A stretch of 64,000 bases of DNA from Maylandia zebra. Taxonomy: Eukaryota > Chordata > Actinopteri > Cichliformes > Cichlidae. Below, piece after piece: positions 1-64,000 of this stretch (positions within the stretch are counted from its first letter, which is position 1; each line of letters starts with the position of its first letter). The notes under the pieces are model-generated. The model saw only the letters and a list, made by a program, of their open reading frames with translations, had not been told where the DNA came from and searched no databases. The DNA lies in NCBI RefSeq assembly GCF_041146795.1, contig NC_135187.1:25405056-25469055 (forward strand), given 5' to 3'. The translations under genes were made by a program, and so were the position numbers.

Positions 1-3000
1 GACCAGGTGCACAGTAATATATCAACCCGCCACTGGCACCAATGTTTATGAGTACGGTCACGGGTCGATAGCAGGTGGGAGCATCCGTCCCAGAGACAAC
101 TCTTAAAAAGCAACTTACGTCATTAGCTCGCAACAATCGGCTCTGTTTTTGCAACTGCTTCCTGAAGCTGCTGAAGTACGAATAAGTGAATGAGATCAGA
201 GTCGCGCATTGGTATGTAGCAGCTCGGTGGCATCAGTGGGTTTAACTTAGATTGGCCTCTGGTGTGCTGCCAAATCCACACCCACCCACCCGGACAATCC
301 ATTCAGGCTGTGTGACGACAATTTCTGACCACCGATCACAAGACCTGCTGCTGCTTTCTGTCCATTCCTCCCTTTCTATCCTAAACAGAGAGACGGACTG
401 TCGCATGGACTCACAGCATAAATATAACCTTGCTATATTTACTCTCCTCTGAGGCAGCATGAACACTGGAGCTCAAGAGTGGGTGTGTCTATGGGGGCAG
501 GCAGCACTGCCTGAGCTGAAGTATTGGAAAGGGGAACCTAAGAAGCAGCAGGTTAGCATTATTTAGGTAATCCCAGAAACATGACAGTTGATAAGGACAC
601 AATGAATCATCTGTGTCAAACCTTCTAAGGCTGAAGGATGACATCAGTGTGGAAGTGCCAAACGCTGCAGTTCCTCTAATGGCCATTCAAGGCTGCCTCC
701 CAAAGCAAGTACACTCATGTGATAAAATATTTATAATAGTATTCTACGGATAGTTTCCCCCTTCATGACAATTCTGCATTTTTTGGGGTTTTTTTTCTCA
801 TCTATCTGGATATTTGAGTTAGGGGCGTGGCCACATTGATTGACAAGTGTGCCAGAGCCTGCCTGGCCTCATCCAGCACTCCAAGGCACTGGGTTGGAGT
901 TCTTCACTGCGTGCAGGCTGTTGGTCCCTCTTGGAGGATTTTCAAACAGAATACGTAACTTATATTAAGGCTTGTTGTGCGATGTACAAAGAAACAGTTT
1001 GCCCACTCTACCCTCTCATCCACCCTTTCATCCGGTGGTGGAAAACAGTGCTAATGCTAACAAAATCCAAAACCAGGGACTGATATCATGGTGGCTATGT
1101 CCCTGTTTTATACTGTCCATGACAGAAGCACATACTGTTTCTTCAAAGTTTAAAAAAAAGTTAACTCTAGCACAGGCACCATGCTAACAATAGGTTGGCA
1201 TGGTAACGTGCTACTTAGCAAACAATGCATTACTTTGACAGAGTTTAACCACTGTGTGGAAATGTTTAATACCAACGCTGGTGTTGGTATTGGGTCGATA
1301 CTTTGCTTCTATCCTTCTATTCTAGCCCACTGAACTGTGTTAAAAAAATGTAAAGGTAATTTTTTTGGAAATGAAAAAAAATATAAATAAACTTTTAAAC
1401 AGGTACATTTAGATTCCAGGTATGAAAAAAATCAAAAAACACATAACTAGCTGAAAGGTATGTTTTTTTTCGATTGAATAATTATTATGAACAGTAAAAA
1501 ATCATTGATTTATTGTGCTCCCCTAAATATACTCCCTGTATAGGTTTAAAGTATCAATGTTGGTATTTATTTATTCACTTGGTTTTGGATCGATACCAAC
1601 ATTTGCAATATTGCACAGGAAAGATGGTGAAAAATCAGAATATCATCCAAAAATGGGTGTCATGTTTGCATGCCCTATGTTATTTCCATCCATCCTGAGG
1701 CTGTTAAGACATTTCACTGAAAAGCACAGATGTCGTCCTCACAGTGGAAAAAGTCAGGGGATCAGAAACCTCACAGGGATACATTGTCTTTGAAGCAAAC
1801 ACACCAGACCACACTGTGATCCCTCAAAACCTGTGAGGCTGCCACCGTGGCTCAAAATGTTAACCAGCTGAAAAGGAAATGCAAACACTTTAAAGGTAAT
1901 CTCTGCGCTCCATAAATAGTTTCCCCAGCTGTTAAAGTCAAGCGCGATGCTACTGTCCTTCACACTTTTCATGCACGTGAGATTTGGTAAATCTCAAACC
2001 GAAAGAGAGGGGGTGGAGACAGTGGGCAGGTGAGGGTGGGGTTAATCACCCTTTGTCCCAGTGGCCTGGTTTTTCATGGAGGGACTAAAACAAAACAACA
2101 AAACATTTCTTGTGTCTAATCTGCTGCCATTATCAGCATTTATTTTCTTTTCAGCAACATCCCAGGCACGCTGTCTGACCCACGCTGCCCTCCTTTACCT
2201 CCACACAAGCACACTAACACTGCTTCAGCAGCGAGGAGTAAGCTTGGTCGTCCAAATGATGTCTCTTTTTTCTAAAACACGTAGTAATAACACAACACAT
2301 CACGCTGCATGAGGCCGAGAGCAGCGGTGGCTCCAAAGAGGAACCGCAGGCTCTTCACAAGTCAAGTCTCTGGGGACTTGCTAGAGCAACACTTATTGGC
2401 TTGTATATACTTCGCGCTCGTTTTAATCAAATTCTCCCTCAAGAGCAAAGCAGGAGAAAATAGGGGAGAGTAGAGGGAGTGGGGGGGAGGAGGTGTAATT
2501 ACTTCCATGTTAAAACAACACCGGGTCTGGTGGTGGTGATCGCATTTAACAACACTCTTACATAACTTACAAGACAACTTTCTTTAAAAAAAACTTTTTT
2601 CTTGCATCAAAATCAAAGCCTCAGAGGCTCTTTGAAGAGCGAGGGGGAGGGCGTGTTCAGCGTCGGCCATTAAACCTCCAATGCTGCTTTACTGGGAACC
2701 TTTTGGTAGTGGAATAAAAGTCGAGCTGTGAAGTCTGAGCTTGTTTGTGGCAGAAGCTGTAGCTGGTCGACTGATAGCGACCTGAATATCTGATATATTA
2801 TTTTTATAATTTTTTTTGTCTCATTGCCTAAATTAAGTTGGGAATGTCTACAATCTAGCCTTTAGACTGCCTTTATCATCCACTTTAAGTTGACTTCCTT
2901 TAAAGCAGGAAGAGGTCAGTGATGATCTCTGCTGCCAGAATCCAAACTTCTGTTTAGCAGCTGGGACAAAGTGACACATCCCCGTGCACACCAAACCAGC

Positions 3001-5881
3001 AATACACTAATTTAGCTTTGGCAAGAGGTTCTAACCTTGTGTGTCTGTGTTTGTGTGTTTGAGAGTACGAACTGCTGCACGGCCATAGAGGTGGAGGAAG
3101 AGATGGAGGAAGAGGTCAGGAAAACCGCGGCACCCAAAGTGAGGAGAACAAAGTGTCGCAGGGATCCAGGCCCCGGCCGCAGGAATTCTGGGACAAGTGA
3201 CCTATACTTTACATGCAGCCCAGCCAGCCGTGCACAGAGCTCTACCATCATCACAGCATAATAACACAGCAGGCTTTTTTTTCTTCCCCTTAGAGGAGAG
3301 CACAGGAGGTTAAAACAAAAATCAGGGAAAGGCTGTTTAAACAAAGACTAACTGAGAAAGCAAAGAGAACTGTCAGAAACAACTGAGCGCTTTTGACATT
3401 TTCCAATTATATAATAACACTCGAGCATTATAAGCACCAAGTTTTAGATCTGGACAGTCTGACGGGCAAATTTGCAACCACTCAAATTCATCCCTATAAT
3501 CTAAGTGCAATATCCATTTGCCATTGCGCACAGCCTTCCTGGTGATGCGAGCGAAATTGCAAACACAAATGCAGGCTGTGCCATCTGTCCGACTATAGGT
3601 TGTAATCATAAGCTTTGCTGTGCCGTGGGCCATTTTTCATTTGTTTCGCGGTTTTTAAAGATGGGGGCAGCTAAAGATCGTCTGGTTCGGAAAACCGCTT
3701 CTGCTGCTTTGCTCTCAGGTCTGTGTGCCAGCAGTTAAAACTCCCCATTTTTTCCAGACTGTGCCAGTTTTTGTTTTTTTGTTTTCAACTCTGTTTAATC
3801 TACACTTTCAGCTTTAACTGTGTAGCAGCCACATAAATCATAAAAAACAAGGTCACATCTGCTGCACTTGTGCAGCCTCTGTGGGTGTGTTTGTGTGTCT
3901 GAGTCAACCTTGTCTGTAAGGAATGCGTTGCTTTTTCCTTCTTTTTTTGGTGGGGGGGTTGCTTAAACACTGAAATTGACTGAAAATGGTATCTCTTCTT
4001 CTCCGTCACACCCACCGTGTCCCATCGCATGTAGGTGAATGAGGCACCTCGGGATAAATCTGGCTGAACTAATGCCTCTGTGCAGCCACCTGTCACTGCC
4101 GCATGCAAAGCAGAGAGCAAAAAATACAGTGGGAAGCTTTATTCAGTGTATTTGGGACTTCAGGGAGGTGGGGTGTCCGTTTGTGCGTAGACTTCTCAGC
4201 AGAGAAGTTCCATTTTAGAGATTTCCTCAAGCTGGTGGAGATCCAAAGCCTTCCTCTGTGGCACTTTAGTGTCAGAGTGCCCACATTTACGAGTCATCAG
4301 GGGCATTTAGAGAAGTTGGTGTGAGGCAGGATGCCATAATAGGACCTGTGATGGAATGTAATTTACTTAGGTACTTTGCTGAAACACACTTTTTCTCAGG
4401 TTTTGCAGTTGAAACTGAAGACCCCACCAGTGAGAAGCAGGTATAGCTACTTCAATTCAGCCTTGAGGTGTTTGATGTTGTAAAGTAAAGACCCTACAAT
4501 GATAAAGTGAAAACCATGACAATTAAATTACCCCCTATTAGCAAGGCTTTGAGCAACAGTGGAAAGGAAAAACTCCCTTTTAACAGGAAGAAACCAATGG
4601 CAGAGCCCGGCTCAGGGAGGGGTGTGACCGGTTGGAGGTGATGGAAGGAAAACAGGACAAAACACGCTGTGGAAGAGAGTCAGAGTGATAACAACTAATG
4701 ATTTTATGCAAATTGTGTATAAACACAAAGTGAATGAAAAAAGGGGTGTGACTAAGAAACAGAGTGCATCATGGGAAGCTCCGAGCAGCTTATATCTATG
4801 GCAGCGTAACTAAGGGAGGATTCAGGGTCATCTGATCCAGCCCTATCTATATGCTTTATCAAAAAGGAAGTTTTAAGCCTAATGAAATGAGGGAGAGCCT
4901 TCCCTCCCATTCTACTTTTATTTTCTAGGAACCACGAGTGAGCCCGCAGTCTGAAAAAACAGAACTTAAAAAAGCATATTCACTGAAAATTGCAAATGAG
5001 CTAAAGGTGCTGCTCAGTATACGCAGGAAAAAGAGAAGCGTAAAGACTAAATGTGCCCAGAGAGGTTGACTGGGATGGGAGACACAGGTGGTGAGGGCAG
5101 ACATGATGGAAATGAGGGAAAGAAACAAAGACCAGAAATTTAAAAAACAAACATGCAGAAAACAAACTTTCAAAGATAACCGAAAATAACTGATAGTTTC
5201 TAAACAAAAAGGACCACGACAGTTTTAATGTACTTGTGTCTACTCAGCAGTATATTATTGATCAGTAAATAATGGGACAGACACTTACATGTAATCAGTG
5301 AATCATTATGATGTCATAATGTGATATATATGATTCTGAAAAGGCCTATTCTGCATAAGTTAACTTTGGATGTAATTTAACTATTAAGCATAATTGTGAT
5401 TCCAAATAACTAAATTGTGCCAAATTTTCTCCTTTAAAAAAACCCCACTGTATTCATTTGTAATCAAACACAATGTTTTCCCCTCCTCTTGTTTTTGGTA
5501 CCCTATGCCACCCCAATTTTTAAAATTCCGGAAACGCCCCTGTTAATCAATGTGAAGTGAAGTCCCCTTCTTCAGGAAGCTCCGCGCTTCAAGGCGAACA
5601 CTTTATTTCAAACCCAGCGAGTTGTGCTTCCATGTGTTCTTTAAATAGCCTCTGGTGGATGGTGGCTCTGGAAGTTTACTTACAAGAGGCTTGAGCATAA
5701 AACCAGCATGCGTAAACTGAATGGAGTACGCATGTTCATCTATAAGTGTGTTTGAGTCAAAACATTAAAATAAATAACTAAATAAATAGCTCCTCAGTGA
5801 CATTGTTAGTTGTCTCTAAGTCCAGAGTCATCTCCTAGCTTTGTGTGCAGCATGACTTGTTTACTACCCTGTTAATCCTAC
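1..5881 (-). other. fhod3: fhod3 first intron (partial), no further coding exon seen
   Basis: This stretch lies downstream, on the minus strand, of the fhod3 first-exon splice donor (GT of the minus strand at 5880-5881) and so is probably intron 1. I looked for the next FHOD3 exon and found none. The short open frames here look like chance frames: their amino-acid composition is random and they lack splice signals. A GT-rich run sits near 3037-3060. The block at about 4480-4930 is a dispersed repeat, listed separately. Confidence 0.5.
4480..4930. repeat. dispersed fish repeat
   Basis: The block has the wording of an interspersed element I recognise from many fish genomes. It includes a 'gaaaaactcccttttaacag' segment, then 'ggacaaaacacgctgtgga', 'gcatcatgggaa' and 'atatgctttatcaaaaagga'. 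No protein is encoded and no terminal repeats were resolved. The family name is not known to me, and the boundaries are approximate. Confidence 0.45.
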
Positions 5882-6046
5882 CTTGTGCGGAGCTTTGAGG
5901 AGCCGGTGGACTCCTGCGAGCTGGTTGATGAGGGGGATATCCTCTCTGAAGGAGTACAGGGGGGGTCTGGTCGGCTCTGGAAAGTTGGTGCTGTTGAAAG
6001 GATCGGTATCATCTAAAAACTGAACCCTGCAGACGAACGTGGCCAT
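5882..6046 (-). CDS. fhod3: Formin homology 2 domain-containing protein 3 (FHOD3), first coding exon
   Basis: Fifty-five codons on the minus strand begin MATFVCRVQFLDDTDPF and end LLKAPHK, directly followed by a GTAGGA donor. The start of FHOD-family formins is highly conserved (MATL-CRVQ-LDDTDPF, then NFPEP and VHRLL-APHK). The NSTNFPEP and GVHRLL wording fits FHOD3 better than FHOD1. FHOD3 nucleates and bundles actin and organises sarcomeres. This segment opens its N-terminal GTPase-binding-like region. An upstream in-frame ATG at 6059-6061 would add five residues, but the conserved family start is at 6046. The exon ends in phase 0. The rest of the gene must lie beyond position 1, after a first intron of at least 5.9 kb. 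Assignment to FHOD3 is firm; which teleost duplicate (a or b) cannot be told. Confidence 0.9.
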
Positions 6047-6420
6047 GGTGCATCCATGCAAGTGGTTCCTCTGTGAGGGCAGCCCGGCTTAATCAGAAGC
6101 GGAGCAGCTTTCTCTCCTGGTAACGACAACAAACCGCGGTCTCCAAGCAGCGCAGCAGCCTGTCCTCCCGCAGGACGGAGTGGATGGCACAGAGCGGTCC
6201 TCGCTTTGGTTCTGCTCCCTGAGCCTCCTCCTGCTGCCGCTGTGTTATTCTCGGAGAGGCAGGTGTCTGCAGGCGGACTTCAGCTCGGTGCCGGAGAGTG
6301 AAGGATCAGCGCAGCTTGGGACAGCCGGTCTGCTGTCTGAGTCCCAGTAAATCCACCCCCACCCCTCCGGTGTCTATTTTCCCCTCAGCCTCATCTCACC
6401 CTCCTCCCCCTCCTCAGATC
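6047..6420 (-). promoter_or_regulatory. fhod3: fhod3 5' UTR and probable promoter
   Basis: Directly upstream of the fhod3 start (reading leftward) is a stretch richer in G+C and CpG than its surroundings, especially about 6080-6310. It has no clear TATA box. This fits a TATA-less vertebrate promoter with a 5' UTR. No transcription start can be fixed from sequence alone. Confidence 0.4.
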
Positions 6421-8147
6421 ACTGTCTCCGACTTAGCTGTGGCTTTCTATCTGAAGAGGAACGACACTAATCCTGTGGTACGTTTATGTAGACCAATGCA
6501 AATATTGAAATATTAATGCATGACCCAGAAGACCTTAGAAACATTACAGACGAAGCAAACCACCGGCTGAATACAGAGAAGTACATATATAAATACATAT
6601 AAGAATGAATGTAATTTCCTCCTTAATGAGAGTTTACTTTACTTTATTTCAATACTGTGACACCTTTATTGAATAATGTATCAAATGAAACTATACAGGC
6701 ATCTACAGTGAAAAGTGTGTTTGATGGAGTTTGAGGTTAGAAAACAATTCAGGTCAATTGTGACCTCTTTTGGCCAAACGCAGAATTGCAAGTGAAGACG
6801 TCTTGACACCTGCAATAGACAAACAGCTACCGCAGCTCTCCTTTCTTCTCCTCAGGTTGGCGACCGTTGCCTACCGATTACAGCACCTCATGGCCGTAAA
6901 CTGGAGAAATGATTTTAAAAATGGATGAATAAAATCCAGACTAGTCTCATTTTTATTTGTTTATTTGATTTATTAACAATTTGACATTGGAGCTGCGTTA
7001 TTAACCCCTATGTGGACTTACAACTACAAGGTTATTCATCATTTAAATGGTAATCAGCCTCTTGAGAAATACTTCAGTTTAGATGAGGTGCGTGGAGGGG
7101 TCAGTGGTTATCGGCTGCTGTTAATTTTAAGTGGGGTCATGAAATAGGAGACAAATTATACCTCACAGCTCCACGTTGTTTTGTGTGCGTGTGGACAGGG
7201 CCTCAAACCTGAAACACCCATGCACATTTACAGATATGTTTTGTGGGTTTATTTATGATAGGCTAATGGCAGAGAAGGCCATCTGATATCACCCTGGGTC
7301 AACACACAAATGATGATTTCATTACCAGGCCTCTGGAGAACTTCAAGACATATTGAGGAGGTAATTTAGCCATTTGAATCAGCTGTGTTGGATCAAGGTT
7401 ACATCTAAAGCCTGCAGGACACCAGCCCTTGAGGCCTGGAGTTCCCCCACCCAGGGTTTCCCGTTTTTATCCCCGGCTGTTTTTATTCACATCTCTAACT
7501 ATAGGCAGGACAATGGAGGCCTCTTGCATAGATGATCAGGTAAGTGCGTCAGGCTACAGTCACACTAAGCCAAACGGTGGTTTGAGACCACATAGTGCAA
7601 CCAAAATTATTGCCACCATGTGCACCTCACAATGAAAACTAGTTGCCCTGAGGTTGAGGGTGCTGCAAGCTCAGCCTCTGGGTGGCCTTTTGATTGCTGC
7701 AACCAAGAGCAATTGATCTTAGACAGCAAAGAAAGTGCAGTCAGTCACCGACCAGAGGTTTTCCTCAACGTCAACCTGTTTTTCGTCTGATCTGACTGGA
7801 ACCTTAAAGTGGACCTCTTAATGTTTCCCTTATTCTCTACCATTTATCTGCCATCGCTCATATTAAACAATAAGTTCCAAACACTGAGAATTGTGTAAGT
7901 GATCCATGAGAGCCAAAAGCTGAGTGCGCACACTGCTCTGTCGCAACAAGGCCCTTTATAAATGGAAATATAAACAATTAACTCATGCAGTCACAGATGA
8001 ACTTAACAGATAGAGTTGTATATAACAGATTTGAGCATAAGTTTGCTACCACAGTGAGTGGGTGACGTGTCTTAGTCTGTTTAACACACCTGTCACCTGT
8101 GTACACCGCAAGCACTGTAGTGCAGTGGGCGAAATACCTCTTTATTA

Positions 8148-8161
8148 CCACCAGAGGGCAG
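8148..8161 (+). promoter_or_regulatory. CTCF-type motif
   Basis: CCACCAGAGGGCAG matches the vertebrate CTCF core CCASYAGRKGGCRS at all 14 positions. It lies between the fhod3 promoter and the SLC6A array, where an insulator would be plausible. Occupancy is inferred only. Confidence 0.45.
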
Positions 8162-9093
8162 AAGGCCAGTCTCTTTATTTATTTATTTTTTGTTTTAACT
8201 GCGAATGAAACAGTGAAAAAGTAGAAGGACGTTCAGGAACCACTTCCACGCTAGGATATACAGTACTTTCCAGAGTCTAAAGTACCACGAAGGAGAGATA
8301 AAGGAAAATAAACATCAAGGACAATTATGCAAAACACACGTTTGCGTTATAGCAGCGACCCCAAGTGGTCTAATGAAGCTGTGCCGCTTGTGCTTCCTCA
8401 AAACAGGGTCCCAAGTCCATGTTCAAGGTTGGTGATAGATTCTAACTGCTCTACTGTGTGATGCAATCACAGACAACCACCAATCACAGCAAAGCACTGA
8501 GTCTATGTATGGGGCCATATACCGAGCGACCTCCTGTTTGTCGCTGAACTGGTTTGACAGACACATTTCTACAAAACAAAAGAATAAATTACAATTTGAA
8601 AAATCAAATCCAACCAAGAAAAATCCAAATATGACAATCTGATTTAAAGTTTACATGCAGAAACACTCATCTAGTTGCCACGCACCGATGGCACCATGGT
8701 GCTCGAAGGCCAGACTGTGCTCCACCTCTTCAACAAATAAACATAGGATACTCAAAGGCAACTTCCTCAGCAGAGATAAGACTCCACGCAGCATACATCT
8801 TATGTTGATTACTGGTTGTAAATAAAGCGTAAAGGGCATAAAGAGTTTCCCACACGCATCGAAAATCACAATTTTACGCCTGTTATCTTATCTGTAGTCT
8901 TGGTACATAAGGATTAGGAAACATCACCTTGTCTAAATGTGGGCTTGATCACCTCCCAACCACGCCTTTACACCGTGCATGGAAGTCATCATGAATAAGA
9001 TCATTTGCAGCACCTTAGTCATTGGGTGGATGGCATTAGCTGCAGGTTATAATACAATCTTTTTGATGGATTATCAAAATTGTACAACTAAAA

Positions 9094-9253
9094 TTATATA
9101 TATATATATACCTCTGACCACCACCAGTAGGCAAACATGGGGTTAGTATCTTGCCCAAGGATATTTGGCATGCAGGCAGGAGGCAGCCTGGGATCAAACC
9201 ACCAACCTTCTGATTAGTGGCTGACCTGCTCTGCCACCTGAGCTACAGCCACC
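9094..9253 (+). repeat. TA microsatellite plus dispersed repeat 3' part
   Basis: A short (TA)n run at about 9095-9110 is followed by a segment with 'tctgaccaccaccagtaggc', 'cttgcccaagga', 'gatcaaaccaccaacctt' and 'gagctacagccacc'. The same wording occurs at 51266-51400, so these are two copies of one interspersed fish family. No coding content. Confidence 0.6.
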
Positions 9254-9299
9254 TCATATAACTAGCTGCCTATGGACCTGCACATGTGTCTATACAAGG

Positions 9300-9750
9300 G
9301 GGCTAAATTTGTAAGTTTGTTTGCTTACAAAGAAATGAACAGTCTCTAATTTTTATGATAGTTTTATTTTAATAGAGAGAGAGAATATCAACCAACACAT
9401 TACATGAAAGTGATTAAATAATTTGGTCCATTCCTCTTGGCTGCTGCTGGGCAACTCAAAGTTTCGGCTCCTTCCACACATTTCCTGTAGGACGGAGGCC
9501 TGAAGACTGGTAAGGCCAGTACATGACCTTAATGTGCTTCTTCTGCAGACACTGTTTTGTTGTTTTTGGGATATTTTTTCAGTCATTGTCATCCCAGAAG
9601 ACCCTTCTTTGAGCTGGTTGTAGGAAGGCGTTTCTCAACCAAGATTTTACAGTACACGGCCCCATACCTTGGCCCCTCAGTCTTGTCTGTTATGATGGAG
9701 AGGTTGAAATGGAAGAAACAGATCCTATGTGCTTCATACATATAATGAGT
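9300..9750 (-). mobile_element. Decayed Tc1-like transposon fragment
   Basis: This region is colinear with the better preserved Tc1-like segment in the slc6a18 gene at about 59690-60372. Shared landmarks include 'tggcaactcaaagttt' or its variant, 'gaccttaatgtgcttcttct' and 'cactgttttgttg'. The reverse strand gives the C-terminal part of a Tc1 transposase with many stops. No terminal inverted repeats were found, so it is a broken copy. Confidence 0.5.
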
Positions 9751-9783
9751 TGAGATCTATCTGTAATTAATCGATTGATTGTA

Positions 9784-9830
9784 GAATGTCACAGAATTCT
9801 GCTGTGGTGAGCTAGAATTCTGTGACATTC
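9784..9830. repeat. Perfect 17-bp inverted repeat
   Basis: The arms 9784-9800 (GAATGTCACAGAATTCT) and 9814-9830 are exact reverse complements around a 13-nt loop. Weaker pairing continues outward. It directly follows the Tc1 fragment and may be the core of a small foldback element. Confidence 0.7.
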
Positions 9831-10867
9831 AAATCAATGTGTAACCTCTATGTAATGTGTTTTTTCTGTATTTTTAGTTATTCTGTCAATCTCAATTAAA
9901 ATGAAACCACCACAGAAATGAGGAACTCTTCATTGTTTTGCAATGGGGCAAACTTACAGATATAACAGGGGATGAAAGAAGTGTTCCCCCCACCTCACAT
10001 CTCTATGCAAATATGTGCATTTCAAACTGTTATACATATGGATGCCACTGTATTGAATCAAAATACATTAAGAGGATGAACAAACAGAAAGGGATGTCAT
10101 GTACCGAATACAATGTGTGTGTATTTATTGTTTCTTTTGTGTGTCTTTTTTTTTTTTCAGATCAGAAAACGCAACAAGTGAAATGACCCACACCAAATGT
10201 AAGACGGCTCACTAACTGACCCTCGCTGTTTTTTTCACCTGGCATAACAAAACTGCTCAGGGTTTGCAGATTCGTGCTGGCTGACAGACTCTCGAGTGAC
10301 CTTTGAATGCATCGCTTGAGCAGGCATTGCAGAATTTTTAAAGGTCCACTGAATCTAGCCGGGCTGATACTTTCCCTGAAAACGATCATTGCTTTCTGGT
10401 AATGCCTGACTCTGTATGGATGTGTTTGGTTCTGTGAAGTGTCCCCCTGTGTCAGCATTGTTACATAAACGTGTGCTCCATTTGACAGTCTGGGTATGCA
10501 ACTACTTTTATTACACAATTACTTTGATTCCTACAGCTGAAGTAGACTGAGTGACAAAGCCAGTATGCAGGGATGTTGTAGTTTTCCATATAAAGGACTA
10601 TGGGTTAAAATTTATTTACCTCCAATCTTCTGCCTGTAGTCACACATATGCAGTTCTCAGTTATTTACCAATAACGCTAAGCTCTGAAGAACGGAGGTTT
10701 TTTTTATCTGAAATGGTAACATCTCATCCTGTTCCTTGAAGACGACATGAGTGTGTGCAAACTATGCAAACACACTGATGGCCAATCCAGCAGGACCTGG
10801 AATTGCACAGACACCTACGAAGAAGTGGAACATGGGGCAGTGGCAGAGTGGAGATCTGCTCTATGTG

Positions 10868-10950
10868 CTTTCATGGCTTCACTCCAGCTTCCTCGTGCAG
10901 TCCAAAGACATGCGTGTTAGGGTCACTGGTAATTCTACACCAAGAGTTTA
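10868..10950 (+). repeat. Short fragment of L2-type LINE 3' tail
   Basis: Phrases such as 'cttcctcgtgcagtccaaag', 'acatgcgtgttagg' and 'actggtaattctac' match the tail copy at 15180-15482 in order, with gaps. The fragment has no coding content. Confidence 0.4.
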
Positions 10951-13084
10951 AACAAAAATAGACATACTGTAAGGAAATAAAGGTGATTATGATTGTTGAC
11001 TGATGGTCTGATAGACAGTATTTGCACCATAAACTCCAAATACACTGAATTGGATTTTTCAAAGGAATCATTATCCAGTGTAATCTATTACCTTAAATTA
11101 TCACATGGAAACTGCATGAACCTTGACCAGTATGCCATAAATAGAGGTGTGTTGCAAGTAATGCAGATTAAATGTTTTCATGATTCAATTTCATGGTCAC
11201 ATGTCTGAACCTCGAGTATTAGTAACAGCCTAGATATGTAAGAGAGGGAGAAGGTGATTTCAGACTGACATCGAACATTAAAAATGGCATTAATTCCTCC
11301 CTACTTCAAATTACACCGACTAAAACACATCAGCATGAAATAAAATAATAAAAAAAAAACAGTAGGAGGGTTTACATCAGTGAAGAACTGATTTTATTTC
11401 ACTTGTGTATCTTATTGAAAATGCAGTAAAGTGCAAGTAACTATGCTAGAATCACTTTTGATGATTTTATCTCAACCTCATTGAACAGCTGTAAATCTGT
11501 TTCTGTGAATAAGAAATCTGGTGGGAGAATATAAATACCGGAGATAAAAAAAAACTGAGCATGCATAATCTAAAATGCTAGAGACACAATAAAAAGCCCG
11601 ATGCGTCATTATGGGTTTAATATCCTGGCTCAAAGTAATTTGTGTTAAACATTAACTTACAGGTGAATGGAAATCGCTTCAAAAAGCTAAAACATCCATT
11701 TGAGAGCAAAGACCCACCGAAGCGTTAACGCACTGTACATAAAAATTTGTGTCCATAGAGTTGATGTTGTTTTGCTGCAGGGACAGTGGTTGTGACACGA
11801 TGCTATCAGCACATGCAAACATCAGTTAACAGACACGTCATTCAGAGGAGCATGGAGCCAACATAAACTGGTCAATCTATCACTTTGGCATATTAGCATC
11901 AGCCAATTAAGGGCTAAATGCGAATGACTTATTTGTAAATCTAAAAGGTATATACATTTTTATTTACTATTGTAAAAAAAACCAAAAACAAATATATAAG
12001 AATATATTTTTAAAAATGCTCATGAAGTCCAAACTTCCCATATGAGCAAGTTTAGCAGCTTTGAGATCTGTGTAATATTGGGCTGTACTTTTGTTTAGCT
12101 GATCGGTGCTTGTATACAGTGATTAACGTTTAGTTTGTGTTACTATCGGACAAAAAGTAAGAGCCAGAAGTTCAATGGGACAGCCACCTTTCTCTATAGA
12201 GGCCCAATCATGTCGAAAATGAAGGCTCAAAACCCGATGTGTCATACAGCTTCTCCATATCAGCTGATTGAAATCTCTGTTATCTGAAAAAGATGCTCGA
12301 CCAAGAAGCGAACTTTCAACCCTGACCCCACTCCACCTGCATTGTCACGCGTGATAATGAAGACAGTAAAAGCTCTGATTGGTGCATTTTCTTACTTCGC
12401 ATGTTTAACAGTTTCTGAAAGACTTACGTGTCAAGTTCTGAAATATGTAACTGACAGTCTTGAAGAGATTGAATTGCGAGGCCGTTAAATTAGTTGAGGA
12501 GAGGGGAACTGTGAAAAGAATAATGAAGGTCGTACACGACACTTTATACGGCAGAAATAATAAATCTTTTCCGTTTGTGTTGGGGTTTGAAAACATCTAA
12601 TGTTCCAGTGGTTACAGTAAACAAGGTGTGCGTTTAACTCATTGTACACAACTCTCGTATCTTTCAAGCTATTTAAGTTTATCTCATAACAAATGCCCGA
12701 GTGTGCTTTTATGGTGCCTTTCCTTATCGTGCACGGTATTTCCCATCATTCCGCTATCGGATGGCTTCTTTGACCCCCTCCGTGTTATTATGCTGCTTCA
12801 GAGAATACTGACGAGGCTTGAGGTCTCTCATGGCAGTGTGGATTCTCAGAGCCACGGTGTGTTTTTCAGTCTATACAAATGTACGGGTGCACACAGTGAA
12901 GTGAAAACCATTTCTCCCTCTTGCCTTTTTGTTGTGTTGTTTGTTAGCAATGTTTAATGCTGCTGTTTCATTTCCAAATATCAACCATGGAAAAGGTTCC
13001 AGCTTCAACCAGATATTTAATTATAAGTATTTCATTTAACAAACACTCAGCTGATCTCCAGAGATTTCTAGAGGCAATTGTAAT

Positions 13085-13225
13085 AATCAATATTGGTCAA
13101 GCTACTTGAAAGTAGTAATTAGTTGCTAATTACTGATTACTTCTCTGAGAATGTAATTCCATTACTTTATCGATTACTTATTTTCACAAGTAATTAGTTA
13201 CTTTATTACTTAGCTACTTTTAAAA
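13085..13225. repeat. AT-rich dispersed repeat (TAATTAGTTACT units)
   Basis: The stretch repeats variants of 'gtaattagttac' and 'attactttatcgattactt'. It resembles the subterminal parts of non-autonomous DNA transposons common in fish. No boundaries, target duplications or coding frame were identified. The following sequence to about 13720 may belong to the same unit. Confidence 0.35.
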
Positions 13226-14005
13226 AAACGTGACACACAACCTGAATACAGGTTAGCAATAGACCTTCCAGCCCAATTCTATTTTTTCTGCATAATCCTT
13301 CATATAAAACTGAATCAAATGAAAAAGTCTATTTTTAAAACTTGTTTTATTAGTTTCGGTCTTTTAACTTTATGCATCAAGCAAACATTAAATTATATGC
13401 GACAGTCTTTGAATTGAAGAAGTTTGTTTAACATTTAAACCTGTTTTCTGCGTATTCCAGCACATAAAATCAAATAATGTTTTGTGTTTACACTCAATCT
13501 TTCAAATAGATGCAAGTAAAATACAGCAAAGAATTAAATAAAATCAAAGATTCACTGGCACTGAGTCCTGTTGCTCTTAAATCTATTTTCACCTGTTTAG
13601 CAGGAGTGGGGCCGGTGGAGGTTTGCCCGGTGCTGCACCAGTCATGTCAGCGGGGGGATCCAGGGGTTTCTCTGTGAATTTCACATTCCCGTGGCAGCTG
13701 CCTGCTCAGATTGAAAGTTTCATTTTTTGTTTTCTTCCCACGCATATTGTACAGCGGACGCCAATGTTTTTGTCACTTTTAATGGAATCAAACTCAAAGT
13801 AATGTCAGTACTTCCAAGCTTTAAAACGCTGCATGATCGTATTCTGTCCCACACTCTGCTGCTGATTTTTCCCAATCAGTCCACTAATACAGTGGTGTTC
13901 CTTAAACAGTGGGAAAGACGCCATTTTTAATCATTGTTTTTTTTGTTATTTTTTTATTGCTTGTCCTGTAAATAAGTCAGTGAAGCACCGCAGATTGTTT
14001 TATAG

Positions 14006-14142
14006 AGTCTGAAGGGAACAGTTTCTCCTCTATTGCAATCATAGAGGCCATAAAGTTTTGCCCCGGCCTCTACACGATGCTTGGAAGTACAGAAGGACTG
14101 CTGGTTCCTCTGCAAGACCTCAAAATTTTACGAATACCTGTG
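14006..14142 (+). pseudogene. SLC6A19 exon 9 remnant
   Basis: Right after an acceptor-like TTTATAG the sequence aligns with exon 9 of the intact copies (compare 21568-21772). The opening AGTCTGAAGGGAAC matches GGTGTGGAGGGAAC. A readable stretch IEAIKFCPGLYTMLGSTEG then follows, as against EAIIK...[14 protein letters not shown] in copy A. Next comes VPLQDLKIL against VPLQDLRVL. About 16 codons covering the middle of this helix are missing, and no downstream donor is clear. No other exon of this copy was found nearby. It shows that another SLC6A19-like gene once lay about 4.1 kb upstream of copy A. Confidence 0.75.
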
Positions 14143-15179
14143 TCAGTGTGCTAGTTTGTACATTGTTTCTTTATTGGAAAAGTGTGTTTGTTTAGGATTT
14201 TAGAAAATGAATCCTTGTCATCCGTATTGATCCTGCTTATCTTTGGTCTGTGATCTGTTAATTAGTGGTTAGGATTATCAGATAGATTTGCAGGCGTCAC
14301 CACTTTCTGTAGGATGATTACCTAAGTGTCCTAAATGGTTAGTTGTTAGATTTTCTTTTCTATTCTTCCAAATATGCTGCTACAGCTCAACACTGTTTCT
14401 GCCAAAATCATCAAGCACAAGAACACCACAGAGCATCCTGTTCCTCCTTCAAAAATGTCTTTTTTTCCCTCAAATCCAAAGAACGTTTGCCAAATTCTTT
14501 TGATGCCTCAATGAGTGACATTGATATCTATCCATGCAAAAAGCAATGACATCAATTCATAATCTGCTGCTTATCTGAGCCTGGGTCAGTCAGGAGAGAA
14601 GCTCAGACCTCCGTCTGGTTGGGTAAACGGATGTAGGGGTGTGTGAGGTTGTGTTAACATATTGTGAGTTTTGTGTTCTGTACAAATCGTTTTAGATATT
14701 TTGTACAATTTAATTTGTTGAAAACAGCAGGTTGAAAGCGGTTTTTGTATCTTTTGTGACAAGATGAACAAACTACCTGTGCTGCGCTGCCCTTTTCACT
14801 CCCACATGCTGATCCAAATCTGTTAGAAATACGTGCATAGATACATTTGGATAACTTTCTCTCAGCATATCTACACTGAATTAAAGAAAGCATAGTTTTT
14901 ACAGTAGCAAATGAAATATTTTTAATGAAGCAATATCTTGAGATTATTTTTATTATATTAGTGATTTCCATTTAAAAATGACTGATACTCAAATCTGACT
15001 TTTAAAAAACATTATTTTACACATTTCTTCACAGACAGCCTGAATGTAACATAAATCTTCATAATTTAAGTGCTTTTAAGCTTCATGTATCTTTCAAAAA
15101 GACATCCAGTATTGTCTTTTAACATGGTCCCATGATGACAAACCTTTAAAAAAAAGAAAGAAAATAAAATCCTGAATTT

Positions 15180-15482
15180 AGAGTGCTGTAACATAGCACT
15201 GTTGCCTCATAGCAAGAAGGTCCTGAGTTCTATCCCACCATCAGGGTCTTTCTGTGTGGAGTCGACGTGGGTTCTCTCCCACAGTCCAAAGACGTGCAGT
15301 TAGTGGGGTTAGGATAATTGGTGATTCTAAATTGCCCATAGGTGTGGATATGAGTGCGAGTGGTTGTCTCTATGTGTTAGCCCTGCAACAGACTGGCGAC
15401 CTGTCCAGGGTGTACAGGCTCCAGCCCCCGCCCCCGTGACCCTGTCAAGGATGAGTGAAAGAGAACGGATTGATGGATGATG
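15180..15482 (+). mobile_element. L2-type LINE 3' tail
   Basis: The segment carries the familiar fish L2/CR1-group 3' sequence. It runs from 'agcactgttgcctcatagca' through 'ctcccacagtccaaagacgt', 'attctaaattgcccataggt' and 'gcaacagactggcgacctgt' to a TGGATGA end. It is a 5'-truncated LINE copy with no reverse transcriptase. Smaller pieces of the same tail occur at 10868 and 41023. Confidence 0.75.
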
Positions 15483-16448
15483 CTGAAAAAACACTGAATC
15501 CTGGAGGCAGGGATCTATTAAGAAAGAAAGAATTGTGATGAAAGACAAATGTAATATTAAGAAAAAGAGTCACTGTGATACTAAGACAAAAAAATGAATA
15601 GAGTGGAAGAATCAGTCATTTAGATGCTATTTCACCCCCACAGTGAAGCATTTAACATTACTGATGGTAACCTGCTGACTTCACATGCACAAATGAACTA
15701 TTAACTATTTGATGATTCGGTCTGCAGCAGGCAGTGGGGAGTGAGCATAAGAGGAGTAAGTTTTTTTTTTGAAGTTGCAGGTAATTTCTCACAGGTCAGC
15801 AAATATCACCAATGTCACAAATTGTTCTGCACAGGCTTTAAAAAAAAAAAAGGGAAGCCACGGTTGCTGTAGCTGCAGTTTCCACATTAAAAAAAAAAAG
15901 CAGCGTGTAATAAATTCACTCTCAGAGAAAGATGTAAGACAAAGAGGTCAAGAGAGGAAGAAAAGAGATTATTCTTCAGAGGCAAGAACTGCTCAGCAAC
16001 AGACATTTTACAAAGCAGCAACAATGGGAAACTCCATGTTAGATTGAAGTAGTCAGACAGTGGATGTGTACACAAAGTGCTGCTTGAGATATCTGGTTAT
16101 TTCATATTGTGAAATGTCTTTAAAAACAAATTACATTATAATAATTTCATGTTATTAAGAAGTACATGGGTAGTTAGCGCAGGCTAAACTGGGACTGCTG
16201 TGTTGCGGTACAGTTTACAGTGATGGACGGTGGTATGCATAGAGAAGGGCTTGGAAAAGAATTGAAAGAATTCTGAATTGGACAGAATTTTGCAACAGCA
16301 AAGGCGATGGTAGAAGTAACTTCCAGGGGAAAATGCTGTTTTGTCTTTTTTTAAAATGAGATTTGATGGGATATTCTGTTCATGTAGTTTTGTTTTTGTC
16401 CTGTTGACCACTGAAATAAAAGGTAATGCTTTACAGTAGGTGAAGCAA
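15483..16448. other. Intergenic, nothing recognised
   Basis: The stretch contains poly-A runs (about 15840-15852 and 15888-15899) and no convincing exon, RNA gene or bounded repeat. Confidence 0.4.
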
Positions 16449-17401
16449 TACACCTGTTGTCCTCAGGGGTCAAAAATGACCCCAGTTCATTTGAGTGTTT
16501 TTTAAAGTACAAAGTACAAATTGTCAATCAATTCAGTGTTACACCTTAGTTTAGCTTAAGACCAACACATTACCACAAAATTTACCTTTCATTTTGCAAT
16601 TTGGGGCCACCAGAAATTGTTTACATAAAGTATAGCCTGTTTTTTAGCGAAAATAAAATCAGACAATAAAATATTTAAATGTTTAGATTATTTTGACTAT
16701 TTGACTAACCACAGAGTGCTGTATGTTGAACTTTAGTGAGAATGTTTTTCTTGAAGCATTTCAAATTTTTAAAGCAGCACATAATCACACCTGTTGTCCT
16801 CAGGGGTCAGAAATGACCCCATCTGGTTTGATTGATACTTAATTAATATGAAGTGGATTTTTCACCCAATTAAAACTTAATTCAAACATTTTGACACTAT
16901 TTCTTTTTTAAGTCTGATAAAACCTCATTTAAATGAGCTTTTCCTTTGTTTTTGGCTAACACTGAGTAGTGCTGATTTTCTAACACTGGAATATTTCTAA
17001 CATTTTGAGTTATTTTCCAGTGTTAGAAAATCAGCACTGCTCAGTGTTAGCCATTGTTAATCTTTAAAACTGACTAGGTTACTTTTAAACATATAACACT
17101 GTCAAAAGTGTTAATTTAACACTCAACAGTGTTGTATTTAACACTCAGAGGTGTGGACCCATATAGACACTCTCTAGTGTTAATTTAACACTGGAGATTT
17201 TGCTGTGTAGCATGTGGTCTAAATATTGGCAATATTTTCTTTATCTTCTAATCCTGGATCCTCCTGATCGTTGATTCTTCCTCCTCATTATATTAGAGGA
17301 CAATATGTGCATTGTTCTACTGGTCATTCCTTTCCACAACATGGTAAAAAAAAAGAGTTCTTTTAGGGTCAAAAATGACCCGAGGACAACACAAGGGTTA
17401 A
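16449..17401. mobile_element. Non-autonomous DNA transposon, piggyBac-like end
   Basis: The right end reads GGGTCAAAAATGACCCGAGGACAACACAAGGG followed by TTAA at 17398-17401 (the motif runs about 17366-17397). An AGGG end next to TTAA is typical of piggyBac elements. Inverted variants of this end, CTGTTGTCCTCAGGGGTC, occur at about 16455 and 16793. The interior holds a 37-bp inverted repeat and several AGTGTTAATTTAACACT-type palindromes. No transposase is present. The left boundary is uncertain because its TTAA is not visible. Confidence 0.5.
16954..17052. repeat. Long hairpin, 37-bp arms
   Basis: The arm 16954-16990 and the reverse complement of 17016-17052 agree at 36 of 37 positions. The single difference (T against C) would still allow G-U pairing in RNA. 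The loop is 25 nt. It lies inside the TTAA-ended repeat. Confidence 0.85.
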
Positions 17402-18282
17402 TCTGATGATTTTCTTTAGTGACACTTTCCAAACTCCACCTTAATATTTACCTTCTACCGCCCCATTATTTAGCCAAGTCCCACTTTACTCCCTGAGTGT
17501 GACTGCCATTTACATTGATAGTGGAAATGCACCACTCCGTAAATGTTGATGCCAGCCTTTCATTAGTTAGTTATTACATTAGAGAGCAACACTGATAAGG
17601 TTTACAAGGGCCGTGAACTACTTGACAATCATACTGTGAGGTAAACATGGTATAAACTTAGAGAAAAAAATCACTTCCACAACTCTGTGATCATTTTAAA
17701 AATACTTTAATGGTTATCATTTAAAATAAGTCACAAATGAACTTTCACAGACCGAATAATGTTCTTATTGTAGCAAGAAATAAGCCATCTAGTTTATCAG
17801 GGATTACAAAAACGTGACCCGATGGTAAAGATAGAGGTTTATATTGTATCATTTCCGTTATTAGAATTCACCCAATCACTCTTCGCCCAGGGAAAGGGTT
17901 ATTGGCAGCATCTCGTGTAATGTATTAACCACTAAGAACAAGGTTGCACCTTTTTCCGCTTAAAGTTGCTGACATCATATAATATAACACAGGTTAAGAC
18001 AAGTGACTGATAACCACAAGTTAGGTGCAACGGGTCACAGTAAATGCCTCAGTGTCCCTCACCTGGACACACAGTAGGGATAAAGGACTCAGAGAGAGGG
18101 AGGAGAGAGAGAGAGATAGTCCTCGGAGACTCAGGAGCCGACTGCACAGAGGAGGTTTACTTCTGAATCCTCTCAGTTGCTTAAAAATTTACAAAAGTAA
18201 CAGAACTTCTTATTAAAGAGAGACACAGAAGCTCTTATTTCCAATTTCTTTTTTGCACGGAGGAGGTTTACAGCAAGCCACC
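17402..18282. promoter_or_regulatory. Upstream region of slc6a19 copy A
   Basis: This is the 5' flank of copy A. An HNF1-like half site (TATTAACC, about 17923-17930) and an AT-rich CATATAATATAAC (about 17978-17990) are visible. A GAGA-rich run lies near 18090-18118 and may be in the 5' UTR. The conserved block found upstream of copies B and C is absent. Mammalian SLC6A19 is known to respond to HNF1-family factors, so the half site is suggestive only. Confidence 0.3.
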
Positions 18283-21200
18283 ATGAAGCTGAAATTACCA
18301 AACCCAGGACTGGATGACCGAATCCCATCTCATGAAGATTTGGAAAGGATGGAAACCGAGGAGGCTGGGGACAGGCCCAAATGGGACAACAAAGCCCAGT
18401 ACCTCCTCACCTGCGTGGGCTTCTGCGTGGGACTCGGTAACGTCTGGAGGTTCCCGTACCTGTGTCAAAGCCATGGAGGAGGTATGCAGGGACGTGTGGG
18501 GCAGTAGATGTGAAAGATATTTGAATATAGACTAGATGCCACAAAAGAAAATATCAGTGGATTTACTTTGTTTTTGCTAACAAAAGGACACTATGGATTT
18601 TAGTGATTAGAAAGAAATTATACCATTTGAGAAATGCTTTTGTTAAAAGGTTACAACCAAGTGATAGGACAAAGCATGCAGACATGTTGTATCAACACAA
18701 AGAACCCCACGGTATGAATTATGGAAATGCCCGTTTTATTCACCATAAATAATCAGATATAGATGCTGACTAGATTTTTATTGAATTTTATTTCTATTTA
18801 ATGAAACTCAAAAAAATAAAGTCTTTCTTGAGATAAATGCTATGGGAAAGGTAATGTGTGAGTCTTATTCTTGGTTTGTACAGTTCCTAGTTTAGCTAAT
18901 AAAAAGCTGCTTTTCACAGTTTACAAGTATCTTTGTGCTTAGTTTCCTTTGTTAAAGTGTCTAACAAAGTGAAAATCTCACCACTTTGCTAATTCATTAT
19001 GAATGTGAATGTTGTGCTTTTAGGAGCGTTTATGATCCCGTTCCTTATCCTGTTGGTTCTGGAGGGAATCCCGCTGCTGCACTTAGAGTTTGCCATTGGT
19101 CAGCGCCTGAGAAAAGGCAGCGTGGGAGTGTGGAGAGCAATCAACCCTTACCTGACTGGAGTTGGTGTGTACAAAAAAAAACATGCATGTGTGTGGGTGT
19201 GTGCGCCTTCGTATCTTTGTGTTTTATTGTGTCTATGTTGGCAAAATGGCTCCACAGACAGCAATAAGTTATAATTCCCGTAATGGCTAAATATCTCATG
19301 TATTAACTAATTTAGAGTTTTTAGAGGATGGAATTGTTCTGTTCTTCCATTAGGTTTGCTTTTGCAGCAACGGTTACTCAAGCTAGGTTTTAATACAAAA
19401 TACAGACCGAGTAATCATTCCTATCCAAGCATTTAGAAAAAAACACTCAATATTGGGATCACTTAAGTGTACACTGAGCACCATAATGAGACCAAATTCC
19501 TGCCAAGCATATATCATATGTAACATATATAAACATAGCACTTACTATGCTGTCATGCTAAAATAAGCTAGCAAACATGGCCCACATCTTAAGCAGATAA
19601 TCACTGTGAGTTTTTCCACTGCTTTCTTCATTCTTTTGCAGGCATTGCATCGTTACTTGTCTCATTTTTGGTCGGTATGTATTACAACACCATCATGGCC
19701 TGGATCATGTGGTACCTGTTCAACTCCTTTCAAGATCCTCTGCCTTGGAGCCAATGCCCTCTCAATGCTAACAGCACAGGTGTGCCTTCATCTAACAAGA
19801 GGTTACAATAGAACGTTATGCGATGATTAGCCTGCCATCAAGTTGCTCTTGCTTGTGCCGTTTGCAGGTTTAGTGGCTGAGTGCGCACGGAGCACCACTG
19901 TTGACTACTTCTGGTACAGAGAGACTCTGAACACTTCAGCAGCCATTGATGACTCTGGAGGTTTGCAGTGGTGGATGGTGCTGGCCCTGTTCGCTGCCTG
20001 GACTCTGCTGTATGTGTGCTGCATTCGTGGCATTGAGACTTCTGGCAAGGTCTGAAAAATCACAATGTCTAAGAAAAGGAAGTGATTTTTACATGTAGGT
20101 TTGCTCAGATATACACGTGCCATCTTTCTTTTTTCAGGCTGTCTACATCACCTCCACTCTCCCATATTTTGTCCTCACAATCTTCCTCATCAGAGGATTG
20201 ACTCTCAAAGGCTCTACAGAGGGAATAAAGTACCTCTTCACACCAGATGTAAGGGTTCAATGTATCACATGTCACAAGAATCAGAAGGGACAAGATGAAC
20301 TTATTTGTCATTATGGTTTTTGTACAGTTTTACAACGTCTGTGGAGAATTACTCAATAACGTCAGTGAAACCTGGACCTCATTGTTTCCACTCTTCATGC
20401 TTAGCTAAGCTAGATGGCTGAAGGCTCATATTTATTGCACAGACATTACAGTAATATATGGTTATATAACTGTTAGAAAGTGTACTTACAGAGATACAAG
20501 CCTATTTCTTTAAGCTATTATTTGCCGTTTTAAGACACCCAGGCCTGAAACATGAGAGCAGTAAACCTTTATCACAGGACTGATAAAAGCTGATATAAAA
20601 GCTGATACTGAAGGCTGAAACGCAGCACAGTTAGTACTGTAAATTCCAATACATAAGTAATCTAGATAGGCACTTTAAAGCCAAATTACCTGGTGACAAT
20701 TGTGCAATTGTGCATTGTGTGTACCCTCTTAGATTATTAACTAACAACAGCCAGTGAGGTGGGAAAGTGTCCGTTTTAAAATTCTGTATAGGTCAGAAAT
20801 CTGCTCACAGCTCAATAAGAATGCTTATCTTTGGATTCTCTTTAGGTGGATGAGTTAATGAATCCACAGACTTGGTTGGATGCAGGAGCTCAGGTTTTCT
20901 ACTCCTTCTCCTTGGCTTTCGGGGGCCTCATCTCTTTCTCCAGTTACAACTCTGTTCAGTGAGTAAAGGTCTTGATTACACAGTCATAATGGAACTCACT
21001 GTCCAGCAAGTGTCCTCACGCTATGTCCCTTTAAAATCTACTTGCAGCAACAACTGTGAGCAAGACGCCGTTCTCATCTCCATCATCAATGGCTGCACCT
21101 CGGTGTACTCTGCAACGGTGATCTACTCCATCATCGGTTTCAGGGCAACGCAGAAATTTGATGAATGCCAGGGAGAGTGAGTTTCAGTTTGCACAAAAGA

Positions 21201-23123
21201 TGACATTACAATAGGGGGAAAAAATGAGAGAGTGAGATTTACTTGTATCTAGATAGACTCATATGAGTTTTTTCTTACTTTTTTTCAGTAACATCCTGCA
21301 TCTCATCAATGCCTTTGACTACCCTGAAACCTCCATCACAATAGAGAACTACGATCAGGTTCTGACCAGCCTAAATCAGACAAATCCAGATATCATCCAA
21401 GGTTTGCCCTTAAAAACCTGCGACATTCAGAATTTACTCAGTCAGGTCAGTGGAGCCTTTATTTTTTTGTATCCTGTTAATTCCCTGATTATTTGCCAAG
21501 TTTGAGTGTCACAAAAATGATTCAAAATCGATTCAGAACTTGAAAGATTTGCCCTGTACCGCTTCAGGGTGTGGAGGGAACGGGCCTGGCCTTCATCGTT
21601 TTCACAGAGGCCATCATCAAGATGCCTGTTTCACCTCTCTGGGCAGTCCTCTTTTTCATCATGCTCTTCTGTCTCGGCCTTTCAACTATGTTTGGGAACA
21701 TTGAGGGAGTGGTGGTTCCCCTTCAAGACCTTAGAGTTCTTCCTCAAACTTGGCCTAAAGAAGTTTTTACTGGTAACTTTCTCACATTGAGAACTTCTTC
21801 ATAACCACCATGGAAAACTGGGTATGATTGTAACCGCCTGCTTGTGTTGTTTTTTCAGGTCTTACTTGCTTAATATCCTTTGCTCTTGGGCTCATATTCA
21901 CCCTACGCTCTGGGAACTACTGGCTAGCTCTTTTTGACAACTTTGCAGGCTCAATCCCCCTCCTAATCATCGGTTTCTGTGAAATGTTTGCAGTTATCTA
22001 CATCTATGGGATTGATAGGTAAGTGTGCCCATCCTTAGGTGATCATTGAGTCAGCTTCCAAAGTAATGACCTTCTAGGTACTTTATCAAACATCCGACCA
22101 TCTAAACAGAATCATGTTTGTACTTGTCATTATGGGAAAGTTCGCTTTCCTGGTATTTTCATAAGAGGCAGAAAAGATCAGTGTTCAGTGAGGCAACCAA
22201 CAGTTCTTGTTAGAGTTCAAACAAAGCGTTGCCTTCTGACCTTGCAGTAGAGATAATGTAACTCATCACAGCAGAAGTGTGTTTTAATGTTGCAACAGGA
22301 AGGGGAGGAATGTGTAAAATGTACTTTTGGCTTAGAGTTTCTGACCATGCACATGAAAGCAGTTAAGTTGACTTATTTATAACAATTATCTAATAGTTAG
22401 AAGAAAAGGTGCAAAAAAGGTGGTGTAATATACATCTTTTAATGTTGTCAATTTGGACTCAAAGTTAGCTTAGAGAAAAATAACAGACTACAGTCTGCTT
22501 TGGTATCAGCCAGTTGAGCAAACAGTGACATGTGATGCTTTATTTACTGTAACTAATAAAATCTACAAGGTTGCCTTTTATGGATGATTTTTACACGTAT
22601 GTATGTCTCCCTCTTATTGCTTTCAAACAGGTTCAACAAGGACATTGAATTTATGGTTGGCCACAAGCCCAATATTTTCTGGCAGGCAACATGGAGAGTG
22701 ATTAGCCCACTCCTTATGATCTTCATCCTAATTTTCTACTTTGTTACCCAAGTCACCAAAGATTTAACCTATCTGGTGTGGGACGAGGAAGCGGTAAGTT
22801 TGTTGTTCACAGTAGTTTACAACAAGTTTTTACATACAGTAACTGCAGGAATAAAGATGTAGTTTGATGTTTTGTGCTGCAAAATGTAACTTTTTTGTTG
22901 ATCCCGATCACAGGCGAGCTTTCCCATACTGGAAGCACGTCCCTATCCCTCTTGGATCTATGCCATCATCTTTATCCTTGCTGGAATTCCCAGTCTGGCC
23001 ATCCCCATTTTTGCGCTCTTTAAATTTTTCCAGAGGAAGTGCTGCAAGGACAAAAGCTACAAAGATCACCCAGTGGACACTATCTCAGCCAAAATAGAAA
23101 TGAACGGCAAAGCAAAGTTCTAG
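18283..23123 (+). CDS. slc6a19: Neutral amino-acid transporter B0AT1 (SLC6A19), copy A
   Basis: Twelve exons give 635 aa: 18283-18481, 19024-19164, 19642-19779, 19868-20049, 20138-20248, 20846-20958, 21048-21176, 21289-21445, 21568-21772, 21859-22018, 22631-22793, 22914-23123. All introns are GT-AG and the frame stays open. The start [15 protein letters not shown] sits in a GCCACCATGA context and matches the family start. TM1 reads [16 protein letters not shown]. The TM6 unwound region reads YSFSLAFGG (Ser277, Ser279, Phe282). Asn309 matches LeuT Na1 ligand Asn286, and TM8 has LGLSTMFGN. Large-loop N-glycosylation sequons are NST, NTS and NQT. SLC6A19 carries neutral amino acids with sodium across the apical membrane of gut and kidney cells, helped by ACE2 or collectrin. 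This copy keeps all the canonical site residues and is the closest of the array to mammalian B0AT1. Its tail is longer than those of B and C. No AATAAA signal was found just downstream. Confidence 0.92.
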
Positions 23124-24345
23124 GTTGATGTCGCCTTGATTGTTTAATGTGACTGATGTGTACTTGCTTTTATTGATGTGTTCTATGCACAAGATTGCGA
23201 CTGCTGACTATTATCTTTGAAAAACAGATGTGTATTTTTAAGTTGTTAGTTAGTTTCTGCATGATTGTGCACTTTGGGAGATTTATTATAGGGCTACAGG
23301 ACACCCAATGGCTGCTTAGCTTATCTTGGCAGAAGGAAACAGGTTGACCTGCTCTGTTCATAAAATATGCTTACAAACATCTAAAGCTCAATAATTAACA
23401 TGTTCTCAGATTGCATCTGTATGGAGTGCACAAAGAAAAAAAAATGGGTGAGCCGGTCTGATATGTTTCTCCTGTACCCACAGAAAGTAGTAATGTTAAG
23501 TTAACCAGTCAGTGGTTGAATATATAACTATTCTTTTGATATTTTAAATGTACCACGCATGTATGTCTAATACAGACAATTGACTAATTATGGGACAAAT
23601 CCTGACCATCGTTCCCTAGAGTGATGGCTTTGCAGTCACTAAATCTTTCAGAAGAATGTTATTCATTCATTCAATCAATGCAAAGATGAACTGAAGATGC
23701 TTTGGTGTCACGTGGCAACCCGGCATATTACTCAGACACTTTATGTTGCATTTTCCTGTGGTGTGCCGAGTGCCTCTATATACATGAGGTTTATTTTAAT
23801 ATTTTGTAAATAATCCTTGGATTAAGTAAGATTTTTACACACTGTAATAATGTCTTAGATTTTTTTAAGCTGGAAAAAAACGAAGAATACAGGCCTCGCT
23901 ACCATTCAGCCCCCTTTTGTGTTGTTTGGTTATTGTGTTTTTAAGGCGGACTGTTGTAAACTTCTACCTTGTGATGTACAGTTCCAAGAAAAGGTTTGTG
24001 AAATTTCTGCACTGATCCTAACTTGAGGCACAACTATTGATAAACTTTGTCTGACTAAACTAGCACAAACAACGGAGCTTTTCATGTCATTATTTGAACA
24101 CACTGAGCACACCGATCATGTCATATGTTTGACTTACTAAATATTGAATTGATTAACTCTTATACTTTCTTTAGCAGCGTCCATGAGATGTTTTCAGTAG
24201 CCGCTCGTGAAAGTTCTGCGATGAGCAGCAGGACTTTTGTAAAAGTGTTTCAGTTTCTCAGTATTTCTGGAATGTTTTGTACATCACTCTTCATCAGAGC
24301 TCGTCTTTTTCACTGTGTTCTTTGGCTCATTGAAGTATTATAGCA
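23124..24345 (+). other. 3' flank of copy A
   Basis: This covers the likely 3' UTR of copy A and spacer. I saw no exact AATAAA in the first kilobase, so the 3' end is undefined. No further exon or bounded repeat was recognised. Confidence 0.4.
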
Positions 24346-25140
24346 CCCAGCAATAACAATTGGTCATGAAACCAGTATCGATGGCTGCAAGGCAACTGGG
24401 ACAAAGCAACCCCAAACCATGATGAAACCTCCGCCATGCGGAGATGGAGTTTTTGGTGTTAGTGTTCAGCAGGTGCTGGCTGACCACTTCTGGTCTCGAT
24501 TCATCCGGCTGTACCTTCCAAGCCTGCAGCTGCGGCAGAAATGGCAGTCATCCCCCGCGGATGTCACAGAAGGTTTGGTGGTGATGATCGTAGATCCTCA
24601 GCTGCCTCGCACTTCCTGGCTCGTGGGTCGCATCTCCAAAGTCCACCCCGGTGCAGACGGGCACATCAGGTCTGCTGACATCAAGGTGAAAGACAGGACC
24701 TTCACCCGACCTGTGGCGAGGCTGGTGGCACTGCCTGCCCTCCCGGACGAAGACAGAAGGCAATCATAGTGACTTTGTTTGTAAAGTTGCCTTTTGTTGT
24801 GAGCAAATGTACTCCATACATTTGGGGGCGGCTGTACAAAAGGCCCCGTAGTTACGGTTGTTGTTCAGTTGTTAGTTCACCTGTAGTTTTTTTAGAGTGG
24901 CCAGTAGAGGTCACCCTACCGCTTTGTATGAGAGAGACTATGGGCAGGGAGAAACGTGGGCAAGGCACCTGAGCTTTTCTGCTCCGGATTACCAGCAGAG
25001 AAGTGGTCATTCCGTGAAAAGTGTGCGTTAATGAGCAACGTTAAGTTTGTGATGTGTGAGGATGTGATAATAAGATGTGTTTGGGACTGTAACTGAGGTT
25101 AGGGGGGAAATTACTATGTTTCTGTCTGTGCCGCTAGCGG
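24346..25140 (+). mobile_element. BEL/Pao LTR retrotransposon 3' fragment
   Basis: The frame 24419-24769 contains VQQVLADHFWSRFIRLYLP, then LQLRQKWQS, GLVVMIVDPQLPRTSWLVGR, VHPGADGHIRSADIK and TFTRPVARLVAL. This is the C-terminal DUF5641-type domain at the end of BEL/Pao polyproteins. After the stop, a purine-rich TTTGGGGGCGGC (about 24821-24832) is followed by TGTACAAAAGG, as expected for a polypurine tract and the start of a 3' LTR at about 24833. The upstream gag-pol is gone. The LTR's far end was not fixed. The element is in the same orientation as the transporter genes. Confidence 0.75.
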
Positions 25141-25253
25141 GCGCTAGGCTAAGCTAAGCTAACTCTCCTGCCATGTGGTTGGGTATAACTGTGTACTGGG
25201 TTAGCTCTCTCAGTGGGTCTATACGTGAGTCGTGGGTAATATATGGCCTATGG

Positions 25254-26600
25254 CAGGGGTCTGCAACCTTTAACACCCAAAGAGCCACTTCGACCCGGTT
25301 TCCACGCAAAAGAAAACACTGGGAGCCGCAAATACTTTTTGACATCTAAAATGAAGATAACACTGCATATATTGTTTTTTTTACCTTTATTCTTTGTATG
25401 AACAACTAAAGTAAGTAAGTAAAGTTTATTAAGCGCTTTTCACAGAAAGGCAGTCACAAAGCGCTGTACACAAAGATTAAAATAAACAATACAATCAACA
25501 GACATTATACACAATGTAAAAGATCAAATGTAAATAAAGAATATAAAATACGTAGATCAACAAAAGGCTTGTTTGAAAAGAAAAGTTTTTAATTGCTTTT
25601 TAAAAGAATCCACAGAGCAACTAAAGTGTTGCTTATGAAATCCATGAAGTGCTACCGAGAAAATTACATTTTATTTATGTAATTAACACATTTTGAACTC
25701 TTAAAGAAATATAACAAAAGGAAAGACACCCAGCTGAACTAAAATGATCCATGTAGCAAACAAAAACTGTTGTGAGCCGCCACCCTTATATCGCCTTTGG
25801 GCTTTTGGAGCCTTGACCTGACTTTTAAAAAGTAATTGGAAAAAAGCACTATGCGGCTAAAAAAAAAAAAAAAAAAAAAAGATATTTGCAAAATTATGCC
25901 TAAATATGTATTTTACCTGGTTAATGTGTGTGGCGGGGCGTGGTCTACCTGAGCGGCACCCGTAATCACGCCTCGCCACCTTAAAGTCTGTGCTCTCTAT
26001 GCTGTTGTGTTGGTATGTGTCGGGCTGTGAGCTGAAAAGCTACAGCCGGCTGTATGCGTACAGCAACCGTGTGTGAAAAGCGGTCAATAAAGAGATGCTG
26101 AAAAGCATGTTCATGCAAACATCGTCGGGTCTGTCGTGATATGTTTACAATAAGACTTATGGTCCCGAACCTCTGCGCACAGCGTCTGCAAATCGGGGCT
26201 TTCATCTTTACGCAGGACTGTAAGCTGTCATCTGTGGGGCGTGAGCGGTGTTTGTTTTTAACGTAGTTCACGGTGGAGAATAGCTGCCGACATAATGTGG
26301 ATATGAAGATCCATAATTGGCCTACCTGGGGTCGAAAGTCTCGATAAATGCACGGCGTTTCGGCTTCCGCGAGTGTGATGCTTATTTTGAGCGATGAAAA
26401 AATAATAAGATATAATGAAATTTTTATATTTCAAAATCACAACAATCTTCCAATTTAGAAGTACAAGTTAAAAAAAGAACTAAACACAAATAAAATACAC
26501 TTCAGCTAAATACTTCTAATTTATTTTCCCAAACCACCCAGAGCCGCAAAATAAAGACTAAAAAGCCGCATGCGGCCGACACTCCGGGGAGTGGTAGCGG
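25254..26600 (-). mobile_element. Decayed hAT transposon
   Basis: The left end CAGGGGTCTGCAACCTTTAA plus 'aaagagccact' is a familiar hAT terminus. The right part has the matching 'aaaaagccgcatgcgg' wording. On the minus strand at about 26180-26290 the frame reads LFSTVNYVKNKH, RSRPTDDSLQSCVKMKAP. This is the conserved C-terminal dimerisation motif of a hAT transposase, followed by frameshifts. The interior includes an imperfect hairpin (25930-25980, GTGGCGGGGCGTG against CACGCCTCGCCAC) and a poly-A run at about 25859-25880. It is an inactive remnant. Confidence 0.6.
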
Positions 26601-27398
26601 CAAATCTGAACTAGCATCTTACAGTACTCCCAGTCCAAGCTATCTACCCAACAAAATGCCTCAAACAATCAACGTAGCTTTAAATAGCTGCATGCCTTAT
26701 GACAAAACTAGCAAACGCTGGGGGGAACTAACTAATGCAGTGACACATTGTTTAGCCAGGGACATGATGCCTATTCATAGTGTGGAAAGAGAAGGTTTCA
26801 AAAAGATGCTTAAAACGTTCAATTCACGCTACAAGCTACCCACCAAGAAATACTTCTCTAAAGTACTGAGGTGTCAAATGCGTTATCTTCAGTGGAGTGC
26901 GTCCACCACGGACATGTGGTCAAGCCGAACATTGGACCCCTACATGAGCCTCACAATACATTATGTGGACAAAGACTGGAAGCTACAAAACAAGTGCCTC
27001 GAAACAAGTTTTTTTCCCCGAGGACCATACTGGGGAAAATATAGCCAAAGTCTTAAAAGAGTTCCTCAGCTCAAACAAGTGTGTGTGATGACAGACAACG
27101 GGGCCAACATTGTGAAAGCCGTTGCACTCAACAACTGGACCAGACTTTCATGCTTCAGACATCGCCTGCACATTGCAATAGGTAAGTTAATTATAACGTC
27201 AGATTAAGCACTTATTGTATTAGTTTAAATGGTAATAATACTGTTTGTGTTATTGATCTCTGAATGTGGGTACTTGTGCTGCAAGATATATATACAGGGT
27301 GGGCCATTTATATGGATACACTGTAATAAAATGGGAATGGTTGGTGATATTAAAGTCCTGTTTGTGGCACATTAGTATATGTCAGGGGGCAAACTCCT

Positions 27399-28143
27399 TG
27401 TGATGGACCGAGTTGAAAAACAGGAGGAGTCCCAGGAATTATTAGAAAAATATAATTTTCATTTATTTAACCCCAAAAAATTATATTTACAAAAGTAATA
27501 AATGTTGAGCTCATAAAAGAGGTCAAAGAAACAAAACTGAACTCAGGCAAAGACTGCAAACTTAACCAGGCAAATGACTGCTCAAACACACATAATTGAC
27601 CTAAGCATGAAATGACATACAAGGGTATATATAATGGCTGATCAGACCATTGTGACACATGAGGGGTAACAAACAAAACACAATCATAAATCACAAACGA
27701 TGCAGTATTAATAAACTAAACACTAAAGAAGAAAATCAAAAAACCCCATTAAACCCTAAACTCAAATATTTAATTAAATACAAATACTTTGTTTTTAAAG
27801 TAAAGAAAACACACATTCCCCCCTTCAGCAGGAAATGGTGGTGTGGTCCAATTATCTTCCTTTGTATTTAATGGTTTCAAACCCTGGCTACCATCTTTTG
27901 TCCAGCAACTCCCAGGGATAATGGCAGGTAAGAAATAAAAAGACAAAAGTTAGTCAGAAAGCAAAGAAATGAAGTAGTATGAATACATAAGTAAACTAAA
28001 TGTGCGCGCTTACAAATAGAACAAATGTATCCAAACCAATCAATAAAGTTATTGGCAACTAAAATGTATTACTATGTTCAAATGAAGAATGAAAATACAA
28101 AAGTTACCGACTTTAGAGTGTGGCCATGGGTTTGGCCATCACA
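27399..28143. mobile_element. 745-bp insertion in mariner terminal repeat, solo-LTR-like
   Basis: The insert begins TGTGATGG and ends CCATCACA. It is flanked by CTCCT on both sides (27394-27398 and 28144-28148). The other terminal repeat of the same mariner shows the uninterrupted site GGCAAACTCCTCAAGATGGG, which proves the insertion and gives exact ends. TG...CA ends, a 5-bp target duplication and this length fit a solo LTR. A small DNA transposon with 8-bp inverted ends is the alternative. No protein is encoded. Confidence 0.75.
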
Positions 28144-28335
28144 CTCCTCAAGATGGGTGGTGACCATGGTGGCCATTTAGAAGTCGGCCATCTTGGATAC
28201 AACTTTTGTTTTTTCAGTAGGAAGAGGACCATGTGACACATCAAACTTATTGGTAATGTCACAAGAAAAACAATGGTGTGCTTGGTTTCAACGTAACTTT
28301 ATTCTTTCATGAGTTATTTACAAGCTACTGACCAC

Positions 28336-29466
28336 TTATAAAATGTGTTCAATATGCTGCCCATTGTGTTGGATTGTCAATGCAACGCTCTTCTCCCACT
28401 CTTCACACACTGATAGCAACACCGCAGGAGAAATGCCAGCACAGGCATCCAGTATCCGTAGTTTCAGGTGCTGCACATCTCGTATCTTCACACCATAGAC
28501 AATTGCCTTCAGATGACCCCAAAGATAAAAGTCTAAGGGGGTCAGATCAGGAGACCTTGGGGGCCATTCAACTGGCCCACGACGACCAATACACTTTCCA
28601 GGAAACTGTTCATCTAGGAATGCTCGGACCTGGCACCCATAATGTGGTGGTGCACCATCTTGCTGGAAAAACTCAGGGAACATGCAGGCTTCCGGGCATA
28701 AAGAGGGAAATGCATCATCGTGTAGAAATTTCAAATATCCAGTGGCCTTGAGGTTTCCATAGATGAAGAATGGACCCACTATCGTTGTACCCCACATACC
28801 ACACCAAACCATCACTTTTGTTGTTCCAACAGTCTTGGAGGGATCCATCCAATGTGGGTTAGTGTCAGACCAATAGCGGTGGGTTTGTTTGTTAACGTCA
28901 CCATTCACATAAAAGTTTGCCTCATCACTGAACAAAATCTTCTGCGTGACCTGAGGGTCCTGTTCCAATTTTTGATTTGCCCATTCTGCAAATTCTGTGC
29001 GCCGATCTGGGTCATCCTCGTTGAGATGCTGCAGTAGCTGGAGTTTATAAGGGTGCCATTTGTGAGTAGCTAATATCCGCCGAAGGGATGTTCGACTAAT
29101 GCCACTCTCCAGTGACATGCGGCGAGTGCTACGCTGTGGGCTCTTTCTGAATGAAGCTAGGACAGCCACTGATGTTTCTTCATTAGTGACAGTTTTCTTG
29201 CATCCACATTTTGGCAAATCCAACACTGAACCAGTTTCATGAAACTTAGCAAGCAGTTTGCTAACTGTAGCATGGCAGATGGGTGGTCTCGTAGGGTGTC
29301 TTGCATTGAAATCTGCTGCAATGACCCGGTTACTGCGTTCACCAGATATCAACACAATTTTGATCTGCTCCTCACGTGTTAACCTCTTCGACGTGTCAAT
29401 GGCTGTGAACAAAGAGAAACTTGTAAATAACTCATGAAAGAATAAAGTTGCGTTGAAACCAAGCAC
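28336..29466 (-). CDS. Mariner-superfamily transposase, intact frame (DD41D spacing)
   Basis: A single uninterrupted 376-codon frame. The N-terminal part (about residues 28-145) has helix-turn-helix character (TREEQIKIVL, ATVSKLLAKFHETGSV, ISRTSLRRILATHKW). The catalytic triad is Asp181 (ILFSDEANF), Asp270 (FQQDGAPPH) and Asp312 (SPDLTPLDFYLWG). There are 41 residues between the second and third Asp, unlike DD34D mariner and DD34E Tc1. The protein would cut and rejoin element ends. The true start may be an internal Met, since the first 20 or so codons overlap the terminal repeat. The frame shows no stop or shift, in contrast to every other mobile element in this window. Activity is not shown, because the element's right end is truncated and the left repeat is interrupted. 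Confidence 0.85.
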   Translation of the reverse strand: MLGFNATLFFHELFTSFSLFTAIDTSKRLTREEQIKIVLISGERSNRVIAADFNARHPTRPPICHATVSKLLAKFHETGSVLDLPKCGCKKTVTNEETSVAVLASFRKSPQRSTRRMSLESGISRTSLRRILATHKWHPYKLQLLQHLNEDDPDRRTEFAEWANQKLEQDPQVTQKILFSDEANFYVNGDVNKQTHRYWSDTNPHWMDPSKTVGTTKVMVWCGMWGTTIVGPFFIYGNLKATGYLKFLHDDAFPSLCPEACMFPEFFQQDGAPPHYGCQVRAFLDEQFPGKCIGRRGPVEWPPRSPDLTPLDFYLWGHLKAIVYGVKIRDVQHLKLRILDACAGISPAVLLSVCEEWEKSVALTIQHNGQHIEHIL

Positions 29467-29816
29467 ACCATTGTTTTTCTTGTGACATTACCAATAAGTT
29501 TGATGTGTCACACAAAAGTTGTATCCAAGATGGCCGACTTCTAAATGGCCACCATGGTCACCACCCATCTTGAGGAGTTTGCCCCCTCACATATACTAAT
29601 GTGCCACAAACAGGACTTTAATATCACCAACCATTCCCATATACTTTCAGCAGCATATTAAACATATCAGGTCCCCATAAGGAGAATCATGTGCTAACGG
29701 CTGTCTAAATGACTCGGGTAAAGTTTGTAGCATGCTTGTCGTTTTTGTCTGCTTCCACTTGTCTTTGCACTAGGATGATGTCGGCGTAAATGTGCAGTCA
29801 TATTCGTTGTGTTCCC

Positions 29817-30376
29817 ACTAGTGCTGTCAGCGTTAATCTCGTTAAAATGACATTAAAGCCATAACGCGGCAAATCTCCGTTAACAAGTTACCGCGGATCG
29901 CCCTGTGCTTGGGGCTGGACGGCGTCAACACGTTAACAAGCTAACTGCGCTAACGCACTAGTTCCCACAAATTGAGCATTGCGTGGCACATACGACATGC
30001 TGTTTTACTTTTGTCCATGACGCGCTTACCATCAGGGTCATGTTTCACATGAAAACCAAGATAGTTCCAAACGCCAGATCTGAATGAGGGTGGGGGAGGT
30101 TCAATTTCGGGTAGCGTTGAGGTAGTTGCCATGTTGCAACGAGCTTAGCTTCTGTCTTGCTAGCTTGCGCTGCGCTCAGTGGATCTGCACTCGACAGTGC
30201 AGTCTAGGCGGAGTAGTCGAACGCAGATCCACTGAGCGCTCAACACAGACAGCATCGTCAGAAGAAAAGTTGATAAAATAAATTAAAAATATTTTATTGT
30301 TCGATACATATGCGTACCGAACCGAATGCACTGTATCGAACGGTTCAATATCGATACGAGTATCGTTGCACCCCTA
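29817..30376 (-). mobile_element. hAT deletion derivative carrying a BED-finger exon
   Basis: On the minus strand the sequence starts TAGGGGTGCAACGATACTCG (30376 leftward). It then encodes MATTSTLPEIEPPPP, SGVWNYLGFHVKHD, PDGKRVMDKSKTACRMCHA (30132-29953). This is the start and first half of a BED zinc finger (Cys-x2-Cys) as in ZBED-type hAT proteins. The His half is absent: after NLWE the sequence passes into the terminal region 'gttaacgtgttgacgccgtc' and ends near GCTGACAGCACTA. It is a 560-bp non-autonomous piece in the opposite orientation to the surrounding hAT gene. Confidence 0.65.
30172..30239. repeat. 17-bp inverted repeat in hAT leader
   Basis: GCGCTCAGTGGATCTGC (30172-30188) pairs perfectly with 30223-30239 around a 34-nt spacer. 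It lies in the untranslated leader of the minus-strand hAT fragment. Confidence 0.8.
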
Positions 30377-31925
30377 ATAAATATGTGTGTCTATATGTGT
30401 GTGTAAATAATTGTGTGTTATACATAAAACTTAAATGTCACACATTCCACACCGCATTGATATTGCTGTTGAGTAATGAACTGTGTTTCCTTTTAAATGT
30501 ATGTCTTTTAGAAAGAAGTGTGAAGGAGCCAAGGATCAAATGGGCAGTTGGAGTGGGAAAGAAGATTGTTGCTGCTTTTGGCCACAGCTGGAAGTGCCAG
30601 CAAGCTCTGCAGGCTGCCCAAAAGGAACTGGGCCTACCAGAACACAAACTCATAACTGAATGTTGCACTCGTTGGGGTTCAAAGCAGAGAATGATCCAAC
30701 GGCTGCTGGAACACGAAAAAGCTATAACACAGGTCTTAGCAGCTGATAAAACCACAAGGCACCTCATGTTGCCATGGCAAGACATTGAAGTGCTTGACTT
30801 GGTCAGCACTGCATTGAGTCCACTCCTGGAGTTTACAGATGCTTTCTCTGCTGAAGAGTATGTAACCATTTCATGTGTTAAGCCTGTTCTTCAGATGTTT
30901 AACAATGACATGTTAAAAGTAAAAGAAGGTGACACTGAGCTGACCAAAGACATCAAAATAGCAATACTTGATTACATGAACAAAAGCTACAAAGACAGTG
31001 TCACAGAGAGGCTTGTTAACATGGCTTCTTTCCTCGATCCACGGTTTCATACAGAATATTTCTGTGAGAGTGAAAGCGAAGCCATCAAAGTTCAAGTCAT
31101 GAGTGAACTAGCATCTTGTGTCACACCAGGGTAGCACAGCCACAGGTTTTTCAGAAACACCTCATATATCTACTGAAGACCAAACAAGTCAGGGAGCTGT
31201 TAAAAAGCCAAAGAAGAGTCTCGGGAGTTTTTTTTGAAGGGACCAGTTAGTGTCAAGATAGAGGTAACTGCAGAGAGGTTATCATCTGAACTGCGCAGTT
31301 ATGTGAATAGTCCACCAGCAGACAGTGAGTGTGATCCTCTTTCGTGGTGGAAAGTTCACACAGTAAACTTTCCCCACATCAGCAGATTAGCTAGGGAATA
31401 CCTCTGCATTCCAGCAACTAGCTCTGCATCTCAAAGGTTGTTCAGCACAGGTGGAAATGATGTAACTTGTCAAAGGTCCTCCCTTAAGCCCGCATCTGTG
31501 AACATGTTAGTGTTTCTGACAAAGAATCTTAAAACTTGAAATGTAGAAAATGTAGCATAATTTATCTATGTTTTTGTTTGTTTTGTTTTTACTCAAGAGT
31601 TTGTGCAATATTATTATTTGACTTATTGATTTTGCACACTGCACTTTTGTTGCAAAGCACCTCTTAAGTTTTGTGGATATACATGGTTATCCATAACCAT
31701 GTATATAACAGGATAACCACTGTTCAATTTTGTGTGGCTGTAATGCACATTAAAATAAACAGCTGCTTGTTTAAACAAGAAGAAATTGATGGTTTTTTTC
31801 CCCACTAATAAAGTTGTGGAGTTGTATTTTGTTTCGTGTCAATTATATCGTCAGTTATATCGTTATCGCAAATTTTCAAATCTACATCGTGATAAATATT
31901 TTTGGCCATATCGCCCTGCCCTTCT

Positions 31926-33265
31926 CTGTGGGGGTCAAAGTTTGCAGAACTACGAACGCAGCTGGAATCCATAGCTGTGCGTGTTCATGGTGCTTGCATT
32001 TTCACCTGCTGGACATCACTACCTGACATTAACATGTGTATCTCTGTACTAACAAACATGCCATATTGGCCCAGTTTATTTTTCTTATCATTGTTGTGAG
32101 GAGACCATAAATAGCATTGCATTTTCTGTCGTACAGCTCATTTGTTGTTATGGAGTTCTTGTTATGGATAAAAAGTGTCTTTTTTTTGTTTCAAAATAGC
32201 TGATAACTGCAAACATCTGCGAACAAATGTGATTCTATAAAGTGGTTCTATATAGCGTGTAACTGTTAATATAGAGCGTTATTAAATTCATTGCTAATGC
32301 AATCATATGGCACATTGACTTCTGAGGAAATTTTAGATGGCACTCATCATCAGAAAGGTTGCCGATCCCTGGTTTATGTTGATGTGCTGTGTTTGGTTTG
32401 GTTGCATTATGTTCAGTCATCTCCCCTTTGGTCTTGTCTGCCCAAACCACAGTGGCCCTCATTTCCTTAGTTGTGACTAATAAGTGCTCACTCAAACAAA
32501 ATTTAGCCCCGGATACAAATTTGTCTTCAGTCTCAGTTCTGCACGGGAGATGAATGCTGATTATGGCACATGATACAAACACAAAGGGAAAACGTAACAT
32601 TTGTAGGGATGATGAAATGAACTTATAGACGCTCATTTAAAAACATAAATGTTAATAATTACCATGCGTTTCACGATATCTGTCTAACATTTTGTTCAGA
32701 CATATATACATACATATGCTACCCTTATTATAGTAAGATTATTATTATTATTTTATTATAAGATTATTCTGTTTATCTTATGTTAGCAAAAGAAAACATC
32801 TGATAAAGGAGATTAAGCACTGTACTAAAGTCTAAAATGATTAAATACACACAACACAAATTTAAAGACTGCAGCTTTTTGTGCGTTTGTGTGTTTTGCT
32901 GATTGCCCATAATTGTGACATGGGTAAAACCCAATGCCAATCAATATAAGCTATAGATATTAAAAAACAGTTATAGTCAGTTAAAAATCTTTGTGGTTCA
33001 GTTTAGATTGTGGTTCAAGCAATGATTTAGTGTTTCAGTGAGAAGAAATGTGCTACAAAAAGTGATGAAAATAAAACTGATGCTTAGAATAAAAAAAGAG
33101 TTCTGACCATAGCAACAAGAGAAATGGGTTTTGCTCCTATTTCTGTTCTTTTAAATGTTCATGTAGACTGTTAACTAATTTGTAACAAAACTAAGAAACT
33201 CAACGGCTACAAATGAAGGAGAAAGTACAGAGTGTGCCTGTGTCTGGTTAATCTGCCCAACACTG
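31926..33265. other. Spacer before copy B
   Basis: No gene was recognised. A hAT-like end AGGTTGCCGATCCCTG lies at about 32356-32371. It is nearly the reverse complement of the end at 25254, but the flanking eight bases do not match well, so I do not join the two. The 133-codon minus-strand frame 32235-32636 matches nothing I know. Confidence 0.35.
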
Positions 33266-33294
33266 CAGATAAAGTAAAGGTCATAAATCGTTTC
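33266..33294 (+). promoter_or_regulatory. Promoter-proximal block of copy B
   Basis: CAGATAAAGTAAAGG then TCATAAA...TTTC, about 105 bp before the ATG. An almost identical block precedes copy C (49636-49666). It combines a GATA site, AAAGGTCA (a nuclear-receptor or HNF4 half site) and CATAAA, which may serve as a TATA variant or a CDX site. Function is inferred from conservation between the copies. Confidence 0.5.
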
Positions 33295-33399
33295 ATGATT
33301 ACCCGACAAGCCTATGGGGGCGCACACACATGCACTCCCCCCTGACAAACGCTTCACCAGCAGTAGACACAACGTGCGCTTCAGTATACAGTGGACACC

Positions 33400-36300
33400 A
33401 TGAGACTGGTACTTCCTAACCCAGGACTGGATCTCAGAATCCCCAGGCATGAAGATCTGGAGAGGATGGAAAAACAGGAGGCTGCAGACAGACCCAAGTG
33501 GGACAACAAAGCTCAGTATATACTAACCTGTGTGGGGTTCTGTATCGGTCTGGGTAATGTTTGGAGATTCCCTTACTTATGTCAGAGTCATGGAGGAGGT
33601 AAGCTAAGACAGAAAGGGCAAGATAACATATCTGGTTAATAATCAGACAATTTAGTGATTTACTGATTTTAAAAAATGTGTGTTTGTGGTATACAGGAAG
33701 TAATTTTTATATTAATCTAATAATTATTATTATTAATAATAATATTAATATGCTTTTCTTTAAATAATTAAAACTTTAACTGCAACAAAATCACTTGACC
33801 TTTGTACCAACACTTAAATGGAGTTAAATTGTCACCAATTCATTAATACAAGAGAGTGCCCTTAGGTTTGCAGTCAAGCTGCATTAATGATTATACACCA
33901 AGATGTCCCCTGAGTCCAGCTGGTTAAGTTTAAACACAATCTTAATTATGTAATGAGAGGTGTTGACTTTTATGCAGTTACCTTATTGCACTCAAATATT
34001 TTTAAAATATGCATTTATTTTGTAATTTAATCATTCTTTTTAAATCGTTAACTCAAGCACAGTATCATGAGCTATAGCAACGAGTGTCCTTTCTGTGCAA
34101 TAGTGATGGTGTATACTGATTAATACAAAACAGCAATGTGACCTTTCAGGTTGCACTGACACGAAATCTTATTTTTAGCCTACAAAAAAAAAGTGCTAAA
34201 TATAGCCAAACACATCTATGACTAACCATAGTGATAAACGTCGCCCATCGTATTTGTACATAAGAGCATATCTAACTTTTAGGGCCACACAGTTGCTAAT
34301 GGCTAACTGCTATTAATAACTTTTATTAGAAGATGTTTTAAATTATCATAAATATGTCGAATTTTGAACATTTTTAAGTTCCTACACACTTCATCGTGTT
34401 GTCGCGTTATCAGACAGAATCAGACAAACGGACACTTGTCAAAAACATAAAGCATTAAAATGTAGACTAACAGAAAACACTTCATTTAACAAACTCAGAG
34501 CCTTGTTCAAAAAACAAAAATGAACCCACACAATCTGATTATCAGTCCACTTCTTGTGTAATTTGGAATACTTAGCCTTCATGTACATGGATAAACTGAA
34601 GGGTTAGACGTATCTCTGGGGTCCTGTGTCAAGTTCTTGCTGGATCTGTTTTCTATTTATTCAGGATGTGACTTTCAGGTACTGTTCATCAACAAATCAT
34701 TGTTCCTCCACCACTGTATGAGGTCTTTGGGCTCATATGCTGTGTTAATGGCCAGACATCTGCACTTTGGGTTTTATTTCTGTCCAGCGTACAACGGCCC
34801 TCTTTTACTGATATGTCTAATATGACAAAATTACCATCAAATTTATGAAATGCGCAAAGCAGTCTGTTTTGTTCTTACCATCATGCGTAAATTGAATCTG
34901 AATCATTCTGAACCAAATCCGATTTTTTCCATTAAATAGACACACTTGCCTCTAGGTGAAGCAAAGAAAGTGGTGATGATGTAGCAAGGGAGGAGCTTGC
35001 ATCACCATGCCAAGAAAGCAGAAACTGAAATTATTAAGTTCAAAGAGGAAGCGCAGCTTTCCATTGGAGTGATGAAAGCCTCAAAAATGTAAAAGGAAAA
35101 AAAAAGAGCCTCTGGCTGAAAAAATGAAAGTTCTGAATATAATTTTTCCTGAGATGATCACTGTGGCTCAAGTAAGAAAAAGATTGGACATCAAACCCGA
35201 TATGTTAAAACACTAATAGACTACAAGAAAAACAAGAAAACATCTCATGGTCGGTTAGACCGAAATGAGAAAACCACTGTGGTTAAGAAAAAAAAGCAAA
35301 GAAATTAGACTTTAAATGATGACATCCAGCAATGATAAGTAATTTTAATAAGATGATTAGTAGTAGTAACAGTATTAGTGGTGGTATTTAAATTTTCTAA
35401 GAGAACCTGGCCGTTGTTTGTTCGCGTGAATGGTTAGAGGCAGTTTAGATTTATTCATATAGCACAGGCTAATTCAGTTAATAAAGCACTGATTTGAGAA
35501 TAAAACATTCATGTGCATGACTTACACCCACAGTCGTGTATGTCTGTCATGGCATTAGTTGTTCCCCAGAATTCTGTGCTTGAAAACAGTTGTGTGTTAC
35601 TTTCACCTGTTAATGATATACTAACAATCTCTAACCTACTTAAATATATTTGCAGGTGCATTTTTGATTCCTTACCTGATTCTGCTGGTGCTAGAAGGAA
35701 TGCCTCTCTTACTGCTAGAGTTTGCTATTGGGCAGCGCCTTAGAAAAGGCAGTGTGGGAGTGTGGCGGGCCATCAGCCCATATCTGACAGGTGTTGGTAA
35801 GTAAAATGGTCCCTGCAAAAGAAACCAAAAATACCCAGTGTGTGGTTTTTAGTGATTGTGATGATAGATGATTAATGCTGTCCCTCAGGTATTGGCTCCA
35901 TGTTAGTGTCCTTTATGGTTGCCCTGTACTACAACACCTTAATTGCCTGGATCATGTGGTATTTCTTCAATTCCTTTCAAGATCCATTGCCTTGGACTAA
36001 TTGTCCTCTCAATGAAAACAGGACAGGTATTTGTACACTGATTTTCATCCCACACACACAAATCATAGCATCTGTTTTGCTATGTTTAAGAGTGGGTTTT
36101 TTTTCCCACTTTAGGATTTATACCAGAATGCCAGCAGAGCTCCACGGTGGACTACTACTTTTACAGAGTCACTCTGAATGCTTCTAACTCAATAGCAGAC
36201 TCTGGAGGACTCCAGTGGCCCATTATAATATGTCTGTTAGCTGCCTGGACAGTTGTTTGTATCTGCTGCATACGAGGGATCAGTACTTCAGGCAAGGTTT

Positions 36301-38812
36301 GTAGAACCTTAAATAAAATGATCACTCTTTACTCTGCCAATGTTCCTATTTTATTCATTAACGTGAGTATCCATCCCTCCATCCATCCATCAGTTTTCTT
36401 CTGCTTATCTGGGGCCTGGTCGTAGGGACAGTACCCTGAGCAGAAAAGCCCAGATCTCCATCTCCTTAGGCATCTCCTCCTTATCTGGGGAAGTGCAACA
36501 CAATCCTGGTCCAGCTGAGAGATATAACATTTCCAACATGTCTTGGGTCTGCCCAAGGGCCGGGGTCCGGAAAGAAATGCCAGGAAACCTTACCCAGGTG
36601 GCCCCTGGAGGCATCCTAGTCAGATGCCCGAACCTCCTCAACTGGCTCCTTTCGATGTGGAGGAGTGGCAGCTCTACTCTGTGCCCGTCTCAAATGACTG
36701 AGCTCCTCACATTATCACTAAGGGAGAGAGACCAGTCACCCTTTGGGGAAAGCTCATTTCTCCAGCTTGTACCCACAATCTCATTCTTTCCGTCATTACC
36801 CAGAGCTCGTGACCTTAGGTGAGGGTAAGGGATGTAGATCGACCAGTAAATCATCAGCTTCGCTTTTACACTCAGCTTTCTCTTCACCACAACAGTCCGG
36901 TGCAGCGTCCACATCCACGTCAGAGCCATTTGTTAATCCCTCGCTCCCCTCACTCGTGAACAAGACCCCGAGATACTTAACTTCCTCCACCTGGTGCAGT
37001 AATTCGTCCCTGACTTAGAGTGGGCACTGCTCACTTTTCCAGCTGAAATCCGTGGCCTCTCATTTCAAAGTGCTGATTCTCATTCCTGCTGCTTCACATT
37101 CAGCTGTGAACTGCTCTAGAGTAAGCTGGAGGTCTTCACCTGATGAAGGCAACAGGGCCACATCATCGGCAAAAAGCAGTGACGAGATTCTTAGACCACC
37201 AAAGTGGAAGACTTCCACCACAAAGCTGATTAATCTAATGTATTTTTAAAATCTGGAATTTTAAAAAGACATTTAATATGATGCATTGATAGCATTAAGC
37301 TAAGTACCAGAATAGGTTTCCACAAAAAAAAGAAAGAAAAAGCATTGTAAATTATGAAATTTTGTATGCTAATTGTTATAGCTACATTTCCATCCCACAA
37401 GTTGTTCCACTCTCATTTCTGTCCTCAGGCAGTCTACATCACAGCCATCTTGCCATACATAGTGCTGGCCATCTTCCTGATCCGAGGACTGACTCTTAAA
37501 GGTGCCCTGAGTGGAATAAAGTTCCTCTTCACACCAGATGTATGTTTCAAATCTTGATTTTTTTTTTAAAGTATGAATTTAAAGGTCAGAAATACATGTC
37601 AGTGTGTGTCTCCCTCTTGCAGGTGGAAGAGCTGATGAATCCAACTACTTGGTTGGATGCAGGTGCACAGGTCTTTTATGCTTTTGGCTTAGCGTGGGGA
37701 GGGCTGATTTCCTTCTCAAGCTACAACCCTGTTCAGTAAGGAACTGCACTTTTAGCATTTTGTTCACTTTAATTTAATTTCTTTAAAAAAAAATGGGCAA
37801 AATAAGTCATTGAAAACTGTTCCAAAAACCAAAGTCAGGCTGTTGTTTCCTTGTTCTTTTTGCACATTTAATTTCCAAAGCAACAACTGTGTGCAAGACT
37901 CTGTGATCCTGTCTGTGGTAACTGGCCTCACCTCAGTCTATGCAGCCACAGTGACCTACTCCATCATTGGCTTCAGGGCCACTGAGAAATATGACACCTG
38001 TATCAACAAGTGAGTAAAGCTTATTTTAAGGCTTTGAAAAAGTTTACTACTTTTTGGTAAAAGGCACTAAACTTACTGACCAGGAATTTAAAAACCCTGT
38101 GACGTCCAGGTACCCCTACCCCTTAACACCATGCTTTCAGCAAATGTAATTTGCATCTTTTGAAAAATTTTCTCCCAAGTCTTGTAAAAAACAAACATTC
38201 TGGCTTTAGCACAACAGAACTATTAGCTTCTTTTCTGCAAAACATTGAGTTAAGGTTGTAAAGGTTTTTATCCTCTTTGTTGACTTCACAGTGTTCAGTT
38301 ATAGGTACAAAGGTTTTAAAGTCAGTCTAATGAGATCGTCATCATTGCAAGCAGTCTGCCTGTAGACATGACACCAGCTGGTTTGTCAGTCAGCACACAG
38401 CACCACAACATCCTTATATATTCACATCAAGCTACGGCAAAATATGTGTTTAATGTGACTAGAAAATGCTAACATGCTTAACTCAATTGTGGGGATGGTA
38501 AGAATACCTGATGAACACCTGCATTTGTGCATTGCCATTATAAACATATGTAAGCATATCCTTTAAGTAGATAATAGTAACCCCGAATTACTAATCTGAT
38601 GTAATTTCTCATCAGAAACATCAGGACGTTACTAAATGGATTTGAACTCCCTGAAGACAGCATCACTGCCAGCAACTACAATGCAGCCCTTCATCATCTG
38701 AACAGCTCCAATCCAGATACTGTTTTTGGACTGGACATTAAAACCTGTGACATGCAGAAACTCCTCAGTGAGGTGCCTATTTTAATGAAAATCTATTAAG
38801 TTCCCATGATAA

Positions 38813-38843
<31 letters not shown>

Positions 38844-40472
38844 TTATATTCTAATCTGCATTGCATTTGTTCAGGGAGTGGAGGGAACAGGTCTGGCCTT
38901 TATAGTCTTCACTGAGGCCATTACCAAAATGCCGGGTTCCCCAGCCTGGTCTGTCCTGTTTTTTATCATGCTTCTCTGCCTCGGACTCTCAACAGTTTTC
39001 GGAAACATTGAAGGAGTCGTAGTCCCTTTGAAAGACTTTAATTTATTTCCCCAAAAATGGCCCCATGAAATATTGACTGGTAACTTAGCTTTATTTTATT
39101 TTATTTTATCTACATTTGATGCATTCCTCAGAATTTTACATTTAAATTGAACATTTTTAGAGTTTCTTGCTGGATTTTTAACAAAAGATCCATTGTTCTT
39201 ATTTTTTAGGAGCAACATGTTTTGTATCCTTCATCATCTGCCTCCTGTTTGCACAACCATCAGGAATTTATTGGTTAACTCTCTTTGATAACTTTGCTGG
39301 ATCTGTTCCACTGCTGACCATTGGATTGTTCGAGATGATAGCTGTTGTTTACATCTATGGCATTGACAGGTTAGTAGTGCTTCCATTTGTTAGCAGAGCT
39401 GCTCTGTGCAGCGTTATGGCATAATAATTTTAAGGGAGAATAAAAAGTCGACACACATATCTCATTCCTGACGGAGGACTCTACCACTACACTTCTCCAG
39501 TCCATTCACAGAGTCGTTGCATGGTAAGACATGGATAGGAAGTGGGCGGAGCCTTTTACCGTCATTTTATTACGACGCAAAGTACAAACACCTGTGGACA
39601 CACAATCCAACACCATTAATTTCAGCTGCATATTTGGAAACTCAAGTAAAGTGTCAGGAAGAGTAGCTTTACATTTCACTACTATTAAGCTGCATAAGGT
39701 AGCTCAGCTTTCTGCAAAGCACAAAGAACAACGGGGTTAGCTTGGTGCAGGCATTTCAGCACATATCAAGCTAAAACAAACAGTTCAGGTATTAAGGGAA
39801 ATACCTGAACTTAGACATTAAGATTCTTTGTCCGTTTGGAAAAGCAGCATCAAAAAGTGGTAATTTTTTGTATAACATGATGTGAAGCTAACTGAAATTT
39901 TCTTGTTTGGCAGGTTCAACGAGGACATAAAGTTCATGGTTGGGCGAAAGCCTTCTATTTTCTGGCAGATTACGTGGCGATTTATCAGTCCTCTGATTGT
40001 CCTGGTTATTTTGGTTTTCTACCTGGTGACTCAAGCCCAAAAGCAGCTCAACTATCTAGTCTGGGACATAAATTCTGTAAGTTTGCAACCACCATCCTAG
40101 TTACTGAATCAACTTAAGCACCTCCTCTTTGTTTTGCTTTGTATCTTAATGTTCACTGATGCAATTATATGGCGTCCCAAATGTTTATATTTATCATCAT
40201 AAGTAAAGTCAAAAGACAATAAGCAAATTGGCAGCAGTCACATAGCTTACCAGTTTGAAAAGTTATTGCATAAACTCATAATAGGTTGTTGGATTTTTTT
40301 CATTGTTCTTTTACAGGAGAAATTTCCAGCTTTGACATCAATACCCTACCCCTCATGGATCTATGCTGTTATCTTCCTCTTAGCAGGAGTCCCCAGCCTG
40401 GTAGTGCCTATGTACGCATTATGTCGGCTGATCTTTGTTTGCTACAAGAAAAAAATGTCATCCAGACTATAA
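33400..40472 (+). CDS. slc6a19-like: B0AT1-like transporter (SLC6A19 family), copy B
   Basis: Twelve exons give 617 aa: 33400-33598, 35656-35796, 35889-36026, 36115-36296, 37429-37539, 37623-37735, 37881-38009, 38616-38772, 38875-39079, 39210-39369, 39914-40076, 40317-40472. Exon lengths equal those of copy A except the last. The start [15 protein letters not shown] is very like human B0AT1. TM1 is [16 protein letters not shown], and the extracellular sequons are NRT, NAS and NSS. TM6 reads YAFGLAWGG, so the positions equal to LeuT Thr254, Ser256 and Phe259 are Ala277, Gly279 and Trp282. The Na1 Asn is Thr309. This predicts altered sodium or substrate handling. The tail is short and basic ([10 protein letters not shown]). 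Intron 4 carries an antisense LINE. Intact splice sites and an AATAAA at 40744 argue for a working gene. Confidence 0.9.
36365..37215 (-). mobile_element. LINE fragment in intron 4 of copy B
   Basis: On the minus strand, reverse transcriptase text is readable in broken frames: [20 protein letters not shown] (FADD near 37156-37176), then [14 protein letters not shown] and, further on, [12 protein letters not shown] and [17 protein letters not shown]. The last is the usual end of fish non-LTR elements of the L2/Rex1-like type. A (CCAT)n run at about 36368-36393 is the element's own 3' tail. It is 5'-truncated and has frameshifts. It lies antisense to the host gene and does not touch the splice sites. 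Confidence 0.8.
38811..38843. repeat. (TTA)n microsatellite in intron 8 of copy B
   Basis: About ten uninterrupted ATT/TTA units lie about 30 bp upstream of the exon 9 acceptor. The matching position in copy C lacks the run. Confidence 0.8.
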
Positions 40473-40743
40473 ATGAATACATCAGAGAACAAAGAAGAAT
40501 TCAGGATTATTTAACAGCGCGTCCTGCATCCAGCATCACGCCAAAACATGTATTAGGCATGTTGGTCCATGGTGTCACTCTTTGCAAGAGTGAAATGGAC
40601 ACACGTGCAGTAATTTGCAATAATGGCAGAGGGAGGTATTTTATCTCAAGACACCATGAAAATAATCATGGGAACGCATTTGAACAGACATTACTAACAC
40701 ATTTAAATGTAAACACACATTAGCCACCTAGCTTAATCTGGCT

Positions 40744-40749
40744 AATAAA
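40744..40749 (+). terminator. Poly(A) signal of copy B
   Basis: AATAAA in the context CTAATAAAGG, about 270 bp after the stop codon. Copy C has the same CTAATAAAGG soon after its stop, which supports this as the real signal. Confidence 0.65.
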
Positions 40750-41022
40750 GGACCCTGGTATACTTCATACTTCACTTCATTGTTCACTAGCGACTTCTTG
40801 GCCTTAAATATATTATCTCCCCCTGCTGGTACTGCAACATCTGCACGGTGGACCCGCGTGTCTATTGCATTGCTGCTGTGATACCGGGTTCATTACGAAA
40901 TCTATTAAGTGTTTGGTAATAATCATTGCCAACAAAAAACCACATTGACAGTGAATTATAGTTTGGTAAATAGATCTCATTAGTCTGTGTAATCGATATT
41001 TATTTGATAAATTGTATTTTGG

Positions 41023-41090
41023 AGTGGACAGCACAGCTGTGAGGTGATTAGCACTGTTGCTTCAGAGCAAGAAGGGTTGGGTTAAAACTA
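41023..41090 (+). repeat. L2-type tail fragment
   Basis: 'gattagcactgttgcttcag' and 'agcaagaagggtt' match the start of the LINE tail at 15180 with a few changes. The fragment is short. Confidence 0.45.
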
Positions 41091-41334
41091 TTAGGCTACT
41101 TCAGAATATATTGCATTGAATTATACTGAATATGTTACTTTCCAGACCTTTTGTTGAGGATATTCTCGAGCTACACCCCTGTAACTTCTTATTACATATA
41201 TCCATGTTATAGAAGAATAGTTTTTAACCTTGTAGATTTGAGGAAACCTATAAAATTGATGTCTGCATGCACTTAAGCTGTTATGAAAACTAGATAGACT
41301 TCAAGGAATTATAAGGGTATGTAGTAGCCAGGTG

Positions 41335-41700
41335 CTGCTGATCAAATGCACTTGATTATCTGATCATCAGCAGCCTTGATGCATGCTCAATTGTCAAGAC
41401 TGCTAATTAAACCCCAAAAGGTTGATTCTGTTCATCTGGCTGTAGTGTTTTCAGTGGAAGAAACATTTCGTCACTCATCCAAGTGACTTCTTCAGTCTCA
41501 GCTGACTGCAGGTTTCCCCAACATAATAAACAGTACATTTGCATAATGACTGAAACTACCTCACTGAATTAACAATGAACAATGATCAGTTCCTTAATCA
41601 TTAATATGTAAATTGTCATGACCACTGATCAACAACCACTGTCCAGGAGTCAAGGAGGTCTTTGCTATGAGTTTCATTTCCAAGATCTACATTTGATGCT
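41335..41700. repeat. Dispersed fish repeat
   Basis: The wording 'gtgttttcagtggaagaaac', 'cgtcactcatccaagtgact' and 'cagctgactgcaggtttccc' recurs widely in fish genomes in my memory. The family was not identified. No usable reading frame was seen. Confidence 0.5.
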
Positions 41701-42429
41701 TTGACATGCCTTTCTTTGCTTTGTACTATCTCTCCTTTCTTTTATGGAACCCTGTCTTTACTTTTAATGAAGTCATCCAACAGTCTGGATGCAGTGGTAC
41801 CGCTCCCGACCAAGCCATTCCTTGAAATAAAGATATGAGATACCGCTTTTTAAAACTAATGCTAAGACATAAATATGTTTATAAGTGCTTTGTGAAGCAA
41901 ATATTCTTTTATGGTGATAGGCTAATAATTTTCATTTAAAAAGTGACTAATTGACAGATTCATTTCCTAAAGCACCTAGAAAATAGTAGAACAGACAACA
42001 GTTGTTAAGCAAATTCATCCTGAGGTTTGACTGTGTCGTGCACAGAGAAACTGCAACAAACCCAAGAGCTATAGACTCTACAGGCCTCAGTTAGCATACA
42101 TTTGACGTATTAAGGAGAGCTATTGCTGTATATAATTGTGCAAGTTTTAATATTTGATCTGTTTATATGTCCGCTATACTATGTTGCCATATTAATCTTC
42201 AAATGTGTCCTATTAAATCAACGGTGCTGTTTTTGCTTTTATTCCTGTGGCTTTGTCTCTTCTGTTTAAAACATTTTTGTAAGCTTTGAATGAAATTTGT
42301 GCGAAATTATCACATTGAAAAACTGAATGGTTATAGACAAAAGTCAAAGGTACAAATGTATAGCAATGTTCAGTATTACCATGTTCTCCTATTTGTACTC
42401 ACTAATGTCCCAGTTTCACTAGTAGATGT

Positions 42430-42530
42430 GACTTCTGTGCTTCCGTACACTCATGGACACCGTGAGATGGGTACTTTCTAACCCAGGTTTGGATGTCTGG
42501 ATCTCCACTCATGAACATTTGGAGAGGATG
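42430..42530 (+). pseudogene. Truncated SLC6A19 exon 1
   Basis: The sequence follows copy B's 5' UTR and first 23 codons or so: WVLSNPGLDVWISTHEHLERM against [21 protein letters not shown]. The position equal to copy B's ATG is GTG (42462-42464). An ATG nine bases upstream is in frame by chance. Similarity stops abruptly after LERM at 42530, with no TM1 and no donor. Presence of the 5' UTR shows a DNA-level duplication, not a processed copy. Confidence 0.8.
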
Positions 42531-43399
42531 TTGTACACAGAAGTTATCTTGAACGTCATAGATTTCACAGTAATGTTAGTGTTTTTTCACCAACATGAGA
42601 ACGACGAACTTCCTTATCATTATTCTTTCCAAAAATAATTCCTGGTCTTTGCAACAGCAGCTAAAAGAAGAGATTAATGTGTCATCTATTATTGGGTTCA
42701 AGTGAATCTGCTAGCATGTCATATTAATAATTCTCAAGAATGACCTCATAGGTTTTTCTAAAGTCCACAAGCTTTTGGTTTGTTCAGATGAACTCGGCAA
42801 ACCTAAGAGCAATGCTGCCGTGTACTTTGTAGAGAGAAGACGCTCTCTCCTGGTAACGTCTCCACACAAGTCATGCTCATTTGCTCTTTTTCTAATTATA
42901 CTGTCAGGATTTACTCAAAGGAATTTCATCTGCTTTTCAAGCATGCTGCTGATTCAACATTTTCATTTAGTGGATTTAATTTAATTGTTTAATTTGCACA
43001 CTATACATTATATAATATTTTGCATAGAAAGGTTAATACTGTATTTCAAAGGTGCAACGTCAGCTTTGTTACAAGTTTATTATTCAAAGAAATGAAATGG
43101 AGATAAGAAAACACATTGTTATTTTATTGCTGTGTAAAGCTAATTGGTTAGTTTTATAGTATGAAGAAGGCCGATTTGACCATAAAGGTTACTGAGCTTT
43201 CATTTTTACATTTATTTTTAACTTTCTTCCTCACATATGTAAACAAGTTGTCATCATATGGCATTATAAAAAAATGGATTACACGGATTACATGGATTTT
43301 AATACTTCCACTAACACTACCCTCACCAGTTATTCCACTAGCATTTATTTGCTTGCTTGTCATAACCTCGGGTAGTCTACATCACATTTAGTGATGTAG
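42531..43399. other. Spacer with a doubtful SLC6A19 last-exon remnant
   Basis: A frame near 43285-43370 reads WILILPLTLPSPVIPLAFIC. It can be laid against the exon 12 helix [20 protein letters not shown] of copy B with a 3-codon gap. Similarity is weak and low in complexity, so I keep it as a possibility only. The remaining sequence shows nothing recognisable. Confidence 0.2.
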
Positions 43400-44625
43400 C
43401 GCTGTCGAAGAACACGACTGTCGACCTGTACAGGGCTATGAGACCATCAGCAAGAAGCTTGGTGAGAAGGTGACATCTTTCGGTGCATTCATTCAAAAAT
43501 GGAAGAAATATAAAATGATTAATCATTTGCCCTCATTCTGGATCTCCATGCAAGACTTTGTCTGATGGGGTTAGTGTTTTCATGAAGCGTAAGAGCCTGT
43601 TATGGGTCAATGGAGTTATCTATCTTTAAACAGGAATTCTCAATCATACGGAAAACAAAGTTATACAGAGAAAAAAATAAAACAGGTCTTTTTTAATGTT
43701 GTAGCTTAATGGCAGATTATTAACAGACGGTGTATTATTCCATGCTTTAATCCCATTAAAGTTCATACATTTAGTTGAACCTGGACAGAGTATCATCCTG
43801 TACAGTACAACAGTACATTATCTCCATCATATTTGACAGACAATATGGTATTCCTCGGATCTCTTTCTCCATGCTTTTCCTTTCCCATCATTCTAATAGA
43901 AGTTAATCTGGGTATTTTCTGTTCAAAGACCTTTTCCTTTTCTTTTTTTTCAGAACTGTTTAAGGTCACATGAATGTTTTTTGAGTGCTTTGCATCTTGT
44001 TGTAAACTCGCTGTATTTCCATTCATGAAATTGGTGTCTCTTCATTGTAGACTTTGATAGTGGTACACCTTCCTCCTCGAGAGTGCTCTCGACATGGTTA
44101 TATTTTGTGAAGTCTTTTTTCTTAACCATGAAAATAATTCTGTCAACATGCTGAGCAAACCGGTGCTTTCTTTCTTTTTGTACCAGATTGTTAGTTTGGT
44201 ATCCTCTAATAGAGATGTTAAGGAAATTGCTTCCAGTGTGTTTCCCAGCTTAAGAAATTAGGAAAAAATTCAGCAAACGCACGACAGAGTCTGAGAAATG
44301 CATCTGGCTTTTCTATTGATCCATCTACTGAAGCCTCATCAGATAATGGCCTCAGTGGGGGGCTGTGGCATGCTAAATGTCTGCAAGTGTCTGTGAAACA
44401 CAGCGAAAACTCTGTCATGCATTTGCCTCAACAGAGCCCGGACCTCGTGTAGGATCATGTTGACAGAGAACAAAATAAAATGCTGCCAACATCCAAAAAA
44501 GAGCTTTGAGTGTTCTTCAAGAAGCCTTTCTGAAGACTGTTTTTGAAGGACAAAAAAGTTTGCCTAAGAGAGTTCAGGCTGCGTCGAATAAACATAGTGA
44601 TACCAATACTGACTTGTGTATATTG
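43400..44625 (+). mobile_element. Decayed Tc1-like transposon
   Basis: In broken plus-strand frames the N-terminal part reads [20 protein letters not shown] then [14 protein letters not shown] (about 43436-43540) and [13 protein letters not shown] (about 43550-43590). The C-terminal part is visible at about 44425-44600 (QQSPDLV, DREQNKMLPTSKKEL), then 'gagagttcaggctgcgtcga'. These are Tc1-family landmarks in the right order and spacing. Many stops are present and the ends were not resolved. It lies in the B-C spacer just after the truncated exon 1. Confidence 0.7.
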
Positions 44626-44828
44626 AGCTGTATTAAATCACTGCACCTATTTCCTATTTTATGGGAAACATGCTAACAGTTATAGCAAAATATAACTTTG
44701 TAGAGCTCTATCCATAGTTAAGTGTTAAAGGTTTTTTGTGAATAATTCACCTTCCTTAGACTCATAAATTGTAATCCAGCTGTAGTTATTTCTTTAGAAG
44801 TAATGATTAAGAAATGTTTTTAATCTGT

Positions 44829-44842
44829 CCACTAGGGGGCAG
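44829..44842 (+). promoter_or_regulatory. CTCF-type motif
   Basis: CCACTAGGGGGCAG fits CCASYAGRKGGCRS at all positions. It lies between copies B and C, in the same orientation as the motifs at 8148 and 56182. Confidence 0.45.
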
Positions 44843-45334
44843 TGTTTTATCTGTGCGTTTTAGTGATGTGGTTGTTTACTCCCCCATGTAGTAAGAAATT
44901 TGTATATTAGAGGTGTTAGGTATTTTAGTACCATGGGAGCATTTACTGGATATTGTTTTATAGTGACATTATGCAGGAAAACTCTGTCATTCAATAAGGC
45001 CCCTTTGTTTCAGTGTTTTTCTCTTTGACCCAAGAATTGATGTGTGAGAATCACAGGCTGGTACAAGGTTGAAATACCACAGAGATCACTCCCTCAGCTA
45101 CATTAGTTTCTTAATCTTTTAGACGCCTGTTGAAGGCCAAATGGTTTGTTTCAGATTTCACTAAAGAAAGAACTCTTCGTTTTGTGCCTTGAAAATATGT
45201 CGCTGAGATAATCACAATTGTAGCTGAACTGATACACTACACAAAGGATGCTTCTTCACCCAAGGGCAGGAAGACGCTGCCTTATCTTGGTCTGTACTGG
45301 TTTAAACTGATAAATCTGCTGTCTCATGAATTTT

Positions 45335-45455
45335 ACCCTCTATATAAACTGTTGTACTTGTGAATAAAGTTGAGTCACTTTGGGAAGACAATCTAAAGCA
45401 GTCTCTGTTTTCTTGTTCTCCCAAGCTGCTCCCGAGCTGCTCGTACTAACACGCT
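45335..45455 (+). mobile_element. Possible LTR end (TATA and AATAAA close together)
   Basis: TCTATATAAACTG at about 45340 and GTGAATAAAGTTG at about 45360, followed by a T-rich stretch and '...gtactaaca', have the layout of the U3-R-U5 end of an LTR. The left boundary and target duplication were not found, so this is tentative. Confidence 0.3.
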
Positions 45456-45539
45456 GAATGGCATGCTTGAATATTACTTGAGAATATATTTGACTGTGTT
45501 ACAGACTAAGGGACATTCTCTGCTGATAGGTGAAGGTAC

Positions 45540-45715
45540 ATTCTCTGCTGATAGACGTCCACGCCTCGGAGGAAGCCGATCCACGGAGTAGGCCCTGGAA
45601 ACAGTTTCCTTCAAGAGGGGCAGCTCAAGTTAAGCAGTTTGGATACAAAGTTAGAGAGGCAATGCTGAGATGGTTTGGACACGTGCACAGGAGGGTTAGT
45701 AGAACACCTGCAGCA
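45540..45715 (+). mobile_element. Short LINE fragment
   Basis: The frame contains VKQFGYKVREAMLRWFGHVH, then RRVS. This is the C-terminal 'LRWFGHV' signature common to fish non-LTR elements. About 60 codons only. Confidence 0.55.
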
Positions 45716-47640
45716 ACAGATCTACAACTTCATACATAGCAGCTTCTCACTAGTTCATTATTGCTTCAGGATTACTTTAGTATTGCCGACTGTATCCATG
45801 TGCCATAAAAGTGATGCATCAGTGCATCAGTGCAATAGTTATTCAGTAGGTCTTTAGTATCTTTACAGTTATTTCCATAATGGTAAATCAGAGACAACAG
45901 GAATCTTAGAACATGTTTTCATCGACATATTCAAATCAAACACACTCATATAAGTTTCATGTTTTTATTTTTGTTTTTTGTTTTTAGTAGTGTTAGAATT
46001 TAGCTTAACTTAAAGATTTGACACAGAACCTGGCAAGAAATGCAAGAAATCCCAAACTCAAGCTACATTTATACAGGATATTAAGTGTTTATGTATGTTT
46101 TATTTATCTGATAGCTGAAACAGAAACAAAGAGAATTTCCTTTAAAAAAAAATTAAAAATGAACCAATAAGAAAAAGTAGTATAATGTGACATATGTTGC
46201 AGGTGAACTTTGTCTCTTGTTCTTTAGGTTCTTTAGGCACTTGGATAACTGACAAACTTTTCCTTTAATGATTCACAAAAATAATGATTAAAGCAAGATA
46301 CATTTCCTCAGGATTTACTTGCCCATAGACTAATGACCTATATAATCACTGTACCCAAAACAGCATGGTTCAGCTTTGAAGCTTTAAATGGTGCTTAGTG
46401 AGTATGGGTTTGCACTCCAGGTGACATATTTCAAAAGAATTGTGTGCTATATAAAGTGCTAATCAATTTTTAGTACATTGTTATGACTTTAAAATGTACA
46501 GGACATTTTTACATACATACAAGGACTTTAGGAAAGTCATCTAAGCATGTCAATTGAACTAATTATTATTTTCATAGAAAAAAAAATCAGCAATCTTTTT
46601 TTTATAAACTAAGAAATTGTTGTTATCTTTTTTGGGGAAACATTATACTTTCTCCAGTTTTGAACAAAGATATATGCATAAAATAAGACAGATTAATTTT
46701 CCACTTATCATCAGTTTCTTTTGATGTTTTACATTAAAATTGTGATCATCATTGTGCAAGTGAACTTGATATTATCATATCAAGGACAATAAAAGATCAA
46801 CTGCAGACAGTATAATTAACATTTATGAACTGAACTTTTGCAGATGAGAAAGCAAATTCCACCATAATGTGTTTGAACATTACCCTAAACATAATTTAAC
46901 TTACAACGCTGGTTGTTTCACATCTCTTTCAAATGAAATGCAGACTTGGTGAAAACTGATGCCTCAACAATAACAGTAGAATAACACTGGAGGGTAAAGT
47001 TTTGTGAACGTGTCTCATGAAGGCATGCAAATTAGAGATCAGCTGATAGTTAGATCGGTTTTGCCTGAGTGCTGAACGTCAAAACAGCCAACCTTCTGGG
47101 CAGGAGCATTTTCAAGGATTTTTTAAATGGGGACACTGCACGATGTGTCAATGTGATGCTGAAAAATGAAGCCGTGGCCAATTGCACTTTTTCCAGATGG
47201 TATTGCACTGTGTTTCATAATCTGATGGTACTTTCTGTGTTCATACTACAGTTCCAGTAATTGTGACAAGATCCCAACAACACTGGTTAAAATGAAGCTC
47301 CAAACTATGACAGTCTCCACTGTGTTTTATGGTTGTCAACACTCACTGTTGTACCTGTCAATGACCTTCTCCATAAATAATGAAAATTATATGACGTGAA
47401 AATTTGATTCATTTCAGTTCTTGTATAATTTGGCATACCTCAGACTTTTCTTCCTGTTTTGCTTCTGCTCAGAAGTCCTGAGTAATCTGTTTTGCTTTAC
47501 TTCCTTAAGAACGGTTTCTTGACAGTCACGCTTCCAGTGATTAGGTCTTCATGTTGTCACTTCCCTACTGTCGTCTTACCATTTTGTATCAAAGAGGCAT
47601 AGGTTTTAGTTGTTTGTTTATTTTGTAAGAACAAGAAAAC
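45716..47640. other. Intergenic, nothing recognised
   Basis: AT-rich spacer. No exon with splice signals, no RNA gene and no bounded repeat were recognised. Confidence 0.4.
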
Positions 47641-47950
47641 ATCATCATTATCATCATCATTTATTTATATAGCACTTTAAAAACACACCTGGTAGACCAA
47701 AGTGCTGTACAGTACAAATATAAATATAGTAATACAACAGGAAAAACCAAACATAGCAATAAAATTAATAAAAATGTCAGTTGCCCCCAGAGTTAAAAGC
47801 CAGGGAATAAAAAAAATAAAAAACTGGCACTGATGTAACTTGTCTAATATGGAGAGGAAGATTATTCCAAAGCATCGGAGCCTCAATAGAGAACGCTCGG
47901 TCTCTATGCCGTGCACAATCTCAAGAAACTGCTTTTGGGAAGCCCTGGAA
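47640..47950. repeat. Dispersed repeat ('atagcactttaaa' type)
   Basis: 'tttatttatatagcacttta' and 'ccaaagtgctgtacagtaca' form an imperfect inverted pair seen in related copies at 25420-25480 and 51100-51150. The following AT-rich part has no conserved coding frame. Confidence 0.45.
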
Positions 47951-48079
47951 TAATTACGGGGTACAATAAGTCCAGTGTTTACATTGTAAAAACAGCTGGC
48001 TGCTTTATTAGGGGGTCAGAACTGAGTGTGAACTGAACTTCACAGGGTCCTTCTTTTAGAGGTTTCTCAGGTTAAAAAT

Positions 48080-49140
48080 ATGTTGGAATGATTATGCCTC
48101 TTCTTTCTGAAAATTACTCAGGACTCTTGGGCCCTGGTACTTCTATGTTCTTGTGCTATTTCTTCCTGACATTGCCATATGCCAGGATTGCCTCATTTAT
48201 CACATCTGAGGTCTCCTGCTTCTTGTCAGGCACTACTATGTGTGGTTGGTCAGCCAGCAGCTGCTTCTCTGGCTAAAACACTAAGTTCCTGTTGCTTTGA
48301 AATACTTCTCATTGATTCTCCTATCAGGACTGGGGACTTTCTTGTCCACATGCAGCACAGACATTCATGTACACTATCCTAGCCACTTGGTTGTGCTTCT
48401 CATGTACTCAGTCGAACTTTCTCTTACATCCTGCCGCTATATGTTGGACTATCTCAGGGACACCTTTGCACAGCCTGCAGCTTGGGTCCTGCTGGCTGCT
48501 CTTTGGTTTCGAGATATCTGCTACTTCCTCTATCTGTTGATGGTATGTCTCAAGGAAGGACTTGGTCTTCCATGATACTTCCTCATCACCATCTGTCTTC
48601 AGTTGATTTCTGGGGTCATCTTCCCGATGTATTTGCAGATGCTCTGTGTTTCATTCTGGATTGTGTCTCTAACCCTCACTAATCCTCACCCACACTCTTC
48701 CTATCATTGAGCTGGCTTCTCAGCACATTACCTTCTACAGCTGTTTGGCTGTGGCTGACCTTCATGGGTCTTTATCTTGGCTCACATCAGCCGGAGGGAT
48801 ACGCAGGTACTTGTAGCTGTTCCTTATGTCCACTATCTCCTGTTTTTGAAAACATTCAGCCACATTATCCAGCCCAAATGGCATCCATATGTCCTCGCTC
48901 TAGAGCCTTTTGCGTTGGAGCAGTAAATCGATGTCTTGCTTGTTCCTGGCATACATCTTAACGTCAGCATTGTACAGGAGGCGGCTGATGGTTGCTCCAC
49001 TCCTGAATCAGTATACACTCTTAGTGGCAGGCTGGCTTAGGGGGTTTAGGCCTATGCAAAACAGCAATGGGGACACTGCATCACCTTGTTATCTTCTGCA
49101 TTTAATGGTGATTTTTATGATTGCCTTGGAGATGGCCATG
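48080..49140 (-). mobile_element. R4/Rex6-like LINE fragment
   Basis: On the minus strand the reverse transcriptase reads QGDAVSPLLFCIGLNPLSQ (about 49085-49025). ATISRLLYNADVKMYARNKQ and NSYKYLRIPPADVS follow. In intact fish elements of this kind the catalytic box is LLYMDD; here it is LLYNAD, which would be inactive. Stops and shifts accumulate leftward to about 48080. It is a dead non-LTR element. Confidence 0.75.
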
Positions 49141-49584
49141 GAATATCCAAAGATGATGCACTTTTTACTTTTTGTTTGTTGTTGTTTTTTTACTTTTAAT
49201 GTGTTTGAACCTGGTGGCATGATTCTAAGCAGGTGGGTTCTAGGAGTTTTCATCTCAGTTTCCACTCTAATTTTAACTCATTGAATAGCTGGCTTGGGTT
49301 TAGAGCCTGTTCCTACCACACATGACTCCCTTTGAATTCTTCCACCATTAACTGTGAGCACTCAGTTATCATCGTCGCATAATAGGCTGCATCAAAGTTC
49401 CCTGCAAAGTTCATGTACTCCCTTATCAGCTCCTGGAAACAATATGACTTCTCCTGGGTGACTGAGTTGCAAAATGGGATTACAGGTGATCAGTAGATTC
49501 AAGCACTGTGAGGATTATTGAGAGCTACCATGCCATTGTTTATGATTAATGTTTGATTAAAATTTGTGACTTATACAGTACCGA

Positions 49585-49628
49585 CACAGAGTGCACATTT
49601 GCTTATCAGTGCAAATGTGCACTCTGTG
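49585..49628. repeat. Perfect 18-bp inverted repeat upstream of copy C
   Basis: The arms CACAGAGTGCACATTTGC (49585-49602) and 49611-49628 are exact reverse complements around an 8-nt loop. The hairpin ends seven bases before the promoter block shared with copy B, and 120 bp before the ATG. Confidence 0.9.
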
Positions 49629-49635
49629 CACTTAC

Positions 49636-49666
49636 CAGATAAAGCAAAAGATCATAAACTTGTTTC
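49636..49666 (+). promoter_or_regulatory. Promoter-proximal block of copy C
   Basis: CAGATAAAGCAAAAG, TCATAAA and TTTC match the copy B block at 33266-33294 apart from a few substitutions and small gaps, while the surrounding sequence is diverged. It lies about 80 bp before the ATG. CATAAA may act as a TATA variant. Confidence 0.5.
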
Positions 49667-49747
49667 AACCCAGTCTTATGCTTATAATAAGCCCTCACTT
49701 TGACTTTCCAGAACCATCGAGTAACATCTCTGTTTTACTGGGCAACC

Positions 49748-52700
49748 ATGAGACTGGTTCTTCCCAACCCAGGACTGGATCTCAGGATCCCAAACTATGA
49801 GGACCTGGAAAAGATGGAAAAGGAAGATGGTGACAGACCCAAATGGGATAACAAAGCTCAGTACATTTTAACATGTGTGGGCTTCTGTGTAGGGATTGGG
49901 AATGTGTGGAGATTCCCTTACTTGTGTCAAACCCACGGAGGAGGTAAGGCCAGAAGAAAACAGTAAAGCATCGCATTATTTCTGTCTCCAATTACAGTAT
50001 TGTCATTTTTTATTGCAGTGTTATAGAGGTTTGTGGGTATGTTGCTGTTTTTGTCTTTTAAACATTTTCCTGAATTAGAAAGAATTAGAAAATAGTTTTA
50101 AAAGTTACAAAATCTGTGTGTCAAGGAAACTTAGTGGAAGCTTTGGAAATTAATACTTGACATTTGTAAGTGTCTGAATCCCAACAAAGCTACATTATGA
50201 TATTTATTTTAAACATTGCCAATAGAAATAAGCCACAAACAATTTAATGAATGGGACAAATTGTTGTCAAGATAAATTTGGGAAGGTAAAAGGCCCTGAA
50301 TTAGATTTAAAACCATACAATTGGCTAAAGGAAAAGGGGGGTGGGCCCTTACTTCTCTCAAGGATCATTATTGGGCAGCAAACATAATGTTTGATAAATT
50401 AAAGCTACGTTTTAATTGAAGCAGAAATTATACAGTGTATTAAAGATTTTTTATTAGAGCTTTATTTTAAGCTGTGACCTTTTCCTTCAAATAAACAATA
50501 ATAATAATAATTTTTTAAATTCATGGAAAACAGAAAAAAATATTAGCTTTGACTCCACCACTGATCTCCACCAGTCTTAGCTTGATAGCCCACAAAAGCT
50601 GTCAGTGTCATGTACTTGCTATGGCAATGCCATCTCAGAAATCAAGAGTTTAATCTATGATAACAGTGTTGTTGCTTAAACAACAATTGCCCTTCTGCAC
50701 ATGTACAAAAGTCATGTGTGTCGGTGGCTGTCTAATTCATGCACACTCTAGCATTGTTCAGTAACGAAGAAACACATTCACTGGGGGGGGGGGCATTTTT
50801 AAAAAGCCATTTTTAAAAATTCAAATATTAATGTCACTGATCTCCCAGCAAGCCCCTGACAGTTTTTGTTAAACTGCTGGTTGCAGCTCACCAATCTACA
50901 CCACTGCTGAGAATATGAACCGTGCTCCCACTCTCTTTGAGATCTCTATCTTTGTGTATATATTTTTCATAGGTGACTATGGGATCTCATAATTATCTGG
51001 AATTTTCTGAATGGGCGTTTAGAGCCGTTACATGTATATCACATGTATAACATATCAATGTTCACACATGGAACAGCTGATAAATGGTAAATGGCCTGTA
51101 TTTGTATAGCGCTTTACTAGTCCCTAAGGACCCCAAAGCACTTTACAGTACATTCAGTCATCCACCCATTCACACACAGGTGATGGCAAGCTACATTGTA
51201 GCCACAGCCACCCTGGGGCGCACTGACAGAGGCGAGGCTGCCGGACACTGATGCCACCGGGCCCTCTGACCACCACCAGTAGGCAACGGGTGAAGTGTCT
51301 TGCCCAAGGACACAACGACCAAGACTGTCAGGGCCGGGGCTCGAACCGGCAACCTTCCGATTACAAGACGAACTGCAACTCTTGAGCCACGATCGCCTGC
51401 ATAAACCAGCTCAGCTCAGATTTAATAGCATCTGACTTCCAAACCTTATTCCACTACTAAGTATCTAAGTATGTGAGGTATTGCAAACACCTCTGACTGT
51501 CTAATTGTGCTGCTGATCAACATGTTCCAGGTGCCTTTTTGATTCCTTACATCATCCTGCTGGTGCTAGAAGGATTGCCCCTTCTGCTGTTGGAGTTTGG
51601 CATTGGCCAGCGACTCAGGAAAGGCAGTGTGGGCGTGTGGAGGGCCATCAACCCCTATCTGACTGGTGTTGGTAAGTAACGGCCTCTACAACCACATACC
51701 CAAGCAACAAATGGGAGAATTATCGGTACTACAGGAACACAAAGTTGTTAATGAAAGCTTGGTCCTGTGTAAATGTGATGTTTGTTAATGATCCTTTCCT
51801 ACAGGTATTGCTTCCATGCTGGTCTCTTTATTGATTGGCCTGTACTACAACACCTTAATAGCCTGGATCATGTGGTATCTCTTTAATTCCTTTCAAGGCC
51901 CACTGCCTTGGACCCAGTGTCCTCTCAATGACAACCGAACAGGTAGCTGAAAAGACACAAGCACATACTTAGAATCTGTTAGTCTCCAATATCTAATCAC
52001 AAGTGTGGACTTTTATGCATTTTCAGGCTTTATATCCGAGTGTCAGCAGAGCTCCACAGTGGATTACTACTTTTACAGAGTCACTCTGAATGCCTCTGCC
52101 TCAATAACAGACTCTGGAGGACTCCAGTGGCCCATAGTGATCTGTCTGTTAGCTGCCTGGACAGTCATCTGTATCTGCTACATACGGGGGATCAGTACTT
52201 CAGGAAAGGTTTACTGAACTTTTTTTCAAAAACAAGCATTGCTTAATCAGTCTTATTGCTGTTATTTGACAATTTTTCACATCTTTTCATGACCTCAGGC
52301 AGTGTACGTTACAGCCCTCCTGCCTTATGTAGTGTTGGCCATCTTCCTGATCAGAGGACTGACTCTTAAAGGAGCCATGAACGGAGTGAAGTACCTGTTC
52401 ACACCAGATGTGTGTATTTCAAAGTTCTATCATAAATATACATCATGTAACATTGTGTAAATATCTTAATACAAAGCCACATTACACTGTGTATCTCACC
52501 CTTGCAGGTGGATGAGCTGATGAACCCAACAACCTGGTTGGATGCAGGTGCCCAGGTCTTTTATGCCTTTAGTTTAGCATGGGGAGGCCTGATCTCCTTC
52601 TCAAGCTACAACCCTGTCCAGTAAGACTTATAAAGAAAGGCTTATATTTTCTGATAATCTAGATCAGATCTCTAATCCCCAGTTTCTGGGCTGCCTTTCC

Positions 52701-55700
52701 TCAGAACAGCCACCCCTCAAGACTCTCACCATTTAAAGCAATGCATTATCAGGGACTGCAACATCTAGTCCTTTTACTGAATGTATCACTACATGACTGT
52801 TACAGTAAGATTCGACTCACTTCTATTTTTACTTTCTTTCGCCAAGCAACAACTGCATGCAAGATGCGGTGATCCTGACTATTATAACTGGCCTCACCTC
52901 AATCTATGCTGCCACAGTCACCTACACCGTCATTGGCTTCAGGGCCACTGACAAATATGACACCTGTATCAGTGAGTGAGTAAAGCTTATTTTAAGGCTT
53001 TGAGAAAGTTTGCTACATCATTTTAGTAAATGTCACTAAACTTGCTGACTAGGACTTTAAAAACCTTTTGAAAAATTTGGAACTTTTGAAAAATTATTCT
53101 CATTTTTCTTGCAAAAAACAATCATTTGAGCTTTAGCACAACAAAAATTATTAACTGGTATATATGTATATGTATGAAAAATGGACAGCTTGTTTATGAA
53201 GAGTTGAGCATTTTCATCATTGACATCTTGATTGGAAAAAAAAGATTTAAAAAAGTGCCACAGCTATCGCCACCTGGTGGCTTTTTTTATAGAATGCAGC
53301 TTTAAGGCTCTTCCATATTTGCTTAATTTTTCTAACCTAGATTTGTCAGTGTTTGTAATATTTAAGATTCCTAAATTAACTTTCTTGTGTTTTTCTTTTT
53401 CATCTTTAATTAAAAATCTAAAAAAGGTTATTTGCATAACTAATGTATACTCCTGTAATTACTATTCTCAACTGTAATGTCTTCTTAGAAACATCAGGAT
53501 GTTACTAAATGGATTTGAACTCCCTGAAGACAGCATCACTGCCAGCAACTACAATGCAGCCCTTCATCATCTGAACAGCTCCAATCCAGATACTGTTTTT
53601 GGACTGGACATTAAAACCTGTGACATGCAGAAACTCCTCAGTGAGGTGCCTATTTTAATGAAAATCTATCAAACTCCCATTTCCCATTTTTATTCTAATC
53701 TGCATTGTGTTTGTTCAGGGAGTGGAGGGAACAGGTCTGGCCTTTATTGTCTTCACAGAGGCCATTACCAAAATGCCGGGTTCCCCAGCCTGGTCTGTCC
53801 TGTTTTTTATCATGCTTCTCTGCCTCGGACTCTCAACACTTTTTGGCAACATCGAAGGAGTCGTAGTCCCTTTGAAAGACTTGAATTTATTTCCTAAAAA
53901 ATGGCCCCAAGAGGCACTGACAGGTATTCTGTTTCAAAGACTAAACAATCAACACGTCGGCCTGCAACCCCAATGTTAACACAAGCTCCCTTGTTTTCAT
54001 GTCTTTCAGGAGTAACGTGTCTTGTATCCTTCATCATCTGTCTGCTGTTTGCACAGCAGTCAGGCCTTTATTGGGTAACTCTCTTCGATAACTTTGCTGG
54101 ATCAATCCCACTGCTGACCATTGGCCTGACTGAGATGATAGCTGTTGTTTACATCTATGGCATTGACAGGTTAGTGCACAAAGTTTATGTACTTTTAGAT
54201 AATATTGTATTATATAAAGCAGCCACACATCTGTAAAATCAGGAACATGATGTCCTGTAACCTTGTACAATCAGGCTGTCATCAATCTTTATTTGGTGCA
54301 TTTAGCACAGTTGGACAACAATTAAATATTTAAGAGCCTATGTTATGCTCATTTCCAGCTCCAACTTTTATTATTTGTAGCTTTGCACAATCCACTGTTT
54401 AAAAGCATTTCTCATTCAGCCAATATTTGTCTTTGGTGCAGCCCCACCCTCTTTTTATGCCCTTTAAAACAACTTCCTTCTGACTGACTGCCCCTCCTAA
54501 ACATAACATTTGAACAACATGCGTGCAGAGTTTCTTTGCTCACAGCCAGAGCCGTGTGTCTGAGATGATAGTTATCCTTTCTCGCTCAACTTTTCATAAA
54601 AGCAGAAGTAGGGATCATTTGTACACATGCTGACCTCATCATTTGAAACTTTGTCCATCCACCACTGCAGACTGTCCCTTAAAGCAATCACCTTGCACAT
54701 TGCTTCTACAGGTTCTAACTTTACTGTTTACTGATCTTTGTATTGGTTCTACTTTAATATGAGTCTATTTACTTTTTGTTCTTTCATTTTTGTTTTTGTT
54801 TTATTTAAATAAAGTTATAATTCCATGAATTAAATCAAGTTTAATTTCATGAAAACCCTCTTGTGTGACAGGTTCAATGAAGACATCAAGTTCATGATTG
54901 GAAAGAAGCCTTGCATCTTCTGGCAGATTTCCCTGAGATTCACCAGCCCTCTCATCCTCCTGGTCATTTTAGTTTTCTACCTGGTGACTCAAGCCCAACA
55001 AGAACTCACCTATTTAGTCTGGGACCCCGACTACGTGAGTTCACAAAGACCACTTCTTATAAAAATCTGTGAAATCTGAAAAAAAAAGGAAAAAGAAAAC
55101 AATCAACATTATCTCTCAGAATCAGCTGTTTTTCTTTTATGTTATTTTACCACATTTAATGAAGAAATTTCATTTTTACCTGCTTAATATAAAAAAAACC
55201 TCCAGATTTTCATTGTCAGACAACAGGACAGGTTTACAGGTTGTTTTCATGGATTGAAGCGGGGAGTTGACAGCTATTGCAAAGCTGCAATAACTCCTTC
55301 AACTCTCCTGTTGGGTTCAAAAAGTTCAGGAAGCCTCGCCCTGTTGGTTTCATCAACGGAGCTGCAAGCTGTTTAATTGGCGTGTCGGGTTGGAGGGTTG
55401 AGTCAAACAAATTATATTTCCATCCAGCCAAACTTTATGGCACCAACTGAGGTTCACAAGCTCATGATGACCAGTTGGAAGCCCCCTATTTTAATGATAT
55501 CATGACAATCAAGGTAGCACATGGCTTTTTTAAATGTGCTTTTTATTGTAGTACAAAAAAGTTAGCTGAGGGATTCAGGTGGGGGAGGGGCCCCTCATTT
55601 AATTTTTATATATATTTGCAATAGTTGCTTGTGTGAAGTTTAAACAGTAATGAAAACAGGCTTGTTTGCTCATTGTGATGTTTTATGGTTTGCAGGACGA

Positions 55701-55866
55701 ATTTCCAACTCTGGCATCAGTACCTTACCCTTCATGGATCAATGTGGTCATCTTTGTTTTGGCAGGAATTCCCAGTCTGGTGGTGCCTGTCTATGCCTTG
55801 TGCAGGCTGGTTTTTGTACGCTGCAAGAAAAAGATGAAGCCAGAGAAAGACATTAATCAGATATAA
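49748..55866 (+). CDS. slc6a19-like: B0AT1-like transporter (SLC6A19 family), copy C
   Basis: Twelve exons give 621 aa: 49748-49943, 51531-51671, 51805-51942, 52027-52208, 52299-52409, 52508-52620, 52847-52975, 53489-53645, 53719-53923, 54010-54169, 54872-55034, 55696-55866. The start is [15 protein letters not shown] in context AACCATGA; exon 1 is one codon shorter than in A and B. TM1 is [18 protein letters not shown]6 reads YAFSLAWGG (Ala276, Ser278, Trp281), and the Na1 Asn position is Thr308. Sequons are NRT, NAS and NSS. The tail is [14 protein letters not shown]. It is closest to copy B, with exon 8 almost identical. All splice sites are intact and an AATAAA lies at 55910. Transport of neutral amino acids is likely, but the site changes leave coupling and substrate range open. 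Confidence 0.9.
51083..51405 (+). repeat. Dispersed repeat in intron 1 of copy C
   Basis: It starts 'aaatggcctgtatttgtata', 'gcgctttact' and ends 'ggctcgaaccggcaacctt', 'ccgattacaa', 'gagccacgatcgcc'. This is the more complete copy of the family seen at 9111-9253. It resembles the 3' part of a widespread fish retroposon; the family name is unknown to me. Confidence 0.65.
53267..53280 (-). promoter_or_regulatory. CTCF-like motif (one mismatch)
   Basis: The minus strand reads CCACCAGGTGGCGA, matching CCASYAGRKGGCRS except for the last base. It is in intron 7 of copy C. The core is also a near palindrome (CCACCTGGTGG), so E-box-type factors are an alternative. Confidence 0.25.
54360..54540. repeat. 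Possible dispersed repeat in intron 10 of copy C
   Basis: 'tatgttatgctcatttccag' and 'atttgtctttggtgcagccc' recall a short non-coding repeat frequent in fish introns. No ends or duplications were found. Confidence 0.25.
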
Positions 55867-55909
55867 ACAATTGCCTAAACAAGTCAGGCAAAAATATTTT
55901 ATTTTGTCT

Positions 55910-55915
55910 AATAAA
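55910..55915 (+). terminator. Poly(A) signal of copy C
   Basis: AATAAA, 44 bp after the stop codon, in the CTAATAAAGG context shared with copy B. Confidence 0.7.
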
Positions 55916-56102
55916 GGAAAAGTTATTTAAATACTGTGTCAGCATCAGAAGCATCATGTCTCTTTCATCAGTGCACTTTTGTCATGGTGGGGATAAAATG
56001 TAACATATTTTGACATGTGAATACATATTTAAGTAAGCTTTGCCATTAGATTATTGTTGAGTTATTGGAGGATTAGTTCATTTAACTGCTCAGTAGAGGT
56101 GT

Positions 56103-56153
56103 ATGGATGGATGGCTGGATGGATGGATGGATGGCTGGATGGATGGATGGATG
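56103..56153. repeat. (TGGA)n microsatellite
   Basis: About twelve units of GGAT/GGCT repeats. Such runs are often the 3' tails of L2-type LINEs in fish. Confidence 0.85.
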
Positions 56154-56181
56154 CCGAATGCATTGCAGAAGCATATCCATA

Positions 56182-56195
56182 CCAGCAGGTGGCAG
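56182..56195 (+). promoter_or_regulatory. CTCF-type motif
   Basis: CCAGCAGGTGGCAG fits CCASYAGRKGGCRS at every position. It is between the slc6a19-like copies and slc6a18. Confidence 0.45.
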
Positions 56196-57968
56196 AAACC
56201 AGCCGTGTGGAACTGTATCAATTTGAAGACAAGGGAATAAAAGATGGTCACCAAATGTTTGAAAAAGACTTGATCCTTATTTTTAAATACTCAGACATCA
56301 AAGAATCCGATGACTGCAAGATTTAATAACTATAACTGAGAATTATTAACTAAATTTACTGACGTTTGAATATGTCTATGCTTGACAGGTGATGATGTCA
56401 CTTCTCCCGGGAAAAGAGAAGCAGTTTGGATATATCCACTAATTAAACATAACATAAATTAATTAATATATAATAATTAAGGTGTTTCAGGTGCAAACTG
56501 CACTTGTTATCAAGCACATTATTATCTTACCGCCACATCATAATTGCACCTCCAGCTCATCGACTAAATGTGCCACTACATGTTATGTATTAGACACTCC
56601 CCTTTATGATCCAAAGGACCAGCAAATTATTGTAAGTTCACATAGGCTGTCGTCATGTTTCCACTCTGCGCTTGGCCTATTAAAAATGTCCTGAGAAATC
56701 GATTTTTATGATGACCCGTGATGAAGGCGTGATGTCGAAATGCGCAGGTCAGGCAGTAAAATAGTTCTTTGTTAGTGCTTCAGTTGCTCCTTCAGACTTT
56801 ATTCTGTGCTCCTTGCACCCTGGATGTAGGCCAGAAACCTCTATTTGGCTCCTACAATAGGACTGACACATGAATATATATAACACTGATGGGGCAGTTT
56901 AGTAACGCCTAACTTGTTTGGCTTTTGACCGGAGCACTTGAATTAAAATCGGCGCAGAGTCAGCCAGTGAAAGAAACTTCACACATAATATCTGAGACAC
57001 CGTTGGCTGGATTTGTTTTTTGCTCTTTTCAATGCATAAGCGGACATCGCTGCTTAATATGACCATAATATAGGAAATGGGACAGCTTTGGTGTGCTTGA
57101 TTAGGAATGAATGTTAGCAATATCAGAGAGAGCTAGAGACAGCAATCAAGCCTGCATCTAAGCATAAAAATCTGCAACACAAGGATTCATGAAGTGACGA
57201 CGGAAATGTCAACTGGCCAGGAGAAAGAAAACACTTCAAAAAATCATATTTGAGGAAGGAAGAGTGTGGATTTGCAGTTTAAATCTCAACCTGAGTTCAC
57301 AGGTACAGGTAAGAAATGTGGACACAAATTATTATTGACTTTTATGTCTGGAAAAAATGCCCTTAATGGTGAAATGTATCAAAAACATCATTTGATTAGA
57401 TCGACTTTCATCACTTCAGATTTAGGTTTGCGTACATCTATTCTCAAACTAGAGCACAGAAAGACCCGGTAACCTTTTCACTCATTTTGCAAGAAGATTG
57501 TATGCGAGAACAATGTTTGATTAGCTGTTCGGCACAACTCTCCTGATGTCTCTTCCACCCTGTATCTGATTGCTCTGATGTAGGTCGGTGTAGCAGAGAA
57601 AAGCATCACCAGGTTATCCATTAATTCAAGTTTCAGCACACTCCCATTCTGCGGGAGGGAGGTAAAACCACTAAATCACCCTGGCAAGTGTTTCACCAAA
57701 CTTCCTGCTGGCTGGATGTCTCAAAAAGAACAGAATCTGCACCTCTGACTCAGAGACGGGAGGGTCGCACAGAGGATGAAAGAGGAGTGCTGAACATCAC
57801 GAAGACCGAACCAATCAGGAGTGTAATTCATCCAAAGTACGGAGCAGGAGGAGAATTCTGGACTAACCACAAAATATATGCAATTTGATCAGACTGCATG
57901 CTACAATTCCATTAGGTGTATTTTTGTAACACAACTGGAATTGCACTGAGTCTTTTTTCCAGCTGAGG

Positions 57969-60900
57969 ATGGGAAAAGACGCTGGGCCGGAGGAGAGACC
58001 CAAGTGGGACAACAAGGCTCAGTATCTGCTGACATGTATTGGTTTTGCAGTGGGAATCGGAAATGTGTGGCGATTCCCTTACCTCTGCCAAATCTACGGA
58101 GGAGGTGAGATGCTGCCCTTTTACTCACTTTACACCATCGCTCCTACTGTAAGAGTATCTGTAAGAGTCCTGTTTAATCATCCAGTGTAGAGATGCTTTA
58201 ATCGGTTTGCATTTCCATTTTGTTTCAGTAGGTATTAACGAACAAACCGGGTCGGTCCCTGAACCTGTCTGGAAATGAATAACTTTATGTATACCTGATT
58301 AACCATGGGAATCATTACATACTGTTTGTGAGGAATATATCCACCTTTGTTTGCTTCCTCATACTTACCCAGAGAGATACGCCGAGTCCTCATGCCACGG
58401 AGTTCTATAGGAGCCTGCTCTGGGTCAGGCTGTGTAAACAGCCAGTCCAGAAAATGTGTGTGGGCTCTATCACCTTCACATATTGACTTCCCAAAAGACT
58501 GTTTCTCAAATCTGCTGAGCGTCTGTTTAACTTTGGCTTAGTCTGTTTAATTGAGTCACGTTTTTCTATTGTTAATCTCCCCTCAGATTTGTTTGGTTTG
58601 GAGCTCGTACGGTGAAGCAGCGAGGTGACACGAGAAGTTAATAATTGTTTTAAAATTTTGTAAATATAGTGGGTTTTTCTTTTTAAAAAAAAAAAAAAAA
58701 AGTCAGCCCGATTCCCAGCAACCCAGTGTGTTTTCATTAGCAGAGCTTTGCACTGTAATCATAAAAATGCCTAACTGTAAGATAAATATTTACTTCATGT
58801 CTTCAGGTGCATTCCTCATCCCTTACCTGATAGCGCTGGTGTTTGAGGGCCTCCCCCTGCTCTTCCTTGAGCTGGCTGTAGGACAGAGGCTCCGGAAGGG
58901 CAGCGTGGGTGTCTGGAAGACCATCAATCCCGTAATCGGTGGAGTAGGTGGGTAACCCAAAAAGTAATAGTAAATGTTTTTATGTACTCTACAGTTATAC
59001 TATTCGAGTGTGTTGCTTTATTTTAACGACATATTAGTTAATCTAAGATTCTTAGTTGTTTTTCAACCCTTTAGTCAACTGTATCATGTACAATAATAAA
59101 GTAGAAAGTAAAACAGAATAACCAAAAAATAAATGTTTCTTTTGTTGAAATTGACACCGGTCAAAGATTCCTCATTTTTAAATTCAAAAAATAAAATTAA
59201 TACCTGAAAAAATCTTTCTTATGTGCAGGCATCGCCTGTTTGATTGTATCGTTTCTGGTGGGCGTTTTCTACAACACCATTCTGGCCTGGGTGCTGTGGT
59301 ACTTCTTCCACTCTTTTCAGGAACCCCTGCCGTGGAGCACCTGCCCACTAAATGAAAGCCGCATAGGTGAGACAGGAGCACACCTCGGTATTATTCTTGC
59401 TTGATAAATTTATGGCCATACGCCGTGATTCTGCTGCTGCTCCACTGTTTGCAGATTTAATAACAAAGATAAAGTTTAGGATTATCAGTAAAGATTTATG
59501 GCTGCCTGCCACGCTCTTGGTAGCATTTCAAGAGAGATTCAGTAAAAAAAAAAAAAATACTGCTGGACAGCTTTATGGCACAAAGGGAACATTGCACCAC
59601 AACATAAAATAAAAAAGACAATGATTTTTTTTAAAGATAGGTGCAACTAAGCCATGAGATGAACAAGTAAATAGCAATGATGATGCAGTGTTGGGACTGT
59701 TGACGCTCTGCTGAATTTGTAATTTTACACACTTTTAAACAAATGAACAGTATTTTGTGGTAGTTTCATTTTAATGGAGAGACACAATACCAAACACACC
59801 AAAACATGATTTAGAGAAAATCCTTGTTGGCAATCACAGCGGTGAGACGTTTCCTGTAGTTGGTCAGCAGGTTTGCAAAATTCTCAGGAGGATTTTAGTT
59901 CACTTCTATTTACAGAAACTCCAAATCTTTTAGGTTTCGTGGCTGCTGTTTGGCAACTCAAAGTTTCACTCCACATATTTTCTATAGGACTGAGGTCTGA
60001 AGACTAGGAAGACCACTCCATGACCTTAATGTGCTTCTTCTTTAGCCACTGTTTTGTTGCCATAAAGATCTGTTTTGGGTCATTGTCACATTGGAAGACC
60101 GATTTGTGACCAACGTTCAGTGTTGCAGCTGCGGGTTTCTCATCCAAGATGTTTCAGTACGTGGGCCCATACATTGGCACCATTTACAGAAAAATAGTCC
60201 CAAAGCATAATGCTTCCAACTCCATGCTTGAGGCAATTGTAATTTTATATTTGTTCTATTTACAAATAGTCGCACCAGCAGTTATCTTCTCACCAACCTT
60301 CTTGTCGATGGTGCTTTGGCCCATTCCAGCCTTATGCTGGTCTACAAAATCTTTTGCGTATGTGTGTCCATGTAGACTATAATTTGGAGTGTAAGAAAAG
60401 CACTCCGGTAAATTACTTCTGGTACCGTGAAACCCTCAACATCACACCTGACATCGAGATCAGCGGCTCCGTGGAGTGGGGGATGGTGATCTGTCTAGCC
60501 AGCGCCTGGTGCATCGTCTACATCTGCTTCATCAAAGGCATCGACTCCGTGGGAAAGGTCAGTGTAACTACCAAAAACATTTAATATTTAATGATAGGTT
60601 GCAGAACACTGGACGCCTAACCCTGTGCTATCACGATATGTGGTTTCTATCTTACAAAACTGTTCTCCCAAGTCATTACATCTGTCATTTCCCCCCAGAA
60701 AACATGTTATTTTAATGTTTCTATATATTTTCAGGCTGTGTATGTGACATCTACCTTCCCTTACCTGGTGCTGACTATTTTCCTGATCCGTGCCCTCACT
60801 CTGCCTGGAGCTACTGATGGACTGTTGTACCTCTTCACCCCTGATGTGAGTTGGAGTGAAATTTTTAATCTTTTGTCCCACAAACAGCTGATTTCCTAAT

Positions 60901-63258
60901 CAGATGTTATGCTCGTGACAGTGGCAAACCCTGACGGACCCACGGGTGTGGTTGGACGCCGCCACGCAGATCTTCTTCTCTCTTTCTGTGGCGTTTGGAG
61001 GTCTCATATCTTTCTCCAGTTACAATGAAGAGAAGTAAGGACAGACACTTCTTAACCTCCCCCGGTGAACACGGGGTGATTAGTAAGCTCGTCTTTCTCT
61101 CGCTCTTTGTGTTGTTAGAAACAACTGCGAGAGAGACGCTGTTCTTGTGGGAGTGATAAACAGCGCAACGTCTATCTACGCCTCCATTCCGATTTTCTCC
61201 ATCCTGGGGTTTAAAGCCACCACCGCCTTTAACGCCTGTAAAGATGAGTACGTAAGCATGCCTATTTTAGGTGGGGTTTTGCAACTACATCTTTGCCTGA
61301 TCCTGAGTACTTACTCTTCAAATCTTATCTGCAGGAACATCCTGGCTCTGACCAATTACTTTGAGTTCTCAGACCAGAACATAACCCTGCAGAACTACGA
61401 TTACTGGTATGAATATCTAAATACGACATATCCAGAGAAATTCCAGAGTCTGTCCCTGAGGGAGTGTGATCTACAAAAATTACTTAAGCAGGTACTCACT
61501 CCATCTTATAGTCATTCTTCTATCCTCGAGCCCCTCCATCCACAAACACTGGTCATTTTCAGACATTGCCATTTCAAGTATCCTCATTAGCTTCTTGTTT
61601 TTTTATCTTCAGAGTGTTTCAGGTACTGGCCTGGCTTTTATCGTGTTCACTGAAGCGGTGATATCGATGCCGGGCTCGCAGGTATGGGCCGTACTGTTCT
61701 TTGTCATGCTCTTTAGTTTAGGTCTCTCCTCCATGTTTGGTAACATAGAGGGTGTCCTCGCGCCCCTCAATGAACTCAAACTATTGCCCAGGTGGATGCC
61801 CAAGGAACTCATATCAGGTACTTGCACATCAGCTTGTGCTTTTTAAGTCAAAAACAATTTCCTTTGAATTCCCTCTTTTAAACTTTCACCTTCTTCACTT
61901 CTGCAGCGGTCATCTGTTTGATATCCTTCTTGGTGGCGCTCCTCTTCACCTTGAGCTCAGGCAACTACTGGGTGGAGGTGTTTAATGGTTACGTGGGATC
62001 TGTACCTCTGCTCATCATTGCTTTATTTGAGATTATTGGAGTTATTTACTTCCGTGGAATGAAAACGTAACTTTTTCTCCTCTTCTTCCTGAACATAACA
62101 CTGTAAACTTCACTAACAATCATAATTCATATCCGTTTTACGTCTCCTCTGCCAGTTTCAGTGACGACATCTATATCATGACTGGGAGGAGGCCAAACAT
62201 CTTTTGGAAGGCGTGCTGGATGGTGATCAGTCCTTTACTGCTCCTGGTGGTGTTTGTTGCCTATGTGATTGTCCAGGCACAGACACGTCCCACCTATCAA
62301 GCATGGAACCCAGATTATGTAAGCAGGAAAGCCAAGAATTGAAGAATGAATCTACTCATAAGTCAAGATTTTATTAGGTGCAGTTTGTTCGCTCCTCTAT
62401 TTATCTTCAGAACTGCTCCAATTTTCTGTTCCATCACATCCCAAAGGTACATTACTGGATTGAGATCTTTTAATTGTGGAGACAATTTGAGTACAGTGAA
62501 ATGATCTGAGCTGCGAGTCATAGCGAGTTATCCTGAAGGAAGATGCTACTAAAAATCAAACTGACTTCTGAAATGAATCCAGCAGCCAGACTTTTACCTG
62601 AGAAGCGACTATCTGTAATGTCTGTTAACAAACAAGCAAGAGTTTAAAAATGTCTATCAAAACCTACATTTTAACAAATATGTCGATTAATAAATATAGA
62701 CCGGCGGGATAAAATGACAGCTCAGTCCTTTATGGGATTTTATGAGCCTGAAATATCTCTTGGTTGGTTTCGATAACCTTAAGTTAGCCCTAAAGCACTA
62801 AAACAGCAACCACTGACCAAAGTGCTGGACACAGCAATAAAAAATAGAATTTAAATAAAGTAAATCAATATAAAAAATGAATTGAATTAGTCAAGCTAAG
62901 CTAATTGCCTGCTTGCTGGTTGTTGCGCTCTATTTAACCCGAAGAAAGAAAATTAGCGCATTTTACCAATTTTAAACCATATTTTATAATTAAATAAATA
63001 AATGTCCTTCATTGTTTCCACCTTGATCTTTCTTTTCAGGAAAAATTCCCTGAAACTGAAGAGAAGCTTTATCCAGACTGGGTCTTTGCCATAATCATCC
63101 TCCTCTGCGTGGTGCCTGTGATTTCCATTCCTCTGGTGGCCCTCTACCAGCTGCTTCGTGGCAGATTCAGAAAGTCCTCGGTTGGGATGGAATTGAATCC
63201 CTACGACAACGACGCCTTCGTGACTGACACACAGGAACAGAAGACTCAAAGGGCTTAA
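57969..63258 (+). CDS. slc6a18: Neutral amino-acid transporter B0AT3-like (SLC6A18)
   Basis: Twelve exons give 617 aa: 57969-58104, 58807-58947, 59229-59366, 60376-60557, 60735-60845, 60922-61034, 61119-61247, 61335-61491, 61613-61817, 61907-62066, 62156-62318, 63040-63258. It lacks the LPNPGLD N-terminus of the other three; its 45 codons of exon 1 begin [20 protein letters not shown], as SLC6A18 does. TM1 is [16 protein letters not shown], then [36 protein letters not shown] and [10 protein letters not shown] also favour SLC6A18 over SLC6A19 or SLC6A20. TM6 FSLSVAFGG (Ser256, Ser258, Phe261) and Asn288 keep the usual Na1 residues. Sequons are NES, NIT, NIT and NTT. Mammalian SLC6A18 is a renal glycine and neutral amino-acid carrier adjacent to SLC6A19. 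A Tc1 fragment lies just before exon 4. Exon 7 uses a GTACGT donor. Confidence 0.88.
58684..58700. repeat. Poly-A run
   Basis: About 16 consecutive A in intron 1 of slc6a18. It may be the tail of a decayed retroposon, but no body is visible. Confidence 0.6.
59690..60372 (-). mobile_element. Tc1-like transposon fragment in intron 3 of slc6a18
   Basis: On the minus strand the frames read [32 protein letters not shown] (60360-60290), then [23 protein letters not shown] and, leftward, [20 protein letters not shown] and [11 protein letters not shown]-like text. This is a Tc1 transposase with an internal deletion and several stops. The N-terminal part of the element reaches to within a few bases of the exon 4 acceptor at 60375. 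No terminal repeat was found on that side. Confidence 0.7.
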
Positions 63259-63395
63259 GGACTGTGGAGAGTAAAAATGCTGCCATACAGCAAAAATCCA
63301 GATGTTTATCACTGCTTTTCATCAAAATTCACTAGAATTTCATACAGATTCTGATGTTTACTTGACATATGAAACATTACATTACTTCCCTTGAA

Positions 63396-63401
63396 AATAA
63401 A
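63396..63401 (+). terminator. Poly(A) signal of slc6a18
   Basis: AATAAA, 138 bp after the stop. Another AATAAA-like run lies near 63541. Confidence 0.55.
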
Positions 63402-64000
63402 ACAGGATTTATTTAACAGTGACATTCTTAATTTTCATTTTACATATTTTTTACATATCATATATCCAATATAACATTATATCCATTACACACCTTTCTT
63501 TGACTCCAGATATATGAATCTGCACAGTTGAACATAGTAAAAATAAAAGAAAATAAAAAAGAACACAGAACCCTTCAGGTTTGTTCATTTCTGAACAACT
63601 TTAGCATTATCTAAAGAACTGAGCATATGTGATGTAACACAAAAGTAAAAAAAAAAACAATCCTTTGGTGAATGGCTCACAACTTCTGTGACGTATGTCC
63701 TCACATGCTCTTTATGGAAAACTACTACAAGGTGTAAATCAAAGTCCACAAAGACACACACAGCTATGGGCTGAGACCTGCTCTATTACAATAGCTGCAT
63801 GACTTTCAATTACCGATCTTGACAGGTTGCTGTTGTTTGATTGTGTGCGTTTATGACTAAGGTTTAGCACTTAAGTGTTTTGCAGCACACGACTAAGTAC
63901 TGTGTTTTCCAGACATGTTTCCTGACACTCTAGATCCGAAAGATGTCATGTATTGGTTTGAGGTTTTTTTGGTGATATATATTGTTAAAACACTTACAAC
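63402..64000. other. Right flank, nothing recognised
   Basis: AT-rich sequence with no exon, RNA gene or named repeat that I can support. Confidence 0.4.

Follow-up and report, generated by a model that had tools for sequence, protein, structure and literature searches.

Shared changes at the substrate and ion site of two tandem slc6a19 paralogues in Maylandia zebra

The slc6a19-slc6a18 array

The window, that is, the whole 64-kb stretch of DNA that was analysed, carries four intact gene models of 12 exons each on the forward strand: three slc6a19-like genes, referred to here as copies A, B and C, and slc6a18. Copy A (18283-23123) encodes 635 residues, and the slc6a19 paralogues copy B (33400-40472) and copy C (49748-55866) encode 617 and 621, respectively; slc6a18 (57969-63258) gives 617 residues counted from the first Met. 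All four models are predicted, with GT-AG introns, and the order of intron phases is identical in each (1,1,1,0,0,2,2,0,1,2,0). The interval 37623-38009, to which the first-pass annotation had drawn attention, covers exons 6 and 7 of copy B with intron 6 between them.

Tilapia slc6a19a and slc6a18 are reported to have 635 and 617 residues (PMC5859172), equal to copy A and slc6a18 here. Twelve gene-specific primers given for these two genes of Mozambique tilapia in the same paper find their counterparts at coding sites of slc6a18 and copy A or just downstream, differing at 10 of 253 bases. It has been reported that slc6a19 adjoins slc6a18 in human and zebrafish (PMC8015242), and this synteny is kept in the window, where the same-strand order is A, B, C, slc6a18. 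Elsewhere in the genome, no slc6a19b ohnologue at slc6a19-level identity was found among the best candidates that were scored. The tilapia gene named slc6a19b, reported as more than 10-fold weaker (PMC5859172), may correspond to B or C. An slc6a18-like SLC6 gene does lie outside the window (L056, C11:19222700-19224200), and its TM6-TM7 segment is closest to slc6a18.

Several other traces were noted along the array. An slc6a19 exon 1 remnant at 42462-42530, between B and C, points to a decayed extra copy, the other exons of which were not found nearby. Upstream of A, a degraded SLC6 stretch (14056-14322) resembles exons 9-10 and contains stops. Intron 4 of copy B (36297-37428) is 1132 bases long versus 90 in copy C, apparently because of an insertion. 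An open frame at 24344-24766 matches DUF5641 (E 7.3e-25), a family known from retroelements, and two dispersed repeat pieces (9302-9676 and 59710-60181; 72-73% alike) are probably transposon remains.

Side chains at the Na1 site and in the substrate pocket

The pair of Na1 side chains that is typical of SLC6A19, Ser at the position of LeuT Thr254 and Asn at that of LeuT Asn286, is absent from copies B and C. It is present in copy A (Ser277, 20903-20905; Asn309, 21088-21090), in slc6a18 (Ser256, 60979-60981; Asn288, 61159-61161), in human B0AT1 (PDB 8wby chain) and in human SIT1. Instead, copy B has Ala277 (37680-37682) in exon 6 (37623-37735, TM6) and Thr309 (37921-37923) in exon 7 (37881-38009, TM7), and copy C has Ala276 (52565-52567) in exon 6 (52508-52620, TM6) and Thr308 (52887-52889) in exon 7 (52847-52975, TM7). 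In the spliced models, these residues and their numbers are exactly those that had been given in the first-pass annotation.

The same annotation had run the alignment from TM6 to TM7 without a gap. This was confirmed across A, B, C, slc6a18, human B0AT1 and SIT1, but not once LeuT was included: MAFFT then opened a gap of four residues in the loop between TM6 and TM7 and placed LeuT Asn286 on Ser313, a residue that is retained in copy B (37933-37935) and as Ser312 in copy C (52899-52901). A gap that shifts the Asn, which had been named beforehand as evidence against the residue assignment, did appear in this sequence-only alignment. The gapped mapping was nevertheless rejected, since the site residues of solved relatives demand the gapless reading. 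The chloride ligands of SIT1 are reported as Ser251 and Ser287 (PMC11217458) and the site residues of SERT as Ser336, Asn368 and Ser372 (PMC6590891, PMC10707687), and these are spaced as LeuT 254, 286 and 290 are, at 32 and 36 residues from the first. The gap induced by LeuT is therefore judged to be an alignment artefact.

In SERT, the equivalents of the two positions also line the chloride site (PMC6590891), on which the first-pass annotation had been silent. At the chloride-ligand position of SIT1 Tyr47, Tyr is found in B (35673-35675), C (51548-51550) and slc6a18, and Phe in A and human B0AT1; the equivalents of Asn27 and of SIT1 Ser287 are retained in B and C. At the five Na2 positions, B and C equal A, except for Ile49 of copy B, which replaces Val at LeuT 23. 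At LeuT Ser355, Thr is found in A, B and C and Ser in human B0AT1. Those gate positions that could be checked, LeuT Arg30, Tyr107 and Tyr268, are retained in both copies.

To judge how unusual Ala254 and Thr286 are, 31 further SLC6 loci (L039-L069), a selection from the SLC6 hits of the same genome, were compared; L150 and L151 were taken as the same genes as L067 and L069, and TM7 of L046, L053, L062 and L063 was scored on exon readings. Position 254 was Ser in 26 and Ala in 5 of the 31 loci. Position 286 was Asn in all 28 loci resolved there (L059, L067 and L068 were unresolved), including the five with Ala254, which are presumably SLC6A15/17. Among the best 80 of 588 bacterial relatives, a set that was retrieved with LeuT as lead sequence and is biased to LeuT-like proteins, position 254 was Thr in 69 and Ser in 11, and position 286 was Asn in 79, the remaining one having no coverage. 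Thr286 thus occurred in none of the 28 resolved loci and in none of the 79 covered bacterial proteins. Ala254 is not unusual by itself, and Thr286 is the rare part. A search of limited depth in the fish slc6a19 literature recognised no paper describing these residues of B and C.

The changes at the central site extend beyond this pair. Human B0AT1, SIT1, A and slc6a18 agree in 206 alignment columns. In 12 of these, B and C have a change in common, and three of the 12 fall within the 10 invariant substrate- or ion-ligand columns (hypergeometric P 0.014); this test is post hoc, as the ligand columns were chosen after the data had been seen, most of them being taken from the SIT1 paper and the Asn286 equivalent being included in addition. 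The third shared ligand change is Phe to Trp at LeuT 259 (Trp282 in B, 37695-37697; Trp281 in C, 52580-52582), which takes two base changes from the codon of A (TTC to TGG). At LeuT 256, copy C has Ser278 (52571-52573), and copy B has Gly279 (37686-37688). Both the shared Trp and the change from Ser to Gly in B had been missed in the earlier two-residue picture, and they would speak for a change in substrate selectivity no less than for one in cation use.

Trp259 combined with Gly or Ser at 256 is the pattern of GlyT1 and GlyT2, as seen both in PDB chains and in the glycine-transporter-like genes of this genome: Gly256 is common to GlyT1 and copy B, and Ser256 to GlyT2 and copy C. In these transporters, GlyT2 W482 and GlyT1 W376 are said to shrink the S1 pocket; W482F was reported to admit alanine and leucine to GlyT2, S479G to admit sarcosine, and LeuT F259W, as part of a triple mutant, to confer glycine affinity (PMC8602798). 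In SIT1, Gly253 is tied to the proline preference, and G253S raises the relative transport of leucine and alanine (PMC11217458). The same paper connects the space for large side chains with the positions of Phe47 and Asn434 (human B0AT1 index without Met), which are unaltered in B and C. The five Ala254 loci have Gly256 like copy B, but at 259 four of them have Phe and one has Tyr, and it follows that copy B, in its predicted protein, joins features that are found apart in other SLC6 loci.

By overall likeness, B and C belong with SLC6A19. They have 64% identity to human B0AT1 (PDB 6m17, 8wby), align with it gaplessly over TM6-TM7 and share most of its TM1, TM3 and TM8 ligand positions. They differ from it in that Ser277, Phe282 and Asn309 (indices without the initiator Met) are replaced by Ala, Trp and Thr, Phe73 by Tyr and, as also in A, Ser430 by Thr. 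Copy B, as an approximate protein, matched human B0AT1 with 929 bits, and among the matches listed none to GlyT2 or GlyT1 exceeded 392 bits. Unlike B and C, which are slc6a19 paralogues by sequence and position, the glycine transporters retain Ser254 and Asn286. B and C resemble them in the predicted pocket only, as proteins that may work alike, and are not members of SLC6A9/SLC6A5. With SLC6A17/NTT4 and SLC6A15/B0AT2 they share Ala at LeuT 254 (NTT4 Ala308, PMC11416165), but the Asn286 that accompanies it in the SLC6A15/17-like loci is absent.

Origin, selection and gene conversion

In a tree of six proteins, the SLC6A19 part was resolved as (human B0AT1,(A,(B,C))), with support of 86/87 for A+B+C and 100/100 for B+C, and the branch that splits A, B, C and human B0AT1 from slc6a18 and SIT1 received 100/99. 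The alternatives in which human B0AT1 groups with A (p-AU 0.108) or with B+C (p-AU 0.074) were not rejected. The B+C stem (0.278) has roughly double the length of the branch that leads to A (0.144).

The B and C proteins are 85.2% identical (525/616), and their genes differ with a dN of 0.077 and a dS of 0.516 (dN/dS 0.15). Exon 6 has a pN of 0.023 and a pS of 0.395 (dN/dS 0.04), and its Ala is retained although the codon is GCT in copy B and GCC in copy C, whereas exon 7, which holds the Thr, is less constrained between the copies (dN/dS 0.47). That Ala, Trp and Thr were kept while synonymous sites diverged speaks for function, more firmly in exon 6 than in exon 7. Decay of B and C, which the first-pass annotation had already argued against, is rejected on these ratios and on the 12 intact exons of each copy.

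The two copies have also exchanged sequence. In exon 8, a tract at 38616-38772 in B and 53489-53645 in C (forward strand) is 99.4% identical without any synonymous difference, whereas pS is about 0.62 in exons 1, 11 and 12; the observed run of 62 codons with an identical third base had no equal in 20000 shuffles. This tract reflects recent gene conversion. In exons 6-7, third-base differences are mildly reduced (19/81 versus 96/264; P 0.03). Because of this conversion and of the sister relationship of B and C, their shared Ala, Trp and Thr are attributed to one origin. They had earlier been counted as two genes testifying separately, which does not hold, and an independent parallel origin in B and C is unsupported.

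Sodium coupling and substrate range

The first-pass annotation had taken the two changes to suggest altered cation coupling and not decay, and this interpretation is supported in part. Replacements at position 286 have been costly elsewhere. In LeuT, N286Q was reported to lower substrate affinity by about two orders of magnitude and Na+ affinity about sevenfold, with ligand bound but no transport seen, and the position affects the affinity for Na+ and K+ (PMC10945697). In KAAT1, where the corresponding residue is D338, D338C and D338G were non-functional, while D338N and D338E altered ion selectivity (PMC8310414). Given these mutants and how unusual Thr286 is, an effect on Na1 is still plausible. 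Ala254, on the other hand, is precedented beyond the five loci of this genome. NTT4 is reported to have Phe307, Ala308 and Phe313 in TM6 and to carry one amino acid with one Na+ (PMC11416165), and by spacing these residues correspond to LeuT 253, 254 and 259. In the bacterial TuriSERT, S230A, which is the same change, had a negligible effect; the same paper cites profound effects of N286S and T254A in LeuT (PMC10707687).

B and C can be explained best, with a chance somewhat short of even, as Na+-coupled transporters of small neutral amino acids that are under purifying selection, are driven mainly through Na2 and have a weakened Na1. From the side chains we infer the following course. The central substrate and ion site of the slc6a19 tandem paralogues would have been rebuilt before B and C split. 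Both would have stayed Na+-coupled symporters, mainly Na2-driven, moving each amino acid with about one Na+, a ratio reported for both B0AT1 and NTT4, and Na1 would be weakened or altered by the replacement of Asn286 with Thr and of Thr/Ser254 with Ala. Trp at LeuT Phe259 would narrow the pocket, by which glycine and alanine would be favoured over substrates of leucine size. Copy B, with Gly at LeuT Ser256 (the state of GlyT1 and SIT1), should accept N-methylated or imino substrates too, and copy C, with Ser there (the state of GlyT2), should refuse them.

This Na2-driven, small-substrate explanation draws on the intact models, the purifying selection, the Na2 positions that are nearly those of A, the glycine-transporter-like residues at 259 and 256, the long stem of B+C, and the precedents of NTT4 and of TuriSERT, which was proposed to bind Na+ at Na2 only (PMC10707687). 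Against it, a short steered simulation of B0AT2, mentioned without data in its source, moved proline with the Na1 ion only (PMC11416165), a result that tells against Na2 driving transport in this subfamily. That the glycine transporters keep Ser254 and Asn286 also counts against it, as their ion site differs from that of B and C. So do the unchanged Phe47 and Asn434, the looser exon 7, the lost transport of LeuT N286Q, the tree support of only 86/87, and the fact that the LeuT F259W effect was seen just within a triple mutant. A more pointed version, in which B and C would be a fish B0AT1-derived lineage with a convergent glycine-transporter pocket that gave up the Na1 Asn, making them natural Na2-only symporters of glycine-size substrates with a selectivity like that of GlyT1 in B and like that of GlyT2 in C, is unlikely.

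Thr and Ser hydroxyls act as Na+ ligands elsewhere in the fold, as LeuT Thr254, Thr354 and Ser355 do. Na1 might thus still work in B and C, with the Thr hydroxyl standing in for the Asn carbonyl and both copies being ordinary broad neutral amino acid transporters in which the substitutions are tolerated. The retained Asn27 and Ser287 equivalents and the tolerance of TuriSERT to changes at two Na1 residues (PMC10707687) agree with this. It is nonetheless unlikely, if with some real chance, as Asn286 is present in every resolved relative besides B and C, both among the loci of the genome and in the bacterial set, and Phe to Trp is unlike a neutral change.

Alternatively, altered cation coupling may be the main event, such that, with the Na1 side chains lost, the driving ion, the stoichiometry or the acceptance of K+ would differ, as with changes at this position in insect KAAT1. 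The rarity of Thr286 and the influence of this position on ion selectivity in KAAT1 and on Na+/K+ affinity in LeuT favour such a change. KAAT1 and CAATCH1 (PMC8310414) and TuriSERT (PMC10707687) likewise carry a natural replacement of Asn286, but theirs is Asp, with a carboxylate that Thr does not have. KAAT1 also differs at LeuT Gly20 and Ala22 (PMC8310414), where B and C have Gly and Cys as in human B0AT1 (Gly46 and Cys48 in B), and the K+-accepting type does not fit them. As half of the supposed pair is precedented in Na+-coupled transport and the substrate pocket was altered along with the ion site, we regard this explanation as unlikely too. Very improbable is a non-transporting role for B and C, such as partnering ACE2 or collectrin. 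In its favour one may cite the inactive LeuT N286Q and KAAT1 D338C/G, the ACE2-contact features common to SIT1, B0AT1 and B0AT3 (PMC11217458) and the two TM4 contact positions, which are Ile in both copies and in slc6a18. Such a role sits poorly with the low dN/dS overall and in exon 6, with the retained gate, and with the different appearance of a decayed copy such as the exon 1 remnant between B and C.

If the Na2-driven, small-substrate explanation is true, the array would provide a natural experiment on which sodium site drives B0AT1-type transport, and on a possible evolutionary link between the size of the pocket and Na1; the three copies stand side by side in one genome and are directly comparable. 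The substrates of B and C may be smaller amino acids, or their use of sodium may differ, and work on the fish gut in which just one slc6a19 gene is measured would then overlook functionally different copies.
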